From: Duganella sp. BuS-21
Lineage (GTDB): Bacteria; Pseudomonadota; Gammaproteobacteria; Burkholderiales; Burkholderiaceae_D
Length of the DNA: 64,000 nucleotides
Assembly (NCBI GenBank): GCA_041874725.1
Contig: CP097466.1
Coordinates: forward strand, 2,790,001 to 2,854,000
Reading direction: 5' to 3'
Part shown: piece by piece, positions 1 through 64,000 of the stretch
Layout: the number at the start of each line of letters is the position of its first letter
Numbering within the stretch: the stretch's first letter is position 1
Position numbers and translations under genes: made by a program
Notes under the pieces: model-generated
What the model saw: the letters and a program-made list of their open reading frames with translations, nothing else
Told to the model about the DNA's origin: nothing
Database searches by the model: none

Positions 1-609
1 GCGCCCACGGGCACGCCCGCCAAGCGCTACGGCGGCGTGTGCCTGCCGCTGGCCGGCGAAACCGAAAGCGGCGACGCCTGGGCGGTGGCGCATCCGGGCA
101 AGCACATCACGCTGATGATGGCCGACGGCCTCGGCCACGGCCCGGAGGCGGCCAAGGCCGCCGCCGCCGCGCTGCGGACGCTGTCCGCCGTGCCCCAGCA
201 GGCGCCGCAGACGCTGACCGCCAGCTGCCACGAGGCCTTGCGGCCGACGCGCGGCGCGGCGCTGGCGATCGCCACCCTCGATCCGGTGGCGCAGCAGCTC
301 AGTTTTGCCGGGGTCGGCAATATCAGCGCCAGCATTTACGCCGATGGCGTGCGGCGCCAGCTGATGTCGTACAACGGCATCGTCGGCCACAATATGCGCA
401 CCGTCCGGGAGCTGCAGTTTCCCTGCCCGGCCGGCGCCCTGGTGCTGCTGGCCAGCGACGGTATCACCACCCAGTGGGACTTCAACCAGTATCCGGGCCT
501 GGCGGCGCGCGCGCCGGCCATCATTGCCGCCGTGCTGCTGCGCGATCACAGCCGTGGCCGCGACGACGCCAGCGTGCTGGTGGCGGTCATGCCTGGGAGC
601 GAGGAATGA
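1..609 (+). CDS. SpoIIE/PP2C-type serine phosphatase (RsbX-like), 5' partial
   Basis: The reading frame is open from base 1, so the N-terminus lies outside the window. The visible part, about 200 residues, looks like the SpoIIE/PP2C-family phosphatases of partner-switching (Rsb) systems. It shows a metal-binding type motif MMADGLGHGPEA and, near the end, LLASDGITTQW followed by a GRDDASVLVAV ending, which are the conserved acidic blocks of this fold. Such enzymes dephosphorylate anti-sigma antagonists or act in stress-signalling modules. Its stop overlaps the next gene's ATG (ATGA), and that gene starts with an RsbT-like ATPase-type region, so the two are probably co-translated parts of one signalling cassette. 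The family assignment is good; the in vivo substrate is unknown. Confidence 0.8.
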   Translation, partial: APTGTPAKRYGGVCLPLAGETESGDAWAVAHPGKHITLMMADGLGHGPEAAKAAAAALRTLSAVPQQAPQTLTASCHEALRPTRGAALAIATLDPVAQQLSFAGVGNISASIYADGVRRQLMSYNGIVGHNMRTVRELQFPCPAGALVLLASDGITTQWDFNQYPGLAARAPAIIAAVLLRDHSRGRDDASVLVAVMPGSEE

Positions 610-1934
610 GCCTCACCCGACTGCTTCAGGTCGGCATCGACAGCGCGCCGGACGTGGTGGCGGTGCGCCAGCGCGCGCGCCAGATCGCCGGCATGCTCAA
701 CTTCGGCGTGCAGGACCAGGTGCGCATCGCCACCGCCGTGTCGGAAGTGGCGCGCTGCGCCTACGGCCGGCTGAGCGGCGGGCGGGCCACCTTTGCGGTG
801 AATTTGCTGCACCAGCCGCAGCAGTTGCGCGTGACCATCAGCGCCGACCACGCAGCCCGCCCACCGGTCGTCAGCGACGCTGCCGATGGCGTCGCGCAGC
901 TCGATGCCGCGCTGGTGACCGCGCAGCGCCTGATGGACGAGTGCCATATCGTCAGCGCCAGCGCGGACGCCCTCAATGTGGTCATGAACAAAACGCTGCC
1001 GGCGCCGCTGAACCCGGAAGCGCGCGAGCTGGCGCAGATCGGCGCCAAGCTGGCCGCCATGCCGGTGCAAAGCACTTATACCGAGATGGAACGCCAGAAT
1101 CGTGAGCTGGCGCAGGCGCTGGCCGAGCTGCGCGAGCGCCAGGACGACCTGCTGGCGCTGGCGCGCGAGCTGGAAGACACCAACCGTGGCGTGGTGGCGC
1201 TGTATGCCGAAATCGAGGAAAAGGCCGAGCGCCTGCGCAAGGCCGATGAAATGAAGTCGCGCTTTCTGTCCAACACCAGCCACGAGCTGCGCACGCCGCT
1301 CAGTTCGATCCGCGCGCTCACCACGCTGCTGCTCGACCGCATGGACGGTCCGCTGACCGAGGAACAGGAGCGCCAGGTGCAGTTCATTTCCAGCGCCGCC
1401 GGCGACTTGTCGGAGCTGGTCAACGACCTGCTGGACCTGGCCAAGATCGAAGCAGGCAAGGTCGAGGTGAACCGGGCGCCGATCAATATCGGCGAGATGT
1501 TCAGCGCCCTGAAAGGCATGTTGCGGCCGCTGACGCGCGACTCCACGGTGGAACTGGTGTTTGTCGAACCGCGCCCGACCGAGCTGATCTCGGACGAGGG
1601 CAAGGTCACGCAGGTGCTGCGCAACTTCATCTCCAACGCGCTCAAGTTCACCGAGCATGGACAGGTGGTGGTCGAGTTGCTGCATGAGACCGAGGGCAGC
1701 GTGACGCTGGCCGTCACCGATAGCGGGATCGGCATCAGTCCCGACAACCAACAACTGATTTTCGAGGAGTTCAGCCAGATCGAACACCCGTTGCAGCGCC
1801 GCGCCAAGGGCACCGGGCTGGGCCTGCCGCTGTGTCGCAAGCTGGCCACGCTGCTGGGCGGCACGGTTGAAGTCTGCAGCGCCGAAGGGCAGGGGTCGAC
1901 GTTCTACCTGCGGCTTCCCGCTGTCTCCTCATGA
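606..1934 (+). CDS. Sensor histidine kinase with N-terminal RsbT-like region
   Basis: A 442-residue cytosolic histidine kinase; no membrane segment is seen. Residues 1-130 resemble an anti-sigma/RsbT-type HATPase region (VQDQVRIATAVSEVARCAYG). Residues about 155-215 form a coiled coil. The HisKA dimerisation/phosphoacceptor region carries the H-box SHELRTPLSS. The catalytic HATPase domain shows an N-box (RNFISNALKFTEHG), G1 (VTDSGIGIS) and G2 (GTGLGLPLCRKL). The ATG overlaps the upstream phosphatase stop and the gene's own stop overlaps the next ATG, so three genes are coupled. The expected role is autophosphorylation and transfer to the downstream receiver-containing protein. The signal is not evident from the sequence. 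Confidence 0.88.
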   Translation: MSLTRLLQVGIDSAPDVVAVRQRARQIAGMLNFGVQDQVRIATAVSEVARCAYGRLSGGRATFAVNLLHQPQQLRVTISADHAARPPVVSDAADGVAQLDAALVTAQRLMDECHIVSASADALNVVMNKTLPAPLNPEARELAQIGAKLAAMPVQSTYTEMERQNRELAQALAELRERQDDLLALARELEDTNRGVVALYAEIEEKAERLRKADEMKSRFLSNTSHELRTPLSSIRALTTLLLDRMDGPLTEEQERQVQFISSAAGDLSELVNDLLDLAKIEAGKVEVNRAPINIGEMFSALKGMLRPLTRDSTVELVFVEPRPTELISDEGKVTQVLRNFISNALKFTEHGQVVVELLHETEGSVTLAVTDSGIGISPDNQQLIFEEFSQIEHPLQRRAKGTGLGLPLCRKLATLLGGTVEVCSAEGQGSTFYLRLPAVSS

Positions 1935-3829
1935 ATAAGGATGCCGTCATGGACAATAGCTCTATCCTGATCCTGAATGTCGACGATAACGACGGTGCGC
2001 GTTACGTCAAGTCCCGCATCCTGCAAAGCGCCGGCTTTCAGGTGATCGAAGCGGCCAACGGCACCGACGGCCTCGATCTGGCGCGCAAGCGTAGTCCGGC
2101 GCTGGTGCTGCTGGACGTCAAGCTACCCGACATCAGCGGCATCGAGGTGTGCCGTCGCATCAAGAGCGATGTCTCGACCGCCGCCGTGCTGGTGTTGCAG
2201 ACCTCGGCCGCGCTGATCGGCCGCGACGACAAGATCCGCGGCCTCGACGGCGGCGCCGACAACTACCTGGCGGCGCCGATCGAAGCCGACGAGCTGATCG
2301 CCAACGTCAACGCACTGCTGCGCCTGCAGCGCACCCAGGCCGAGTTGCGCAACAGCGAAGAGCGCTTCCGCCAATTGACTGAAAACATCGGCGACGTGTT
2401 CTGGATGTTCGGCATCGGCGAACGCCAGTTGCTGTACGCCAGCCCCGCCTACGAACAGCTGTTCGGCCGGCCGTTGGCGCAGTTGCAGCAGAGCCCGGAC
2501 GACTGGCTGCTCGCCGTCCACGCGGACGACCGCGCCTTGGTGCTGGCCGACTGGAGCGAGTTCCTCAACAACGGCCACTACGACCAGGAGTTTCGTCTGG
2601 GCCAGGACGACGCTGTGCGCTGGGTGCGCGACCGTGCCTTCCTGGTGCGCGACGACCAGCAGCAGCCTTATCGCATCGCCCGCATCACCAGCGACATCAG
2701 CGAACGCAAGACCATGGAAGGGCTGCTGCGCACGGCGGACGAGCACAAGAACGATTTCCTGGCGACCCTGGCGCACGAGCTGCGTAACCCGCTGAGTCCG
2801 ATCCGCAGCGCCGTCACGCTGATGAACACCATCCCGCCGACCCAGACCGAGGTGCACCAGCGCGCGCGCGACGTGATCCTGCGCCAGGTCGGCCACCTGA
2901 CCCACCTGGTGGACGACCTGCTGGACGTGGCCCGCATTTCTCAAGGCAAGCTGACGCTGCGCCGGCAGGACATCGAACTGCACGCGGTGGTCGAGCCGGC
3001 CGTGGAAACGGTCAAGGCGCTGATGGAGGCGCGCCACCACACATTGGTGCTGGACCTGCCGCCGGCGCCGGTATGGCTGCACGGCGATCCGGTGCGGCTG
3101 TCGCAGATCATCGGCAACCTGCTGCACAACGCCGCCAAGTTCACCGATCCCGGCGGCCGCATCGGCGTCACCGTCACCGTGCCGCAGGCCGACCGCATCC
3201 GCATTGCCGTCAGCGACGACGGCATCGGCATCACCTCGTACAACCTGGCGCGCATCTTCGACATGTTCGCACAGGGTGCATCCACCCGCGACCGCGTACA
3301 CGACGGCCTGGGCATCGGCCTGTCGCTGGTGTCGCGGCTGGTGGAAATGCATGGCGGCACGGTGGAGGTGACCAGCGAGGGCATCGGCAAGGGCAGCACC
3401 TTCGTGGTCGAATTCCCGCTGCAGCAGCCGGTGACGATAACGCCAGCGGCGCTGGTCGAGCCGCCGCCGCTGGTCCACCAGCGCCTGCTGCTGGTGGACG
3501 ACAATGTCGATTCGGTCAGCGTGATGGCGGAACTGCTGTCGCTGATGGGCCACGAGGTGGTCACCGCCAACAACGCCGAGGATGCATTGCAGCTGGCGCG
3601 CTTGCAGCTGCCGGCCACCATCGTGCTGGACCTGGGCCTGCCAGGCACGGACGGTTACGCGCTGGCGCGCATGCTGCGCGCCGAACCGGCGTTCGCCCAC
3701 ACCCGCCTGATCGCCCACACCGGCTACGGCTCGGACCAGGACCGTGAACGCAGCCGCGAGGCGGGCTTCGATTTTCATCTGGTCAAGCCGGCCAAGTTCG
3801 ACGACCTTGAGCGCGCGCTGCGGCTTTAG
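1931..3829 (+). CDS. Hybrid sensor kinase/response regulator (REC-PAS-HisKA-HATPase-REC)
   Basis: A 632-residue multidomain signalling protein. It has an N-terminal receiver domain (LVLLDVKLPDISG phosphoacceptor block), a PAS domain (about residues 145-265, ENIGDVFWMFG), a HisKA domain with H-box LAHELRNPLSPIR, an HATPase domain (N-box NLLHNAAKFTD; G1 VSDDGIGI; G2 LGIGLSLVSRL) and a C-terminal receiver (LLLVDDN ... IVLDLGLPGTDGY ... HLVKPAKFD). It is soluble. The start ATG overlaps the preceding kinase stop. A second ATG 18 bases downstream is possible. It most likely completes a phosphorelay with the upstream kinase. The output is unknown because no DNA-binding domain is present. Confidence 0.88.
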   Translation: MNKDAVMDNSSILILNVDDNDGARYVKSRILQSAGFQVIEAANGTDGLDLARKRSPALVLLDVKLPDISGIEVCRRIKSDVSTAAVLVLQTSAALIGRDDKIRGLDGGADNYLAAPIEADELIANVNALLRLQRTQAELRNSEERFRQLTENIGDVFWMFGIGERQLLYASPAYEQLFGRPLAQLQQSPDDWLLAVHADDRALVLADWSEFLNNGHYDQEFRLGQDDAVRWVRDRAFLVRDDQQQPYRIARITSDISERKTMEGLLRTADEHKNDFLATLAHELRNPLSPIRSAVTLMNTIPPTQTEVHQRARDVILRQVGHLTHLVDDLLDVARISQGKLTLRRQDIELHAVVEPAVETVKALMEARHHTLVLDLPPAPVWLHGDPVRLSQIIGNLLHNAAKFTDPGGRIGVTVTVPQADRIRIAVSDDGIGITSYNLARIFDMFAQGASTRDRVHDGLGIGLSLVSRLVEMHGGTVEVTSEGIGKGSTFVVEFPLQQPVTITPAALVEPPPLVHQRLLLVDDNVDSVSVMAELLSLMGHEVVTANNAEDALQLARLQLPATIVLDLGLPGTDGYALARMLRAEPAFAHTRLIAHTGYGSDQDRERSREAGFDFHLVKPAKFDDLERALRL

Positions 3830-4539
3830 GCGCGGTTGAGCAGGCGGCGCAGCGTCAGCGCGTTGATGATGGCCGCGCCGGACGCTGTGTTGTCGAAGAT
3901 GCACCAGCCGCCGCGCTGCGCCAGCCATGCGGCCACCTCGCGCAGATAAGTTTCCTCGTAAGACGAGTAGTACATGCGCGGGCTGCCGTGCAGGCGGACA
4001 TAGGCGCTGCCGGTGGTGGCCACATACGGCCCCGGCACCCCGGCCGGCGGATCGGCGATCACGCGCGTGATGTGATGCGCCTGCAGCAGGGCGGTGGCTT
4101 CGTCGCCGAACCAGCTGCCGTGGCGCGCTTCGCAGGCCAGCATGCAAGCATAGCGCTCGCGCAGTTGCCGCAACACGCGTTCCGCCACCGGCGCGTCCAG
4201 TTTCAGGCTGGGCGGCAGCTGGATCAGCAGGCAGCCGAGTTTTTCTCCCAGCGCGCCGACCTGGGCGCCGAACTGGTCCAGCGCGCTTTCGGCGTCGTGC
4301 AGGCGCTGGTCGTGCGTGATGCTGCGCGGCAGCTTGACGGCGAAGCGGAAGTCGTCCGGCACGCTGGCGGCCCAGCGGGCATAGGTCTCGGGCTGGTGTG
4401 GGCGGTAGAACGACGAGTTGATTTCCACCGTGTTGAACACGGCGGCATAGCGTTCCAGATGGCTGCCGTCGGCGGCGAACTGGGGCGACGCCTCGCGGCT
4501 GATGGTCCAACCGGCGCAGCCTGTTTTTGTCGTGGTCAT
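3826..4539 (-). CDS. DUF72 domain-containing protein
   Basis: A 237-residue protein of the DUF72 (YecE-like) family. It shows the family opening GCAGWTISREA, the segment YAAVFNTVEINSSFYRPH, the block FRFAVKLPRSITH and the C-terminal YVRLHGSPRMYYSSYE. The fold is a TIM barrel and the biochemical function is not established. It is convergent with the kinase operon, with stop codons 4 bases overlapped. A divergent lipoprotein gene starts about 40 bases upstream, so the two share a short promoter region. Confidence 0.85.
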   Translation of the reverse strand: MTTTKTGCAGWTISREASPQFAADGSHLERYAAVFNTVEINSSFYRPHQPETYARWAASVPDDFRFAVKLPRSITHDQRLHDAESALDQFGAQVGALGEKLGCLLIQLPPSLKLDAPVAERVLRQLRERYACMLACEARHGSWFGDEATALLQAHHITRVIADPPAGVPGPYVATTGSAYVRLHGSPRMYYSSYEETYLREVAAWLAQRGGWCIFDNTASGAAIINALTLRRLLNRA

Positions 4540-4576
4540 ATAATGCGATGTTCCGTCAGTTGGAAGGATGTGCCGA

Positions 4577-5146
4577 ATGAATCTTAAACGTTACTTGAAA
4601 TCCGCCGCGCCGCTGATGTTTGCCGCGCTGATCGCCGGTCTGCTGAGCGGCTGCGCCGGGCTGATCGGCCCGCGCCAGGTGGCGTTGCCGCAGGAGCGGC
4701 TGCAGACCAGCCTGGAGCGCAAGTTTCCGCTGCATCAGCGCGCATTGGGCGTGTTCGAGGTGGAGCTGAGCCACCCGCGCCTGGCCATCCTGCCGGAAAG
4801 CGACCGGGTCTCGCTGGCGATCGACCTGGCCGTGACCCCGCTGCTGGCGCGCCAGTCCTGGCATGGCAGCATGCTGGTGTCCGGCCGGCTGCGGGTGGAC
4901 AGCGCCAACAATGCGGTCTACATCGCCGACGCCCACGTCGACCGCTTCATTCTCGACAATATCGACGAAGGCAAGCAGAACCAGTTCGCCAGCGTGGCCA
5001 ACCTGCTCAGCGACAAGGTGATCCGCGACTTGCCGGTGCATACCTTCCGCCCGGAGGAGTTGCGTTACGCCGGCGTGCAGTTCGTGCTGACCGGTATCGA
5101 TACCCGTCCCGGCGGGCTGGTGGCGAAGCTGCAGCCGGCGCAATAA
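4577..5146 (+). CDS. DUF1439 family lipoprotein
   Basis: A 189-residue predicted outer- or inner-membrane lipoprotein. The N-terminus is basic (MNLKRYLKSA), followed by a hydrophobic stretch and a lipobox ending LLSGC. The mature part (FPLHQRALGVFEVELSHPRLAILPESDRV ... VPDRFILDNI-like block) matches the DUF1439 family (YceB-like), whose fold suggests a lipid- or hydrophobic-ligand pocket. I chose the ATG at 4577 over one at 4568 because GGAAGG lies at a better spacing and the signal peptide then starts cleanly. The gene is monocistronic in appearance. Function unknown. Confidence 0.8.
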   Translation: MNLKRYLKSAAPLMFAALIAGLLSGCAGLIGPRQVALPQERLQTSLERKFPLHQRALGVFEVELSHPRLAILPESDRVSLAIDLAVTPLLARQSWHGSMLVSGRLRVDSANNAVYIADAHVDRFILDNIDEGKQNQFASVANLLSDKVIRDLPVHTFRPEELRYAGVQFVLTGIDTRPGGLVAKLQPAQ

Positions 5147-5273
5147 CTTTTCGCGCCGTTGGGCGGCATTTCGCGCCGCGCCGGCGCATTTCGTCGCATG
5201 ACGATTCGGACCGGCTGCCTGGCGGGCATAGTGGCTACATCGAAACTTAATAACGCCACCCAAGGAGCTCATC

Positions 5274-5783
5274 ATGATCGGCCAAATCCTCTCGCACACT
5301 CCCGTCTACGTCTGGGCCTTGCTGGCCTTCCTGGTGTATCGCGGCTATCTGGCCAGCCAGGATCGCCAAGTCTCGCTGCAGAAAATGGCGGTGATCCCGG
5401 CCGTGATGCTGGTGCTGGCGCTGACCAGCATCAACACCCACGGCGCGCTGGGTGAAGCGGTATGGGCCGCCTGGGCCGCCGGCATGGCGGTCGCCGTGGC
5501 GCTGATCCTGGCCTTGAGCAAAAGCGAGATCGTGGTCGACCGCGCCAACGGCACCATCTTCCAGCGCGGCAGCTGGGCGCCGCTGATGCTGATGATGGCC
5601 ATATTCGTGACCAAATATTTTGTCGGCGTGTTGTCGGCCATGCATCCCGAAATGGTGCACGGCGTCGGCTTCTCGCTGGGTGTGACCACCTTGTACGGCC
5701 TGTTCAACGGCGTCTTCCTCGGCCGCCTGGCCCGCAACGCCGCAGCGTATCTGCGTCAGCCTGCGGTCGTGGCCGCCTTGTGA
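5274..5783 (+). CDS. DUF6622-like four-helix inner-membrane protein
   Basis: A 169-residue integral membrane protein with about five hydrophobic segments. The N-terminal block MIGQILSHTPVYVWALLAFLVYRG is typical of a small family seen in beta- and gamma-proteobacteria (DUF6622 by memory). A short soluble loop carries ...ASQDRQVSLQK... and the rest is hydrophobic (VIPAVMLVLAL; AVALILALSK; FVTKYFVGVLSA). AAGGAG precedes the ATG by a good spacing. No catalytic motif is visible and the function is unknown. Confidence 0.7.
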   Translation: MIGQILSHTPVYVWALLAFLVYRGYLASQDRQVSLQKMAVIPAVMLVLALTSINTHGALGEAVWAAWAAGMAVAVALILALSKSEIVVDRANGTIFQRGSWAPLMLMMAIFVTKYFVGVLSAMHPEMVHGVGFSLGVTTLYGLFNGVFLGRLARNAAAYLRQPAVVAAL

Positions 5784-5799
5784 TGCGGGGCCATAGCTT

Positions 5800-5827
5800 C
5801 TACAATCTGGGTTCATTTTGATTGTAG
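5800..5827. promoter_or_regulatory. Perfect 8-bp inverted repeat before the TPR membrane gene
   Basis: CTACAATC (5800-5807) is repeated inverted as GATTGTAG (5820-5827) with a 12-base spacer. It lies 9 bases before the ATG at 5837. It could be an operator or a leader hairpin; the left arm also contains a TACAAT -10-like hexamer. No run of T follows the stem, so it is not a typical terminator. Confidence 0.35.
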
Positions 5828-5836
5828 AGGCAGGTC

Positions 5837-6586
5837 ATGGAAATTTTTGGGATCGGATTGCACGTGTTGGTGGCGATTTTCTTCGCCATTCACGCCATCC
5901 GCAGCGGTCAGCAGTTGTACTGGGTGGTGATTCTGTTCCTGTTCCCCGGCCTGGGTAGCATCGTGTACTTCTTTGCCATTTATCTGCCGAATTCGAAAAT
6001 TCAGCACGGCGCCCGCAAGGCCGTCAGCGTTGCCGCCAAGACCCTCGACCCGGGCCGCGAACTGCGCGCAGCGCGCGACGCCTACGACTTCACACCCACC
6101 GCCCAGAACCAGATGCGCCTGGCCACCGCCTTGCTGGCGGCCGGCGACGCGGAAGAGGCCGCCGCCACCTACGAAGCCTGCCTGCAAGGCCCGTTCTCCG
6201 GCGACCTCGATATCCGTTACGGCGCGGCGCAGGCCACGCTGGCTTGCGGTCGCGCGGCGGCGGCGGTGACTCACCTGCAAACCATCCGCGCCAGCGACGA
6301 CAAGTTCCGCGCCGAGCAGGTGTCGCTGCTGCTGGCGCAGGCGCTGGCGGCAGCCGGGCGGCAGGAGGAGGCGCGCGCCGAGTTCGAGCACGCGCTGAGC
6401 CGCTACAACAGCTTCACCGTGCAGGCTGAGTTTGCGATCTGGGCGGCCGGCGTCGGCGATGCCGACCGGGCGCGCCAGTTGCACGTGGAATTGCAGCGCA
6501 CCATGGAACGCTGGGCACGCCACACGCGCGACCTCAACCAGCAGCTGGTGCGTCGCCTGAACACGGCGATGGCGTCGCTGCGTTGA
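5837..6586 (+). CDS. Membrane-anchored tetratricopeptide protein
   Basis: A 249-residue protein with two N-terminal hydrophobic helices (residues 1-18 and 28-50). Their pattern, YWVVILFLFPGLGSIVYFF, resembles a phospholipase-D-nuclease N-terminal (PLDc_N-like) hairpin. A helical region of TPR type follows: NQMRLATALLAAGDAEEAAATYEACL, IRYGAAQATLACGRAAAAVTHLQ, VSLLLAQALAAAGRQEEARAEFEHAL. Such proteins act as scaffolds at the inner membrane. No enzymatic residues are seen, and the neighbours give no pathway link. Confidence 0.7.
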   Translation: MEIFGIGLHVLVAIFFAIHAIRSGQQLYWVVILFLFPGLGSIVYFFAIYLPNSKIQHGARKAVSVAAKTLDPGRELRAARDAYDFTPTAQNQMRLATALLAAGDAEEAAATYEACLQGPFSGDLDIRYGAAQATLACGRAAAAVTHLQTIRASDDKFRAEQVSLLLAQALAAAGRQEEARAEFEHALSRYNSFTVQAEFAIWAAGVGDADRARQLHVELQRTMERWARHTRDLNQQLVRRLNTAMASLR

Positions 6587-6602
6587 ATTTCGCTGCGCCT
6601 GC

Positions 6603-7403
6603 TTATTTGCCTGGCTTGCTGTAGCCGGGATTGCGCATGCCGCCGGTGGCGGCGATGGCCTGGTTGATCTTGTTCATGGTCTCTTGCGGCACGTCGCGGC
6701 TGCAGACGATGTAGCGCCGCACGCCGGGCGGCATGTCCGCCAGGTCGTGGCGCACGATGGACTGGCCCGGCTTGTGCTGCTGCCGGAAGTAGTCCCAATC
6801 CTCGCGGTCGACAAACATATAGGAAGCGCGGCCCACGCCCAGCATGCGGATCATCTGCGTGGTTTCCACCGTGCGGCTCATGATTTTGTTCTTGCCGGCG
6901 CGGATCATGGGATCGAGCACCGGGCCGTAGGATACGCCTTCGATCACGCCCAGCGTCAGCTCGGGGTCCGCCAGCAGCGAGACCAGCGAGGTGTGCGTTT
7001 TGACCCGTTCGACCATGCCGGCGGCGATCAGTATGGTGTGCGGCAAGTCTTCGTGGAAGGGCTGGCTGTACTGCGCCACGGCTTCGCGCTCGGGCAGGCG
7101 ATACCAGCTGATGGAGCAGTAATTGTCGGCGCCGTGCTGGAAGTTGGCCCAGATGCGCTTTTGCGGCTCGTTGACAAAGCGCACGCTCAGGCCGGCACTG
7201 TCGAACACGGTGCGGGCGCGTTCCAGCAGGAAGCCGCTGGGGAGGCTGTTTTCCATGTAGTGGTAGGGCGGCTTGTCGCGCCAGGCGACCGTCAGCGGCG
7301 GCTGTTGTGGCTGTTGCGGCTGCTGTGGCTGTGCGGCCCAGGCCGCGCCACCCAGCAGGGCGGCGCCGGTGCACAGCCCGGCAAGCAGCGCGCGCGGCGT
7401 CAC
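6603..7403 (-). CDS. Periplasmic solute-binding (SBP family 3-like) protein
   Basis: A 266-residue secreted protein. A signal peptide (MTPRALLAGLCTGAALLGGAAWA) is followed by a QPQ repeat linker and a domain like the SBP_bac_3 transporter receptors: LTVAWRDKPPYHYMENSLPSGFLLE at the start and a central FVDREDWDYF. Proteins of this kind are often orphan binding proteins encoded without an ABC transporter, as here. The start is a GTG overlapping the lpxH stop (GTGA), so the two are translationally coupled. Ligand unknown. The QPQ repeat is unusual but short. Confidence 0.72.
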   Translation of the reverse strand: MTPRALLAGLCTGAALLGGAAWAAQPQQPQQPQQPPLTVAWRDKPPYHYMENSLPSGFLLERARTVFDSAGLSVRFVNEPQKRIWANFQHGADNYCSISWYRLPEREAVAQYSQPFHEDLPHTILIAAGMVERVKTHTSLVSLLADPELTLGVIEGVSYGPVLDPMIRAGKNKIMSRTVETTQMIRMLGVGRASYMFVDREDWDYFRQQHKPGQSIVRHDLADMPPGVRRYIVCSRDVPQETMNKINQAIAATGGMRNPGYSKPGK

Positions 7404-8155
7404 GATGCGATGACCGCGCCGTTGAGGTCGTGGCGCGTGATGGCGCCATCAGCGGCGATGGCGATCCAGCCGCCGCGCGGCGGCGCCGCCTCCGGTTCCC
7501 AGTCCGGCAGCACGTAGCGGAGTTTGTCGTCGACTCGGTGCAGGGCAGGGCGATGCGTGTGGCCGTGGATCATCACCTCGGCGCCAGTCTCGGCGAACAC
7601 GTCGGCGATCGCTTGCGGCGTGACGTCCATGATCTCGTAGGATTTGCCGCTTTGTTCCTTGCGGCTGTCGGCGCGCAGGCCGGCAATGATGGCCTTGCGC
7701 TGGGCCAGCGGCATGGCCGTGAATTGCGCCTGCCAGGCCGGCTGGCGCACCATGGCGCGGAATTCCATGTATTGGGTGTCTTGCGTGCATTGAGCGTCGC
7801 CGTGCAGGACCACGACCTGGTGTCCGCCGATCTCGGCCACCCAGGTTTCGGGCAGCAGGATGGCGTTGGTGATCTCGGCAAAGCGGGCGCCGACCAGGAA
7901 GTCGCGGTTGCCGGCGATCCAGTAGATCACCACCCCGGCTTCGCTGACGGCGCGCAGCGCGGCCACGACCTGTTGATGGAAGGGATCGGTGATGTCGTCA
8001 TCGCCGGCCCAGTATTCGAACAGGTCGCCAAGCAGATACAGTTGCTGCGCGTGCCGCGCATGCCGCTCCAGAAAGTCGAAAAAGGCCTTGCTGGTGGCGG
8101 GATGCGCCGGCTGCAGATGCAGGTCAGAAATGAACAGCGCGCAGACTTCGCTCAT
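7400..8155 (-). CDS. lpxH: UDP-2,3-diacylglucosamine diphosphatase
   Basis: A 251-residue metallophosphoesterase of the LpxH family. It cleaves UDP-2,3-diacylglucosamine to lipid X and UMP in lipid A synthesis, at the cytosolic face of the inner membrane. The metal-binding blocks are present in order: ISDLHL at the N-terminus, GDLFEYWAGDD, AGNRDFLVG, VVLHGDAQC and HGHTHRPA near the C-terminus. The GDLFE.W.GDD pattern separates LpxH from other calcineurin-like enzymes. It lies just downstream of two cyclophilin genes in the same direction, an arrangement common in beta-proteobacteria. Confidence 0.93.
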   Translation of the reverse strand: MSEVCALFISDLHLQPAHPATSKAFFDFLERHARHAQQLYLLGDLFEYWAGDDDITDPFHQQVVAALRAVSEAGVVIYWIAGNRDFLVGARFAEITNAILLPETWVAEIGGHQVVVLHGDAQCTQDTQYMEFRAMVRQPAWQAQFTAMPLAQRKAIIAGLRADSRKEQSGKSYEIMDVTPQAIADVFAETGAEVMIHGHTHRPALHRVDDKLRYVLPDWEPEAAPPRGGWIAIAADGAITRHDLNGAVIAS

Positions 8156-8158
8156 AGA

Positions 8159-8650
8159 TTAGGCCAGAACGACGCTTTCGATGATGACGTCTTCCGCCGG
8201 CACGTCGGCGAACATGCCGCTGCGGGTGGTTTTGACTTTCTTGATGGCGTCCACGACTTCGGTGCCTTCAACCACTTTGCCGAACACGGCGTAGCCCCAG
8301 CCGTCCTGGCCTGGGTAGTCCAGGAAGGAGTTGTTCTTCACGTTGACGAAGAACTGGGCCGATGCCGAGTGCGGCGCCGAGGTGCGGGCCATGGCCAGGG
8401 TGTATGGCTCGTTTTTCAGGCCGTTCTTGCCTTCGTTTTCCACGGTGGTGTCGGCTGGCTTTTGCTTCATGCCTGGCTCGAAACCGCCGCCCTGGATCAT
8501 GAAACCGTCGATCACGCGGTGGAAAATGGTGTTGTTGTAGTGGCCGGCTTCCATATAGGCCAGGAAGTTGGCGACCGATTTAGGTGCTTTTTCTGCATCC
8601 AGTTCTGCGGTCATGGAGCCGAGGTTGGTCTTGATGATTACTTTGGTCAT
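8159..8650 (-). CDS. ppiB: Cytosolic peptidyl-prolyl cis-trans isomerase B (cyclophilin)
   Basis: A 163-residue single-domain cyclophilin without a signal peptide. It catalyses proline isomerisation during folding. Family blocks are clear: FHRVIDGFMIQGGGFEPG, ASAQFFVNVKNNSFLDY and FGKVVEGTEVVDAIKKV. The start at 8650 (MTKVIIKTNLG) is preferred because it begins the cyclophilin fold; an upstream in-frame start would add a non-conserved tail. It is tandem with a periplasmic paralogue just upstream and with lpxH downstream. Confidence 0.93.
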   Translation of the reverse strand: MTKVIIKTNLGSMTAELDAEKAPKSVANFLAYMEAGHYNNTIFHRVIDGFMIQGGGFEPGMKQKPADTTVENEGKNGLKNEPYTLAMARTSAPHSASAQFFVNVKNNSFLDYPGQDGWGYAVFGKVVEGTEVVDAIKKVKTTRSGMFADVPAEDVIIESVVLA

Positions 8651-8693
8651 TTTGTTATCCTGAATGGTTAAAAAGTGGAGCAAGGCCGCTATT

Positions 8694-9299
8694 TTACTGT
8701 TTTGGCTGGATCGGTGTCTTCAAAATCGTCGCGGATTTGACGCTGACGGGGATGACTGGGATATTCTGGAAGATGCCTTTGTCGTCCACCAGCACGCCCT
8801 TGATTTTGTCCACGGTCTCGAAACCCTTGATGACTTTGCCGAACACGGTGTAGCCGCCGGAGCCGTCCGGGCCCGGGTAATTGAGCGGAGTATTGTCTTC
8901 GACGTTGATGAACCACTGCGACGTGGCCGAGTTGGGATCGCCCATGCGCGCCATGGCCAGCGTATACTTCGCATTGCTCAGGCCGTTATTCGATTCGATC
9001 GGCACCGGCTTGTTGACCGGCTTGCCCTTGAGTTTTTCATCGTAGCCGCCACCCTGGATCATGAAGCCGTCGATCACGCGGTGGAAAATGGTGCCCTTAT
9101 AAAAGCCCGATTTCACGTAGGCCAGGAAATTATCGACCGATTTCGGCGCTTTTTCGCGGTCCAGTTCCAAGACGATGTCGCCCATGGTGGTCTTCAATTC
9201 CACCTGCGGGGTGGCCGACGGTGTGGCGGCGGTTGGCGCCGCCAGCGCGGCGGCGGACAGGGTCAGGCCGGCGAGGGCGGTCATCAGTTTTTGATACAT
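8694..9299 (-). CDS. ppiA: Periplasmic peptidyl-prolyl cis-trans isomerase (cyclophilin A type)
   Basis: A 201-residue cyclophilin with an export signal (MYQKLMTALAGLTLSAAALAA, cleavage after an AxA). The catalytic domain carries FHRVIDGFMIQGGGYDEKL, SATSQWFINVEDN and FGKVIKGFETVDKIKG. It is a paralogue of the cytosolic copy 40 bases downstream, and the pair probably arose by duplication. The expected role is folding of exported proteins. The tail after residue 170 is short and lysine-rich. Confidence 0.9.
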   Translation of the reverse strand: MYQKLMTALAGLTLSAAALAAPTAATPSATPQVELKTTMGDIVLELDREKAPKSVDNFLAYVKSGFYKGTIFHRVIDGFMIQGGGYDEKLKGKPVNKPVPIESNNGLSNAKYTLAMARMGDPNSATSQWFINVEDNTPLNYPGPDGSGGYTVFGKVIKGFETVDKIKGVLVDDKGIFQNIPVIPVSVKSATILKTPIQPKQ

Positions 9300-9522
9300 C
9301 GAGCTTCCTCTGTTGAATGTTAGACAGGCAAAATCCCGTAAAGGATGAGGCCTATGCTGTTTTTATCAATGCTATACTTATTCCATTCTACCCCTTAGAA
9401 GGTAGAAACAAGAACATTCCCAAGGTTCCCCCCAGGCTCACGATGACGACGGGTGCGTGCAGGTTCACATGACGCGCCAGGCCATCGTATTGTCTGTGGA
9501 CCCAGCAAAACGCAAGAGTCCG

Positions 9523-10911
9523 ATGAGCAATTTAAAGATTTACAACACGCTGGCGCGTGACAAGCAGGCATTCGTGGCGATCGAACCGGGCAAAGTCCGC
9601 ATGTATGTGTGCGGCATGACCATTTACGACTACTGCCACATCGGCCACGCCCGCATGATGATGGCGTTCGACGTCATGTACCGCTGGCTGCTGGCCTCCG
9701 GCTACGAGGTCACCTATGCCCGCAACATCACCGACATCGACGACAAGATCATCAAGCGCGCCGTGGAAAACGGCGAGACCATCTCGCAGCTGACCGGCCG
9801 CTTCACCCAATACATGGACGAAGACACCGCGGCGCTGGGCATCCTGCCGCCGACGCTGGTGCCGCGCGCCACCGAGTACGTGCCGCAAATGCTGGCGCTG
9901 ATCGAACAGCTGGAAGTCAAGCAGCTGGCGTATCAGGGCGAGGACGGCGACGTTAACTACGCGGTGCGCAACTTCCCGCAATACGGCCGCCTGTCGGGCA
10001 AGTCGCTGGACGACCTGCGCGCCGGCGAGCGCGTCGACGTCAACACCGGCAAGCGCGATCCGCTGGACTTCGTGCTGTGGAAGGCCTCGAAAGCATCGGA
10101 GCCGGAAGAAGTGAAGTGGGATTCCAAGTGGGGCAAGGGCCGTCCGGGCTGGCACATCGAGTGCTCGGCCATGTGCTCGGCGCTGCTCGGCGAACACTTC
10201 GACATCCACGGTGGCGGCGCGGACTTGCAGTTCCCGCACCACGAAAATGAGATCGCGCAGTCGGAAGGCGCGTTCGGCCACCAGATGGTGAACTACTGGG
10301 TGCACAACGGTTTCGTGCGCGTGGATAACGAGAAGATGTCCAAATCGCTGGGCAACTTCTTCACCATTCGCGACGTGCTGAAGAAGTACGACGCCGAAGT
10401 GGTGCGCTTCTTCATCCTGCGCGCCCACTACCGCAGCCCGCTGAACTATTCGGACGCGCATCTGGACGACGCCCGTGGCGCACTGACCCGCCTGTACACC
10501 GCGCTGGACGGCGTGGCAGGCGACGGCCAGCCGCTCGACTGGGAAGAGGCACACGCGGCGCGCTTCGCCGAGGCGATGGACGACGACTTCAACACGCCGC
10601 TGGCGGTGGCCGCATTGTTCGACCTGGTGACCGAGCTGAACAAGTCGAAATCACCGGCCATGGCGCGTCAGCTGAAGGGGCTGGCGGCCGTGATCGGCCT
10701 GCTGGAACGCACGCCGCAGCAATTCCTGCAGGCGTCGGTGGGCGGCGAAGGCGGCGACGATGCCGGCATCGCCGACGCCATCGCACGCCGCGCGGAAGCC
10801 AAAAAAGCCCGCAACTTCGCCGAATCGGACAAGATCCGCGCGGAACTGCTGGCGGCCGGCGTCATCCTCGAAGACAAGCCTGACGGCACCACCAACTGGC
10901 GCCGCGCATAA
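9523..10911 (+). CDS. cysS: Cysteinyl-tRNA synthetase
   Basis: A 462-residue class I aminoacyl-tRNA synthetase that charges tRNA-Cys. It shows the zinc-binding/HIGH segment [23 protein letters not shown], the cysteine-specific block [40 protein letters not shown] and the KMSKS loop [10 protein letters not shown]. The C-terminal DALR-type helical domain is present. The start at 9523 ([10 protein letters not shown]) fits the family. A longer in-frame start at 9457 would add 22 non-conserved residues. It is followed 2 bases later by a glycosylase gene. Confidence 0.95.
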
Positions 10912-10913
10912 CT

Positions 10914-11573
10914 ATGGTCAACGCCAAGGACAACGAGGGCGCAGGCAGCCCGGTATCGGCCGTGCCGCCGTACTGGGAACAAGCCAAGATCGAGCTCATG
11001 AAGCGTGACCGCATCATGAACAAGCTGATTCCGCAGTTCGGCGACCTGCACCTGGTCGGCCACCACGACCCGTTCACCACCCTGGCGCGTTCCATCGTCG
11101 GCCAGCAGGTCACGTCCAAGGTGGCCGACGCCGCCTGGAAAAAGCTGCTGGTCATCAGCCCGAAATGCACGCCGAGCCAGATCATCAAGGCCGGCGCCGA
11201 GGAGCTGTCGGCCTGCGGCCTGTCCAAGCGCAAGACCGAGTACATCCTCGACCTGGCGGACCACTTCAAGAACAAGCGCGTCCACACGGCCCAATGGGAC
11301 CAGATGGACGATGAGGCGGTGATTGCCGAGCTGGTGCAGATTCGCGGCATCGGTCGGTGGACGGCTGAAATGTTCCTGATCTTCAACCTGCTGCGCCCGA
11401 ATGTGCTGCCGCTGGACGACCCCGGTCTGATCCAGGGCATCAGCCAGAATTACTTCTCGGGCGAGCCGGTGTCGCGCAGCGATGCGCGCGAGGTGTCGGC
11501 CAACTGGGAACCTTACCGCACGGTAGCGACCTGGTATTTATGGCGTAGTCTCGATCCGGTTGCTGTAGAATAG
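10914..11573 (+). CDS. DNA-3-methyladenine glycosylase-like HhH-GPD protein
   Basis: A 219-residue base-excision glycosylase of the HhH-GPD superfamily, AlkA-like. The helix-hairpin-helix is seen as LVQIRGIGRWTAEMFLIF, followed by the catalytic aspartate context LPLDDPGLIQ. The upstream helix block PFTTLARSIVGQQVTSKVADAAWKKL is typical. It excises alkylated bases from DNA. The gene follows cysS by 2 bases and precedes accA, an order I associate with Oxalobacteraceae. No iron-sulfur cysteine cluster is visible. Confidence 0.88.
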   Translation: MVNAKDNEGAGSPVSAVPPYWEQAKIELMKRDRIMNKLIPQFGDLHLVGHHDPFTTLARSIVGQQVTSKVADAAWKKLLVISPKCTPSQIIKAGAEELSACGLSKRKTEYILDLADHFKNKRVHTAQWDQMDDEAVIAELVQIRGIGRWTAEMFLIFNLLRPNVLPLDDPGLIQGISQNYFSGEPVSRSDAREVSANWEPYRTVATWYLWRSLDPVAVE

Positions 11574-11657
11574 ATACTCTAATCGCTGTGCGAGGCCTTT
11601 TTGTGCCTGTCACGAGCCGGCACCTTAGCCACAGCTGAGAATAAACACGGAGGTACA

Positions 11658-12632
11658 ATGACCAAAACGACTTTCCTCAATTTTGAGCAACCGATTGCTG
11701 AACTCGACGGCAAAATCGAAGAACTACGCTTCGTTCAAGACGATTCCGCGGTCGACATCTCTGAGGAGATCGACCGCCTGGCGAAGAAAAGCCAGCAGCT
11801 GACCAAAGACATCTACGCCAAGCTGACGCCGTGGCAGGTCTCGCAGATCGCGCGTCATCCGCAACGTCCATACACCATGGACTACGTCAACGAAATCTTC
11901 ACCGACTTCCACGAACTGCACGGCGACCGCACCTATGCGGACGACCTGTCGGTGGTGGGCGGCCTGGCCCGCTTCAACGGCCAGTCCTGCATGGTCATCG
12001 GCCATCAGAAGGGCCGCGACACCAAAGAACGCGCGCTGCGCAACTTCGGCATGCCGAAGCCGGAAGGCTACCGCAAGGCCATGCGCCTGATGAAGCTGGC
12101 TGAGAAATTCGGCATTCCGGTGTTCACCTTTGTGGATACGCCGGGCGCCTTCCCGGGCATCGACGCGGAGGAGCGCGGCCAGTCGGAAGCGATCGGCCAC
12201 AACCTGTACGTGATGGCGGAACTGAAAGTGCCGCTGATTGCCACCATCATCGGCGAAGGCGGCTCCGGCGGCGCGCTGGCGATTGCCGTGGCCGACCAGG
12301 TCATCATGCTGCAATACGCCACCTACTCTGTGATCTCGCCGGAAGGCTGCGCCTCGATCCTGTGGAAGACCTCGGAACGCGCGGCCGATGCGGCCGAAGC
12401 GCTGGGCCTGACCGCGCACCGTCTGAAGGCCATCGGCCTGATCGACAAGATCGTCAGCGAACCGCTGGGCGGCGCGCACCGCGATCCGAAGCAGATGGCA
12501 ACGCTGCTGAAACGCGCACTGGCCGACTCGCTGCGCCAATTCCACGGCATGAAAACCAAGGACCTGCTGGAATCCCGTCACGAAAAGCTGATGAGCTACG
12601 GTAAGTTCAAGGAAACCACGCCGCAAGAGTAA
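11658..12632 (+). CDS. accA: Acetyl-CoA carboxylase carboxyltransferase subunit alpha
   Basis: A 324-residue carboxyltransferase alpha subunit. With AccD it transfers CO2 from carboxybiotin to acetyl-CoA, giving malonyl-CoA for fatty acid synthesis. Family blocks include [19 protein letters not shown] at the N-terminus, [46 protein letters not shown] and [20 protein letters not shown] lies 5 bases before the ATG at 11658. Length is normal. The gene is followed directly by a long palindrome. Confidence 0.96.
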
Positions 12633-12727
12633 ATGGGATCCCCGCGTTCGCGGCGGTCCGCCGATACGGGAGGACGTCTTCGGCCGTCGCTCCGCATCGG
12701 CGGACCGTCGCGCACGCGGGAGCCCAT
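12633..12727. repeat. 95-bp imperfect palindrome between accA and tilS
   Basis: The 95 bases after the accA stop fold on themselves. The left arm starts ATGGGATCCCCGCGTTCGCG and the right arm, read inverted, starts ATGGGCTCCCGCGTGCGCG. Both continue with GGTCCGCCGAT. The loop centre contains GACGTCTTCGGCCGTC, itself partly palindromic. Stem length is about 38 bp with a handful of mismatches. It may be a rho-independent attenuator without a T-run, a REP/BIME-like repeat, or a small non-autonomous mobile element. Only one copy is seen in the window. Confidence 0.75.
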
Positions 12728-12783
12728 ACACATCAACCGGGGGCCGCGCACGCGCTGCTCCCGGTTTGCATTTGGAGTCACGA

Positions 12784-14193
12784 TTGAAGCAGCAAAAGCC
12801 CACCCTCACGTCCACCTTTGAACTCGCCGTCAGCGCCGCCCGCGCACAAGCCGGCGGCGGCGAGGGCGCGAATGCCGTTCGCCTCGCCGTCGCCCTCAGC
12901 GGCGGCCTGGACTCGTCGGCCCTGCTGCACCTAGCTCACGCCTGCGCCCAGGCCAACGGCCTGGCCCTGTACGCCTTCCATGTGCATCACGGCCTCAGCC
13001 CGAACGCCGACGCCTGGCTGGCCCACTGCGAACAAGCCTGCGCCGCCCTCGGCGTAACCTTCGAAGCACGCCGCATTCAGTTGCAGGAACAAAAGAAAAC
13101 CGGCACCGAAGCCGCCGCCCGCAAAGCCCGCTACGCCGCGCTGGGCGCGCTGTGCGCCGAACACAGCGTGCCGCTGCTGCTGACCGCCCACCACCAGGAT
13201 GACCAGGCCGAAACGGTGCTGCTGCAACTGCTGCGCGGCTCCGGTCCGGCCGGCCTGTCCGGCATGGACGCCGCCAACGCCGCGCCCAGCCTGCTCAACA
13301 ACGCCACGTTGGTGATGGTCCGCCCGCTGCTGCCGGCCTCGCGCAAGCAGCTGGAAGCCTATGTGCAGCAGCACGGCATCGACCACATCCACGACGAATC
13401 CAACGATGATCCGCGCTACGCGCGCAACGCCTTGCGCCACACCGTGATGCCGTCGCTGGAGCAGCATTTCCCCGGCTTCCAGGAACGCTTCGCCCGTAGC
13501 GCCCAGCACGCGCAATCGGCCACCCGCCTGCTGACCGAGCTGGCCGAGCAAGACCTGGCCGCCGCGCTGGACGGCGAGCACATCGACATCGCCAAGCTGC
13601 GCAGCCTGAGCCAGGATCGCAGCTACAACCTGCTGCGCCACTGGTTCGCCACGCGCGGCTACAACATGCCGAGCACCGCCTGGCTGGCCGAAATGCTGAC
13701 CCAGCTGCTGGAAGCCAAGCACGACGCTCAACTGCTGGTAACGCACCCGGACTGCCACGTGCGCCGCTACCGCGACCGCCTGCACCTGACGCCCAAGCTG
13801 GGCGATCTGGATGGCACGCGCGAGGACCAGTTCGACGACAAGCCGGGCACTGAATTTCGTTGGAACGGTGAAGCCGAGCTGGCTTTCCCGGCCTACGGCG
13901 GCGTGCTGCACATTGAGCCGGCGGAAGAGGGCTTCGACGCCGACTGGCTGCGCTGCCAGAAACTGCTGATCGAATTCCGCCGTGGCGGCGAAAAACTCAA
14001 GCTGGCGGCCAACCGCCCGACGCGGCCGGTGAAATACCACTATCAGTCGCTCAACATCCCGGCCTGGGAGCGCGGCCGCCTGCCGGTGGTCAAGAGCGGC
14101 AAGGAATTGCTGTTCGCCGCCGGCATCGGCATGGACTGCCAGCACGTGGGCGAGGGCGGCGGACGGCTGCGCCTGCGTTGGCAAGCGGTATAG
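12784..14193 (+). CDS. tilS: tRNA(Ile)-lysidine synthase
   Basis: A 469-residue PP-loop ATPase that converts the wobble cytidine of tRNA-Ile(CAU) to lysidine. The PP-loop VALSGGLDSSALLHL is near residue 40, followed by YAFHVHHGLSPNADAWLAHCE, LTAHHQDDQAETVLLQLLRGSGPAGLSGM and RPLLPASRKQLEAY. The C-terminal substrate-recognition domains are present. No ATG fits: TTG at 12784 with GGAG upstream looks best, with an alternative TTG at 12766. It lies between the palindrome and aspartokinase. Confidence 0.92.
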   Translation: MKQQKPTLTSTFELAVSAARAQAGGGEGANAVRLAVALSGGLDSSALLHLAHACAQANGLALYAFHVHHGLSPNADAWLAHCEQACAALGVTFEARRIQLQEQKKTGTEAAARKARYAALGALCAEHSVPLLLTAHHQDDQAETVLLQLLRGSGPAGLSGMDAANAAPSLLNNATLVMVRPLLPASRKQLEAYVQQHGIDHIHDESNDDPRYARNALRHTVMPSLEQHFPGFQERFARSAQHAQSATRLLTELAEQDLAAALDGEHIDIAKLRSLSQDRSYNLLRHWFATRGYNMPSTAWLAEMLTQLLEAKHDAQLLVTHPDCHVRRYRDRLHLTPKLGDLDGTREDQFDDKPGTEFRWNGEAELAFPAYGGVLHIEPAEEGFDADWLRCQKLLIEFRRGGEKLKLAANRPTRPVKYHYQSLNIPAWERGRLPVVKSGKELLFAAGIGMDCQHVGEGGGRLRLRWQAV

Positions 14194-14336
14194 ACATTAC
14201 CCCCTATCTGCCGAATTTTGTATGTAGATATGCCTATTGAGTATGAGATTATGAGTTTTTTGACTTGTTATTTTGCACTGCGGCAGGTAGAGTTTAGGGT
14301 TCCATTTACCTTTATTTGAGCGGAAAACTCTCTGTT

Positions 14337-15584
14337 ATGGCTTTAATCGTGCACAAATATGGCGGTACGTCGATGGGTTCGACGGATCGTATCAAGAACG
14401 TCGCGCGGCGCGTCGCCAAATGGCATGACGCCGGGCATCGCATCGTCGTCGTGCCATCGGCAATGTCGGGCGAAACCAACCGCCTGATCGCTCTCGCCAA
14501 GGAAGTGCAAGCGCAGCCGGACCCGCGCGAACTGGACATGATCGCCTCGACCGGCGAGCAAGTGTCGGTCGGCCTGCTGTCGATGGCGCTGCAAGCCATC
14601 GGCAAGAAGGCGGTGTCTTACGCCGGCTGGCAAGTCGCGATTAAAACCGATTCCGCTTACACCAAAGCCCGCATCCAGTCGATCGACAATGACAAGGTCA
14701 ACCGCGACCTGGACGACGGCAAGATCGTCATCATCACCGGTTTCCAGGGTGTGGACGATATCGGCAATATCACCACCCTGGGCCGTGGCGGTTCGGACAC
14801 CTCGGCCGTGGCGATCGCCGCCGCGATGAAGGCGGACGAATGCCTGATCTTCACCGACGTTGACGGCGTGTATACGACCGATCCGCGCGTGGTCTCGGAG
14901 GCGCGCCGCCTGAAGGCGATTACCTTTGAAGAAATGCTGGAACTGGCGTCGCTGGGCTCGAAAGTGCTGCAGACGCGTTCGGTGGAATTCGCCGGCAACT
15001 ACCGCGTGCCGACCCGCGTACTGTCGTCGCTGACCGACCCGATGCTGGACATCGAAGAAGAAGCCAACTCCGGCACCCTGATTTCGTTTGAGGAAGACAC
15101 ACACATGGAACAAGCAGTCATCTCCGGTATCGCGTTCAACCGCGATGAAGCCAAAATCACCGTGCTGGGCGTGCCAGACCGTCCGGGCGTGGCCTACCAC
15201 ATTCTGGGCCCGGTGGCCGATGCCAACATCGAAGTCGACATGATTATCCAGAACCAGTCGGTCGACGGCAAAACCGACTTCACCTTCACCGTCTCGCGCA
15301 ACGACTACCAGCGCGCCGTGGACGTGCTGAACAGCACCAAGGAAGCCCTGGGTGCTGCCAGCGTGACCGGCGACGCCAAAGTGTCGAAGATCTCGGTGGT
15401 GGGCGTGGGCATGCGTTCGCACGTGGGCGTGGCGTCGCAGATGTTCCGCACCTTGTCGGAAGAAGGCATCAACATCATGATGATCTCGACCTCGGAGATC
15501 AAGATTTCGGTGCTGATCGACGAAAAATACATGGAACTGGCCGTGCGTGCGCTGCACAAAGCGTTCGAACTGGAAAAAGCCTAA
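14337..15584 (+). CDS. lysC: Aspartate kinase
   Basis: A 415-residue aspartokinase that phosphorylates aspartate, the first step to lysine, threonine and methionine. The kinase domain shows VHKYGGTSMGSTDRIKNVA at the start, TLGRGGSDTSAVAIAAAM and FTDVDGVYTTDPR. Two ACT domains follow (ITVLGVPDRPGVAYHILG and ISVVGVGMRSHVGVASQMF), the usual sites of lysine/threonine feedback inhibition. The ATG at 14337 is chosen because the conserved MALIVHKYGG starts there. About 140 bases of AT-rich DNA precede it, a likely promoter region. Confidence 0.95.
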   Translation: MALIVHKYGGTSMGSTDRIKNVARRVAKWHDAGHRIVVVPSAMSGETNRLIALAKEVQAQPDPRELDMIASTGEQVSVGLLSMALQAIGKKAVSYAGWQVAIKTDSAYTKARIQSIDNDKVNRDLDDGKIVIITGFQGVDDIGNITTLGRGGSDTSAVAIAAAMKADECLIFTDVDGVYTTDPRVVSEARRLKAITFEEMLELASLGSKVLQTRSVEFAGNYRVPTRVLSSLTDPMLDIEEEANSGTLISFEEDTHMEQAVISGIAFNRDEAKITVLGVPDRPGVAYHILGPVADANIEVDMIIQNQSVDGKTDFTFTVSRNDYQRAVDVLNSTKEALGAASVTGDAKVSKISVVGVGMRSHVGVASQMFRTLSEEGINIMMISTSEIKISVLIDEKYMELAVRALHKAFELEKA

Positions 15585-15708
15585 AAGCGGGCATAAATTT
15601 TTCAAAAAACCGCCAAGTTGCCTTGACCAAAATGGTCGTGGTCTATACTATGACGGTCGTCTGCTGCAGCGCAGTTTGCTGGAAAAGACATAGTTGAGTG
15701 ATCGACTA

Positions 15709-15801
15709 GGAGACGTGGCCGAGTGGCCGAAGGCACATCCCTGCTAAGGATGCATACGGCTTATACCTGTATCGTGGGTTCGAATCCCACCGTCTCCGCC
15801 A
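15709..15801 (+). tRNA. tRNA-Ser(GCU), copy 1
   Basis: A 93-base class II tRNA. The acceptor arms GGAGACG and CGTCTCC pair fully. The anticodon loop is CTGCTAA (anticodon GCT), followed by a long variable arm (GCATACGGCTTATACCTGTATC), the T-loop GGTTCGAATCC, discriminator G and an encoded CCA. It sits about 125 bases after aspartokinase. Its 3' end faces an integrase gene, so it is the likely chromosomal attachment locus. Confidence 0.95.
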
Positions 15802-15809
15802 TAACACCT

Positions 15810-15833
15810 AAAACCCGCTTCGGCGGGTTTTTT
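15810..15833 (+). terminator. Rho-independent terminator after tRNA-Ser
   Basis: AACCCGC-TTCG-GCGGGTTTTTT forms a stem with a stable TTCG loop and a run of six T, nine bases after the tRNA CCA end. Confidence 0.85.
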
Positions 15834-16079
15834 CATGTGGGCTTTCTCATAGGAGAAATGGCCTTTTTATTGTCCAGCGGCGTACGCCAAAGGACGCCAG
15901 TTTCCGACCCCCTTGGGGGGGTAGACGGGGGGGTAGGAAAACGCACTTCCCCGGGCTAGCGGATGGCCGCTTTAGCGTGCTTCTCCCGCGAAATCCCTCC
16001 TGCACGATACCGTTTTGCATCAATGTCGGCCTCGCGGACGGCGGCTAGAATGGTTTGAAGCAGCTTCCAGGAGGGGGGT

Positions 16080-17282
16080 ATGCCACCCATCAACCGGCTC
16101 AGCGCGCTGAGCGTGCACCATGCCAAGACTCCCGGCTATTACGGCGACGGAGGCGGCCTCGTGCTGCAGGTAACAGCCAACGGGACAAAAAGCTGGATCT
16201 TCCGCTACCGCTTTGACGGCAGGCGTCACGAGATGGGGCTTGGGTCCTGCGCGCTGGTGAGCCTGGCCCGTGCGCGCGAGTTGGCGCAGAGCTGCCGCCA
16301 GTTGATTATGCGAGGGGCCGACCCGCTGGCCGAGCGCCGTCAGGTGCGCGCTGCCCGCCACGCGGAGCGGGCTCGCCATATGACCTTTGATCAGTGCGCC
16401 GCAGCCTATATACAGGCCCACAGGAGCGGCTGGCGTAACGCCAAGCATGCCGGCCAGTGGACGCGGACGCTCTCCACCTACGTAACGCCGGTGATCGGCG
16501 CGCTGCCCGTGGGCGAGGTCGACACGGATCATGTGGTCAAGGTGCTGGCGCCAATCTGGGCCACCAAGACCGAGACAGCGACGCGCCTGCGGGGGCGCAT
16601 TGAAAGCATCCTCGACTGGGCGACCGTCAGCAAGTTCCGGCAGGGCGAAAATCCCGCCCGCTGGCGGGGCCATCTGGATTATTTGCTGGCGAACCCGAAC
16701 AAGGTGGCGCGCGTAAAGAATTTCCCCGCGCTTCCCTGGCCGCAGATGGCGGCCTTGATGGCCGAACTGCGCCAGCGCGAGGGTGTTTCGGCGCGGGCGC
16801 TGGAGTTCGCCATCCTGACGGCGGCCCGGTCCGGGGAGGTGCGCGGCGCGCGCTGGGACGAGGTCGATCTCACCCGGCGGCTATGGACGGTGCCGGCCGA
16901 GCGGATGAAGGCACGCAGGGAGCACCGCGTGCCGCTCTCTGATGCCATCATCGCGCTTCTGCGCGGCTTGCCGGGCCAGGATGGGCTGCTGTTCCCCGGC
17001 CAGAAGAACCAGCCGCTGTCGGATATGAGCCTGAGCGCCGTACTGCGGCGCATGGGGCGCAAGGAGATCACCGTCCATGGCTTCCGTTCAACGTTCCGGG
17101 ACTGGGCCGTCGAGGCGCCCGGTAACAGCTTTCCGCGTGAGGTTTGCGAGCATGCCTTGGCTCACAGCCTGCCGGACCGCGTAGAGGCCGCTTACCAGCG
17201 CGGCGACCTGTTTGTGAAGCGAAGCGCGCTGATGCAGGCGTGGGCGGACTACTGCCTGGCAAATAAAGCTATGCCGGACTGA
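16080..17282 (+). CDS. P4-type tyrosine recombinase/integrase (DUF4102 N-terminus)
   Basis: A 400-residue full-length integrase. The N-terminal DUF4102 arm-binding domain (YYGDGGGLVLQVTANGTKSWIFRYRFDGRRHEMGLG) is followed by a core-binding domain and the catalytic domain. The catalytic residues are visible: Arg in LTAARSGEVRGARWDE, HGFRSTFRDW, the EHALAH histidine, and Tyr in VEAAYQRGD. AGGAGGGG precedes the ATG closely. It lies between two tRNA-Ser(GCU) copies and points away from copy 1. P4-type integrases act at tRNA 3' ends, so this is probably the enzyme that inserted the element. Confidence 0.93.
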   Translation: MPPINRLSALSVHHAKTPGYYGDGGGLVLQVTANGTKSWIFRYRFDGRRHEMGLGSCALVSLARARELAQSCRQLIMRGADPLAERRQVRAARHAERARHMTFDQCAAAYIQAHRSGWRNAKHAGQWTRTLSTYVTPVIGALPVGEVDTDHVVKVLAPIWATKTETATRLRGRIESILDWATVSKFRQGENPARWRGHLDYLLANPNKVARVKNFPALPWPQMAALMAELRQREGVSARALEFAILTAARSGEVRGARWDEVDLTRRLWTVPAERMKARREHRVPLSDAIIALLRGLPGQDGLLFPGQKNQPLSDMSLSAVLRRMGRKEITVHGFRSTFRDWAVEAPGNSFPREVCEHALAHSLPDRVEAAYQRGDLFVKRSALMQAWADYCLANKAMPD

Positions 17283-17377
17283 CATTCTTGCCGTTCGCCT
17301 TGGCCAAAATCGATTCAGTCGATAACATAATGCCCGTCTACCCATCCATTCATGGGGGATAGTTGAGCAATCGACTT

Positions 17378-17470
17378 GGAAACGTGGCCGAGTGGCCGAA
17401 GGCACATCCCTGCTAAGGATGCATACGGCTTATACCTGTATCGTGGGTTCGAATCCCACCATTTCCGCCA
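17378..17470 (+). tRNA. tRNA-Ser(GCU), copy 2 with altered acceptor stem
   Basis: Identical to copy 1 from the D-arm to the T-arm. The acceptor arms read GGAAACG and CATTTCC, which leaves one C/A mismatch. About 20 bases of upstream sequence are also similar (TAGTTGAGCAATCGACTTG against TAGTTGAGTGATCGACTAG), and a decayed terminator-like stretch follows. The repeated unit is therefore a whole tRNA gene with flanks, longer than a usual att core. It may be an element-borne or duplicated tRNA serving as attachment site. Whether it is functional is uncertain. Confidence 0.8.
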
Positions 17471-17567
17471 GGACACTAAAAGCCGGCCTCGTTCGGGTTT
17501 TTTATTCTCGCAAACGTTCCCCGACTCTGTGGGCATTGATGTCTGCTTTAAAACGAAGAAATGCGCT

Positions 17568-18257
17568 ATGTGGAATAAAGTGAATGAAGTGCTGACCGCG
17601 CTGCACCAACAGCCCGCTCTATCGCCTAAGTTGCGGAAGACAGGCTTCGAAAAGTTCATAGAAAGTATTACCAATTTCTTGCGATGGTTCGCGGTTGCCA
17701 CGATGTCGGTGCTGCTGATTATCGTGATCGTGAAGGTCACCAGCACGGTGTCGCCGTTCTGGGCGGATGTTGCCATGTATCTCGCGATTGCTCAGGCGGG
17801 CTTGGCTGCCCTCTGGCTCGTGCTCGACACTTTTCCGGTCATAGTTTCCCTATTTCTTCTGAACGCCCAGCTGTTCGTTGTCCGGCAGCGTGAATCGAAA
17901 CACGAATTTGGCCAAGCGGAACAATTAACGCGCTATGGCGTTGATGCCCTGAAATTGGCATTGATTTGGCTGGAGATCCGTATAGAACGGATGAAATTTG
18001 GGCTGGTGTTTTTTGTTGGTGGTTCCGATAAGGTCGCGATTTTTATGCTTGCCGCAAGCGGTTGGGCGGTGTGGCACAACATGCCAAGTAAGGCGTCTTG
18101 GATACAGGAAGCGTACTTATACGGTGCGGCTTTCTGCGGCGGCTTGGCAATCGGCGGTGTATTGTCGAATATCGTCGTTAAAAAACTGAGCTACCAAAAA
18201 GACCTCCTGACGCTGGCTATCGCGTTAGCCGAGTCGGATGTCGGCGAGTCCCGCTGA
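17568..18257 (+). CDS. Hypothetical four-helix membrane protein
   Basis: A 229-residue protein with about four transmembrane helices: residues 37-60, 68-100, 143-165 and 178-200. The C-terminal part (NIVVKKLSYQKDLLTLAIALAES) is likely cytosolic. GC content is lower than in the chromosomal genes, which fits cargo. I do not recognise the family. It is the first gene after tRNA copy 2 and has no close partner. Two-helix/four-helix proteins in islands are sometimes effectors or entry-exclusion factors, but nothing here shows that. Confidence 0.6.
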   Translation: MWNKVNEVLTALHQQPALSPKLRKTGFEKFIESITNFLRWFAVATMSVLLIIVIVKVTSTVSPFWADVAMYLAIAQAGLAALWLVLDTFPVIVSLFLLNAQLFVVRQRESKHEFGQAEQLTRYGVDALKLALIWLEIRIERMKFGLVFFVGGSDKVAIFMLAASGWAVWHNMPSKASWIQEAYLYGAAFCGGLAIGGVLSNIVVKKLSYQKDLLTLAIALAESDVGESR

Positions 18258-18354
18258 CCGACTGCGTGATGTTGTGCTTGGTGATAGCTGGGATTGCTTT
18301 CGTGCGGTTGAGATCTCGATAGCAGCGGGCGTATTTATGGTACATCTTCAATGC

Positions 18355-18705
18355 CTATAGGCCACGGCTGGACCGGATACAATTTTCGATCCATGCCAGT
18401 ACCTCAGCCTTGATCCAGGCCGAGGAGCGCCCGCCAAGTTTTACCGGCGCCGGAAAGGTGCCTTTCTGGATCAACTCGTAGACGCTGCTGCGCGATTTTC
18501 CGCAGATGGCCAAGACTTCCCCGATCCGGATGAGGCATATGTCTGTCGCGCGAGACGGTTGGGCTTGCGGCTCCTGTGGCGGCACTGGCGTGCGCTGTGG
18601 CCGGCGCTTGCCGCGCAGGTCCTCGAGAAGCGCCATTGTCTCGGCAGTTTTCCTATCGATTGACGAGTGGGTCTCACCTCTGCCGTGCATGCGTTGATCA
18701 TTCAT
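18355..18705 (-). CDS. AlpA-family regulator/excisionase-like protein
   Basis: A 116-residue protein. The C-terminal half is an AlpA/MerR-like winged helix: LIRIGEVLAICGKSRSSVYELIQKGTFPAPVKLGGRSSAWIKAEVLAWIE. AlpA proteins act as regulators or as recombination directionality factors for P4-type integrases, and such an integrase lies about 1 kb away. The N-terminal 50 residues are low-complexity and proline-rich. The start overlaps the stop of the upstream 128-residue gene (4 bases), so the two form an operon. Confidence 0.85.
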   Translation of the reverse strand: MNDQRMHGRGETHSSIDRKTAETMALLEDLRGKRRPQRTPVPPQEPQAQPSRATDICLIRIGEVLAICGKSRSSVYELIQKGTFPAPVKLGGRSSAWIKAEVLAWIENCIRSSRGL

Positions 18706-19088
18706 GACACACCTCGCACGTTGCCCAGATTGGCCGCTGTCGGTTCGCGTGCGGGGCCAGGGCAGGTCTCCTTGCGCAGCAATTGTGCTTTACGCAGCGC
18801 CACGCCATAGTTACGGACGGCGTACATTGGCACCCGCTCCCGCAATGAGCGGACAGGCGCCACTTCGCCTGAGTAGGAGGTGTGGACGTTCTCCATTTCG
18901 TTTTCCAGCGCGACGGCGAGCGCAAAGCCTTCACCATCGGAACTAAAAAAGAAACCGCCACCAGCACCTGTGGCGAGCGCCGTATCGACCGCGCGCTGCA
19001 GCGCTTCCAGCGCAGAACGGTCGCCTACGATCGAAGCCACTTCGTCCCTACGGCCGGGGCTCCGGAGATGCAGCATTTGCTTGCTCAT
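18702..19088 (-). CDS. Hypothetical protein in alpA operon
   Basis: A 128-residue soluble protein. A compact predicted alpha/beta region (RSALEALQRAVDTALATGAGGGFFFSSDGEGFALAVALE) comes before a looser C-terminus. No motif identifies it. AAGGAGAA precedes the ATG. It is divergent from kleE-korB, and the 285-base region between them contains a KorB-type operator, so its promoter could share that control. It is the first gene of the alpA pair. Confidence 0.6.
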   Translation of the reverse strand: MSKQMLHLRSPGRRDEVASIVGDRSALEALQRAVDTALATGAGGGFFFSSDGEGFALAVALENEMENVHTSYSGEVAPVRSLRERVPMYAVRNYGVALRKAQLLRKETCPGPAREPTAANLGNVRGVS

Positions 19089-19251
19089 GATTTTCTCCTT
19101 GTGATTGCCGGAACAACGATTATTCCGAAATTCGTTTTTAGTATCCGCCGCACCTGTAGCGTTTACAAGCGGTACACGTCGTCCATATCGAATAGATCAA
19201 ATGTTTGTCGAATAGGTTTTTTAGGCTGCAACTTCTGAATGGCCGAGGCCC

Positions 19252-19264
19252 TTTAGCTGCTAAA
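19252..19264. promoter_or_regulatory. KorB-type operator (OB), upstream of kleE-korB
   Basis: TTTAGCTGCTAAA, a 13-bp palindrome differing only at its centre base from the RK2 KorB operator consensus TTTAGC(G/C)GCTAAA. It lies 110 bases before kleE-korB, in the 285-base intergenic region (19089-19373) that also serves the divergent alpA pair. This suggests korB autoregulation. Nothing else is evident in that gap. Confidence 0.8.
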
Positions 19265-19373
19265 GCGAACATCGGTGCTTTGTCGCCAAACGTTTGATAT
19301 GGATCAATACGTGTCGCTTAGACGATGGGACCATGGGCACAGGCGCGTCGACGCGCGCATAGGAGCGGCGGCC

Positions 19374-19694
19374 ATGGCACGAATTTTTCAGTTTCCCAAA
19401 ATGCCCCGGGCACGGCCGGAACAGGATGCGCGTCCACCTTTGGGCGGCCTGCAGTATCCCTGGCGCGAGTTGTGGGAGAACCCGATCACCCAAGCTTTCT
19501 ATCGCCTGTTCATCGCCTTCGTCGCGTGCACCTGGCCTGTGCTGCGTTGGTTCGTTTGGGTGGACTTGTTCATCCAGTTTTTGCGGTTCGCCTTCATCGG
19601 CGGACTGACTGGCTTCGGCGCCTTGCTGCACATTCTAGTCATCGGCGTCTTGGCCTATCTGGTGGTGCGTGTGCCGCCCCTGCCACGCCAATGA
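19374..19694 (+). CDS. kleE: KleE-like stable-inheritance membrane protein
   Basis: A 106-residue protein with the IncP KleE pattern. A short basic/proline N-terminus (MARIFQFPK) is followed by TWPVLRWFVWVDLFIQFLRF and a second hydrophobic segment ending YLVVRVP. In RK2, kleE belongs to the kle operon linked to stable maintenance, and its exact function is unknown. AGGAG lies 9 bases before the ATG. Its stop overlaps korB (ATGA), so the two are coupled. Assignment rests on the shared motif order and similar length. Confidence 0.72.
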   Translation: MARIFQFPKMPRARPEQDARPPLGGLQYPWRELWENPITQAFYRLFIAFVACTWPVLRWFVWVDLFIQFLRFAFIGGLTGFGALLHILVIGVLAYLVVRVPPLPRQ

Positions 19695-20680
19695 GCGGGA
19701 TCGAGATAGGGCAGCGGCGGGTGAGTCTGGACCATGTGGGCAAAGGTGACGTCGTGGCAGGCAAAGTGCAATTGCTGGCGGCAGAAGTGGCGCGTGGCGG
19801 GCCGATTGCATTGCCCTTGGATCTGGTAGACGAAGATCCCCTGCAGCCGCGCACCAAGGACAATCCTGGATTCTCCGCCAAGAGCCTGACCGAGCTTGCC
19901 GCAGCGATCCGGCTGCGCGGCGTGAAGACGCCCATTTCGGTTCGGCCCAATCCCACAGCGCCAGGGCGATACCTGATTAATCACGGGGCACGTCGCTATC
20001 GCGCTTCGCGCCTCGCTGGGCTTGCCACAATTCCCGGCTTTATCGATGCGAACTACAACCTGGCCGACCAGGTGGTCGAGAACCTGCATCGCAATGAGCT
20101 CACCGCTCGCGAGATCGCCGACTTCATCGGCCGTGAGTTGGCCAAGGGGTTGCGCAAAGGGGAGATCGCCCGGCAGATCAGCAAGTCCGCCGCGTTCGTG
20201 ACGCAGCATGCTGCGCTGCTGGATCTGCCGGGGCCAATCGCCGATGCATTTGGTGCCGGGCGTGTCCGCGACGTGACGTTGGTGAACGAGTTGATGCTCA
20301 TTCACCGAAAGGCGCCCGATGTCGTGTCCGCTTGGTTGGCGGACGAAACGCAGGAGGTGACGAGGCCCTCGGTACGGATGCTGCGCGCTTTCATCGAGCA
20401 GAGGGTTGCTATGGCACAGAATTCCGAGCCGCATAGCAGTGAGTCGGTGCTGGTGATCGCCGGCACTTCCGGGCTTACTGAGGTCCCCACCGAACCAGCC
20501 AGTCCTGCGTCGTGGGTGAACCCGGTGCTGGCGGTGCGGCACCACGGAAGGGAGGGGCGCCTGCTAGTGCGTCGGCGTCCCTCCGCCGTAGGCAAGGCCT
20601 GGATGCGCTACGCCGACGATTGCGCGCTGGCCGAAGTGGACCTTGCGGATATCGAGTTGGTCGCGCTCATGGAGGGCTAA
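19691..20680 (+). CDS. korB: KorB-like ParB-family repressor/partition protein
   Basis: A 329-residue ParB-family protein. The ParB N-terminal domain shows LPLDLVDEDPLQPR and YLINHGARRYRASRLAGL. The central HTH block runs from NLHRNELTAREIADFIGRELAKG to GEIARQISKSAAFVTQHAALLDLP. The C-terminal SH3-like domain (RLLVRRRPSAVGKAWMRYAD, ending LADIELVALMEG) closely follows the RK2 KorB C-terminus. KorB binds 13-bp operators as a global repressor and is also the centromere-binding partition protein. Three such operators are in this window. No incC/parA partner gene is seen next to it, unlike RK2. Confidence 0.88.
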   Translation: MSGIEIGQRRVSLDHVGKGDVVAGKVQLLAAEVARGGPIALPLDLVDEDPLQPRTKDNPGFSAKSLTELAAAIRLRGVKTPISVRPNPTAPGRYLINHGARRYRASRLAGLATIPGFIDANYNLADQVVENLHRNELTAREIADFIGRELAKGLRKGEIARQISKSAAFVTQHAALLDLPGPIADAFGAGRVRDVTLVNELMLIHRKAPDVVSAWLADETQEVTRPSVRMLRAFIEQRVAMAQNSEPHSSESVLVIAGTSGLTEVPTEPASPASWVNPVLAVRHHGREGRLLVRRRPSAVGKAWMRYADDCALAEVDLADIELVALMEG

Positions 20681-20916
20681 CGGATCTGTCCCTGCTAGTA
20701 CACAGGCTTGATAAATGAGAACAGGTGATTAAAATTGACGGAGTAATAGCGCACATGTAGACACGTCCGACGAGCTCGGCGACAGGCTTTGAGCTCTTCA
20801 AGAATACCGTGGAGGCCAAGACGAAGCGGAAATGGGAGGGGCGGAGCGTTGAAAAAAGCGACCGGAAAAAGCCCGCCGCGCCACTAAATTGAAGAGGAAA
20901 TGAGCCATGAGCTGCA

Positions 20917-21294
20917 ATGTCGAATCAGCGCTTGTTAATATGGATAGCATTGAAGGTCTTGACAGTCTTGAAGGGCGTCGCTGGTATCAAAGCATTTGAC
21001 CCTGCCAAGCACCTGAACAGCAAAGAAGCGATCGCCGCATTCCTTTCGTTCGCCGTCCGCTCCGGCGACGTCGAGCACTTCAAAGAGGCGATCAAGATCG
21101 CGGCCCGCGCCGAGAACATGTCTAGGATCGCAGAGAGCGCTGGCCTCACTCGCGAGGGCGCTTACAAGTCACTCAAGCCGGGCAGCAAGCCGCAGATGCA
21201 AACCATCGTCAGCCTGCTCGACGCTCTGGGTATGGCGCTGCAGATCGTTCCGAAAGAAACAGTGAGCGACAACAGCCAAGCGCTCGCCGCCTGA
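20917..21294 (+). CDS. HigA-type addiction-module antidote protein, toxin not seen
   Basis: A 125-residue protein whose residues about 25-115 match the probable addiction module antidote family: FDPAKHLNSKEAIAAFLSFA, then the HTH MSRIAESAGLTREGAYKSLKPGSKPQMQTIVSLLDALGMAL. The first 24 residues are atypical, so a TTG start near 20960 is possible. Family members normally follow a small RelE/HigB-like killer gene. The 236 bases upstream (20681-20916) hold only a short open stretch, with no start codon, around 20785-20885. This antitoxin therefore appears orphaned, or has been recruited as a regulator. Confidence 0.7.
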   Translation: MSNQRLLIWIALKVLTVLKGVAGIKAFDPAKHLNSKEAIAAFLSFAVRSGDVEHFKEAIKIAARAENMSRIAESAGLTREGAYKSLKPGSKPQMQTIVSLLDALGMALQIVPKETVSDNSQALAA

Positions 21295-21354
21295 GTTAAG
21301 CCAGTACGGCTTCTATTCGCTTCTGCCGCCAGTTTATCCAGACCGCGCAGGATG

Positions 21355-22563
21355 CTACCGATGGCGTGCAAGTACCGAGGCAATAAATGCGCCGTTGACA
21401 CCCGGACTGGCAAGTAAAGCTTGCAAACGTTCGTCTACGGCGCTGGGTAGGAGCTGCAGCGCGGCCGCCGCGCGAACGGCTGCCGTATGCGCTTCCAGCA
21501 CGTCGGTGGATGTGATGTCGTAGCCGTGGCCTTGCGCGATGCCTTTGAGCGCCTCCATGGCCGCGTCGAGCGCGAACTCGGGCTGCTTCTCTGCAAAGTC
21601 GCGCGCGGCGCGCGCCAGCGTGCGCGGGTCGGCCGGGCTTCGTCGCGCCAATTCGATCGCCAAGTCGTATTGCCCCGCGTCCTTGGCGGCGGCGAACCAT
21701 TTGCCTTGCTGTCCCGGCTGGCTGGATGCCAAGTCGCGCAGGATGGTGTCGGGCGCCACGCCGGGATACTTCTTGCGGATGGACCGGAACACGGCGAGAT
21801 TGGTCCCGCCTTGGCCTGCGGCGATGGCGTAACGCGTGTATGCCTCATCGACCAAGCCGGCGCTAAGCAGCGCACCTTCGCAGAAGGTGGCGATGGCGGC
21901 CAGCGGCGCGTTGAGTCCCTTTGTTGCTTCCGCATAGGCAATCGCCTCTGCCAGCTTCCCTTGCGCCAGTAGCGACTTCGCGCCCCAGCGATGATCGTGC
22001 CACCATTTGAACGGAGCCCGTTCTAGTAGTGCGAGAAGTTCATCATGCCTTTGCGCCGCGTACAGGCAGGCCAAGCAGGCGGTCGTCTGTTTCAAATAGC
22101 CGGCTCTGGGTGATCCAGATTGCCACGCTGCCTGAATCGGCGGAAGCATGGTGTCTGCCCACATCGAGGCGGTCTGCGGGGACGCGCATAACTCGCCCCA
22201 GAAATTCGTCAGGGACTCCAGATAGGGGATGTTGTCGTCCTCGACGGCCGCCCACAAGCGCTGCAGCCAGCGATGGCGCACCTGGCTGGTGCTGGGTGCG
22301 GACGCGATGAGCGGCACCAGCGTTTCGATGGCGCGGGATACGGCCGAGCCCATGGCGCCGGAGGAGCTATCGACGTGGCTAATCGCAGGCGAGAGCTTTT
22401 CCAGTAAAAGCACGGCGCCGTCCGCTGCGAGGACAGGATCTGTACGCGCGGTGAGCTTCAGCTCCGCCAATGCCTCTTTGAGCCGGAGGATGGGGGTATC
22501 GGACTTCCAGCCGAAAGCGTTGCGGCGGAAGCGGGCGGCGAATTGCCATTGAGGAGTGGACAT
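21355..22563 (-). CDS. Hypothetical alpha-helical repeat protein
   Basis: A 402-residue soluble protein, largely helical, with TPR/HEAT-like spacing (LAQGKLAEAIAYAEATKGLN; FAAAKDAGQYDLAIELARRSPADPRTLARAARDFAEKQPEFALDAAMEAL). No catalytic motif is recognised. It is divergent from kfrA, and two palindromes lie in the shared 148-base promoter region, so it is probably controlled by KfrA. This points to a role in plasmid maintenance or as cargo tied to the kfr locus. Function unknown. Confidence 0.6.
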   Translation of the reverse strand: MSTPQWQFAARFRRNAFGWKSDTPILRLKEALAELKLTARTDPVLAADGAVLLLEKLSPAISHVDSSSGAMGSAVSRAIETLVPLIASAPSTSQVRHRWLQRLWAAVEDDNIPYLESLTNFWGELCASPQTASMWADTMLPPIQAAWQSGSPRAGYLKQTTACLACLYAAQRHDELLALLERAPFKWWHDHRWGAKSLLAQGKLAEAIAYAEATKGLNAPLAAIATFCEGALLSAGLVDEAYTRYAIAAGQGGTNLAVFRSIRKKYPGVAPDTILRDLASSQPGQQGKWFAAAKDAGQYDLAIELARRSPADPRTLARAARDFAEKQPEFALDAAMEALKGIAQGHGYDITSTDVLEAHTAAVRAAAALQLLPSAVDERLQALLASPGVNGAFIASVLARHR

Positions 22564-22586
22564 GCTTTTGAACCAGTAATAAGAAT

Positions 22587-22684
22587 AAGAATAATACTAT
22601 TCTTACCCGGCACAGAGAATGGCCCGGCGCGGCGTACCTTTGATTTATCGCAAAGACGATAAGAATAGTAATCGTACTATTCTT
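22587..22684. promoter_or_regulatory. Two palindromic operators in the kfrA divergent promoter
   Basis: Site 1 (22587-22604) has arms AAGAATA and TATTCTT with a 4-base spacer. Site 2 (22661-22684) has arms AAGAATAGTA and TACTATTCTT around ATCG. They share AAGAATA/TATTCTT half-sites and lie between the 402-residue gene and kfrA. RK2 KfrA represses its own promoter by binding such palindromes, so these are probable KfrA operators. They are inferred, not shown. Confidence 0.65.
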
Positions 22685-22711
22685 ATTATTACTTCGACCG
22701 GGGCGGCGATC

Positions 22712-23416
22712 ATGAAACCTGCCAGCGACACCATGGACCGCATCTACGCAGCGGCGGACAGCCTGTTTGAGCAAAGCGGACGGTCGGCGTATCCGACGGT
22801 CGACGCCGTGCGCAAGGCGGCCCGCACTAACATGAACGATGCCAACAGTGGCATGCGGGAATGGCGGCGAAACCAGATGGCGCGTGCCGTCCCCGCGCCA
22901 GTGCAGGTGCCGACGGCGATCATGGAGGCACAGGCGACGTTGGCGGTGCAGGTATGGCAGGCCGCGCAGGCCGTTGCCGGCGAATCATTGGCGGTGGCAC
23001 AGGCTGCATGGGACGCTGAGCGGAGCCAACTTGAATCGCTGAATCGGGAAATGGCCGACGCCTTCGAGGTCCAGGCAGCGGAACTGGATGCCCTCAACGG
23101 CAGGATGCGCGCCGTCGCGGAACAGGCCGAGCGCGCCGCTACATCGGCCGCCTTGCTGGTGGAGGAGGTTGGCCGACGCGCTGACGAGCTACGTCGCGAG
23201 CTTTGTCGCTCCCATCGAGAACTGGCAGCCGCCCATGCCGGCGGTCGGGCGGCGATGGCGGCGCACGCCGACGAACTGGCCGCAGTTCGCGCCGATGCCC
23301 GTCAGACGGAGGCGGTCCTGCGCGAAGAGTTGGAAGCGTTGCGCGCGCACCAGCGGGAATTGATGCAGATCGTGTCTGCTAGCGCCGGAACTGTTTTATC
23401 GCCCCGTACCTCCTAG
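22712..23416 (+). CDS. kfrA: KfrA-like plasmid DNA-binding protein
   Basis: A 234-residue protein. The N-terminal KfrA domain (MDRIYAAADSLFEQSGRSAYPTVDAVRKAARTNMNDANSGMREWRRNQ) is a helix-turn-helix region. It is followed by a long alanine-rich coiled coil from about residue 75 to the end. In RK2, KfrA is an autorepressor that forms filament-like structures and supports stable maintenance. It is shorter than RK2 KfrA. The ATG at 22712 starts just before the conserved domain. kfrB follows 43 bases later. Confidence 0.85.
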   Translation: MKPASDTMDRIYAAADSLFEQSGRSAYPTVDAVRKAARTNMNDANSGMREWRRNQMARAVPAPVQVPTAIMEAQATLAVQVWQAAQAVAGESLAVAQAAWDAERSQLESLNREMADAFEVQAAELDALNGRMRAVAEQAERAATSAALLVEEVGRRADELRRELCRSHRELAAAHAGGRAAMAAHADELAAVRADARQTEAVLREELEALRAHQRELMQIVSASAGTVLSPRTS

Positions 23417-23459
23417 AATGTGAGAAGACGCCGATGATCACCTGCCAAAGAGGAGCGAA

Positions 23460-23804
23460 ATGAAGCAACGCATATTGGTCATGAACGGACAGCGTCTCGT
23501 CCAAAGCGAATACGATCACCAGTGGGTGACCACCAAGGTCGGGAAGGCAGGGCAAATCCCGCCGGGTATCTACAATATCAGCAGCGCGACGGTGGCGAGC
23601 AAGGACAAGGCCTATCAAGGCGTGGTGCTTCATGCCGATCAGGAGCACCTTTATCAGCAGGTCGGCAAGACATGCGTCCGTCATTCGGCGCATGATTTCC
23701 CCAAGCTGCCCGGCATCGGCACTCAGGCGACCATTCATTATGATGCTGGGCGCGTTTCCACGCAAGAAGTGCAACCTGCCTTAAAAAAACGTGTGAAACG
23801 TTAG
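23460..23804 (+). CDS. kfrB: KfrB-domain protein
   Basis: A 114-residue basic protein. The central block YQGVVLHADQEHLYQQVGKTCVRHSAHDFPKLPGIGTQATIHYDAG follows the KfrB domain pattern (G.VL......Q..G.....H....F...P..G....I.Y..G). It sits directly after kfrA, as in IncP plasmids. AGGAG precedes the ATG by a good spacing. It is a probable maintenance or accessory factor. The 286 bases after it (23805-24090) contain no gene or clear signal that I can see. Confidence 0.68.
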   Translation: MKQRILVMNGQRLVQSEYDHQWVTTKVGKAGQIPPGIYNISSATVASKDKAYQGVVLHADQEHLYQQVGKTCVRHSAHDFPKLPGIGTQATIHYDAGRVSTQEVQPALKKRVKR

Positions 23805-24090
23805 GACGGTTGCACTGCTAATACCGAGCCCGCCATCTGCGCGCGGTTCCCGATGTATGCTGCCAAGGGCATCGGCCGCAGACGTCAGTATCGAAACATC
23901 TAATTGCGGAGCCGACACTAGGCAGTGGACCGTTTTCAGACTAGGCAGTTGTGCCGGCCACCCCATACATTGGAAAGACACATGAGGGGTTGCGGCGTGG
24001 TTCCTGCGTAACACCGTGAAGCGATTAGTTCGCCTTTTGCTATGGCGACCGCTGACAGCCTCAGACGCCGAAACGAAACAAATCTGGCGA

Positions 24091-27000
24091 TCATCCCGGT
24101 GACTTTTGTGTTCGACGACAGCTTTTCTTCTGTTGACGCGGCAGAGCTGTTTCTGATCGCGGAGGAATAGGGGCAATGAACAGCATGCGAGCCAGTGCTT
24201 TGTTATCAGCGCTGCCATCGGCACGTATGACGCGCAGAGTTCTCCTTTGCAGCCCAAATTTAATCAGATCGGCGACAGGACCATTATTTCCTGGTGAAAG
24301 GCATCGGCGATGCCCCAATATATAGACAGCATCGCGGGCGCGAGATAGTGCAACGTTGAGCCGATTCCGATCCAGCAAGAACTCCACACGGCCTCGGCTT
24401 CGTGTCATCAATAAGAAGACGAAATCGGCCTCGCCACCTTGTACGGCATCGACCGTCGTTGCATCTAAGGAGAAATTTAGTTTCATTCGCGCGGTGATTT
24501 CTAGAACGCGCTCGCGTTGGCCCTTGTAAGGACAAACGACAAGAACTTTTTTTCCGACAGCAGTTTCAACATCATTCAGGCGGAGCAGCATCGCCTCTAA
24601 TGCGCGGCATTCGGTCTCGTTTTTCGGAGAACTCTGCCCGGTCTCCTTGGAATGCTTGTAAGCTTTGTTTTCGCTAAAATCTACAAACACCAATCGATGG
24701 GTTGAAGCTTCCCAAACTGGTTCTGCCCGATGCGATTCCAATTTTCCTTCATAAAACAAATCGCTGACAAGATTGCCAATATCGCTGTGCATGCGATATT
24801 GAAGGGTCAGCATTCCTTTGTTGGATGCCGGTAACCTCTCAAAAATATCTTGGAAACAGTTTGTGCAAAGTAACGCCTCTACTTCGCTTAAAGGCAGGCG
24901 GTAGGGGATATCCTTATTTAGGAACTCATCAGTGACTGTTGGAGGAAGTTGAAAGTGGTCGCCGACAAGTACAACTTTGCGCGCACGGGCCGCTGGAATG
25001 AATAATTCAGCATCAAACCCTTTGCCAGCTTCGTCGATGATCGCAATATCAAAGTTACGTCGGGATAGTCCATAATCCCGGCGCATCATGCCAACGCACG
25101 TCGCCGAATGGATGTGGCGAGGTCCGAGTACCCATTTAGCGATGCTCTCCCTGCCTTCGCGTGTTCTAAGTAGCGAATGCCAACGGTGGAGCAGGGCGTC
25201 CACTTCGCCTTCGTAAATTTCCGTGCCGTCAAACGGTTCAAGGAGCGCTTCGTTCCACATTGCGGCGAGCGGAGTATTTTGCACATGCTTGGCTACACCA
25301 TAACGAACTAACTCTTGTTCTAAGTATTGGGCCCGGACAAGCAGATCGCTGACAAGCTTGGTGACCGCGATATTGGTCGGCCCGGTAATGAGTATGGTGG
25401 GCCAAGCAGCCTCATTGCCAGGGACGAATATTGAGAGTAACCAGTCGACAAGCATGGTTGTCTTCCCTGTCCCTGGAGGCCCCCATATTGCCAACAGCGG
25501 CTGATCCGATCGCAGTAGGGCATCGACAGATGTCCTACCGAGATGCTTGATTTCCACACTAGTCGCGCCGCGCGACATGAGCGTGTGGTGAACCGCAGGC
25601 GAAACAAATTTGCCACTGATTGCTTGCTCTAAAATGCGATAAAAAGTCTGCTGCTGACCTCCCTCGCCTGCAAGTTCAATTCGAGTGATTTGATAAGGCG
25701 ACGCACGATTTTCCTTCCGGCCTGCTAATTCAAACCTAAGGACTCCTAGTCCTGGATCGATCCATTCCGCTTTATTGATTTTCCATTCGTGGCCAGCGCC
25801 GATCGCACGTAATCTGGACGCCTCACCAGAGTTCAGTGCGCGATTCAGCCATGACGGTACTTGAGTGAACGTCAAAGTACCCTCGATCATTCCGTTCTTT
25901 GCCACAGCCCCGACGATAAAGCCGCATGAACTCTCGGTTTGTAAATGTTCCTGCTGGTCTTGATAAATAAGGGAGAGTTTTCGCAGCCGGACTGCGCTCT
26001 GGCGCTGCAAGTGCATTGACTTGGTGCGGCCTAGTTCTGCCGTGAGTAGATTAACGAATGAAGGGAAAAGATTCCGCACTGATAGATCATCGTCTTCGGT
26101 GCCGGGAACAAATGCGTGCAGTTCCACGTATAGCGCAACCGGTGCAATAGGATCGCTCGGCGCGAAATGAATCGCTTCAAGGATGAAAGCGTGTGTAGAG
26201 AGGCTAACTATGGTGACGAGCGTTACTTCCCCCTGCGAAAATAGGACTTGGCCGGTTTCTGTTGCATGAACGAGCCATTTTTCGTGTGAATGGCCTTGGG
26301 ATTCGAGGGCGTCGTAAGCTTCAACCAGTTGCGGCAACAATTCTTCAGAGATCGCTAACGAAACTGGCGACCATATTTCTCTCGTTGCGCTAATGCGAGG
26401 ATTTAATCGCACTTGCAGTGCGGCTCTACTACCCCGGTCAACCAGCTGGTCGAGCGTCCAAACTCCCGGGTAAACTGATATACGTGAGCCGGTGTTGACT
26501 TTACCAAGCTGCGCTGCGTCGTGTGCATTGAGAGCAAGGCGAGCCCCCATGTAACTCAATTCAACGTGTCCGGGCGTGACAGATTGAACCGTGGCGTCCA
26601 AAGCTTTACCGCCATCGGCGATGCTCGGAGCCATTAATGCGCCAGACCTTAAAGAAACACGCGCATTTTTATTCTTGTGGTCAACGGAAATGAACATGCC
26701 GGACTCGATATCTGCGGGCGATCCCTCTTCATCTACATAGCTAATATCGTACCCGTGTAAGAGAAGAGGCTTATCGGAACTGAGGTCTAGCAGGCCTCCC
26801 AAGCATGGAAAATCGGCTTGCAGGATTAGATCGTCAGGTGTTGGTAAAGTCTTTTCTAGATCGATGTGTTCGGCGCTGGCAGGAAGCGCATCAAGCAGAG
26901 TTTGAAACTGCGATCGTTCGCTATTGATGCGTCCATATGCGAGCTCCATTTCAAGAAGCGCTTGAAGAAAACCATCGTTCTCGTCGCTGCCAAAGCGGTG

Positions 27001-27270
27001 CAATAAAATTTCCTTGGCTTGCTGCAGGCTAGTCGCCAGACTCGTTGCGATTTCGTTTCGCGCATGCAGTTCGCTCTCCAGCAAATCTCTAAAGGCTACG
27101 ATGTAGCCTATTGCGATTTGCTTTCTTTCCTTTGCATCTGCACTGAGGATTGCTGCCAATGTGGATTCCAGTTCGGCGATCTTTGCCTCAACCTCAGCTG
27201 TTCGTTGTCCGTTTACCCAGCTAACTACGGTAGCTGCGATGGCTACCCCGGCGGCTATTAAAAAAAACAT
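24091..27270 (-). CDS. Membrane-anchored UPF1-like SF1 helicase
   Basis: A 1059-residue protein. Residues 1-19 (MFFLIAAGVAIAATVVSW) are hydrophobic and followed by a coiled coil, so it is probably tethered to the inner membrane. The C-terminal half is a UPF1/SF1B-type helicase: Walker A GPPGTGKT at 597-604, motif II IIDEAGKG (D746/E747), motif III GDHFQLPP, QYRMH near 824, VDAVQGGE near 940 and ALSRARD near 972. Residues about 100-590 match nothing I know. The start is TAATG-coupled to the upstream 158-residue gene. It is last of a four-gene operon. GC is well below the chromosomal genes. Unwinding of RNA or DNA is expected; the substrate is unknown. Confidence 0.85.
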   Translation of the reverse strand: MFFLIAAGVAIAATVVSWVNGQRTAEVEAKIAELESTLAAILSADAKERKQIAIGYIVAFRDLLESELHARNEIATSLATSLQQAKEILLHRFGSDENDGFLQALLEMELAYGRINSERSQFQTLLDALPASAEHIDLEKTLPTPDDLILQADFPCLGGLLDLSSDKPLLLHGYDISYVDEEGSPADIESGMFISVDHKNKNARVSLRSGALMAPSIADGGKALDATVQSVTPGHVELSYMGARLALNAHDAAQLGKVNTGSRISVYPGVWTLDQLVDRGSRAALQVRLNPRISATREIWSPVSLAISEELLPQLVEAYDALESQGHSHEKWLVHATETGQVLFSQGEVTLVTIVSLSTHAFILEAIHFAPSDPIAPVALYVELHAFVPGTEDDDLSVRNLFPSFVNLLTAELGRTKSMHLQRQSAVRLRKLSLIYQDQQEHLQTESSCGFIVGAVAKNGMIEGTLTFTQVPSWLNRALNSGEASRLRAIGAGHEWKINKAEWIDPGLGVLRFELAGRKENRASPYQITRIELAGEGGQQQTFYRILEQAISGKFVSPAVHHTLMSRGATSVEIKHLGRTSVDALLRSDQPLLAIWGPPGTGKTTMLVDWLLSIFVPGNEAAWPTILITGPTNIAVTKLVSDLLVRAQYLEQELVRYGVAKHVQNTPLAAMWNEALLEPFDGTEIYEGEVDALLHRWHSLLRTREGRESIAKWVLGPRHIHSATCVGMMRRDYGLSRRNFDIAIIDEAGKGFDAELFIPAARARKVVLVGDHFQLPPTVTDEFLNKDIPYRLPLSEVEALLCTNCFQDIFERLPASNKGMLTLQYRMHSDIGNLVSDLFYEGKLESHRAEPVWEASTHRLVFVDFSENKAYKHSKETGQSSPKNETECRALEAMLLRLNDVETAVGKKVLVVCPYKGQRERVLEITARMKLNFSLDATTVDAVQGGEADFVFLLMTRSRGRVEFLLDRNRLNVALSRARDAVYILGHRRCLSPGNNGPVADLIKFGLQRRTLRVIRADGSADNKALARMLFIAPIPPRSETALPRQQKKSCRRTQKSPG

Positions 27271-27746
27271 TATGTGCGCAACGCTACCAGGTTGTCCGTC
27301 AGTTGAAGGAGCTTGTTCGTGATTTGTGTCTTATCGGCCAGGCTGATGGCCGGGTTTTGGGCGTCAAGCAGCAGCCGGTCGTACAGTTCCAATATCCGCT
27401 GTTGAACGGCTCGAGCGTTGGCAAGCGCCTCCAGCTGTGGAGCAGCGTCAACGCGGGCTTTTTCCAGACCGATCACAGCTTTAGCATATTCTCGATCAGC
27501 GACCTCAATTCGTCCCTGCCATTCTGCCTTCACCGACTGTAATTCGTTATACGACTGCAGCACTTGTAAGGCCTGCTTGACTACGTCGAGAGCGTGCATT
27601 GTGACGTTCATGCGTCCGAGTTCTAATTTTGCATTTGTCTCCATTTCGACTTGGCGAGTGCGATGATCTGCTGCGCCTGACGTGTTCGAAGACGCGCCAC
27701 GCTTAGTGCCTAAGGAGGTTGGTAGTTTTAATTTACTAGCGCTCAT
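27270..27746 (-). CDS. Small coiled-coil protein, helicase operon gene 3
   Basis: A 158-residue highly helical protein. The N-terminal 30 residues are disordered and basic (MSASKLKLPTSLGTKRGASSN). A helix-rich core follows (KLELGRMNVTMHALDVVKQALQVLQSYNELQSVKAEWQGRIEVADREYAKAVIGLEKARV) with coiled-coil heptads. No known domain is recognised. Its stop overlaps the helicase ATG as TAATG, which implies co-translation and probably a fixed stoichiometry or complex. The helicase also has a coiled coil near its N-terminus, a plausible docking site. Confidence 0.7.
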   Translation of the reverse strand: MSASKLKLPTSLGTKRGASSNTSGAADHRTRQVEMETNAKLELGRMNVTMHALDVVKQALQVLQSYNELQSVKAEWQGRIEVADREYAKAVIGLEKARVDAAPQLEALANARAVQQRILELYDRLLLDAQNPAISLADKTQITNKLLQLTDNLVALRT

Positions 27747-27754
27747 TTTTAGTC

Positions 27755-28255
27755 CTAGAGTGTTGTTCGGTTATAGTAGTCAAGGGCTTCGCGCATGCGG
27801 TCCCAAGAACCTTGCATTTCGCCTGACAGTTTTTCGAATGACCCCACGTCAGGTAAGTCTGATTTTCGTAGCGTCGCCATTTCCTGCATCAACGCCTGCA
27901 CGGTCTTAGCGCACAATAATGTCAGTTTGCCGATTCGCTCCCGAATCTGTTTGTCCTGTCCCAACTGCTCTCGTGCTATAGCGAGCTCTTCCTTCAATTT
28001 TGTGCGTTCGATAGCAAGCCGGCTTTCATCCTCCTCGATAACCGAAGCCAGCCCATTCAGACGTGTCCTGGCGGCCCGCAACTTGAGCCAAGAGTTAGCC
28101 GCATCTAACACGGACGCTGCGGTGTCGAGAACCAATAGGGCAGGATTCACCCGCGCTGCCGCCTTTTTTATGCCTTGTTTCAGCCCGTATTGAGCTGCAA
28201 GTTTTGCTGCGCGTGCGGTGAAAGATAAGGCTTGGTGCGGCAAACGCTGAGTCAA
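27755..28255 (-). CDS. Small helical protein, helicase operon gene 2
   Basis: A 166-residue protein, mostly helical. A basic, alanine-rich N-terminal part (FTARAAKLAAQYGLKQGIKKAAARVNPALLVLDTAASVLDAANSWLKL) precedes a long coiled coil (LASVIEEDESRLAIERTKLKEELAIAREQLGQDKQIRERIGKL). I prefer a TTG start at 28255: AGGAG lies 6 bases before it and TTGA overlaps the S1-protein stop. An ATG at 28285 would add 10 residues. It ends 8 bases before the next gene. The family is not recognised. Confidence 0.65.
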   Translation of the reverse strand: MTQRLPHQALSFTARAAKLAAQYGLKQGIKKAAARVNPALLVLDTAASVLDAANSWLKLRAARTRLNGLASVIEEDESRLAIERTKLKEELAIAREQLGQDKQIRERIGKLTLLCAKTVQALMQEMATLRKSDLPDVGSFEKLSGEMQGSWDRMREALDYYNRTTL

Positions 28256-29820
28256 TTCGTACTCCTGAAATGAAAGCTGCACCATACTTCAGGCTCGAGC
28301 CGCGTGGCCACGGCGCCGCTTTCTAAGGTCAAACCTGCTTGCCCCAACACAGGGGTGGGCGGGAAGGCATTTTCTTTAAGTTGGCGGGGCCGCAATGTCC
28401 CCTCGCCACGCTCGACCCAGAGAGTCTTCGTGTAGGGTTCTAAGTAGACGGACTGCGGCAATCGATCGGCTCTATCGAATGCGGCGCATTTTACGAGTAA
28501 CAGCGTACTAGCCCTCTCGTAGCCGCGCTCAGGGCGGTAAGGTCTATTCGTTCCCACGGCATCAAAAGCGCTCCAAAGCGCGGCAAATAGCCAGTGATCA
28601 GTGACGTATGTACACACCGGCTGGTGCACGCCATCTTTCGCGATCATTATTTGGAGGCGGCGGTCCGATAGATGCTTCGCTAGAACTGATCGCCGCTCGG
28701 CATCGAGGAAAAATCCAATTATTTCGTCTGGAATTTCTTCGCCATTTCTGCCGAGGAACTCACTATCCGCTCGTGGATTGAACGCAGGACGTGGCCAATT
28801 GGCTGGATATTCTGGAATGCTTAATTCTTGGGGGAAGGGGGGATTTACGGGTATTCCAGAGCGAGCAGATAATCGACTGCCGGGCTCGGCGGTTGCTGCG
28901 TAACGCCCGCCGTAATTCGCCTCGTTTATTTCGCGAGCCAAATCATCCGCCTCGATAATTGATCGGCTCAGCGACGTCAGCCTTCCTTCTGACAACATGC
29001 CCACTTCTTCCAATTGGTTCAGGACCGAGGCTAGAACTGGTGCAGGGAGCCGAGTCCGAATTGAGATGTCATCACTTGAATTCCCTGCGGCGATCTCTGC
29101 GAGCACGTGCATCAACACGGCATCCAGGATTGCAGAGCGCCGAGCGCGCGCCTTGATAGTGAAAGGAAGCGCGCTGAATGCCATGGGCACATACTTAGGA
29201 GTGGGTCTCGGGAGACAGGACCGAATGCTCGCCGTCGCGCCGCTTTTTTCTTGCCGCCACTTACCTTGCCATTCAGGTATCGTCAATCTTAGAACCTCGA
29301 AATCGACCACTTGGCCGATCGAAACGACATCTGCCGGATATTCGACGGGATTCCAAGCCATCTCGGCTATAGGCACGTAAAATTCAAGTTCTCCGGCCCG
29401 AATCGTAACTCCCCTAGGCTTTAACGTGTCCACTACGCCCTTCAGACGCTGACCGGACGTTAGCTGGGCAAGTTGTTCGCGCTTACGAACTTCGGTCACT
29501 GCGGCCAGACTTCCATTCCATTGACCGGGCTTCCGCTCACTTGGAGTTAAGATAACGAGCTCGACATCCTGTCCAGTAGATAGCACATCGGAAGCCGATT
29601 CGATCTTACGGTTAGAGATCTCTGAAGCTGAGACGAAGGCCTCTGTCCCCATTACCGCGATTTTTGCCCAGTTTGGGCCGACGTAGCTGACACGCCCCTG
29701 ACACAGGACTCCCGGAGCGAGTACAGGATTAGGCGGCAGATCTACTATCGGAGAGGAGTCGGCCCTCGGTGAAGTTTCCAATCGACTGCCGATTAGTGCA
29801 GCAAACAATTCTTTAAGCAT
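28252..29820 (-). CDS. Double S1-domain nucleic-acid-binding protein, helicase operon gene 1
   Basis: A 522-residue soluble protein. Residues 37-108 form an S1/OB-like repeat (GVLCQGRVSYVGPNWAKIAVMGTEAFVSASEIS) and 122-203 a second (GQRLKGVVDTLKPRGVTIRAGELEFYVPIAEM). Residues 226-285 look like a winged helix (ILDAVLMHVLAEIAAGNSSDDISIRTRLPAPVLASVLNQLEEVGMLSEG). The C-terminal 220 residues are unassigned. S1 domains bind RNA, so with the downstream helicase this suggests an RNA-directed complex. It opens the operon; a 236-base gap (29821-30056) with AT-rich promoter-like DNA precedes it. Confidence 0.7.
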   Translation of the reverse strand: MLKELFAALIGSRLETSPRADSSPIVDLPPNPVLAPGVLCQGRVSYVGPNWAKIAVMGTEAFVSASEISNRKIESASDVLSTGQDVELVILTPSERKPGQWNGSLAAVTEVRKREQLAQLTSGQRLKGVVDTLKPRGVTIRAGELEFYVPIAEMAWNPVEYPADVVSIGQVVDFEVLRLTIPEWQGKWRQEKSGATASIRSCLPRPTPKYVPMAFSALPFTIKARARRSAILDAVLMHVLAEIAAGNSSDDISIRTRLPAPVLASVLNQLEEVGMLSEGRLTSLSRSIIEADDLAREINEANYGGRYAATAEPGSRLSARSGIPVNPPFPQELSIPEYPANWPRPAFNPRADSEFLGRNGEEIPDEIIGFFLDAERRSVLAKHLSDRRLQIMIAKDGVHQPVCTYVTDHWLFAALWSAFDAVGTNRPYRPERGYERASTLLLVKCAAFDRADRLPQSVYLEPYTKTLWVERGEGTLRPRQLKENAFPPTPVLGQAGLTLESGAVATRLEPEVWCSFHFRSTN

Positions 29821-30048
29821 GAGTGTTTGTCCAAAGGCAGTCTGCCCAACTTCAGCGACAAATGGTAATAATTTATGCTAAACGAAATATGGCTTTATTG
29901 CAATAATTTTGCCGCTTGACAAGTAACTTTAATCAGTTCTTTACATGCCGGTCTTTTGGCTCAAGGCTTCAACCAGCGTTACTGCGCCTGCAAAGCTAGA
30001 TCGCGGAGCAGTGGGGGTGGGGGCGTTCTTTACTGCGGCCTGTGCTAA

Positions 30049-30056
30049 GAACCAAC
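30049..30056. repeat. Target-site duplication, left copy (GAACCAAC)
   Basis: Eight bases GAACCAAC directly outside the left IS66 end, identical to 33089-33096. Confidence 0.95.
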
Positions 30057-30150
30057 GTAAGCGCTCCACGAACCCCAGCCTTGCCCACTAATTTCGCAGC
30101 GGGCATGATGCAGGCATCGAGGGGGAGGATGGCGAAGCTGGCGACGCCGT

Positions 30151-30660
30151 TTAGGTCCGCTTCGCTACAGTCGGGATGGGCGTAAATGCAATGCAGTTGA
30201 CGAAGTTCATGCTGGCGAGCATGACGTAATTGTCCGTGTCCTCTGGGGTGATGCTGGCGAGCCACTTGTTGAGTTCGTCGGTGACATGGGCAAGCAGCGG
30301 TTTTTCCGGATGTGCCTCCAGGTACTGCATCATGGCGCGTTGGCGTTGTGCCGGGCTCAGGTCTTCGCCGAAGCGCACGGTGGCGACATAGCGTCCCAGT
30401 TGCTTGTCCAGGTCGGCTTCGGTGATCAGTGGCCAGGGCAGGCCCGACTGCTTCATCGCCTGGAAGCAGACGAACAGCAGCTCAAGTACGACCTCGATTT
30501 TTGCCAGCGAGACACCCATGCGCTGGAGTGCGAGCGCGGAGCCGAACATGTTCGGTTGCGTTCGGAACAATTCGTCGGCCAGGAGCTCTTTTTGCTTGAT
30601 GCCCATGGCACGTATGATGTTGATAGCGTCAGCGAGCGCCTGCGGCGTGACGCGGCTCAT
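30151..30660 (-). CDS. IS66 accessory protein of unknown function
   Basis: A 169-residue soluble, helical protein inside the IS66 ends. Its start overlaps the tnpC stop by 4 bases (ATGA), so it is translated with the transposase. No motif identifies it. Standard IS66 elements carry only three genes; extra downstream genes occur in some relatives. The N-terminus (VTPQALADAINIIRAMGIKQKELLADELF) could be a small helical DNA- or protein-binding region. It may be a passenger gene or a transposition accessory. Confidence 0.7.
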   Translation of the reverse strand: MSRVTPQALADAINIIRAMGIKQKELLADELFRTQPNMFGSALALQRMGVSLAKIEVVLELLFVCFQAMKQSGLPWPLITEADLDKQLGRYVATVRFGEDLSPAQRQRAMMQYLEAHPEKPLLAHVTDELNKWLASITPEDTDNYVMLASMNFVNCIAFTPIPTVAKRT

Positions 30661-32318
30661 TGCGCGAAGCCGGTTGGTACGCCGTGCTCAACATGGTTCG
30701 TCGCGCGTATATTCCAGGGCAGTAGCCCCTCGATGTCATCGACGGTCTTCGCGGCGGGCAAGTCGCGCAGCACCCGGCGCAGCCACGTGTACGGTTCAAC
30801 GCCATTCGCCTTGGCCGTTTCCAGCACCGAGTAGATGACGGCGCTGGCGTTGGCGCCGGCCACGGTGTCGCTAAACAGCCATGCCTTGCGGCCGACGACG
30901 AACGGGCGAATCGCGTTCTCGGCGCGGTTGTTGTTGATCGGCAGGTCGCCGCGCTCTGTGTAGCGCGTCAGGCGCGGCCAGTAATCGCGCAGGTACGACA
31001 GCGCCGTGCCCAGCGCGCTCTTGGGCGTCACGCACGGCAGCGTCTTGTCGAGCCACGCGCGTAATGCGGCCAGCGCCGGCACGCTGTGCTGTTGCCGCGC
31101 CAGCAGGCGCGCCGCGTCGTCGGCATCCTTGTGGTCGCGCTCGACGCCGTAGAGCTTGCCGATCAAGGCCACAGCCTCGTCGGCCAGCCCGCGCTTGCCT
31201 TTCGGCTGCACCTTGACGGCCTCGACGAACCGACGACGCACGTGCGCCCAGCAAATCAACTGTTCGATACCATCGGTGCGCACCAGCTCGTTGTAGCCGC
31301 TGTAGCCGTCGGTCATCACATAGCCCCGGTAGTCGTGCAACAGGCGCACCGGCACCTGCCCGCCACGGCTCGCATCGTAGTCAAACACCACCACCGGCCG
31401 CCCCGGCGGCCCGCCTGTCTGCACCCACATATAACTGTTTGAGGTCGACGCCTTGCCCGCTTCCTTGAGCACCTGCACCACGGTCTCGTCGATGTGCAGG
31501 AACAGCACTTCCAGCAAGGTGTCGCGCATCAGATTGAGCAGCGGCTGCAGTACGCCGGCCGCGCCGATGACCCAGCGCGCCAGCGTCTGGCGCGGCACGG
31601 TTGCACCATGGCGGGCCAGCACGTATTCAAAACGGGCCAGCGGCAGGCCATCGATGAACTTGACCACCAGCAGCATGGCCAGCAGGTCGGCGCTGGCGTT
31701 GCTCTTGGGCAGCGGCTGGGACGGCAACTCGGCCGTCACCGGCGCGTGCGCGCTGCCCGGACAGCCATAGCGCTTGCGGATATGGCGCAGCACGCGCACC
31801 CGCATCGGCACCAGGTCAAGCTGCTCGCTGATGTCCTCACCGATCTCCACCATCGGCGTGCCGCACGGGCAGGTGCGGTCGGCGGCGGGCACGTCGTGCA
31901 CGACATCGACGCGCTGCAGTTCGGCTGGCAACAGGCCGCGCTTGCCGCGCGCCGGTTTGTTGCTGGCCTTGCCGTCGCCTTTGGTGTCGGGCGGCAGCGG
32001 TGCCACGTCCTGCGTCGCATCGCCATCGGCGGCTAACACCTCGGCCTCGTCGAACAAACGTCCCTGGCCCGACGACTGCTCAGAGCTGGCGCCGAACATG
32101 CGGTGGCGCGCCAGGATGAACTGTTCCATCATGTGCTGCATGTGGTTCAACGCCTGTGTCTTGACGTCGTTATGCGCGGCGATGACCGAGTGCAGCAGCG
32201 CCGTCAGTGCGGCCGCGTCGGTCGGCAGCACGGCCGGCAGGGACAGCTCGGGCAGGCTGTAGCGCGGCGGCAGGTTCGACGGTTTGGCGGTGGCGGAAGG
32301 CATGCGATAGTTTATCAA
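30657..32318 (-). CDS. tnpC: IS66 transposase TnpC
   Basis: A 553-residue IS66-type DDE transposase. It has an N-terminal helical leucine-zipper region, then a zinc-finger-like stretch (DRTCPCGTPMVEIGEDISEQLDLVP). The IS66 catalytic domain follows, with LHIDETVVQVL, MTDGYSGYNEL and ICWAHVRRRFVEA, and late RGDLPINNNRAENAIRPFVVGRKAWLF (the catalytic Glu context). A C-terminal domain follows (YSVLETAKANGVEPYTWLRRVL). No frameshift is seen, so it is probably active. Confidence 0.96.
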   Translation of the reverse strand: MINYRMPSATAKPSNLPPRYSLPELSLPAVLPTDAAALTALLHSVIAAHNDVKTQALNHMQHMMEQFILARHRMFGASSEQSSGQGRLFDEAEVLAADGDATQDVAPLPPDTKGDGKASNKPARGKRGLLPAELQRVDVVHDVPAADRTCPCGTPMVEIGEDISEQLDLVPMRVRVLRHIRKRYGCPGSAHAPVTAELPSQPLPKSNASADLLAMLLVVKFIDGLPLARFEYVLARHGATVPRQTLARWVIGAAGVLQPLLNLMRDTLLEVLFLHIDETVVQVLKEAGKASTSNSYMWVQTGGPPGRPVVVFDYDASRGGQVPVRLLHDYRGYVMTDGYSGYNELVRTDGIEQLICWAHVRRRFVEAVKVQPKGKRGLADEAVALIGKLYGVERDHKDADDAARLLARQQHSVPALAALRAWLDKTLPCVTPKSALGTALSYLRDYWPRLTRYTERGDLPINNNRAENAIRPFVVGRKAWLFSDTVAGANASAVIYSVLETAKANGVEPYTWLRRVLRDLPAAKTVDDIEGLLPWNIRATNHVEHGVPTGFAQ

Positions 32319-32324
32319 ATTCCC

Positions 32325-32681
32325 CTACGAAACAGAACCGAAATGCAAGGTTTTATGGGGCGGTTTCTGCCATACATCGAAGCCTTCCAGTAGCCACTCG
32401 AACTGCTGCAGCGTGACCGCTTGCGTGGCGCCGTCGGCGTTGCGCGGCCAGGCGAATTTCTCCGCTTCGAGACGCTTGAGCCACAGGCAGAAACCGTTGC
32501 GGTGCCAGTACAGCACCTTGATCTTATTGCGGCCACGGTTGATGAACACGTACAACGCGCTGCCGAACGGATTGAGCCCCAACTCCTGCTCGACCAGCAC
32601 CGACAAGCCACCGATGGACTTGCGGAAGTCGACCGCGTCGCGGCATAAAAATACCTGCTCGATGCGACAGCCCGAATGCAT
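32325..32681 (-). CDS. tnpB: IS66 Orf2 protein TnpB
   Basis: A 118-residue IS66 Orf2-like protein with the typical RIEQVFLCRDAVDFRKSIGGLSVLVEQELGLNPFGSALYVFINRGRNKIKVLYWHRNGFCLWLKRLE pattern. It is required for IS66 transposition, with unclear biochemistry. The ATG overlaps the tnpA stop (TGATG). Confidence 0.95.
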   Translation of the reverse strand: MHSGCRIEQVFLCRDAVDFRKSIGGLSVLVEQELGLNPFGSALYVFINRGRNKIKVLYWHRNGFCLWLKRLEAEKFAWPRNADGATQAVTLQQFEWLLEGFDVWQKPPHKTLHFGSVS

Positions 32682-33019
32682 CAGCGAACCCCGGCGTGGG
32701 CTTGTTCGAGAGCCAGCAGCCAGGCCGGTGACGGCAGCGCCGTCATCTCCAGACGCAGGCCGGAACCGAGCACAAGTGTGCATGCGCCGTTTGCAGGGCT
32801 TGCTTGCGCATCCACCACGCGTAGCGCGACGAACTTGCCGGTCGTACCGCAGGCGCTGTCGGCCACTGTGGTCGGCGTCAGTTTGCGACGCCAGTAATAC
32901 AGCGATGCCAGCGTCAGTCCGTGCTGCCGCGCATGCACGCTCGCCGCCGCGCCTTCGCGCCGGCACGCCTCAGCGTGTAATGTCCAGAATTCGGTATCGC
33001 CTGCCGTGCTTGCTCCCAT
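32681..33019 (-). CDS. tnpA: IS66 TnpA (HTH) protein
   Basis: A 112-residue small protein at the promoter-proximal end of the IS66 operon. The N-terminal helix-turn-helix region (FWTLHAEACRREGAAASVHARQHGLTLASLYYWRRKL) is typical of IS66 TnpA and related IS3-type leader proteins. It starts about 70 bases inside the right inverted repeat. Confidence 0.93.
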   Translation of the reverse strand: MGASTAGDTEFWTLHAEACRREGAAASVHARQHGLTLASLYYWRRKLTPTTVADSACGTTGKFVALRVVDAQASPANGACTLVLGSGLRLEMTALPSPAWLLALEQAHAGVR

Positions 33020-33088
33020 TTAGATTGAAACGGCAAGCATGCGGAAATCTGGATTAGGCCACAAGGTTGGGGTTTGTGGATCGCTTAC

Positions 33089-33096
33089 GAACCAAC
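33089..33096. repeat. Target-site duplication, right copy (GAACCAAC)
   Basis: Eight bases GAACCAAC directly outside the right IS66 end, identical to the left copy. The 308 bases that follow (33097-33404) contain no gene I can support. A 91-codon frame would read through the rejoined target site, but no product is recognised. Confidence 0.95.
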
Positions 33097-33404
33097 GCGT
33101 TGCGGCCGGCAGCAGCGACACCGAACGCATGGATGCGATGCCGTGCTCGGGGGGCAATAGCAGCGGCAACATCATGGGCGCGGGAAATGCCCTATGCTTG
33201 TCAGTTTTTCGCGTCTTGTATCAAACAAGGCACCCGCGCGCGATTATCGGTCTCGGTTAGAGGGCAGGTAAGCTCACAGCAGGCTTCATGGGTGTAGGAT
33301 TGCTGCGCGACACACCAACTCTCTACGGCGCCGGCTGTGCCGCTGGCGCTGGGCTCATTTTGCGGCTGAGCGACGATTAGCAAGGTCCGGCAAACCGTCG
33401 CTAT

Positions 33405-34631
33405 CTACCTAATTCCAAAAAGGAAGCAGGCATCGGCCAAACTCCATGGAATAGGGGTCAATAGGACATAAGCAGCCCCCAAGGTTGGGAGCGCCGCTAT
33501 GACGCCAAAAACAATAAAAGTACTTTTCAGGACCTTGTATTGATTTGACATGTTCTTCTTCGCCGTAGCTATCGGCTGTCGTAATTTCTTGGGGAATGCA
33601 TCTTCGTTATACTGCCCAAAGATGAGGTCGAAGCTGCCACGCAGCCGTTTGACTTGCAACCACTGGTTCCACAGCACACCGCCAAAAATTATCGATACTG
33701 TGATTAGCCCAAAAAAAATGACCCAAAACTCTTCTTGAGTTGTAGCTTTGCGTAGCAGAATGATCGCAGCGAATGAGACTGGAAGCGCTAATAATTTTCC
33801 TGCGATATCCCCAAGGACTCCACTCAGCTTGGTTGCGTGATCGATTTCGGCAGTAGCGATCTCTTTGCGAACCTTCTCAAAGGCATATTGATTGACGAAG
33901 GCGAGCACATTGTGCCGATACTTTTCCAGTACCAATTTCCATTGTCGTATCAAGTAAGAAAAAACCGCGCTTGACGCGTCAGGATTGGCGATCACCTCGG
34001 CCACAGCCAAGCGCATAATGGAGCGCTTTTCTTCAATATGAATGTCATTCCTAACTCCATCCGCAGACAATAGCTCAACCAATTTTACATGTGGTAAGTT
34101 GTGTCCGAGATCATCAGCAGAAATTTTAATCGGCAAGGCGAGTGTTTTGGCCGGACTTTTACCGTCAGCAGCTAGTACGAACAGCAGGCGGTTCTCGGCA
34201 CCTTGCGCCGCGCCGCTGGTATCTGTTTCTGACGCCAAAGCAGATAGACCTTTGACGAGCCGGCATACATCCTTGAGCTGGAGGATGACTTCCGGTACGG
34301 TCGACGCTTCATCGCCCGAGTAGAAATCCAGATCTTGGATATAGAATTCCTTTGGCAATTCTCCAAAGCATAACGAAGGGGTAACGCTAATAAAATCAGA
34401 GATGGATGCGTGGAACCTGCCGACTTCTGACGACGGCAGATTGAATTCTCCGCTGAAATGATTTACCCCAATCTCATCAACCTCGAAGTTTCCGAAATGA
34501 TGCGGTAACTCCTTTACACCTTTGATTAGGTCGAGCGTATCAGGTGTCGCGGCACCGTCGAATGTGAAGGTTCCGTCCGTGATGACGGGGCGGCCGAAGG
34601 CCCGATACATTTCAACGATAGATGAAAACAT
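33405..34631 (-). CDS. Membrane-anchored protein paired with NA37-type gene
   Basis: A 408-residue protein. Residues 1-270 are soluble with mixed alpha/beta character. The C-terminal third has three or four transmembrane helices: LLALPVSFAAIILL, FWVIFFGLITVSIIFGGVLW, STFIVFGVIAALPTLGAAYVLL and a short last one. This sensor-plus-membrane-domain layout is common in abortive-infection effectors. I do not recognise the family. It starts 2 bases after the stop of the nucleoid-associated-protein gene, so the two form one unit. GC is low relative to the chromosomal genes. It is not clearly Kiwa (KwaA/KwaB) by eye. Confidence 0.65.
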   Translation of the reverse strand: MFSSIVEMYRAFGRPVITDGTFTFDGAATPDTLDLIKGVKELPHHFGNFEVDEIGVNHFSGEFNLPSSEVGRFHASISDFISVTPSLCFGELPKEFYIQDLDFYSGDEASTVPEVILQLKDVCRLVKGLSALASETDTSGAAQGAENRLLFVLAADGKSPAKTLALPIKISADDLGHNLPHVKLVELLSADGVRNDIHIEEKRSIMRLAVAEVIANPDASSAVFSYLIRQWKLVLEKYRHNVLAFVNQYAFEKVRKEIATAEIDHATKLSGVLGDIAGKLLALPVSFAAIILLRKATTQEEFWVIFFGLITVSIIFGGVLWNQWLQVKRLRGSFDLIFGQYNEDAFPKKLRQPIATAKKNMSNQYKVLKSTFIVFGVIAALPTLGAAYVLLTPIPWSLADACFLFGIR

Positions 34632-34633
34632 TT

Positions 34634-35758
34634 TTACCCTGCGCGACTATCTAACTCATCTTGGATTTCTTTAATTGCTGAATCGTCTAATCCTGTGAAG
34701 GTAAGCGATTTAGACCTCGGATTGAAAAATACTTCAGCTTTATCTGTGCTACCCAAGAGCCTTCGATCGAACTGCGCCGACCATCCTTTCGACTCAGCTT
34801 TGATCTTGGTGCTTTTCTTTAACGTGCCCGCGTGTACCGGGAAAGCTGCGGGAACTTTGGCTCGATCACTGTTGAGGTATTCTTTGAAAAGATCGAGATG
34901 GGCCTCTTGCTTCTCAAGTAGAAACGATGTAGCGGCATGTGCGATCTCCGTCAGAAGAGCATCTTTTTTATTCAAAAGTTGCTGTTGCAGATAGGCCTCG
35001 ACAGCGAACTTTGCTTTTGATCGAAATGGCTTTAAATCAGGTGAGCTAAAAAAATCGGTGACTGCGTTGATGACGTTTTTCGTAGCTCGTGATGAAGCGA
35101 TACCTTTCGTGCACCCAAGTGCCTTTACGAAATATCCCGATGCTTGATTTTGTGTACCTTGGCCCAAGAATGACAGATAGGCACGATCTTCTGGTATATC
35201 TTCTGGACCTAGATTTTCATCTGGTAACGCAGTAACTTCAAGATACCGCGTTACGTTAATCCGCGCTGCTTGATAAACTTTAGATAGGTCAACCTCGGTG
35301 ATCTCGATAGGTACGTACTCGCTGTCGAGTTGGATGCCTCCGCGCTCTTTAATCATAGCTACTAAGAAGAATGATTTAAGCTCAGAGCGGTATGCTGCCA
35401 CCAAAATGTGTCCACCCGTCGACAAAATTTCCTTTTGCGCCTCCCCCGCTAATTCCATAACAGCTCGGTGACTCAGCGAAAGGAATAAAGCGTTGGTAGG
35501 CACCGCTCGAACAAAACCGTCGAACGATGCCGGAAATGGTCCTTGCCTCATGTCGTCGCCGAATTGACCATAGCTGAGAATATTGCCTGGTTTTCCGAGC
35601 ATACTGTTGACCCCGGTCACTAATGAGAGAACAGCAGGCTTGGCGATGTCGAGAACCTTTTCTTTTCTTACGATCAGGTCGATGACGCTGCTGTGCGCCG
35701 CCTTGGTAAAACTATGGATAACTGCGTGCGTGAGCGTGAAGGCCATCTTAAAGTCCAA
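34634..35758 (-). CDS. NdpA/YejK-like 37-kDa nucleoid-associated protein
   Basis: A 374-residue protein that follows the NA37 (YejK/NdpA) family layout. Family-like blocks are AYRSELKSFFLVAMIKERGGIQLDSEYVPIEITEVDLSKVYQAARINVTRYLE and then DRAYLSFLGQGTQNQASGYFVKALGCTKGIASSRATKNVINAVTDFF. E. coli YejK is a nucleoid-associated protein. NA37 genes outside housekeeping loci often sit with defence cargo. It is the first gene of a two-gene operon with a membrane protein. The 217 bases upstream (35759-35975) separate it from traM and contain nothing else recognisable. Confidence 0.72.
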   Translation of the reverse strand: MDFKMAFTLTHAVIHSFTKAAHSSVIDLIVRKEKVLDIAKPAVLSLVTGVNSMLGKPGNILSYGQFGDDMRQGPFPASFDGFVRAVPTNALFLSLSHRAVMELAGEAQKEILSTGGHILVAAYRSELKSFFLVAMIKERGGIQLDSEYVPIEITEVDLSKVYQAARINVTRYLEVTALPDENLGPEDIPEDRAYLSFLGQGTQNQASGYFVKALGCTKGIASSRATKNVINAVTDFFSSPDLKPFRSKAKFAVEAYLQQQLLNKKDALLTEIAHAATSFLLEKQEAHLDLFKEYLNSDRAKVPAAFPVHAGTLKKSTKIKAESKGWSAQFDRRLLGSTDKAEVFFNPRSKSLTFTGLDDSAIKEIQDELDSRAG

Positions 35759-35975
35759 GCATGATAGAACTGAAATTATCCTATGGAAACTACAAATTTT
35801 GCAACTATAAATAACAACGATGTTGCCAGTTCGTTATGGATAATGGCTTTGCATCGTTGCTATGTTCCGGGTGGCTTTTTCCATTCAATGCACAGATGAT
35901 CTTGCCCCTGCTATCGGGGTAGGCCGGCGACATACTTGAACGAATTGACGGCGGTCCTTGCAGATGGCGAGGCCG

Positions 35976-36410
35976 TTAATTCATGGAAAACACGGCGACG
36001 AGTACGCCGGTGACGGTTAAGCCGGATGCCGCCAGATTAATCAGTGCGGTCTGACGAGCTTCCCTGGCGCGATCAAGAACCTGTTCGAATATTTTCTCTA
36101 CTTCCGACTTAGTTAGTTTTGCCGCCTTCATTGCGCCATCATGCAGTAGATGTTCCATTGCCGTTTTACTTGTGGCCAGCGCTGCGGTAAGGACGCGTTC
36201 GGCTTTTTCCTTGGAGTCCGTCTGCCAACGCAGCGAGATGGCTTCCAGTTCCTCCTTGAATTTATCGAGCAGCGCTTGCTGTGCCATAGCGCTATCCTGC
36301 AGTAGGCGGTTGTTGATCGTTTGTAGCACCAGGATAGGGTCGTCGCGCGCCACTGCAATACCGTGCTTGCTGGCGATTTCTCGTATCAGGTCTTCGATTT
36401 GGTCGGACAT
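35976..36410 (-). CDS. traM: TraM-like conjugal transfer protein
   Basis: A 144-residue helical protein. Its central part is a coiled coil (LLDKFKEELEAISLRWQTDSKEKAERVLTAALATSKTAMEHLLHDGAMKAAKLTKSEVEKIFEQVLDRAREARQ) and it ends in a hydrophobic segment, LINLAASGLTVTGVLVAVFSM. Length and position match IncP TraM, the third gene of the traK-traL-traM leader operon. It starts in a TAATG overlap with traL. Its function in transfer is accessory and not well defined. Confidence 0.75.
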   Translation of the reverse strand: MSDQIEDLIREIASKHGIAVARDDPILVLQTINNRLLQDSAMAQQALLDKFKEELEAISLRWQTDSKEKAERVLTAALATSKTAMEHLLHDGAMKAAKLTKSEVEKIFEQVLDRAREARQTALINLAASGLTVTGVLVAVFSMN

Positions 36411-37135
36411 TAGATCACCATGGTTTGGTCGAGTTGCTTGAACAAGAGGCCCTTGATGATTTTGAGCCTTTGGCGCGTCATGATTCCGAGCGAGCTCAAA
36501 GAAAGTGCTTCATCAAATGTCAGCCGGGCTTGCAGCATTCCGCTGAGGTCACGGCCGTATGTCTCGTCCTTCAAGGGAGGAATATGGGCAATAGCTGACA
36601 CGCGTTCCTTGTTGTTCAGGTAGGCTTTCATTTGCTCAAAGCCTTTTCCCTCATGCTCAACCGGTCCCCAATACGGATTAAGCCAGGCCACGAAGAGTGC
36701 CTCGCGTGGAAACTGGCTGGTGAGGTGGGCGAAGCCGCTGACCGTATCCAGCAATGCCTGGCCACCAGTGATGACGGTATGCACCACCAGTTCATGTCCC
36801 ATTTCCGTCAGTAATGCAGGCACTTGGTTGCTGATCAGGTAGTGCGATAACGCCACGAACGAACTCGCGCCACTGTCGATGACCGCCGCGCTTTCCAATG
36901 GCGCCAGCAACTCGATCAGGGCGTCGAAGTTGCGTGGATTGATTTCGTCATCCTCCATCACCTGAAGCCGCTGGACGTCAAGAGCGCGGTAACCGTAAAA
37001 GGTTGCGTTGATTGGATCGATGTCGATGCAAAGCGGCTTAGCGGCTTTGCTGGCAATGTATTGCGCGAGAACGGTGGCCACCACCGATTTTCCTACGCCG
37101 CCTTTCCCTTGCAGGGTGATGTGTATTCTGGCCAT
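36410..37135 (-). CDS. traL: TraL-like ParA-family ATPase
   Basis: A 241-residue P-loop ATPase. It has a deviant Walker A (LQGKGGVGKSVVATVLAQYIAS) and a following IDIDPINATFYGY block typical of ParA/StbB-type ATPases. It is the same length class as RP4 TraL. It probably assists DNA positioning or relaxosome function in the leader operon. The start is in a TAATG overlap with traK. Confidence 0.85.
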   Translation of the reverse strand: MARIHITLQGKGGVGKSVVATVLAQYIASKAAKPLCIDIDPINATFYGYRALDVQRLQVMEDDEINPRNFDALIELLAPLESAAVIDSGASSFVALSHYLISNQVPALLTEMGHELVVHTVITGGQALLDTVSGFAHLTSQFPREALFVAWLNPYWGPVEHEGKGFEQMKAYLNNKERVSAIAHIPPLKDETYGRDLSGMLQARLTFDEALSLSSLGIMTRQRLKIIKGLLFKQLDQTMVI

Positions 37136-37488
37136 TACAAGAGCTCCTCTTTGTTGGGGGTGGGGTTGAAGACGAAACCGGATGGCTTATCAGGTTTCGA
37201 GGATGGGCGTGGCGCCGAAGGTGCAGGCGAGCTGGAAGGCGATGCGGGCACGGCAACTGGCGCCTGCGTGGCGAATTTTTTGACGTAGCGTCGGAACGCC
37301 GAATAGCTGACAGTGATTCGCTTCGACTCGTGCAGGTTGCTCCAGATCGTCTTCACGTTGTAGCCGGCGGCAAGTGCAGCGCAGACATCATCACGCACCG
37401 CCAGGAACGCAACCAGATTGCGGTCGCGGGTGGTGGTGGCGCGCCGGCTGATCCAGTCGCCCAACTGATCCGGATAGTTCTTCCCCAT
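37135..37488 (-). CDS. traK: TraK-like oriT-binding protein
   Basis: A 117-residue basic protein resembling RP4 TraK. The N-terminus MGKNYPDQLGDWISRR is followed by LVAFLAVRDDVCAALAAGYNVKTIWSNLHESKRITVSYSAFRRYVKKF. A proline/alanine-rich linker comes next and the C-terminus ends SGFVFNPTPNKEELL, the conserved tail. TraK binds and wraps the DNA beside nic. It is transcribed away from oriT, opposite to traJ, exactly as in RP4. Confidence 0.88.
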   Translation of the reverse strand: MGKNYPDQLGDWISRRATTTRDRNLVAFLAVRDDVCAALAAGYNVKTIWSNLHESKRITVSYSAFRRYVKKFATQAPVAVPASPSSSPAPSAPRPSSKPDKPSGFVFNPTPNKEELL

Positions 37489-37499
37489 TTCGCTCTCGT

Positions 37500-37600
37500 T
37501 TCGCTATTTGAACGCCACTGAAATGCAACTGCGACGCTCTTTTGGCGCTGTTGAATGCCACTGAGCGCCACTTTTCGCTACTGGCGCGCCACTTATCGCA
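37500..37600. repeat. GCCACT repeats, candidate TraK-binding region
   Basis: GCCACT occurs at 37514, 37557, 37567 and 37588, several with similar flanks (AACGCCACTGA / AATGCCACTGA; GCGCCACTTTTCGC / GCGCCACTTATCGC). The stretch lies between traK and nic. In RP4 the region bound by TraK lies on this side of nic, so these may be its sites. Confidence 0.4.
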
Positions 37601-37701
37601 ATTCGATATATTGGCCCTTCTGGTTGCGCTCCATTTGATATTCCGCAAACGATAAAGTGCATGAGCAGGCGCACACTATTGCGGCGTAATGGCACCGCGA
37701 A

Positions 37702-37810
37702 GGCGGGCAGGATATGTGAAGTTAGCTAACCGGCGTGCCGGTTACCTATCTTCACTTCCCTTATTCGCGCCTGCGGCGCTCAACGGGAACCTGCTCTGCG
37801 AGGCCCGGCT
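37702..37810 (-). other. oriT: RP4/IncP-type origin of transfer (oriT) with nic site
   Basis: Read on the minus strand, the order matches RP4 oriT: CTCGCAGAGCAGGTTCCCG, then GCGAATAAGGGA, an inverted repeat, and the nic core TTCACATATCCTG^CCCGCC (RP4: TTCACCTATCCTG^CCCGGC). The 19-bp arms are at 37716-37734 and 37737-37755 and match at 17 of 19 positions. The predicted nick on the minus strand is between 37708 and 37707. traK lies on one side and traJ on the other, as in RP4. The inverted repeat is the expected TraJ site and nic the TraI site. Confidence 0.93.
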
Positions 37811-37848
37811 GCTACCGCCGCCAGATGCGAATGCAAGGAGCACACAAC

Positions 37849-38226
37849 ATGGAGCCAGACAGCAAGCCGATCACCCGCAAGTCATTCCATTTGCGCGTGC
37901 CCGTGCTGCCTGCGGAGGCTGCAGAGATCCAGCGCCTGGCTGCAGCTGCAGGCCTGCCGGTGGCCGCGTATCTGCGCAATGTTGGTCTTGGCTATCGGCT
38001 TCATGGAAAGCTGGACCACCGGCGCGTGGAGGAGCTGGCGCGCATCAACGGCGACCTTGGCCGTCTTGGCGGCCTGCTGAAACTATGGCTCACCGACGAT
38101 CCGCGCACGGCGAGGTTCGGCGAAGCGACGATCCTGGCGGTGCTCTCGAAGATCGAAGATACCCAGCAGGAAATGCAGCGCATCATGCGCGACGTCGTTC
38201 TGCCTGGCGCAGGCAGGAAACTTTAG
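37849..38226 (+). CDS. traJ: TraJ-like relaxosome protein
   Basis: A 125-residue protein. It contains KSFHLRVPVLPAEAAEIQRLAAAAGLPVAAYLRNVGLGY, a ribbon-helix-helix-like DNA-binding region, and HRRVEELARINGDLGRLGGLLKLWL, the conserved MobC/TraJ block. TraJ binds the oriT inverted repeat and recruits TraI. AAGGAG lies 8 bases before the ATG at 37849. A KorB operator overlaps its stop codon. Confidence 0.9.
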   Translation: MEPDSKPITRKSFHLRVPVLPAEAAEIQRLAAAAGLPVAAYLRNVGLGYRLHGKLDHRRVEELARINGDLGRLGGLLKLWLTDDPRTARFGEATILAVLSKIEDTQQEMQRIMRDVVLPGAGRKL

Positions 38227-38234
38227 CGGCTAAA
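38222..38234. promoter_or_regulatory. KorB-type operator (OB), between traJ and traI
   Basis: TTTAGCGGCTAAA, an exact match to the RK2 KorB operator consensus. It overlaps the traJ stop codon and ends 17 bases before the traI ATG, so it could modulate expression of traI and following genes. Confidence 0.88.
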
Positions 38235-38251
38235 GCAACACGGATATCGCC

Positions 38252-40531
38252 ATGATCGCCAAACACATCCCCATGCGAGCAAAGAAGCAAAGCGATTACG
38301 CCGGGTTAGTGCGGTACTTGCTCGACCCGCAAAGCAAGAACGAGCGGGTGGGGCAAGCAAGAGTGACAAACTGCGAGTCGATGGACCCATCGGTTGCCGC
38401 CATCGAGGTGCTCAACACGCAGTCGCAGAACCAGCGCGCGACCGGCGATAAAACCTATCATTTGATTCTGAGCTTCCGCGCCGGCGAGGAGCCGGATGCG
38501 GCTGTCTTGCGTGCGTTGGAGGCGCGTGTCTGCGCAGCGTTAGGCTTCGCGGAGCACCAGCGTGTCAGCGTGGTTCACCACGATACCGACAACCTGCACG
38601 TCCACGTGGCGATCAACAAAATTCATCCGGTGCGGCACACGATGAACACGCCATTCAACGACCACATCACGTTGGGAAAAGTCTGTCAGAAGTTGGAGCG
38701 GGAGTTTGGGCTGCAGCAGGACAACCACACCTCAAAAAAACGGCGTGCCGAGAACGAGGTTGACGACATGGAGCAGCATGCAGGTATCGAAAGCTTGCTG
38801 GGCTGGATCAAGCGCGAATGCTGGGGCGATATACAGCGCGCCGGTAGCTGGGAAGAGCTACACGCAGTGCTTTCCGCACATGGTTTGCAATTGAAGGCGC
38901 AGGGGAACGGCTTGGTGATTCTGTCGTGTGACGGCACGGCGATCAAAGCCAGCTCGCTGTCTAGGAGCTTCTCGAAGGCGAAGCTGGAAGAGCGCTTCGG
39001 CGGCTTTGAGCCGGAGACAGCGACCAGCGATGAACAGACGCCGAGCCGAAGCTACGAAGGCAAGCCAATCGGCTTCGCGAACGATACGGCCCCACTCTAC
39101 GAGCGCTACAAGTCTGGCCGTGAGCAGTGGGCCCAAGGTGGTATGAAGGAGCAAGAGCTGGCGGTAGCGCGCGATCGTAAGGATCACCTGATTGCCGGAG
39201 CGAAGCGGCACGCAAAACTAAAGCGATCAGCAATAAAGCATTTGCGCCTCGGTCGATTCACCAAGAAGATCTTGTATGCGACCGTCTCTAGATCGCTGAC
39301 GGCGGCGATAGAGCAAGCGCACCAGCAGCATGCGGCGGAGCGACGCCAGATCGGCCAGAAATGCCGGCGTTTGACTTGGGCGGATTGGCTGCGCGCCGAA
39401 GCGCAGCGGGGTAACGCTGATGCTTTAGAAGCGCTACGCTCGCGCGAGAAGGGTGCCGGAGATCTAAAGAATTCTCTTAGTGGTCAAGGGCACCACCGGC
39501 CCGGAGTGGCTGGGAGCGACAGCGTGACCAAGCACGGCACGGTGATTATTTGCGCCGGCACGACGGTCCTGCGCGACGACGGAAGAAAACTTACCGTAAC
39601 GCGCGGAGGTGATCAGGCCGGGCTGACGATGGCGCTGTCCGTCGCAGCTGAACGCTACGGGAAATGCCTACGCGTGGATGGCACGGCCGACTTTCGCGAG
39701 AGGATAGCTATCGCCGCCGCCCATGGTCGCCTGGATATCACCTTCGACGATGTCGCATTGGAGGCGCGCAGACGAGCACTGATTCAAGCAGCAACCCAAC
39801 AGGAGAGCAATCATGAAAACACCCAGCAACCCAAGCAGCGACGACCTGCTGACAGCGGCATTCCGGCAGATGGAGGATCAAGAGGCTTCGGCGCTTCCGG
39901 CAGCGCAAAGCCGAACGTTGGCGGCGTTGGAAAACGGCCGCCGCCCCAATCCCAAAACCGCCTGCGAAAGCTGTCCCAACTCGGTATGGTTCGCATCCCC
40001 GGTGGAGGTGAGGTGTTATTGCCGGGTGATGTACCTGGTCACATGGAGCAGCAAGGACCCGCAGCAGATCACAGACTGCGACGGCCTGTATCTGGAGTAG
40101 CTCCCACTTCACCAGCGCCGAATCAAGCTGGAAAAGGGCGTACGACCTCCAAGCGGAAGCCGGCAGGTGTTGGCGCGTCGAGACCATCGTCCAGCGGCCT
40201 ACCAGCGTCACCACCCGCGCCATCTGTTGCGAAGCACGAAATCTCAGCAATTGCAGCCTCAACGAAGTATGTGTTTGAGCGGGAGCAAAGAAGGCTGACT
40301 CTCCCCGATATACCGAAACATTGTGTCTATGATGGCTTTCTGGGAGATGCCCGTTTTGCTGGGCTGCGCGCCGTCGATGGCCAGCAACTCGCGCTGCTGG
40401 AGCGCGGTGGCGAGATAGCCGTGATGCCGGTGGATGAAGCGACAGCACGCCGGCTAAAACGCATGTCACGAGGCGATGCGCTGAAGGTCGGCAAGCAAGG
40501 CGCCATCAGACGAAAGGGGAGGAGCAGATGA
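38252..40531 (+). CDS. traI: TraI-like MOBP relaxase
   Basis: A 759-residue relaxase that nicks oriT and leads the transferred strand. Residues 1-30 (MIAKHIPMRAKKQSDYAGLVRY) follow RP4 TraI; Y22 aligns with its active tyrosine. Motif III HHDTDNLHVHVAINKIHP is near residue 115. A C-terminal LPD7-like domain (GTVIICAGTTVLRDDGRKLTVTRGGDQAG) and a variable glycine/proline-rich tail follow. An overlapping traH reading frame lies inside. Its stop overlaps the traG start (ATGA). Confidence 0.95.
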   Translation: MIAKHIPMRAKKQSDYAGLVRYLLDPQSKNERVGQARVTNCESMDPSVAAIEVLNTQSQNQRATGDKTYHLILSFRAGEEPDAAVLRALEARVCAALGFAEHQRVSVVHHDTDNLHVHVAINKIHPVRHTMNTPFNDHITLGKVCQKLEREFGLQQDNHTSKKRRAENEVDDMEQHAGIESLLGWIKRECWGDIQRAGSWEELHAVLSAHGLQLKAQGNGLVILSCDGTAIKASSLSRSFSKAKLEERFGGFEPETATSDEQTPSRSYEGKPIGFANDTAPLYERYKSGREQWAQGGMKEQELAVARDRKDHLIAGAKRHAKLKRSAIKHLRLGRFTKKILYATVSRSLTAAIEQAHQQHAAERRQIGQKCRRLTWADWLRAEAQRGNADALEALRSREKGAGDLKNSLSGQGHHRPGVAGSDSVTKHGTVIICAGTTVLRDDGRKLTVTRGGDQAGLTMALSVAAERYGKCLRVDGTADFRERIAIAAAHGRLDITFDDVALEARRRALIQAATQQESNHENTQQPKQRRPADSGIPADGGSRGFGASGSAKPNVGGVGKRPPPQSQNRLRKLSQLGMVRIPGGGEVLLPGDVPGHMEQQGPAADHRLRRPVSGVAPTSPAPNQAGKGRTTSKRKPAGVGASRPSSSGLPASPPAPSVAKHEISAIAASTKYVFEREQRRLTLPDIPKHCVYDGFLGDARFAGLRAVDGQQLALLERGGEIAVMPVDEATARRLKRMSRGDALKVGKQGAIRRKGRSR
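39813..40100 (+). CDS. traH: TraH-like overlapping gene within traI
   Basis: A 95-residue frame nested in traI in a different reading frame. AGGAGA lies 6 bases before its ATG. It has an acidic N-terminus (MKTPSNPSSDDLLTAAFRQMEDQE) and a cysteine-rich C-terminus (KTACESCPNSVWFASPVEVRCYCRVMYLVTWSS ... ITDCDGLYLE), with about five cysteines. RP4 also encodes traH inside traI. The cysteine spacing suggests a conserved small domain rather than a chance frame. Function in relaxosome stability is known only for RP4 TraH. Confidence 0.7.
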   Translation: MKTPSNPSSDDLLTAAFRQMEDQEASALPAAQSRTLAALENGRRPNPKTACESCPNSVWFASPVEVRCYCRVMYLVTWSSKDPQQITDCDGLYLE

Positions 40532-42426
40532 AAGACCGCTTCAACAACGCCGCCGGGCCGCAGGTCCGTTCATCCAGAAAGCACACGATTCCGGCGATCC
40601 CGATTTTGGCCATACTCGTGCTGCTGGCAGGGCTGCAAAGCGCTACCCAATTCTTTGCGCATACCTTCAAGTACCAGCCGGCGCTCGGTGTTCACGCACA
40701 CCAGCTGTACGCGCCTTGGAAGATTCTCAGTTGGGCAAGCAAGTGGTACGAAGCCTATCACCACGAGTTCCTGAGAGCCGGCAGTGTCGGCGTTTGCGTG
40801 GCCGGCGTTGGGCTCATTGTGCTAGTCGTCGTCAAGATGCTGTTGGCGAATACGTCAAAGGCCAACGAATATTTGCATGGATCGGCGCGCTGGGCCAATC
40901 TGCGCGACATACGCGCTGCAGGTCTCATACCCGGTGCGCCGAGTTGGCGTCAGCTGTTCACAAGGATACCGTCGGCCAGTCATGGCGTGTACGTCGGCGC
41001 CTGGATCGATCGGAAGGGCCGCACGCACTACCTGCGGCATGATGGACCTGAACATGTGCTGACCTACGCGCCCACGCGGTCCGGCAAGGGCGTGGGTCTG
41101 GTGGTGCCAACCTTGCTGTCCTGGAGCCGTAGCGCCGTGATTACGGACCTTAAGGGCGAGTTGTGGGCGCTCACCGCAGGATGGCGTCAGAAACACGCAC
41201 GTAACAAGGTACTGCGCTTCGAGCCCGCAGCGGCATCCGGTAGCCTTTGTTGGAATCCGCTCGACGAGATTCGTATCGGTACCGAACATGAGGTGGGCGA
41301 CGTCCAGAACCTCTCGACGTTGATTGTCGATCCGGATGGCAAAGGTTTGGAAACGCACTGGCAAAAGACCAGCCAGGCGCTAATCGTTGGCGTCATTTTG
41401 CACGCGCTGTACAAGGCGCGCGCCGAGGGAACACCTGCCACGCTGCCTGCCGTAGACGCTATGCTGGCCGATCCCAATCGCGCCGTCGGCGAGCTTTGGA
41501 TGGAAATGATCACCTATGCGCATGTAGACGGAAAGAGCCATCCCGCCATCGGATCTTCTGCCCGCGACATGCTGGACCGGCCGGAGGAGGAGGCTGGCTC
41601 GGTACTGTCCACCGCGAAGTCGTATCTCGCCTTGTACCGCGATCCTATCGTAGCCCGCAACGTCAGCAAGTCCGAGTTCCAGATCAAAGACTTGATGAAC
41701 CATGACGTCCCGGTAAGCCTGTACATCGTCACACAGCCGAATGACAAGGCGCGACTGCGTCCTCTCGTGCGAATAATGGTCAACATGATCGTGCGCCAGT
41801 TGGCGGACCAGATGACCTTCAAGGATGGTCGCTCGGTCGCGCACTACAAGCATCGGCTGCTTGCGATGCTGGATGAGTTTCCCAGCCTCGGACGGCTCGA
41901 CATCATGCAGGAGTCCTTGGGCTTCCTGGCCGGCTATGGCATCAAGTGCTATCTGATATGCCAGGACATCAACCAGCTCAAAAGCCGTGAGACAGGTTAT
42001 GGGCACGACGAGAGCATCACATCTAGCTGCCATATTCAGAACGCCTATCCGCCGAACCGCGTCGAAACGGCAGAACACCTGTCCAAGCTGACCGGCCAGA
42101 CCACGGTGGCGAAGGAGCAGATCACGACCAGCGGCAGGCGTACGAGCGCTTTGCTCGGGCAGGTATCGCGCACTATCCAGGAAACCCAGCGCCCTTTGCT
42201 GACGGTAGACGAATGCCTGCGCATGCCTGGTCCAGTCAAGGATGCCAATGGAGATATCAAAGAGGCGGGCGACATGGTGATCTACGTCGCCGGCTTCCCA
42301 GCAATCTATGGCAAGCAGCCCTTGTACTTCCAAGACCCGGTGTTCAAGGCGCGCGCCGCAGTGCCAGCGCCGCAAGCGAGCGACAAGCTGCACGGCATGC
42401 ACGAGGCAGAGGTGATCACGCTATGA
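40528..42426 (+). CDS. traG: TraG-like type IV coupling protein (VirD4 family)
   Basis: A 632-residue coupling protein that links the relaxosome to the Trb channel. Two N-terminal membrane helices (IPAILAILVLLAGL and GVCVAGVGLIVLVVVKMLL) are followed by Walker A APTRSGKGVGLVVPTLLSW, Walker B RLLAMLDEFPSLGRLDIM and the coupling-protein block CHIQNAYPPNRVETAEHLSKLTGQ. Length matches RP4 TraG. It overlaps traI by 4 bases and traF by 4 bases. Confidence 0.95.
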   Translation: MKDRFNNAAGPQVRSSRKHTIPAIPILAILVLLAGLQSATQFFAHTFKYQPALGVHAHQLYAPWKILSWASKWYEAYHHEFLRAGSVGVCVAGVGLIVLVVVKMLLANTSKANEYLHGSARWANLRDIRAAGLIPGAPSWRQLFTRIPSASHGVYVGAWIDRKGRTHYLRHDGPEHVLTYAPTRSGKGVGLVVPTLLSWSRSAVITDLKGELWALTAGWRQKHARNKVLRFEPAAASGSLCWNPLDEIRIGTEHEVGDVQNLSTLIVDPDGKGLETHWQKTSQALIVGVILHALYKARAEGTPATLPAVDAMLADPNRAVGELWMEMITYAHVDGKSHPAIGSSARDMLDRPEEEAGSVLSTAKSYLALYRDPIVARNVSKSEFQIKDLMNHDVPVSLYIVTQPNDKARLRPLVRIMVNMIVRQLADQMTFKDGRSVAHYKHRLLAMLDEFPSLGRLDIMQESLGFLAGYGIKCYLICQDINQLKSRETGYGHDESITSSCHIQNAYPPNRVETAEHLSKLTGQTTVAKEQITTSGRRTSALLGQVSRTIQETQRPLLTVDECLRMPGPVKDANGDIKEAGDMVIYVAGFPAIYGKQPLYFQDPVFKARAAVPAPQASDKLHGMHEAEVITL

Positions 42427-42989
42427 AGGCGATGGTGAGGAAAATCGGTATCGCAGTGGTGATCATCTTCGCTGTGCTGATGCTACAGGGGACCTTTCTC
42501 TATCTCATTGGCGCGCGGATCAACACCACGCGCAGTATTCCGGTCGGCCTTTACTGGAGTGTCAATCGGCCGATAGAAAAGGGCGGCTATGTGATGTTCT
42601 GCCCACCGCAGGTACAGGTCTTCGAACAGGCGAGGGCACGCGGCTACATCGGCTCCGGAATGTGCCCTGGTGGTTATGGCTACATGATGAAGAAGGTAGC
42701 GGGGGCTACTAACGACCGCGTCGATGTCGGGCATGACGGAGTCCGCGTCAATGGCACCTTGATCAGTCTGAGCAAGCCAATGAAGGAAGATGGAAGCGCA
42801 AGACCGATGCCCCGCTTCCAGTCGAACAGCTACGTACTAAGCGAGTACCAGCTGCTGCTATTGGGTGATCTAAACCCGCTTTCGTTTGACGGGCGCTATT
42901 TCGGTCCGGTGCAGCGGGGCCAAGTGAGGGAAGTCATCGTCCCGGTGTTCACGTGGGGCGACAACGATTCTGGAGGTAATCATGAGTGA
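42423..42989 (+). CDS. traF: TraF-like S26 peptidase, pilin maturation
   Basis: A 188-residue membrane peptidase of the signal-peptidase S26 fold. One N-terminal helix ([22 protein letters not shown]) precedes the catalytic Ser region [17 protein letters not shown] and the Lys region [13 protein letters not shown]. In RP4, TraF processes and cyclises the TrbC pilin; trbC is present here with the expected cleavage regions. The coupled ATGA start joins it to traG. Confidence 0.9.
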
Positions 42990-43200
42990 ATACAAGAAGG
43001 AGACCGATGAGATGGCGGTACTGCGGTCGGTCGTGCGGGAAAAGCTGATGGATGCGGAGATCCCGGGCTTCTGGGCGGAATTCTCGCCGGAAGAGGCGGA
43101 GTTGGCCGGCGCATTTGAGGAGACTGCGCTCAGTGAGGCGGATGCGGTAGCCAGCGGCATCGATTTGCTTTATTCAGAAACGAGCGATGCGAAGGAGTGA
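42982..43200 (+). CDS. Small acidic protein between traF and traC
   Basis: A 72-residue acidic protein ([43 protein letters not shown]...). GGAGGT precedes the ATG by a good spacing and the start overlaps the traF stop. It takes the place of traE/traD in RP4 order but shows no clear similarity to either. Function unknown. Confidence 0.6.
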
Positions 43201-43205
43201 CGACC

Positions 43206-46200
43206 ATGAACGACATAACCAAATCATTTGTGGAGCGGGTCGCCGAAAAACTGATCGGGCAACTGAAAGAGGGCACCGCGCCGTGGCAGAAGCCATGGCA
43301 TGCTGGCGAGGCTGGGACCTCAATGCCGGTCAATGCGGTGACTGGACATCGCTATCAAGGTATCAACGCCTTGCAGTTAATGAGCGAGGACCGCGAAGAT
43401 CAGCGCTGGATGACCTACAAGCAGGCTACTTCTGTGGGCGCCCAAGTGCGCAAAGGTGAAAAAGGAACGCCGATACAGTGCTGGAAGTTCAGCGAGGAGC
43501 AGGTCCAAACTGACGCGAACGATAAGCCGCTGCTCGACGCGGAAGGGAAACCGCTCAAACACACTGTTCGGCTGGAGCGCCCGGCGCTATACACAGCCAC
43601 AGTCTTCAATGCCGAACAGATTGACGGCCTGCCACCGGCGCAGCGGCGCAAGGAACATAGCTGGTCTGCACATGACCGTGCCGAAGCCATGCTAGGTGCC
43701 GCTGGCGCTAGCATTCAGCATGGTGAACGAGACCGGGCATTCTATCGTCCCTCGACCGACACGATTCATTTGCCGAACAAGGAGCAGTTCGAAAGCGCGG
43801 ACCGGTATTATGCGACCGCCTTGCATGAACTGGGGCACTGGACCGGGCATCCCTCGCGTCTGGACCGCGATCTTGCACATCCGTTTGGAAGTGAAGGTTA
43901 TGCGCGCGAAGAGCTACGCGCCGAAATCGCTAGCATGATCGTGGGCGACGAATTGGGAATTGGCCACGACCCTAAGCAGCACGCGGCGTATGTCGGCTCC
44001 TGGATCAAAGCCATACGCGATGACCCGATGGAGATCTTCCGCGCAGCTGCCGATGCGGAGAAGATTCAGCATCACCTGCTGGGGCTTGAACGCAAGCAGC
44101 AACAGGAAAACACCGAAGCTGAGAAAGTCGCATCGTTCATCATAGAGAATCGTGGACTTCCGCCGGAGCGAATCAGCGAGAATGCGCTGGGTGCTGATGC
44201 CGAGCTACGAGGTTTCTTGGCCGACGAGTCGAAGATGAAGGCGCTCGACGCAAGAGTCAACGCGCTGCTGCAAGGCGTCAATCGGACTTACATCGACGAG
44301 ACCAGACGGACGATTGCGTCGTTGCTGTCGGGTGAGGATCAAGGACTCGCTGGGGTGGTTGAGGAGTCGACAAGGGCGGCTTTTCCTGCTGTATCGGACG
44401 CCGATCTCGATGATGCACAGATGGTCGCTGATTTTATCGCGGCCAATATGAGTCTGGAGCCTAAATCGGTGGCTTCCAATCTGTCCGAATCACCTCCTGC
44501 TTTGAAATCCGTACTCGCCGACGGCACGCGAATGAAGTCAATTGAAATACAAGTGGACCAGTTGCTGCATAACCTGACGCGGGCGCAGATTGACGAGACA
44601 AAAGCGATAGTCTCCTCGGCGTTTGAGCGCGATGCTTCGCCTACCGCCAGGGCATCCAATAATACGGAGGCTGACATGGAAGCGAGGAAAAGGCGCGGTG
44701 GGCCAGCGGATGACTCTCCCTATCTCCGCGCATATCTGGATGATCCTGCACTGCAGTTGACAGAAAGCGAAGCGGCGGTTGCCTCCGCGCGTGCCGCAGG
44801 GAAGGGCGATGAGTTTGTCGAAGCGTCGACACGGGCATTCGGTGTCGGATTGCCTGCCAACTGGACCGGACACATTCGATTGGACGGTGATGACATTCAA
44901 GGCTGGAGTGTGCACGCACAAGGAGCCGATGGCGCAGAAAGCGCGCTAACGACCGCGATGAGCGAAACGGCTGCCAGAGGCCTCGGCAGGCGGCTTACGC
45001 TGATCGACGCGCACTCCGAAGAGAATGAATTCGAGAAGGCCGCCAAGTTGGCGAGAATCCGTGAAGATGTAGTCCGTGAGGATCCGCGCAGCACAGAGGA
45101 AGATATCGCGGCAGCGCGCGAGGCGCGAAAGGATGCCGACCTTCATGCTACCCGCAATGACGCGGATCTCCTGCGCCGCATCGCGGAGCAGGAACAAGCC
45201 CGCTTCCGCGCTCAAGCCGGTCCGGCGGTACCTGGAACGCCAACATATTTAAACATCGCCTATGAAGATCGCGAGCAGGCAAAGGCGCTCGGAGCAAAGT
45301 GGGACCGCAAGGAGCAGGCATGGTACGTTCCTGCCGGCGTTGATCCAGCGCCGCTACAGAAACTGGTTCAGCCGACGCATCATCCAGTGACGAGCGGGAC
45401 ACAGAGCCAGAATGTAGGAGCAGCGGGCGCTGAGCCGGCATCCGCAGGTCGTACCTATCTGGCGGTCCCATATGCTGAACGTCACGCTGCAAAAGCTGCA
45501 GGTGCAGCGTGGGACAAGACGGCGCATGCCTGGTACGCCGGGCCGAATGCCAATATGGCCACCCTCGGTCGCTGGGCCCCCGACGGCTTGCCCGTCCAGC
45601 AAACGCCGGCCATCAAGCCGCGCGAAGAATTTGCGGACGTGCTGCGTGCTGTCGGCTGCGTGGTCGGAGGCGAGCACCCAATCATGGATGGACAGAAGCA
45701 TCGCATCAGCGTCATCGGCGAGAAGCACCGTGAGAACACCGGTTCGGGATTCTATGTTGGACATCTGGACGGGCATCCGGCCGGCTACGTTAAGAACAAC
45801 AAGACTGGTGTGGAAGCGCGATGGAAATCGAAAGGCTACAAGCTGGATCAGGGGCAGAAGGCCTTGCTGCGCGCTCAGGCCGTGAGCAAGCTTCAAGACC
45901 GCAGCGCTGACCAGGCCCGCCTGCAACTGCAGGCTGCTGAACGTGTTGTACAGCAGATGGTCGACCTGGTACCGATATCCCGGCCCACTCCGTATATGCA
46001 GTCCAAAGGGCTGGAACCGATGCCTGGCGCGCTTACCGATCGTCAGGAGAAGACGCTGTATATCCCGGCGACCGATGCCGATGGCAAGCACTGGACGACC
46101 CAGTACATCCAATCGGATGGAACCAAGCGCTTTGCAAAGGACAGCCGCAAGACGGGCTGCTTCCATGCGGTCGGCGGCTTGGATGCCCTCGCCAAAGCGC

Positions 46201-46661
46201 CGGCGCTGGTCATTGCCGAGGGCTATGCTACCGCCAGCAGCCTGGCGAACTCGCTAGGTCACGCTACGGTTGCTGCGTTCGACTCCGGAAATCTTCCAGT
46301 TGTGGCTGCGGCGCTGCATCAGAAGTTTCCCGATAAGCCTGTGGTGATCGCTGGCGACAACGACCAGCATCTTGAGACGATCTCTGGCGTCAATCCCGGG
46401 CGGAGCAAGGCCCAGGAGGCCGCGAAGCTCACCAATGGCCGGGTTCTCCTGCCGATCTTCGCGCCTGGCGAGGTGGCGGAGAACCCAAAAGGCTTTACGG
46501 ACTTCAATGATCTCGCCAATCGCAGCAAGCTGGGTAAAGATGGATTGGATAGGCAGATCCGCACCGTCGTCGCGACGGAGATTCAAAAGCATCACGCGTC
46601 GATTGAGCGACTGACGCAGGAGCAGACGCTGCAGCAGCGCCATTCTCTTAAGATCGGCTAA
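43206..46661 (+). CDS. traC: ArdC-type antirestriction / TraC-type primase fusion
   Basis: A 1151-residue multidomain protein. The N-terminus (KSFVERVAEKLIGQLKEGTAPWQKPW) and the zincin motif YATALHELGHWTGHPSRLDRD mark an ArdC-type ssDNA-binding/metallopeptidase region. Two DUF5710-like repeats (about residues 680-720 and 755-795) and a KfrB-like block (CVVGGEHPIMDGQKHRISV ... FYVGHLDGHPAGYVKNN) follow. The C-terminus is a TraC/Toprim primase: LVIAEGYATASSLANSLGHATVAAFDSGNL ... PKGFTDFNDLA. It should protect incoming DNA and prime the complementary strand. ATG 43206 is chosen over a GTG 9 bases earlier. Confidence 0.88.
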   Translation: MNDITKSFVERVAEKLIGQLKEGTAPWQKPWHAGEAGTSMPVNAVTGHRYQGINALQLMSEDREDQRWMTYKQATSVGAQVRKGEKGTPIQCWKFSEEQVQTDANDKPLLDAEGKPLKHTVRLERPALYTATVFNAEQIDGLPPAQRRKEHSWSAHDRAEAMLGAAGASIQHGERDRAFYRPSTDTIHLPNKEQFESADRYYATALHELGHWTGHPSRLDRDLAHPFGSEGYAREELRAEIASMIVGDELGIGHDPKQHAAYVGSWIKAIRDDPMEIFRAAADAEKIQHHLLGLERKQQQENTEAEKVASFIIENRGLPPERISENALGADAELRGFLADESKMKALDARVNALLQGVNRTYIDETRRTIASLLSGEDQGLAGVVEESTRAAFPAVSDADLDDAQMVADFIAANMSLEPKSVASNLSESPPALKSVLADGTRMKSIEIQVDQLLHNLTRAQIDETKAIVSSAFERDASPTARASNNTEADMEARKRRGGPADDSPYLRAYLDDPALQLTESEAAVASARAAGKGDEFVEASTRAFGVGLPANWTGHIRLDGDDIQGWSVHAQGADGAESALTTAMSETAARGLGRRLTLIDAHSEENEFEKAAKLARIREDVVREDPRSTEEDIAAAREARKDADLHATRNDADLLRRIAEQEQARFRAQAGPAVPGTPTYLNIAYEDREQAKALGAKWDRKEQAWYVPAGVDPAPLQKLVQPTHHPVTSGTQSQNVGAAGAEPASAGRTYLAVPYAERHAAKAAGAAWDKTAHAWYAGPNANMATLGRWAPDGLPVQQTPAIKPREEFADVLRAVGCVVGGEHPIMDGQKHRISVIGEKHRENTGSGFYVGHLDGHPAGYVKNNKTGVEARWKSKGYKLDQGQKALLRAQAVSKLQDRSADQARLQLQAAERVVQQMVDLVPISRPTPYMQSKGLEPMPGALTDRQEKTLYIPATDADGKHWTTQYIQSDGTKRFAKDSRKTGCFHAVGGLDALAKAPALVIAEGYATASSLANSLGHATVAAFDSGNLPVVAAALHQKFPDKPVVIAGDNDQHLETISGVNPGRSKAQEAAKLTNGRVLLPIFAPGEVAENPKGFTDFNDLANRSKLGKDGLDRQIRTVVATEIQKHHASIERLTQEQTLQQRHSLKIG

Positions 46662-46703
46662 GAAACCTTAAGTTCCTAAACCGCTTTTGAAGGAGAGAAA
46701 ATC

Positions 46704-47060
46704 ATGCATCCGATCATACAAAAAACCGTCGGCGGGCTGAGCGCTGCTTGCTACGGGCGTCACTTTTTCTTTGGCTGTATGGTGTTCGGTTTCATACTGT
46801 ATGTGTCCACCAAAAGTGGTCCAGTCAACCCAGCAGCCTGGCTCCTATTCGTTTTGAACACCTTCCTATATCCGTATGCCCGGTTCGCCTATGAAAGCGT
46901 GGTCGGGTTCATTTTTGGGAAGAACGTATTTGTTGTGAACGCCGTGTTGTTCATGGCGGTTAAGTTCGTGAGCGTGATCACATGCTGGATGGCCGCTATC
47001 CTCATCGCACCATTGGGTTTGGCGTACCTATATTTCTACCACAGCAAAAGGCTGCGCTAG
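46704..47060 (+). CDS. Hypothetical three-helix membrane protein
   Basis: A 118-residue integral membrane protein with helices at about 20-38, 44-62 and 80-108 and a basic C-terminus (YFYHSKRLR). GAAGGAGAG lies close before the ATG. It ends the plus-strand tra operon. No family is recognised. Small proteins at this place in conjugative elements can be involved in mating-pair stability, but this one gives no evidence for it. Confidence 0.6.
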   Translation: MHPIIQKTVGGLSAACYGRHFFFGCMVFGFILYVSTKSGPVNPAAWLLFVLNTFLYPYARFAYESVVGFIFGKNVFVVNAVLFMAVKFVSVITCWMAAILIAPLGLAYLYFYHSKRLR

Positions 47061-47071
47061 CCTCTTCTGAG

Positions 47072-47413
47072 CTATGCAAGCTGCTCTGCGATGATCTGAA
47101 CGGGTGACTCGGAAGCATGAGTCGCTCCTCGTTGCCAGAGCAGCTTCTTGTTCACCCCGAAGGTTATTTGCTTGGTCCGTTCGGTGATCGGAATGTATAG
47201 ATCGAAAAGACCACTTTTGTTTGGCCGCGTCGGCGCCATCCAAACCAATATGTTTACAGAGTCGACTTCGTGGTGAAGTTCAATATACTCGGCGACGACC
47301 GAGCTATGGAAAATCAGTCCTTTAACTCGGAGTAAGCGATTCTCCCCGGCACGAGTTTCCTCAATATTTCGGAACGCGATGTCTGTGTGATCTGCAAAAT
47401 CTATGTTGTCCAT
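47072..47413 (-). CDS. Hypothetical soluble protein at the trb operon end
   Basis: A 113-residue soluble protein with alternating beta/alpha character (GLIFHSSVVAEYIELHHEVDSVNILVWMAPTRPNKSGLFDLYIPITERTKQITFGV). GGGAGG precedes the ATG. It is convergent with the tra operon, and its 3' end is 11 bases from that gene's end. It may be the last gene of the trb operon. No family is recognised. Confidence 0.5.
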   Translation of the reverse strand: MDNIDFADHTDIAFRNIEETRAGENRLLRVKGLIFHSSVVAEYIELHHEVDSVNILVWMAPTRPNKSGLFDLYIPITERTKQITFGVNKKLLWQRGATHASESPVQIIAEQLA

Positions 47414-47445
47414 GATGTTCCTCCCTTCGCTTACAGTGTAGACAT

Positions 47446-47964
47446 TTAAATCCTGCGTGAGCGCTTTTTTCGCGGCGCAGCAGGTGTATTGGGCTTGCTA
47501 CTATAATTATCTGCCCCATGCTGGGCAGGTGGCGCGGGTTTGGGCGGCCGCTCATGCAGGTCGCGCTGGTTGGCCTCCATGATGGCTTTTGCCAGTCTGG
47601 CGGGAGTGCTGACGCCAGCCGTCTGATGGACGAGACGCTCTCCAGTTGCCTGCTGCCAGGCGTCTGACGCGAAGGTCGAACAAGGTGTCAGGAGCGTCCA
47701 GGCTTGTTCTCCGCGAGACTTGTAAGTGTTGATCAGGTCGAACAGGCGCAGCTCCTGCTGATGGTCGATGATACTAGAGCGCGTTGCAGTGGGCTTCAAA
47801 TCGCCTTCGACATTCTGCAGCAGTCCGTTCCCTTCGCCGGTCGGCCTATTCCCCCACGTGCCAAAAGTGACCGAGTCGCCATCGATTGGCGCGTACTCGA
47901 TCCAACTGTGCCCGATATGCAGCGTGCCAGCTGTGGTCGAATGAATTTTGAGTATCGCGGTCAT
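47446..47964 (-). CDS. Possible papain-like (permuted NlpC/P60-type) protein
   Basis: A 172-residue protein. The first 120 residues show an HIGHSWIEYAP histidine block early and LLTPCSTFASDAWQQATGE later, so His comes before Cys as in circularly permuted papain-like folds. A basic proline-rich tail follows (PPKPAPPAQHG ... APRKKRSRRI). No signal peptide is seen. It starts in a 4-base overlap with the lytic transglycosylase gene, so it is probably made with the Trb apparatus and could act on peptidoglycan or on a recipient target. The assignment is tentative. Confidence 0.45.
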   Translation of the reverse strand: MTAILKIHSTTAGTLHIGHSWIEYAPIDGDSVTFGTWGNRPTGEGNGLLQNVEGDLKPTATRSSIIDHQQELRLFDLINTYKSRGEQAWTLLTPCSTFASDAWQQATGERLVHQTAGVSTPARLAKAIMEANQRDLHERPPKPAPPAQHGADNYSSKPNTPAAPRKKRSRRI

Positions 47965-48521
47965 GGTTCCGGCGCCGTTGACGGCTTGATGGCGCGGGGG
48001 GCGTATGGACTGATCGTTGCTGCAGGCAGTCGTCGCGGACGCGGCGCCATGCCATCCTTAGTCTTCGCTGGTGCGTAGCTGCGTAGGCAAGATGTAGGTG
48101 CACAGCCCTTCAGCCAACCCGCCCACCGTTCAGCTTTCGCGATGAGGCCAAGGCGATAGCGGGCGTTGTAATGCGGAGTGCGCGAATGATAATTCGCAGC
48201 GCGCTGCCACTGGTCTCCTTGGTCAAGGACTAGATGACGATGCAAGCGCCAGGCCGCCAATTGGAACGGGTAGCAGCCAGGGGCCGCTGCGGCATCGGCA
48301 GTGATGCCGTACTTCGACAGCGTCGCCAGATATGCAGTGTTGAACTGCATGGGCCCCACGTCGCTCGTGCCGTTGGTATTCTTGCTCCAAAGTCCCGGCG
48401 CTCCCGATTCACTTTCTGCGACAGCAAGCATGAGATTTGCCGGGATTCGATATCGTGCAGCCGCTGAAACGCTGCAGTAAATGCTGTCGGCCGAGAGTGC
48501 CTGAAGATCACTGAAAGGCAT
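47961..48521 (-). CDS. trbN: TrbN-like lytic transglycosylase (VirB1 type)
   Basis: A 186-residue lysozyme-like SLT protein that opens peptidoglycan for the channel. The domain shows YRIPANLMLAVAESESGAPGLWSKN (catalytic Glu in AESE), TSDVGPMQFNTAYL and NYHSRTPHYNARYR. The start is unclear: ATG at 48521, or a TTG at 48560 overlapping the trbL stop. Neither gives a signal peptide. Position after trbL matches RP4 trbN; no trbM is seen between. Confidence 0.85.
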   Translation of the reverse strand: MPFSDLQALSADSIYCSVSAAARYRIPANLMLAVAESESGAPGLWSKNTNGTSDVGPMQFNTAYLATLSKYGITADAAAAPGCYPFQLAAWRLHRHLVLDQGDQWQRAANYHSRTPHYNARYRLGLIAKAERWAGWLKGCAPTSCLRSYAPAKTKDGMAPRPRRLPAATISPYAPRAIKPSTAPEP

Positions 48522-48556
48522 GATGATGGCGTCTAGAATTCTGAACGTTCGACAGG

Positions 48557-50125
48557 TCAAGGGTCATGACTGTCATCGTCTTGGTCGCGATCTCTGAAGG
48601 ACGCAACCTCAGCTTGAGGATCGAAATCCGCCTTAGTGCCGGCCGATAGGGTATTGGCACTTTCAGATGCTTTGGCCGCGCTGCCGCTTTCGCGAATTGC
48701 TTGCGCCACCTTTCCACCAAAAGTATTGGCAACTCTCGCGCTGAACGAGTTCTTAGCTACTTGTGCGATGCCGCTGGCCAGATTACCTGCCGCACCGCGT
48801 GCTGCCTTCGCGCCGCCACTGCTACTGGAAGCCGACTGCCGGCTACTTACCTTGGCCGTACTCGTCGTTGAGCTGGTACCCGTGCTACTTTTTCCGCTGG
48901 CGCTCTTCTGGCCAGACCCGGACGAGTTGTCGGAAGTGCCGTCGGATTTTTTGTCGGAGGTACCCGATGAGTTTTGCGAGGTATCATTGCCCATCGCCTG
49001 TGCCAAGGGGCTTTCTCCATTGCCGCCAGCCTGGGAGTCAGCGCCGGGGCTTGCCATAAAATCACGATCGATACTTCCCGACTGACTCGAGCCTTCAGTT
49101 CCTTTGGACATTGCCGCCATCAAAGCCTGAACTCCGCCTGCGACATTTGTTGCTGCACTAGTCAGCGCTGCGCCTGCTGTTGAGAGTGCTGCACTTGCCA
49201 TGGCCGCCGCCGCGATAGCATCGCGCGCACCAAGTCCACCGCCTAGTGCACCGGTTCCGCCTCCCGTAACAAGTCCCGCAAGCAAAGGAGGGAGCTTGTT
49301 AATTAAGGCAAGCATTACCAGAACTACGACGGTGAAAGCGCACATCTCCGTGATTAGCATTCCGGCGCTCATGTGGGAATAGTAGACATCGACAAAATTC
49401 TTTCCGACGCCGACTAGCAAGACCATGACCAGAAGTTGGACGCCCACACCTAGTACTGTCTTGAAATAATTGATGGCCATATCGGATGTCCAGCGACATC
49501 CACCGAATCCAAGAAAAAATATGCCCGCATAGGCCAAAACCCAAGCACTGATTAGTACTATTAAGACGTTGATCGCAATCAGGGTAAGTATAATCAGAAT
49601 CGCTAGAGCGAGAAACGCTCCCAAAACACTTGCGAAAGGTGACCAGACTGATGCACTGACCAAGGCTTGCCCCAATATCGCGAAGCCCACATCTACGATG
49701 CTACTGGGAGACGGAAGAGGGTACACAGCCGGATGTGTGCCAGCGCTTGCACTGGCGCCGATGTTTCTCATCGAGTTAACGATGGCCTCAGCGATAGCTG
49801 GGCCATTGTCCAAGAGCCACCAATAGAATCCAGTGAATATCGTAAACCTGATGAACTCTGCAAAGAATTCGCCTGTATCGGCATTGCGAAGCGCCATCAT
49901 TCCGAATGTCCACACCAAACTAATTAAGGCGAGCGTCCAAAAAAGGCGGGTTGCGTGAAGCTTTATCACGGTCGCCCACGATGTCGCTGCAGCGAAGTAT
50001 ACATCGTGAACTTTGTCAAATATCTCATCGGTTTCTATCTCAGCGTTGGCTGTTAATGAGATTAGCAGCAATGCTAAGAAGACGAGGTATTTCGTATTGG
50101 TGTATACCTGCCTGTCCATCACCAT
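48557..50125 (-). CDS. trbL: TrbL/VirB6-like polytopic channel protein
   Basis: A 522-residue inner-membrane protein. A signal-like N-terminus (YLVFLALLLISLTANA) is followed by about six transmembrane helices (LFWTLALISLVWTFGMMALRN, FASVLGAFLALAILIILTLIAINVLIVLISAWVLAYAGIFFLGFGGCRW, TVVVLVMLALINKLPPLLAGLV). The C-terminal 200 residues are Ser/Gly/Ala-rich and disordered. This layout and length are those of IncP TrbL. It starts 7 bases inside the trbK 3' end. Confidence 0.9.
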   Translation of the reverse strand: MVMDRQVYTNTKYLVFLALLLISLTANAEIETDEIFDKVHDVYFAAATSWATVIKLHATRLFWTLALISLVWTFGMMALRNADTGEFFAEFIRFTIFTGFYWWLLDNGPAIAEAIVNSMRNIGASASAGTHPAVYPLPSPSSIVDVGFAILGQALVSASVWSPFASVLGAFLALAILIILTLIAINVLIVLISAWVLAYAGIFFLGFGGCRWTSDMAINYFKTVLGVGVQLLVMVLLVGVGKNFVDVYYSHMSAGMLITEMCAFTVVVLVMLALINKLPPLLAGLVTGGGTGALGGGLGARDAIAAAAMASAALSTAGAALTSAATNVAGGVQALMAAMSKGTEGSSQSGSIDRDFMASPGADSQAGGNGESPLAQAMGNDTSQNSSGTSDKKSDGTSDNSSGSGQKSASGKSSTGTSSTTSTAKVSSRQSASSSSGGAKAARGAAGNLASGIAQVAKNSFSARVANTFGGKVAQAIRESGSAAKASESANTLSAGTKADFDPQAEVASFRDRDQDDDSHDP

Positions 50126-50343
50126 CCCCTTGGCCTGCTTGGCTTAATGGTGCTTCGCAAAGCGCAATTGCTTAGGAATTTATTGCGTGCTTCTTCATTT
50201 CTGATGCGTTTTACATTCTCCGGTTTGCAGTTCTCTGCGGTGACTTCAGGGAGTGGTGGTTCGCCCCAAAGCCAGTCGCAACCTGAGAGAAGGAAGACGA
50301 AAAGCAGGATCATTCTCTGCTTGTAGTTTTTTTGGTTTGACAT
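50119..50343 (-). CDS. trbK: TrbK-like entry-exclusion lipoprotein
   Basis: A 74-residue lipoprotein. A basic N-terminus and hydrophobic core MILLFVFLLSGC end in a lipobox. The mature part has two further cysteines (AENCKPENVKRIRNEEARNKFLSNCALR). Size, lipobox and the place between trbJ and trbL match RP4 TrbK, which blocks entry of like plasmids. The C-terminus RSTIKPSRPRGW nearly repeats the end of the trbJ tail. Confidence 0.75.
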   Translation of the reverse strand: MSNQKNYKQRMILLFVFLLSGCDWLWGEPPLPEVTAENCKPENVKRIRNEEARNKFLSNCALRSTIKPSRPRGW

Positions 50344-50353
50344 GGCTTACTCC

Positions 50354-51101
50354 TTACCAGCCGCGAGGTTTCGAGGGCTTATAAGTGCTCCTGAGGACAA
50401 GCGCATCGGCTGCACGAGCTTGCGCTTCTCTGTCAGCAAGGGCTTGGTACCGCGTCGCTATGATGTTTTGTTGTGCGATCAGGAGCGCTCTGATTTGCAG
50501 TAGCTGGTTTGATTGTTGGCTAGCCAATCGCCTGCATCTGTCCGTTTGCGCTCTGCGCAAGCATCTGGATATTCTGAAGCTGCAACGCGTCGGCCTGCAA
50601 GGCATCCTGTTGTTTATCTAAACTTCTTAATAGCGCGTCGGTCGACTTCTTCTGCGCTTCGGAGGCCAGATCTTGGGACTGGCTTAGGGCCGACCATTCA
50701 GCGACGGTACATCCCTTCTGGCTGAAGCAAGGTGAATTTCGATAGCTTGCTGTATCTTTGAATTTTCCAAGGTATGCCGTAATGCTCCCCAAATTCGATT
50801 TGTAGTACTGCAGCGTATCGATTGACGCCCGCAGATCGCTCATCGTCTTCAGTGTCATGTCCCAGACGTATGCGGAAGGCACCTGGGTGTTCTGAAGCAT
50901 TTTTTGATACTGTTGTAGTTGAGTCCTATACTGCTGAATTTGCTTCAGGGTCTGCGACACATTTTCAAGCGCGGTGACCACATTCTGGGAGAGGTTGGCG
51001 CCGTCGATGACTGGCAGGCCCGTACTTTGCGAAGTTGCGGGGTACAGCAGTGCTACCAGAGTCAGCGCGGGTATCAAGGTTCTTAAGGCATGCGTTGTCA
51101 T
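50354..51101 (-). pseudogene. trbJ: TrbJ/VirB5-like protein gene with a frameshift near residue 190
   Basis: The first 193 codons (50520-51101) encode a secreted TrbJ-like protein: signal peptide MTTHALRTLIPALTLVALLYPATS, then NVVTALENVSQTLKQIQQYRTQLQQYQKML and CTVAEWSALSQSQDLASEAQKKS. The frame ends prematurely after ...ANGQMQAIG. One base out of frame the typical TrbJ tail continues: LASQQSNQLLQIRALLIAQQNIIATRYQALADREAQARAADALVLRSTYKPSKPRGW. The joint span is 748 bases, one more than a multiple of three. It is either a real frameshift that removes about 55 residues or a sequencing error; no slippery heptamer is seen. TrbJ is a minor pilus/assembly component. Confidence 0.82.
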
Positions 51102-51113
51102 GATGATTCTCCT

Positions 51114-52511
51114 TCAGTAGTCAAAAGCTTTGTATGGTTTCGAGAAGGTCAGGTCTTTGATCACCACCACGTTGAACCGGTAGCCTGGCCGAATCTCCAA
51201 TGTCGGTGAGATGCCCATGTTCCGGGCGATCATCTGTATTGCCACCTGGCCGAGCTGCTGACCCAGCGCCTCGCTCATCGCGGTGCGCGTGCTGCGACGA
51301 TCGTAGTAGGACGATTCTGGCTGACTTAGCGCGATTCCGGCGGTGACACCGGACATGAGCAGCGCGGAGCCAAAGATGCGCAGGTAGTGGTTGTTGACCT
51401 TATCGTGGAAGCCTGCATAGCCCGCGCTGTCGGCGCCTGGCATCGCGCCGAGATCCAGGGCTTTTCCATCGGGGAAGACGATACGCTGCCATGCCACCAG
51501 CACCCGTGCTTGGCCATATGCGATTTCGCTGGAGTATTGGCCGACGAGGCGCGAGCCTTGTGGTATCAATTTCCATTTGCCGGTCGCTGTGTCGAATACG
51601 TCCTGGCTGACCTGGCCCATAACCATCCCCGGCAAATCGGAATTGATGCCTGAGATAAGTACTGCAGGAAGGACAAAGCCTGCCCGTAGTTCATATGGTG
51701 AACGGGGAGCTTGCAGTTGCGAATCCAGGCGCCAGCGGTCCTCCTGTACCTTGCCATCGAACTGCGTGTAGCTTTTTCCGCTACCAGGCATCGATTGCGT
51801 GGACTGCTCCTCCTTCGCTGCGGTGGGCACCATCGCGGCGCTACCAGTCGCTGTAGCGATGCCTGCTTGCTGCAGTTGCTGTAGGCGTGCCTGATACATG
51901 GCAGTCGGGTCTTCCGACGTCAGCGTCCTGTCTTGCTCTTGCGCTGCTGCGATGCGTGCGATTGCTTCCTCTCTCGACACTCCGCCGCCGAGTCTCTGCG
52001 CGCCAACCGGCGCGGATGCGGCGCTGCGCGGGGCGACCATCTGCACGGTGGTTTTTGCGCGGGCGGCTTCCTCCAGCATGTGCATCTTCTCCTGCGCGAT
52101 CCGCACTCGTGGATCGGCGTCTTGCGCATTGCTGGTGGACTGCGGCGTCTGGGGCGGCGTTGGTGGCGGTTCCAGCGTCCCGGGTCCCACAACCGCTATG
52201 GGCGGCTCGTTTGTTGGCAGACTCGGTGCCTCCAGCGGGGCCGCTTTGGCGGCGGGAACGATGCCGTCTTTTGCCTGACCTGTAAGCTCGGTTGCAAAAT
52301 TGCTGGTGCTTGCGGTTTTTTGGCCGGCAGTATCTGGTGGCCGCTGTTGTTTCTCCGCGCGATCCATCGCGACTAAAGCCATCACCAACAGGAATCCGGC
52401 GATGACGATGCCGATCAAGTACACAGGCAGGTTGTTCACGCGCCTTACACCGTTTCTCGCGACAGGTGTATCAGGTGAAGCATCGGGGGACATATTGGCT
52501 GCGCTGTCCAT
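51114..52511 (-). CDS. trbI: TrbI/VirB10-like channel protein
   Basis: A 465-residue inner-to-outer-membrane spanning channel protein. An N-terminal cytosolic part with one transmembrane helix (VYLIGIVIAGFLLVMALVAM) precedes a proline-rich periplasmic linker and the conserved VirB10 beta-barrel domain: LRAGFVLPAVLISGINSDLPGMVMGQVSQDVFDTATGKWKLIPQGSRLVGQYSSEIAYGQARVLVAWQRIVFPDGKALDLG. The ATG at 52511 has AAGGAG upstream. Length matches IncP TrbI. Confidence 0.93.
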   Translation of the reverse strand: MDSAANMSPDASPDTPVARNGVRRVNNLPVYLIGIVIAGFLLVMALVAMDRAEKQQRPPDTAGQKTASTSNFATELTGQAKDGIVPAAKAAPLEAPSLPTNEPPIAVVGPGTLEPPPTPPQTPQSTSNAQDADPRVRIAQEKMHMLEEAARAKTTVQMVAPRSAASAPVGAQRLGGGVSREEAIARIAAAQEQDRTLTSEDPTAMYQARLQQLQQAGIATATGSAAMVPTAAKEEQSTQSMPGSGKSYTQFDGKVQEDRWRLDSQLQAPRSPYELRAGFVLPAVLISGINSDLPGMVMGQVSQDVFDTATGKWKLIPQGSRLVGQYSSEIAYGQARVLVAWQRIVFPDGKALDLGAMPGADSAGYAGFHDKVNNHYLRIFGSALLMSGVTAGIALSQPESSYYDRRSTRTAMSEALGQQLGQVAIQMIARNMGISPTLEIRPGYRFNVVVIKDLTFSKPYKAFDY

Positions 52512-52516
52512 GATCG

Positions 52517-53002
52517 CTACTCCTTGCGTGCCCAAGCACCCGCTGGGTGAATAACGTTGCTCCGTGCTAGGTAAGCGCGGCTGATGGTCTGATTCCCTAC
52601 CTTTAAGGTGACCCGGTACAGGTTCGGCGACGAAACGGTATCGAGAACGTAGTTGAGGGACGCAGCGCCAGATTCCTCGGGCAGAGCCGAAGGTCTATTG
52701 CTTTGTGGTGCAGCCGGCGGTTGTACTGCCTCTTGCAGTGCATAGCCTTGGGCCCGCAGCTGTTCTATGAGACGCGTGCCGAATTGGTCTGGCGCTTCTT
52801 GATCCATTGTCAGGCGAGTGCCGGCAGGAGGGTACAGCGATACCATTTGCTGCACCGAGTCGTCCGCCATTTGGCTCTCGTAGGCTGCTGGAGCGCCCGT
52901 GATAAATCTGCCGTAGCCGCTGTCTGGCTTCGAAGCGTTGCTGCCGCAGCCAGAAAGGCAGATCAATAAGGCTGCCATGGGAAATGGACGAAGCATGATC
53001 AT
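52517..53002 (-). CDS. trbH: TrbH-like outer-membrane lipoprotein
   Basis: A 161-residue lipoprotein (MIMLRPFPMAALLICLSGC lipobox). The mature part has QFGTRLIEQLRAQGYALQ and, at the end, LNYVLDTVSSPNLYRVTLKVGNQTISRAYLARSN, which follow IncP TrbH. The start overlaps the trbG stop (ATGA). It is expected at the outer-membrane side of the core complex, in the role of VirB7. Confidence 0.82.
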   Translation of the reverse strand: MIMLRPFPMAALLICLSGCGSNASKPDSGYGRFITGAPAAYESQMADDSVQQMVSLYPPAGTRLTMDQEAPDQFGTRLIEQLRAQGYALQEAVQPPAAPQSNRPSALPEESGAASLNYVLDTVSSPNLYRVTLKVGNQTISRAYLARSNVIHPAGAWARKE

Positions 53003-53895
53003 TTCTCCCGCGTTATTGTGATCCGGTCCTGGCTGGAGCCAACGCCGGCGATTAGCAGGGCCTTGTCGAAGACGGTATCGACGATGTAGCGGTCTCCTTG
53101 CACACGGTAGTTCACCATAACGGTCTCCGCATCGGTGAACCACCCTCCGTCCTTGCGAACAACAATCAAGGTCGGTGCTTCCGTTTGCGCCATTGCGGCC
53201 GGCATCTGAATAATCGTCTTGGTTCCATCGTTGTAGACGCGAACAGGCTTCCAGGCGGCTTGTCCTGAAATGTCGTAGGCGAAGCTCAAGTCGCCCAGGT
53301 ACTCGCCTGTCTGTGGGATCGTGCGTTCTGCTTTCTCCTTCACCTCTCTGGCTTTGAGTGCCGCCCACTTGGCTTGAGCGTCTTCGGTGTAGGTGAAGGC
53401 AACCCGCGACATGAACTCGGTTCGGTGCGACCGGAGGCGGAAGTGGTAGGTTCGGCGATTGGTCGTGACGATCAGCGAGGTTTCAAGAGCGATATCCATC
53501 GGCTTGATGATCAGGTGCTGTACCTCGGAGGCGCCGCTACCCGTAACCGCTGGCTCGACGATCCAGCGCGTCGTATCGCCCAAGTGAATGGAATTGACTT
53601 GCTCTCCCGGCTGCAACTCGACATCGCAGACCTGAAGGACCGCGCAAACGATGCTTGGCTGCTGGGAACCATATAGGTAGCGTATCGTTCCGTCGGTGGC
53701 GACTGCTGGTTGCAGTCCTGTCGGGCTGGCAGTACGCCAGCGCTGCGATGCGTCAACCGCATCACGCTCTTGCTGGGATAGTGTCAGGTTCTTCCCAGCG
53801 AAATACAGATCGGCCAGTTTTTTGTCGGACGGTTCAGCGGCAGTGGCCAGTCCGCAGACGAAGCAGGCAGTCAATACTGCTATACGAGTGTTCAT
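52999..53895 (-). CDS. trbG: TrbG/VirB9-like core complex protein
   Basis: A 298-residue secreted protein. Signal peptide MNTRIAVLTACFVCGLATA is followed by the VirB9 domain: PSIVCAVLQVCDVELQPGEQVNSIHLGDTTRWIVEPAVTGSG, HLIIKPMDIALETSLIVTTNRRTYHFRLRS and WKPVRVYNDGTKTIIQMP. It forms the outer-membrane core with TrbH and TrbI. Length is as in IncP plasmids. Confidence 0.93.
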   Translation of the reverse strand: MNTRIAVLTACFVCGLATAAEPSDKKLADLYFAGKNLTLSQQERDAVDASQRWRTASPTGLQPAVATDGTIRYLYGSQQPSIVCAVLQVCDVELQPGEQVNSIHLGDTTRWIVEPAVTGSGASEVQHLIIKPMDIALETSLIVTTNRRTYHFRLRSHRTEFMSRVAFTYTEDAQAKWAALKAREVKEKAERTIPQTGEYLGDLSFAYDISGQAAWKPVRVYNDGTKTIIQMPAAMAQTEAPTLIVVRKDGGWFTDAETVMVNYRVQGDRYIVDTVFDKALLIAGVGSSQDRITITREK

Positions 53896-53907
53896 GATGT
53901 GTCCTCC

Positions 53908-54672
53908 TCACAGCTGTCGTGACCACGAGTAGTCCCGAACATAGATGCTGAGCGGGTTGTTTCGAAATTGTTCTTCAGTCGTTTGCGGTGTGGTAGGAGC
54001 AATGTAGACCGTCACCAGCGCGCGCATACGAAATGGTTTAGCTTTCAGGGTTCCTTGACGGTCCCTCACTGTTTCCAGCCAGTCCACTTGCCAGGTGTCC
54101 GCCGTTTGCGGGAGGATGGACACAATATCGGTGCTGACTATCTCGTTTGCGGCCCGCTTGAACGGGCTGCTGTCCTCGGTACCGTTTAGCCATTCGTTTG
54201 TCTTCGCCGTGGCCGCATCGCGCGCCGACAGCATCGAGTAGATACGGAAGACTGCTTTCCGCTGGAGCGCTATATCGGGTGTCACCAACCTTGCATCGCT
54301 GATAAATGACGCAACGGCAGCAGCGACGACACGCTGATTCGCTACCGGCGCAAGCGGCGCCGGCGCTACCGCGACGGGCTGGCCCAGCTTATCCACCTCA
54401 ACGACATACGGTACGAATTTCGACTGACTGCCGATGTGAATGATTCCACCCACGCTGACCAAGGCGATTGCCAGCGAAAGTACGGCGAGCATCTGCCAAT
54501 TCCGCCGCGACGCTGCTACACCGGTCATGTGGTCGTTCCACGTCCGACGTGCTGACAGGTAGGGATTGTCGTTCTCGCCGTTCCTTCTGCCGCCGTCTAT
54601 AAGTGCAGTCCGGCCACTCGAGCTGGCGTCTGGGGTGTGGCTACGCCTCAGAACCTTTGAAAGCACGTTCAT
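53908..54672 (-). CDS. trbF: TrbF/VirB8-like inner-membrane protein
   Basis: A 254-residue bitopic protein. The cytosolic N-terminus has NPYLSARRTWNDHMTGVAASRRNWQ. One helix (MLAVLSLAIALVSVGGIIHIG) and SKFVPYVVEVDKLGQPVAV follow, the typical TrbF signature. The periplasmic NTF2-like domain ends NNPLSIYVRDYSWSRQL. The start overlaps the trbE stop. It bridges the inner-membrane complex and the core. Confidence 0.92.
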   Translation of the reverse strand: MNVLSKVLRRSHTPDASSSGRTALIDGGRRNGENDNPYLSARRTWNDHMTGVAASRRNWQMLAVLSLAIALVSVGGIIHIGSQSKFVPYVVEVDKLGQPVAVAPAPLAPVANQRVVAAAVASFISDARLVTPDIALQRKAVFRIYSMLSARDAATAKTNEWLNGTEDSSPFKRAANEIVSTDIVSILPQTADTWQVDWLETVRDRQGTLKAKPFRMRALVTVYIAPTTPQTTEEQFRNNPLSIYVRDYSWSRQL

Positions 54673-57206
54673 GACGTCACCTCATAGTCTTGAAGGTCTA
54701 GCCCACGGCTTGCCAGCCACTCATGAATCCACTGGTCTCCATGCTTCGCTTCCAGTGCCTTGATGGCGGCGATCGATTCCTTGTCGGTCATGCCCACGAA
54801 CGATAGCGCAAGTGGACCCAGCGCCAGTTCGTAGATGCGTCGGCCCTGTTCGGAGACGAAGTAGTACTGCTGTTTCGGCACCGCCGAGGCGATGATTTCG
54901 ATCTGCCGTTTGTTCAGTCCCATTTGGCGGTAAAGTGCCGAAGTCACTTCGTCGCGCGCATAGATATTGGGCAGGAAAATCTTGGTCGCGGTGGATTCGA
55001 CGATGACGTCCAGAATGCCGGAGTTCGCGGCATCGGAGATATTCTGTGTCGCCAGCAGCACGAGGCAGTTCGCCTTCGCCAGTGTTTTCAGCCAGGCGCG
55101 TATCTTTGCCCGAAATGCGCTGTGCCCCAACATAAGCCAAGCCTCGTCCAGAATGATCGCGGCCGGCTGCCCTTGCAGGCTGCGCTCAATTCTCCGGAAT
55201 AGATATAGAAGCACAGGTAGCGCATATTTCTCGCCAAGGTTCATTAGTTCTTCGATTTCGAAGACGGTAAAGTCGCTCAATGCAAGTCCGTCTTCTTCGG
55301 CGTCCAGCAGGTAGCCCATGCTGCCGTCGACCGTGTATTGGCGTATGGCCTCGCGTATGGACTCATCTTGTATGGTCACCGAGAATTCCGACAGCGTTTT
55401 TGCACCGCTCGCATACATACTCATGATGGCGTTGCCGATCTCATTCCGCTGTGCTGGTGTGGTATCGACATTGTTTAGCGCAAGAATGGTGTCGATCCAT
55501 TCCATCGCCCAGGCGCGGTCGGCTTTCGACGCGAGGAATTGAAGTGGGCAAAAAGCGAGCTTGTCCTCATCACCTGCGACAGTGAAATGTTTCGCTCCAA
55601 CTGCCTTGGCAAGTGGGTAGATCGACATGCCCTTGTCGAAGAAGTAAATCATCATGCCTTGGTACCGGCGCAGTTGCGCAGCTATCAGGCCGAGATGGGT
55701 GGACTTGCCGCTCCGGGTAGGCCCGAACATTAAAGCGTGGCCAAGATCGCGCACATGCAGATTAAATCTGAACGGCGTGGCGCCTTGGGTGACGCACTCC
55801 ATGAGGGCCGGAGCGTTGGGCGAATACATAGGGCAGGGCGCGCGATCGAGCCCAGTCCAGATCGAGCTTGTTGGCAGCATGTCTGCCAGATTCAGTGTGT
55901 TGAGCAGCGGGCGGCGGACATTTTCGACACCGTGGCCTGGTAAGCTACCCAGGTAGGCGTCCATGGTGTTGATCGTTTCTACGCGCGCGGCAAAGCCGAG
56001 CCGATTGACTGCCTTTTCAATCTGTCGAGAGGATATCGCGATGCGTTCGCGATCCTCGTCCATCAGCACCACCACGCTGGTGTAGTAGCCCATGGCCACC
56101 TGTCCGCTATTGACTTCGGCAATCGCGGCTTCGGCATCGCCGACCATGGACACTGCATCCTGATCTATCGGGCCAAGATGGGTGTTGAAGACCTGGTCGA
56201 AGAATCCTCTGATTTTCTGACGCCACTTCTTCCGGAACTTGTCCAGGTGTGCGGTGGCTTCGTGCATGTCCATGAAGATGAATCGGGACGACCAGCGGTA
56301 GTCGCAGGACAGTTCACCGAGTGCTGTTAGCATCCCTGGCGTCGACTCCAACGGGAAGCCCTCGATGGCGACGATCTGGATAAACTTGCGACCGATTTTC
56401 GGTACCACGCCCGCGCTCAGCTCCTGCCCCCCGAGGATCGCATCAATGTACATTGGGTTGGATGGCAACTGGACTGGGTGGTTCAATCCTGTGACGCAGA
56501 ACTGCAGCCACCTTAGAAAATCGTCATGCGTTGTCGTTGATCCGTTTTCGTTGACCATCTTGTGTCCCGTGAGTCGCTCTAGTTTCAGGACGCTTGATAG
56601 CCTCGATTGCAGCGTTGCACACTCGCGCTGGAAGTATTCAATCATGCCGTGGGTTCGGGCCGTGTGGTCCGGCGTACTTGCCTCATCGTCGAACATCATC
56701 TCAACGAATCTGCTCTGTGCAAGCAGGGGAGGGAAGTAGGTCAGTGTCAATACGAAGCAGCCCTCGTATAGCGTGCCGAGCCTCTCAAAGAGCCTCCGCC
56801 GCTCCTCGTCTATCGAGGCTGAAACTGGGTCAGGGAAGTGCGATAGCCCTGCTGCTGCATAGCCAGGTGCTGCGCGGCGCGCGGCATCGACATGAATCAT
56901 CCAGCCACTACCAAGATTCGATAGCGCCTGATTGATGCGCAACGAGGTCATTTCGCGATACTCGTCCGTGCTGCTTGCGTTATCCTCCCCCTCGTAAATC
57001 CACGCCGCCATGAGCGATCCGTTCTTGCCCACGATAACTCCGTCATCAACGACGGCGGCGTATATCAGCAGGTCGGCAAGGGCGGAAGCCATCATCCGAT
57101 GCCGTTTAAGAAGCTGGCCCGCGTCAGTGGGGCCAGCGCCATGGAACAGGCGCGAGAGCATTCCTATACCGGCAGAATGCTTGTCGGTAGTGAGTACATG
57201 GCTCAT
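54669..57206 (-). CDS. trbE: TrbE/VirB4-like ATPase
   Basis: An 845-residue ATPase that powers pilus assembly and substrate transfer. The C-terminal half shows Walker A FGPTRSGKSTHLGLIAAQL, Walker B AAIILDEAWLMLG and LATQNISDAANSGILDVIVEST. The N-terminal half carries the CagE/TrbE_VirB4 region (DRERIAISSRQIEKAVNRLGFAARVET). The start overlaps trbD by 4 bases. Length is as in RP4. Confidence 0.95.
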   Translation of the reverse strand: MSHVLTTDKHSAGIGMLSRLFHGAGPTDAGQLLKRHRMMASALADLLIYAAVVDDGVIVGKNGSLMAAWIYEGEDNASSTDEYREMTSLRINQALSNLGSGWMIHVDAARRAAPGYAAAGLSHFPDPVSASIDEERRRLFERLGTLYEGCFVLTLTYFPPLLAQSRFVEMMFDDEASTPDHTARTHGMIEYFQRECATLQSRLSSVLKLERLTGHKMVNENGSTTTHDDFLRWLQFCVTGLNHPVQLPSNPMYIDAILGGQELSAGVVPKIGRKFIQIVAIEGFPLESTPGMLTALGELSCDYRWSSRFIFMDMHEATAHLDKFRKKWRQKIRGFFDQVFNTHLGPIDQDAVSMVGDAEAAIAEVNSGQVAMGYYTSVVVLMDEDRERIAISSRQIEKAVNRLGFAARVETINTMDAYLGSLPGHGVENVRRPLLNTLNLADMLPTSSIWTGLDRAPCPMYSPNAPALMECVTQGATPFRFNLHVRDLGHALMFGPTRSGKSTHLGLIAAQLRRYQGMMIYFFDKGMSIYPLAKAVGAKHFTVAGDEDKLAFCPLQFLASKADRAWAMEWIDTILALNNVDTTPAQRNEIGNAIMSMYASGAKTLSEFSVTIQDESIREAIRQYTVDGSMGYLLDAEEDGLALSDFTVFEIEELMNLGEKYALPVLLYLFRRIERSLQGQPAAIILDEAWLMLGHSAFRAKIRAWLKTLAKANCLVLLATQNISDAANSGILDVIVESTATKIFLPNIYARDEVTSALYRQMGLNKRQIEIIASAVPKQQYYFVSEQGRRIYELALGPLALSFVGMTDKESIAAIKALEAKHGDQWIHEWLASRGLDLQDYEVTS

Positions 57207-57514
57207 TTGTAGATCCTCCCCTGAATGCTGGAGTTCAATCGGAACGGTGTACTGCGCGGCGGATAGAATCGGGCATAGCGCCTGTGCCGCAAATACACTT
57301 GGCGTAATTTCGGATCATGCTTTGCCATCAGACGGCACACATACAAAGTTCCAAACCATAGTGCCAGGCCGAATAAGGTCGCCTTCAATTCCTGCGCGCT
57401 AAAGACCAGCGCGAATGCCAGTAGGCCGGCAAACATCACCAGTTCGCGATCGCCGCCCATGAAGAGATTGTGGCGATTTCCTGCGCGGCGTATTGGTATG
57501 GTGCGGAGCGCCAT
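57203..57514 (-). CDS. trbD: TrbD/VirB3-like membrane protein
   Basis: A 103-residue protein with two central hydrophobic segments (LVMFAGLLAFALVFSAQELKATLFGLALWFGTLYVCRLM) and the VirB3-type N-terminus MALRTIPIRRAGNRHNLFMGGDRELVM. The C-terminus is basic (HRRYARFYPPRSTPFR). Its place between trbC and trbE and its length match IncP trbD. Confidence 0.9.
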   Translation of the reverse strand: MALRTIPIRRAGNRHNLFMGGDRELVMFAGLLAFALVFSAQELKATLFGLALWFGTLYVCRLMAKHDPKLRQVYLRHRRYARFYPPRSTPFRLNSSIQGRIYK

Positions 57515-57516
57515 GA

Positions 57517-57951
57517 CTATGCAACCTGGCTAGCCAGCGATTCGCGTGCTGTGCTCTCGCATGCCGGAACACAGTCATTCAATGCTGTGATCACCGCGCC
57601 GTGACCGAAGAAGGAGCTCATGATGTTTTGCGCACCGACGATCAGCGCCATTACAAGCACCAGGAAGATTAATGTCCGGAAGAAGCCATTCAGGTCCCCA
57701 CCGAAGATCAATACACCGCCGGCGATCACGATGCCGGTGATCGACAACGCGAAGGCCACAGGCCCGGTGACCGAGTTGCGCAGACTCTCCAGCCAAGTTT
57801 CGTAGGGCAGGGAGCCGCCGGTGCCGACGCTTGCAATCGCATCGAGAGGGAGCAGCGCGCCCAGAATGAGCGTGCTCCAGAGCAGGGCGACAGCTTGCAG
57901 ATATTTCTTGGCCAACGTCGTTGGCCGATTGATGAATAGATTCATGATCAT
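57517..57951 (-). CDS. trbC: TrbC-like pilin precursor
   Basis: A 144-residue prepilin. A long signal ends ...PLDAIA at residue 40. The pilin core [20 protein letters not shown] then [23 protein letters not shown] and [29 protein letters not shown] follows RP4 TrbC closely. By comparison with RP4, the cyclic mature pilin would run from S41 to G118, 78 residues, the same size as in RP4. TraF, the cyclising peptidase, is encoded in the tra block. The remaining C-terminal 26 residues would be removed. Confidence 0.93.
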
Positions 57952-57957
57952 TGCTCC

Positions 57958-58917
57958 TCAAAGACGATGTGTGATGTACTGGCCGTTGGTGTAGCCGGCG
58001 ATTTCAAGCAATTCCTGGACGTGCCGGCCTTCCGGCGTCCGGGCTATATGGACAACAAGATGTACAACTTCGCCGATCAGCGCCTCGATATCGCTTGGTG
58101 CGCTTTCGTTCCGGGTGATAAGCGACTTCAGTCGAATCAGGCCGGCGGCTGGATTGTTCGCGTGAAGCGTTGCGGCGCCGCCTTCATGGCCGGTATTCCA
58201 GGCATCCAGAAGGTCGAGCGCCTCGGGGCCGCGTACCTCGCCGACCAGAATGCGGTCCGGCCGCATGCGCAGCGTAGTGCGGAGGAGGGCAGTCATTGAG
58301 ACGTCCGAGGTGGTGTGATACTGGACAAAATTCTCGGCACTGCATTGAATCTCGCCCGTGTCTTCAATGATGAAGATGCGTTCCGCAGGATTGTGAACGA
58401 CCATCTCATTGATGATCGCGTTGATAAGTGTCGTCTTGCCTGACCCCGTGCCGCCGGTGACAAGTATGTTTCTGTGGCCTGCAACGGCTTTGCGAATCGC
58501 CTGACAGTGAGCTTCCGCCAGCATGCCTCCATCGACGTACCGGTCCAGCGTGAAGATGGCGATCGCTTTGCGCCGGATAGCGAAGATGGGAGAAGCAACG
58601 ATTGGTGGCAACTGACCTGCGAAGCGCGAACCATCCAGCGGGAGCTCACCTTCAAGCGCCGGCCTGCCGCGCGTGACTTCTTTGCCGTGGTAGCCGGCGA
58701 CTGTTTTGATGATGGCTTCTGCTTGTGCCGCGCGCAGCGTGCCGATGCATTTCATGCATTCGCCTAGCCGCTCGTGCCACAAGCGACCATCAGCGTTCAG
58801 CATCAGTTCGACGGTTTTGGGATCGTGTAGGGCGGCCAAAAGCAGCGGCCCCATGTCGCGCTCGAGCTTCTTCTTAGCCCGATCCTTCAGCGTCGAGAAA
58901 TCTTCAGCTTCAGCCAT
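57958..58917 (-). CDS. trbB: TrbB/VirB11-like secretion ATPase
   Basis: A 319-residue hexameric traffic ATPase. It shows Walker A LVTGGTGSGKTTLINAIINE, the Asp box IFIIEDTGEIQC, Walker B-type block TLRMRPDRILVGEVRGPEALDLLDAWNTGHEGGAATLHAN with the His box. Length is that of RP4 TrbB. It is the first structural gene after trbA, 134 bases downstream of it. That gap (58918-59051) shows no other gene. Confidence 0.95.
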   Translation of the reverse strand: MAEAEDFSTLKDRAKKKLERDMGPLLLAALHDPKTVELMLNADGRLWHERLGECMKCIGTLRAAQAEAIIKTVAGYHGKEVTRGRPALEGELPLDGSRFAGQLPPIVASPIFAIRRKAIAIFTLDRYVDGGMLAEAHCQAIRKAVAGHRNILVTGGTGSGKTTLINAIINEMVVHNPAERIFIIEDTGEIQCSAENFVQYHTTSDVSMTALLRTTLRMRPDRILVGEVRGPEALDLLDAWNTGHEGGAATLHANNPAAGLIRLKSLITRNESAPSDIEALIGEVVHLVVHIARTPEGRHVQELLEIAGYTNGQYITHRL

Positions 58918-59051
58918 GATCGATACACCTCCGATGTGCGTGAGTCATGCAGCACAATCAAAGGCTATATCGATAAACTCTCAGCAGTTTGATCCGGCGC
59001 AAACGTTATGCTGGTTTTCGCGTAAACGGTATGTCGCTGAGCAATAACTGC

Positions 59052-59432
59052 TTATTCTTTTTGATGTTCGGAAATTGATTTCCTGTTGGCTTGATCCCAC
59101 TGCTGAACCGTAAATGCTTGGTACTCAGTAAGCAGTGCATAAACTCTGAGATAGCCAGCGGGGAGCGTGTTCATGGCTGGCCGTTCCACCAATGTCGCTA
59201 TTGATTGCGGATCAAGGTCCGTGGTCTCTAGCAGCGCGGGTAAAGGTTCATTCAAGGCCAGCGCGATGGCTTCCATAATCTTCAGGGATGGATTCGCTTT
59301 CCCATTCGTAAGATCGGAAAGGAATGAAATCGAAATGCCTGCTTGATCGGCCAGATCGTATTTAGTGATGCCTCGTTCGTCGAGTAAACGAAGTACATTG
59401 GTGAAAAAAATGAGGCTGTACAAGGGCGTCAC
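59052..59432 (-). CDS. trbA: TrbA-like HTH regulator
   Basis: A 126-residue XRE-type repressor. The HTH region is NVLRLLDERGITKYDLADQAGISISFLSDLTNGKANPSLKIMEAIALALNEPLPALLE. The C-terminus LPAGYLRVYALLTEYQAFTVQQWDQANRK resembles the RK2 TrbA/KorA-like dimerisation tail. TrbA represses tra and trb promoters in RK2. Its ATG is 4 bases from a KorB operator, so expression is probably KorB-controlled. It heads the minus-strand trb operon. Confidence 0.85.
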   Translation of the reverse strand: MTPLYSLIFFTNVLRLLDERGITKYDLADQAGISISFLSDLTNGKANPSLKIMEAIALALNEPLPALLETTDLDPQSIATLVERPAMNTLPAGYLRVYALLTEYQAFTVQQWDQANRKSISEHQKE

Positions 59433-59436
59433 CTTA

Positions 59437-59449
59437 TTTAGCGGCTAAA
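59437..59449. promoter_or_regulatory. KorB-type operator (OB), upstream of trbA
   Basis: TTTAGCGGCTAAA, an exact KorB operator consensus match, 4 bases from the trbA ATG on the minus strand. In RK2, trbA and trfA diverge from a KorB-controlled region. Here no trfA is on the other side. Confidence 0.88.
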
Positions 59450-59543
59450 GGAGATTGGCTGAGTATCGTCGAGATTACCATGCGCTGGGCTGGTGGGCCA
59501 CCCCTCTATCGATATCGCTTTATTTTCACTACCGAAAGCAATC

Positions 59544-60528
59544 ATGAAACCTTCTTCACATTCGCCGAAGGCTTTGAAAGCCAACAAACCGCTGAAGACA
59601 CCCCAGGCAGCACCATCGGCGTTGGTGGTAAGCTATTCGTCAGCGGCGCAGTCGAACGCACCACGCGCTCATACGATGTGGACATTCGCCATTTCAAGCA
59701 GCGCGGCGGCACGATCCCGGCGACAGCGGCCATGGTGGCTGAAGATCTGGCCAACTTTACTGGGACTCTTGCGGTCGCCACGCTGCAGCATCGCCTGCTC
59801 GCCATTCCCCGGGCTCACATCGATAGCGGTCTGTCGTCGCCAACCATGGATCACCTCGTCAAGCGGACCATGCAAGGCATCCGCCGCACGCTGGGTACTC
59901 AACAACGGCGCGTAACGGCCTTGGTAAAAGATGATCTACTGGAGTTAATGTTCCACCTCGACCAGCAGATGCGATGAAGGCCGCACGCGACAAGGCTCTA
60001 TTGTTGATTGGCTTCGCTGGTGCGTTTCGGCGCTCGGAACTGGTAGGGCTGCGATATGAGGACATAACCCCATACGATAATGGCGTGGAACTCCTGATTC
60101 GACGGTCAAAGACTGACCAGGAAGGTGCGGGGCGAACCGTATTCATTCCGCATGCACGTCGAAATCGCTGCCCGGTGAAGGCCCTGACGAACTGGCTTGA
60201 GCTGGCGAATATTTCGGCAGGCCCACTGTTTAGACCGATCAACCGGCACGACCAGATAGTAGGTAGCAACGCACTCACGCCGCAATCGGTAAGTTTAGTA
60301 GTAAAGGCATCTGTACGTATGTCGGCAGGAGACGAGGCAGCACAGATGGTTGCGGGTCACAGTCTGCGCGCAGAATATTGCACAAAGGAAACAATTGCAG
60401 GGCTCCAGCCTTACCAGATTCGGGAGCAGAGTGGCCACAAATCGGATGTTACGCTGGCACGCTATATCCGGCCAGTAGTCAAGAGGAAAATCCAAGTTTG
60501 TTATGACCCATGGCATGCGGTAAAGTAA
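59544..60528 (+). pseudogene. Tyrosine recombinase/integrase broken by frameshifts
   Basis: The N-terminal piece begins MKPSSHSPKALKANKPLKTPQ (ATG at 59544). Near 59660 the coding frame changes to TTRSYDVDIRHFKQRGGTIPATAAMVAEDLANFTGTL..., which ends at a stop at 59977. The catalytic part continues in a third frame from 59974: KAARDKALLLIGFAGAFRRSELVGLRYED, RRSKTDQEGAGRTVFIPHARR, GHSLRAEY, GHKSDVTLARYIR. The Arg, His-x-x-Arg, His and Tyr residues are kept, but no single frame encodes the whole protein. Read as a decayed integrase of another island, or as two coupled pieces (ATGA at 59974). It marks the right edge of the IncP-like block. Confidence 0.75.
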
Positions 60529-60571
60529 CGACTTTACCGTCCGTGGTACTTCCTCCACAATAAAGCAGTCT

Positions 60572-62974
60572 ATGGCAATTAAGAAATCCGAACTCTATTC
60601 CTCCCTTTGGCAATCGTGCGATGAGTTGCGCGGTGGCATGGATGCCAGCCAGTACAAGGACTATGTTCTCGTCCTGCTGTTCGTCAAATATGTTTCTGAT
60701 AAGTATGCTGGCGTGCCTTACGCGCCAATCTCGATTCCGCGCGGCTCTAGCTTCAACGACATGGTCGCCCTCAAGGGAAGGCCCGACATCGGCGACCAGA
60801 TCAACAAGAAAATCATCGGCCCGTTGGCGAAGGCCAACAAGCTGTCGGACATGCCGGACTTCAACGATCCGAGCAAGCTGGGCAGCGGTCAGGAGATCGT
60901 CGACCGGCTCACCAACCTGATCTCCATCTTCGAGAATAAGGCGCTCGACTTCAGCAAGAATCGCGCGGAGGGTGACGACATCCTCGGCGACGCCTACGAA
61001 TACTTGATGCGACACTTCGCCGCCGAAAGCGGCAAGAGTAAGGGGCAGTTCTACACGCCAGCCGAAGTAAGCCGCATCATGGCGCAGATCATCGGTATCC
61101 GTGGCCCGCAAACGAACAACGGCACCACTGTTTATGACCCGACATGCGGGTCAGGTTCGCTATTGCTGAAAGTGGGTGATGAAGCTCATGCCAAGGTAAC
61201 GTTGTATGGTCAGGAGAAGGATTCAGCAACGTCCGGCTTGGCGCGCATGAACATGATCCTGCACGACAACCCCACGGCGGAAATCAAGCAGGGCAACACC
61301 ATCGCCAATCCAATGTTCGCCGACGAATTCGGTGGGATCAAGACCTTCGACTACGTCGTTGCCAATCCGCCGTTCAGCGACAAGCGCTGGAGTACGGGCA
61401 TCGACCCACTCAACGACCCGCATGAGCGCTTCCAGCATTTCGGGACGCCGCCTGCCAAGCAGGGCGATTACGCCTACTTACTGCACATCATCCGCTCGCT
61501 CAAGAGTGCCGGAAAAGGCGCTTGCATCCTGCCGCATGGCGTGTTATTTCGCGGCAATGCCGAGGCCGACATCCGCCGCAATTTGATTCGCAAAGGCTAT
61601 ATCAAAGGTATTATCGGCCTGCCTGCCAATTTGTTCTACGGCACCGGCATTCCCGCTTGCATCATCCTCATCGACAAAGAAAACGCTCACAGCCGCAAGG
61701 GCATCTTCATGATCGACGCCAGCAGCGGCTTTATTAAGGATGGGCCGAAAAACCGCCTGCGCGACTGCGACATCCACCAGATCGTTGACGTGTTCAACCG
61801 GCGGGACGAAAGCGATCCGAAATACGCGCGCATGGTCGGCATTGAGGAAATCGAGAAGAACGACTTCAATCTCAACATCCCGCGCTACGTCGACAGCCAG
61901 CAGGTCGAGGATATCCAGGACATCGAAGGCCACCTAAAAGGCGGCATTCCTAGCGCCGATGTGGATGCCTTACAGGCGTACTGGAAAGTTTGCCCGCAAC
62001 TGCGGCAAACCCTGTTCAGCGCCAACCGCCCCGGCTACATCAATCTCGCCGTCGCCAAGCAAGCCATCAAGCCGCGCATCTACGAGCATCCGGAGTTTGT
62101 TACCTTCATCGACGGCATGAATGCCCTGTTTGCCGACTGGCAACAGCGCAGCACCCAAACGCTGAAGGGCCTGCAAGCTGGCTGTCATCCGAAGCTCATC
62201 ATCAACGACCTTGCCGAAGACCTGCTCGGACACTACGCTGAAAAACCGCTGATCGACAAATACGCCGTCTATCAGCACCTCATGGACTACTGGGCCACGA
62301 CGATGCAGGACGATTGCTACCTGATCGCCGCCGACGGCTGGAAGGCCGAGACCTACCGCATCATCGAAACCAACAAGAAAGGCAAGGACGTCGACAAGGG
62401 CTGGGCCTGTGACCTCGTGCCCAAGCAACTCGTCGTCAATCGCTACTTCGCCAAGCAGCAAGCCGCCATACGCGAGCAGGAAACGGCGCTGGAAAGCGTT
62501 GCCGCGCAAATGGCCGAGATGGAAGAGGAACATGGCGGGGACGATGGCGCCTTTGCCAAACTCGACAAGGTGAACAAGGCCAACGTCAGCGCCAGCCTGA
62601 AAGAAATCAAGGGTGACAAGGAAGCCAAGGACGAAGCTGGGGCTCTTCATGCCTGGCTGAAACTCTGCGCGCAGGAAGCGGACCTCAAAAAATCCCTGAA
62701 AGAGGCCGAGGCCGAACTCGACGCGCTGGCCTATGGCAAGTACCGGACGCTAGTCGAGGCCGACATCAAGACGCTGGCGGTCGAGGACAAATGGATGGCT
62801 GCGATCTCCGCCGCCATTCATGGCGAAATGGACCGCATCAGCCAGACACTGACCCGGCGCGTCAAGGAACTGGCCGAACGCTACGAGACGCCGCTGCCGA
62901 AACTGGTCGACAAGGTTGCCGACCTGAGCGAGAAGGTGGTGGCGCACCTGAAGAAAATGGGGTTCCAGCCATGA
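60572..62974 (+). CDS. hsdM: Type I restriction-modification methyltransferase subunit HsdM
   Basis: An 800-residue adenine methyltransferase subunit. The N-terminal HsdM region has LYSSLWQSCDELRGGMDASQYKDYVLVLLFVKYVSDKY. The catalytic part has GQFYTPAEVSRIMAQII, motif I VYDPTCGSGSLLLKV and motif IV FDYVVANPPFSDKRW. The C-terminal 250 residues form a long coiled-coil-rich extension (REQETALESVAAQMAEMEEEHGGDDG...), longer than in classical HsdM. The gene starts 43 bases after the integrase remnant. Its stop overlaps the KilA-N gene (ATGA). Confidence 0.93.
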   Translation: MAIKKSELYSSLWQSCDELRGGMDASQYKDYVLVLLFVKYVSDKYAGVPYAPISIPRGSSFNDMVALKGRPDIGDQINKKIIGPLAKANKLSDMPDFNDPSKLGSGQEIVDRLTNLISIFENKALDFSKNRAEGDDILGDAYEYLMRHFAAESGKSKGQFYTPAEVSRIMAQIIGIRGPQTNNGTTVYDPTCGSGSLLLKVGDEAHAKVTLYGQEKDSATSGLARMNMILHDNPTAEIKQGNTIANPMFADEFGGIKTFDYVVANPPFSDKRWSTGIDPLNDPHERFQHFGTPPAKQGDYAYLLHIIRSLKSAGKGACILPHGVLFRGNAEADIRRNLIRKGYIKGIIGLPANLFYGTGIPACIILIDKENAHSRKGIFMIDASSGFIKDGPKNRLRDCDIHQIVDVFNRRDESDPKYARMVGIEEIEKNDFNLNIPRYVDSQQVEDIQDIEGHLKGGIPSADVDALQAYWKVCPQLRQTLFSANRPGYINLAVAKQAIKPRIYEHPEFVTFIDGMNALFADWQQRSTQTLKGLQAGCHPKLIINDLAEDLLGHYAEKPLIDKYAVYQHLMDYWATTMQDDCYLIAADGWKAETYRIIETNKKGKDVDKGWACDLVPKQLVVNRYFAKQQAAIREQETALESVAAQMAEMEEEHGGDDGAFAKLDKVNKANVSASLKEIKGDKEAKDEAGALHAWLKLCAQEADLKKSLKEAEAELDALAYGKYRTLVEADIKTLAVEDKWMAAISAAIHGEMDRISQTLTRRVKELAERYETPLPKLVDKVADLSEKVVAHLKKMGFQP

Positions 62975-63816
62975 GCAAGGACAAGAAAGCAATCATCGAG
63001 GTGCAAGGTGCGGCGATCACCATACTGTCCCGCGATAACGTGGATTACATCTCACTGACCGACATGCTCCGCGCCAAGGACGGCGATTTTTTCATCTCCG
63101 ACTGGCTGCGCAACCGCAATACCGTTGAGTTTCTCGGTATCTGGGAGCGGCTCTACAACCCTGATTTTAATTCCGGCGAATTCGCCACAATTAAAAGTCA
63201 GGTGGGCCTGAACAGCTACAAGCTGAGCGTCAAGGACTGGGTGGAGAAAACCAAGGCCATTGGACTTCGCGCCACAGCGGGGCGCTACGGCGGTACCTAT
63301 GCCCATCCGGATATCGCGTTCGAGTTCGGCATGTGGATCAGCCCCGAATTCAAGCTTTATCTGGTCAAGGAATTCCGTCGCCTCAAGGAAGACGAAAACA
63401 GTCGCCTGTCGCTGGCGTGGAACCTCAACCGCACGCTCTCCAAGCTCAACTACCGCATCCACACCGATGCGATCAAGGCGCACCTGATTCCAGCGGAGAT
63501 CACGCCCGAACAGACGCGCATCACCTACGCCAGCGAGGCCGACGTACTCAACATCGCCATGTTCGGCCAGACGGCCAAGGCGTGGCGTGACACTCACCCT
63601 AAGGCGGCCGGCAACATGCGCGACGAGGCCAGTGTCGAGCAATTGCTGGTGCTCGCCAACCTTGAAAGCCTGAACGCCGAGTTCATTCACATGGGCTTGG
63701 CGCAGGGCGAGCGTCTGCAAAAGCTTAATGCCATCGCCATCCGCCAGTTGCGGAGCCTGACGAGCCATATTGCCCTGCGAGCTTTGGGCGCTGCAGGAAC
63801 TGAGGGCGAAGCATGA
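62971..63816 (+). CDS. KilA-N domain protein in type I RM operon
   Basis: A 281-residue protein. The N-terminal KilA-N-type DNA-binding domain runs from residue 15 to about 130 (YISLTDMLRAKDGDFFISDWLRNRNTVEFLGIWERLYNPDFNSGEF ... GGTYAHPDIAFEFGMWISPEFKLYLVKEF). The rest is helical. It is coupled by ATGA overlaps to both hsdM and hsdS. KilA-N genes are often found in phages and occasionally inside type I RM loci, where their role is not known. It could regulate the system or help recognise foreign DNA. Confidence 0.85.
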   Translation: MSKDKKAIIEVQGAAITILSRDNVDYISLTDMLRAKDGDFFISDWLRNRNTVEFLGIWERLYNPDFNSGEFATIKSQVGLNSYKLSVKDWVEKTKAIGLRATAGRYGGTYAHPDIAFEFGMWISPEFKLYLVKEFRRLKEDENSRLSLAWNLNRTLSKLNYRIHTDAIKAHLIPAEITPEQTRITYASEADVLNIAMFGQTAKAWRDTHPKAAGNMRDEASVEQLLVLANLESLNAEFIHMGLAQGERLQKLNAIAIRQLRSLTSHIALRALGAAGTEGEA

Positions 63817-64000
63817 GCACGTCAATGCCGCTGTACAAGCAGACTGAGGTCGGGGCGATTCCGGAGGATTGGTGCGTGGCGCAAATTGGCGACTTGGAGC
63901 CTTTTGTCACAAGTGGCTCTCGTGGTTGGGCCGCGTATTACTCAGAACATGGTTCGCCATTCATTCGCATAACCAACCTCTCGCGAGAGTGTGTCTACCC
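63813..64000 (+). CDS. hsdS: Type I restriction specificity subunit HsdS, 3' partial
   Basis: Only 62 residues are in the window. The start MPLYKQTEVGAIPEDWCVAQIGDL followed by PFVTSGSRGWAAYYSEHGSPFIRITNL is the typical first target-recognition domain of HsdS. The ATG overlaps the KilA-N stop. The restriction subunit hsdR would be expected beyond the window. Confidence 0.9.
   Translation, partial: MSTSMPLYKQTEVGAIPEDWCVAQIGDLEPFVTSGSRGWAAYYSEHGSPFIRITNLSRECVY

Follow-up and report, generated by a model that had tools for sequence, protein, structure and literature searches.

A four-gene operon pairing a UPF1-like helicase with an S1-domain protein in a conjugative element of Duganella, and its possible link to translation

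Four tightly coupled open reading frames, all on the minus strand, occupy positions 24091-29820 of the window, a 64,000-nucleotide stretch of the genome of Duganella sp. BuS-21 (a single contig of 6.49 Mb), and encode, in this order, a protein with S1 domains and a winged helix, a pair of small proteins and an SF1 helicase. The first gene (28252..29820, minus strand) encodes a protein of 522 aa, hereafter the S1 adaptor. It is followed on the same strand by small protein A (27755..28255 with a TTG start, or 27755-28285 as listed, an ATG at 28285 being possible), small protein B (27270..27746, 158 aa) and the helicase (24091..27270, 1059 aa). The stop codon TGA of the S1 gene overlaps the TTG of small protein A as TTGA, with AGGAG upstream of the TTG; the two small genes are separated by an 8-base gap, and small protein B and the helicase meet at TAATG. 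Translation of small protein A more probably starts at the TTG (28255), since the corresponding residue is the first one in its five relatives. This arrangement and its junctions, first described in a reading of the sequence alone, were confirmed, and so was the low GC content reported there: 52.3% in the operon versus 64.0% left of the integrase (positions 1-15700), 59.3% in 17471-24090 and 57.2% in 37500-64000. The placement of the operon within a conjugative element was likewise borne out. Genes of an integrative conjugative element extend over 16080..63816, considered here as context irrespective of strand, and include those for a tyrosine integrase, KorB, KfrA, KfrB, a relaxase, a TraG-type coupling protein and VirB4/6/9/10/11-type components of type IV secretion, as well as for an ArdC-like protein, a type I methyltransferase and a KilA-N protein.

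The helicase starts with a hydrophobic N-terminus (residues 1-20), followed by a helical region (residues 25-128), a putative beta-rich region of the structure model (residues ~160-390), a modelled stalk helix (residues 401-446), modelled OB-like strands (residues 448-515) and RecA domains from residue ~538. Matches to AAA_11 and AAA_12 exceed the Pfam cut-offs, and the residues of the P-loop, the DEAG motif, the Q-box and the arginine motif are invariant in 28 of 28 aligned sequences. In the model, stalk helices and an inserted OB domain precede RecA1, and IGHMBP2 and UPF1 head the list of structural matches to residues 421-1030; the fold also matches DNA enzymes at lower Z (Dna2 20.7, UvrD 19.9). 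The assignment of the protein to UPF1-like helicases by the sequence-only reading thus agrees with the closest structures of the model. Like UPF1 and IGHMBP2, the operon helicase has a stalk, an OB domain and a RecA core; unlike them, it is bacterial and operon-encoded, and carries a hydrophobic N-terminus and ~400 extra N-terminal residues. Residues 1-560 constitute a family-specific N-terminal half, and a search with this half retrieved 23 homologues besides the query. The membrane segment proposed at the N-terminus recurs as a hydropathy feature in all 24 helicase homologues, in which the segment of highest hydropathy starts at residue 1 or 4 (17-residue mean 1.63-2.54).

The S1 adaptor comprises a short N-terminal amphipathic helix (residues 2-9), replaced in a few relatives by a TM-like segment, two S1/OB domains (residues ~34-204), a predicted MarR-like winged helix (residues ~229-300) and a C-terminal domain of putative alpha+beta fold in the model (residues ~305-522). 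The two S1 stretches, S1a and S1b, score above the Pfam cut-off (PF00575, E 7.6e-16), and the winged helix is seen in the model, where residues 229-295 adopt a MarR-like fold, so both parts of the original domain description hold. Matches that could tie the winged helix to retrons or PRTases are all below threshold (PF24409 in Pfam, 20 bits versus a cut-off of 27; PRTase_III-A in PADLOC, E 0.0036). The modelled S1 pair resembles domains D3-D4 of ribosomal protein bS1, and the adaptor is 26% identical to the product of rpsA of the window genome over residues 52-178. To type the S1 domains, profiles of each bS1 domain were derived from 17 rpsA sequences, and the family was compared with them excluding one copy, that of the Latescibacterium genome G294 discussed below. 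S1b was closest to D3 in 42 of 46 sequences and to D6 in the other four; S1a was closest to D3 in 24 of 43, to D6 in 18 and to D5 in one; none of these domains was closest to D1, D2 or D4. At the His, Tyr and Phe positions that we take to form the RNA-contact platform of D3, S1b has mostly Pro in place of His (45/46), Arg or Lys in place of Tyr (35/46) and Val or Ile in place of Phe (33/46), and S1a has Phe for His (39/43), Lys for Phe (35/43) and Lys or Arg for Tyr (31/43). Because the canonical aromatic and His contact residues are mostly gone, it is doubtful that the S1 domains outside G294 simply bind mRNA in the canonical way, which weakens the earlier assumption that these domains bind RNA as S1 domains do. 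The adaptor further differs from bS1 in having two S1 domains rather than six, in their fusion to a winged helix and to a C-terminal domain with no match, and in its N-terminal membrane-type helix.

The two small proteins are less informative. Small protein A contains a moderately hydrophobic stretch at about residues 46-62 of its 176-aa reading, and small protein B, judged by eye, is probably a coiled coil and has no family match in Pfam, PADLOC, NCBIfam or PHROGs. Against PDB sequence profiles, neither the small proteins nor the C-terminal part of the S1 adaptor gave anything below E 0.07, the value of a weak keratin match to one of the small proteins.

The four genes recur together. An alignment of seven helicase N-terminal halves, searched against 84,980 species genomes, identified five other loci, two in Latescibacteria and one each in Marinobacter, Caballeronia and KSB1, and all four genes are present in identical order at five of five (six of six with the window; at one locus, L025, the second gene was identified by translation), so the layout is not a product of chance. 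A profile of the C-terminal part of the S1 adaptor retrieved 48 proteins, counting that of the window. Five helicase homologues and five S1 homologues reside on contigs of matching size (163004, 47668, 13963, 6798 and 5725310 bases), an indication, though no proof, that they share the same contigs. Evolutionary distances between helicases and between S1 adaptors, computed for the window, the five loci and four of these contig pairs (the remaining pair was left out, being truncated on both sides), are correlated with r = 0.978, a value reached in none of 5000 permutations. These observations support the four genes as a conserved, co-inherited unit. On the 5,725,310-base contigs, the helicase and S1 homologues (P0024, 676 aa, and P0072, 400 aa) are both shortened, and this copy is possibly decaying.

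The four-gene set is rare and scattered across distant bacteria. Searches of individual clades, with the S1 adaptor as the query for the family of the window and the helicase N-terminus for the other groups, found a single carrier in the window's family (294 genomes), which is the window's own, two among 64 Latescibacteria, one among 399 genomes of the order of Caballeronia and one among 163 of the family of Marinobacter, all at loci already found; some carriers may be missing from part of these counts, including that of the 294 genomes, because only the best few candidates per genome were scored. The other matches in the family of the window are short stretches of similarity to ribosomal S1-type proteins (23-31 bits). 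The system was found in none of 72,556 plasmid records, and none of 50,697 phage records covers at least 80% of the helicase. The S1 adaptor compared with a collection of genome contigs yielded nine pattern stretches and no relative, and the helicase N-terminus compared with viral contigs yielded 140 pattern stretches and no relative.

The exceptional copy of the S1 adaptor is encoded at locus L024 of the Latescibacterium genome G294 (OX638329.1). Residues 19-380 of this 677-residue protein correspond to residues 11-372 of the genome's own rpsA product (596 aa) at 97.5-98% identity, and the underlying DNA is 95.6% identical, without gaps, over 1079 bp (L024:7023-8101 versus L032:1508-2586), while the short N-terminal helix, the winged helix and the C-terminal domain are of the family type. 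The high identity of the tract and its family-type flanks show that the S1 module of G294 was exchanged for the host domains D1-D4, N-terminal segment included, and the protein has changed little since. The 48 differences in the 1079 bp are 40 synonymous and eight non-synonymous substitutions (dS 0.19, dN 0.0096, omega 0.05). Part of the low omega may stem from two rpsA lineages having diverged before the capture took place. Mismatches are sparse centrally (0-2 per 60 bp) and denser towards the ends of the tract (up to 7), a pattern that repeated gene conversion could leave. An assembly artefact is an unlikely source of the capture, given the predominance of synonymous differences, the open fused reading frame and the 6.53 Mb contig. 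This copy, alone in the family, includes the N-terminal docking segment of bS1. In bS1, ribosome binding has been ascribed to OB1 and OB2, with uS2 bound by the N-terminal helix of OB1, and RNA binding to OB3-OB6 (PMC10123108). The swap, seen in one genome, is the strongest clue to an adaptor that works on ribosomes or mRNA.

Several copies of the operon lie near phage-defence genes. At L023, the Marinobacter locus, a type IIG/DrmMI-like gene is directly upstream, a HEC-05-like gene directly downstream, and a DrmD-like gene is also nearby; at L026, the operon is preceded by type I R and S genes and followed directly by a PDC-S58/Cas13-ApeA-like gene, and HEC-05- and BrxD-like genes are found further out. 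A PtuA-like gene is located 7.4 kb from the operon at L025, where another large neighbour has no PADLOC match, and a type II methyltransferase gene 5 kb from it at L022. Both Latescibacteria copies (L022 and L024) are set amid chromosomal genes that look ordinary by eye. The 20 neighbours scanned with PADLOC were chosen by hand, with no background rate for comparison, and therefore this neighbourhood is suggestive only of a role in defence.

We propose, with a probability of about 0.4, that the operon encodes a rare, mobile, four-protein immune system held at the inner membrane, which would act on translating ribosomes or their mRNA and would most likely be directed against phages. Under this proposal, the bS1-like module of the adaptor would engage the 30S subunit or its mRNA, and the N-terminal helix, or the TM-like segment of a few relatives, would keep the adaptor at the membrane. 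The UPF1-like helicase, held by its hydrophobic N-terminus, would serve as the motor, stripping or remodelling whatever RNA or ribonucleoprotein the adaptor has captured, and the two small proteins would connect adaptor and motor within the complex. Once triggered, the system would limit phage protein synthesis or kill the cell. The effector step is a guess, because no nuclease, NADase or other killing domain was matched in any of the four proteins (Pfam, PADLOC, NCBIfam, PHROGs). Docking on the ribosome rests on one genome, as the other S1 domains lack the RNA-contact residues and resemble D3 or D6, never the docking domains D1-D2. The sequence-only reading had envisaged a membrane-tethered nucleic-acid surveillance complex; the conserved unit, the UPF1-like helicase and its hydrophobic N-terminus favour that idea, and its target can be narrowed: the resemblance of the S1 part to bS1, and its origin from the N-terminal half of host bS1 in one genome, point to ribosomes or mRNA rather than to nucleic acids generally. 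A bolder version would define a new class of immunity and a bacterial counterpart, in architecture, of UPF1 mRNA surveillance: a captured S1, acting as adaptor or bait and renewable from the host rpsA, would direct a UPF1-like surveillance helicase anchored in the membrane to ribosomes or mRNA. We regard this version as rather doubtful. If the proposed defence is real, targeting of translation at the membrane would join the known strategies of bacterial immunity, tied to ribosomal protein S1. Even with no immune role, a conserved bacterial partnership between an S1 protein and a membrane-tethered helicase of the UPF1 type would, to our knowledge, have no precedent. Because host rpsA has replaced the S1 module in nature, a translation-targeting defence is directly testable.

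Among the alternatives, the one that fares best is a membrane-bound defence against entering phage or plasmid DNA, in which the winged helix and the helicase would act on DNA and the S1 domains would be a scaffold. It would account for the predicted MarR-like winged helix, the loss of most canonical S1 RNA-contact residues, the additional matches of the helicase fold to Dna2 and UvrD, the hydrophobic or amphipathic N-termini of both larger proteins and the restriction genes among the neighbours. However, the nearest structures of the helicase are RNA helicases, replacement of the S1 module by that of host ribosomal S1 is hard to explain for a mere scaffold, and the DNA specificity of the winged helix is putative; we consider this explanation unlikely. 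Marginally less likely still is a horizontally spread module for translation stress or ribosome rescue with no part in immunity, which would fit the translation-linked domains, the lack of a killing domain match and the two Latescibacteria copies outside any evident defence island, but fits poorly with the scattered presence of the operon and with its defence-rich surroundings at L023 and L026. A further alternative is an integrated decoy, in which the S1 module would mimic ribosomal S1, a protein that phages target or exploit, and interference with the module would be the trigger. T4 ModB modifies rS1, mostly in D2 and D6 (PMC10468400), the Q-beta replicase uses bS1 (PMC10123108), and one copy of the operon carries host S1 D1-D4 under purifying selection. 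Outside G294, however, the module imitates S1 poorly, and inspection by eye of representative family S1 sequences found no Arg matching the target loop of ModB, so that a decoy seems improbable.

Helicase-centred defence is a known kind of immunity, and type I Mokosh systems pair their helicase with a serine/threonine kinase. As foreseen in the sequence-only reading, no named system corresponds to the operon: no Pfam, NCBIfam, PADLOC-DB (2023) or PHROGs model covers the four-gene set, PADLOC matches of the helicase being confined to its core, those of the S1 adaptor having E values of 0.0036 or weaker, and the small proteins having none. A full-text search of open-access papers, whose coverage mostly leaves aside subscription papers and preprint servers, found none describing the system. 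That the operon is a divergent Mokosh-type system is highly improbable: among PADLOC profiles, MkoA, with its UPF1-like SF1 core, matches the helicase best (E 6.5e-80), but the match is limited to the core (residues 574-992), PLD-like, NERD and kinase domains are absent from all four proteins (Pfam, with PLD sought up to E 1), on which ground membership was rejected, and in place of Mokosh partners the operon has an S1 adaptor and two small proteins, next to a helicase with a family-specific 560-residue N-terminus that includes the hydrophobic segment. A PLD-like domain is listed for Mokosh types I and II (PMC10952713). A second likeness is to the CoCoNuT type IV restriction systems, which are predicted to target RNA or translation and are delimited by a McrB-like GTPase; their UPF1/DNA2-like helicase, CnuH, has a stalk and an OB domain (PMC11090510). 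The operon helicase is also UPF1-like with a stalk and an OB domain, but the four proteins, to which this comparison applies, have no McrB-type GTPase, HEPN nuclease or TerY-P module in Pfam, and membership was rejected on this ground.

Further genes of the element merit mention. An IS66-family transposase gene and Orf2 (30657..32966, minus strand) separate the operon from two genes related to the DS-1 anti-phage pair (33405..35758, minus strand), which lie 3.6 kb upstream of the operon and are regarded as context outside the system; their scores fall far short of what NCBIfam requires (73 of 315 and 92 of 330 bits), and PADLOC gives no match. The DS-1-like pair consists of a YejK-like NA37 gene and its partner and is followed by three small genes that also have no PADLOC match; the segment 33405-37488 is a possible variant defence cassette. 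The gene at 43197-46661 encodes a 1154-aa anti-restriction-type protein with an ArdC N-terminal domain, a zincin-like peptidase domain and a Toprim domain. The KilA-N protein (62791-63816) corresponds to the PADLOC candidate PDC-S22 (E 1.9e-128), and its gene overlaps, by coordinates, the end of the type I methyltransferase gene, the two being located 31-33 kb from the operon. Two tRNA-Ser(GCT) genes (15709-15801 and 17378-17470) flank the integrase and are identical at 90 of 93 bases, the differences falling at the ends of the acceptor stem; the element seems to carry its own copy of this tRNA.
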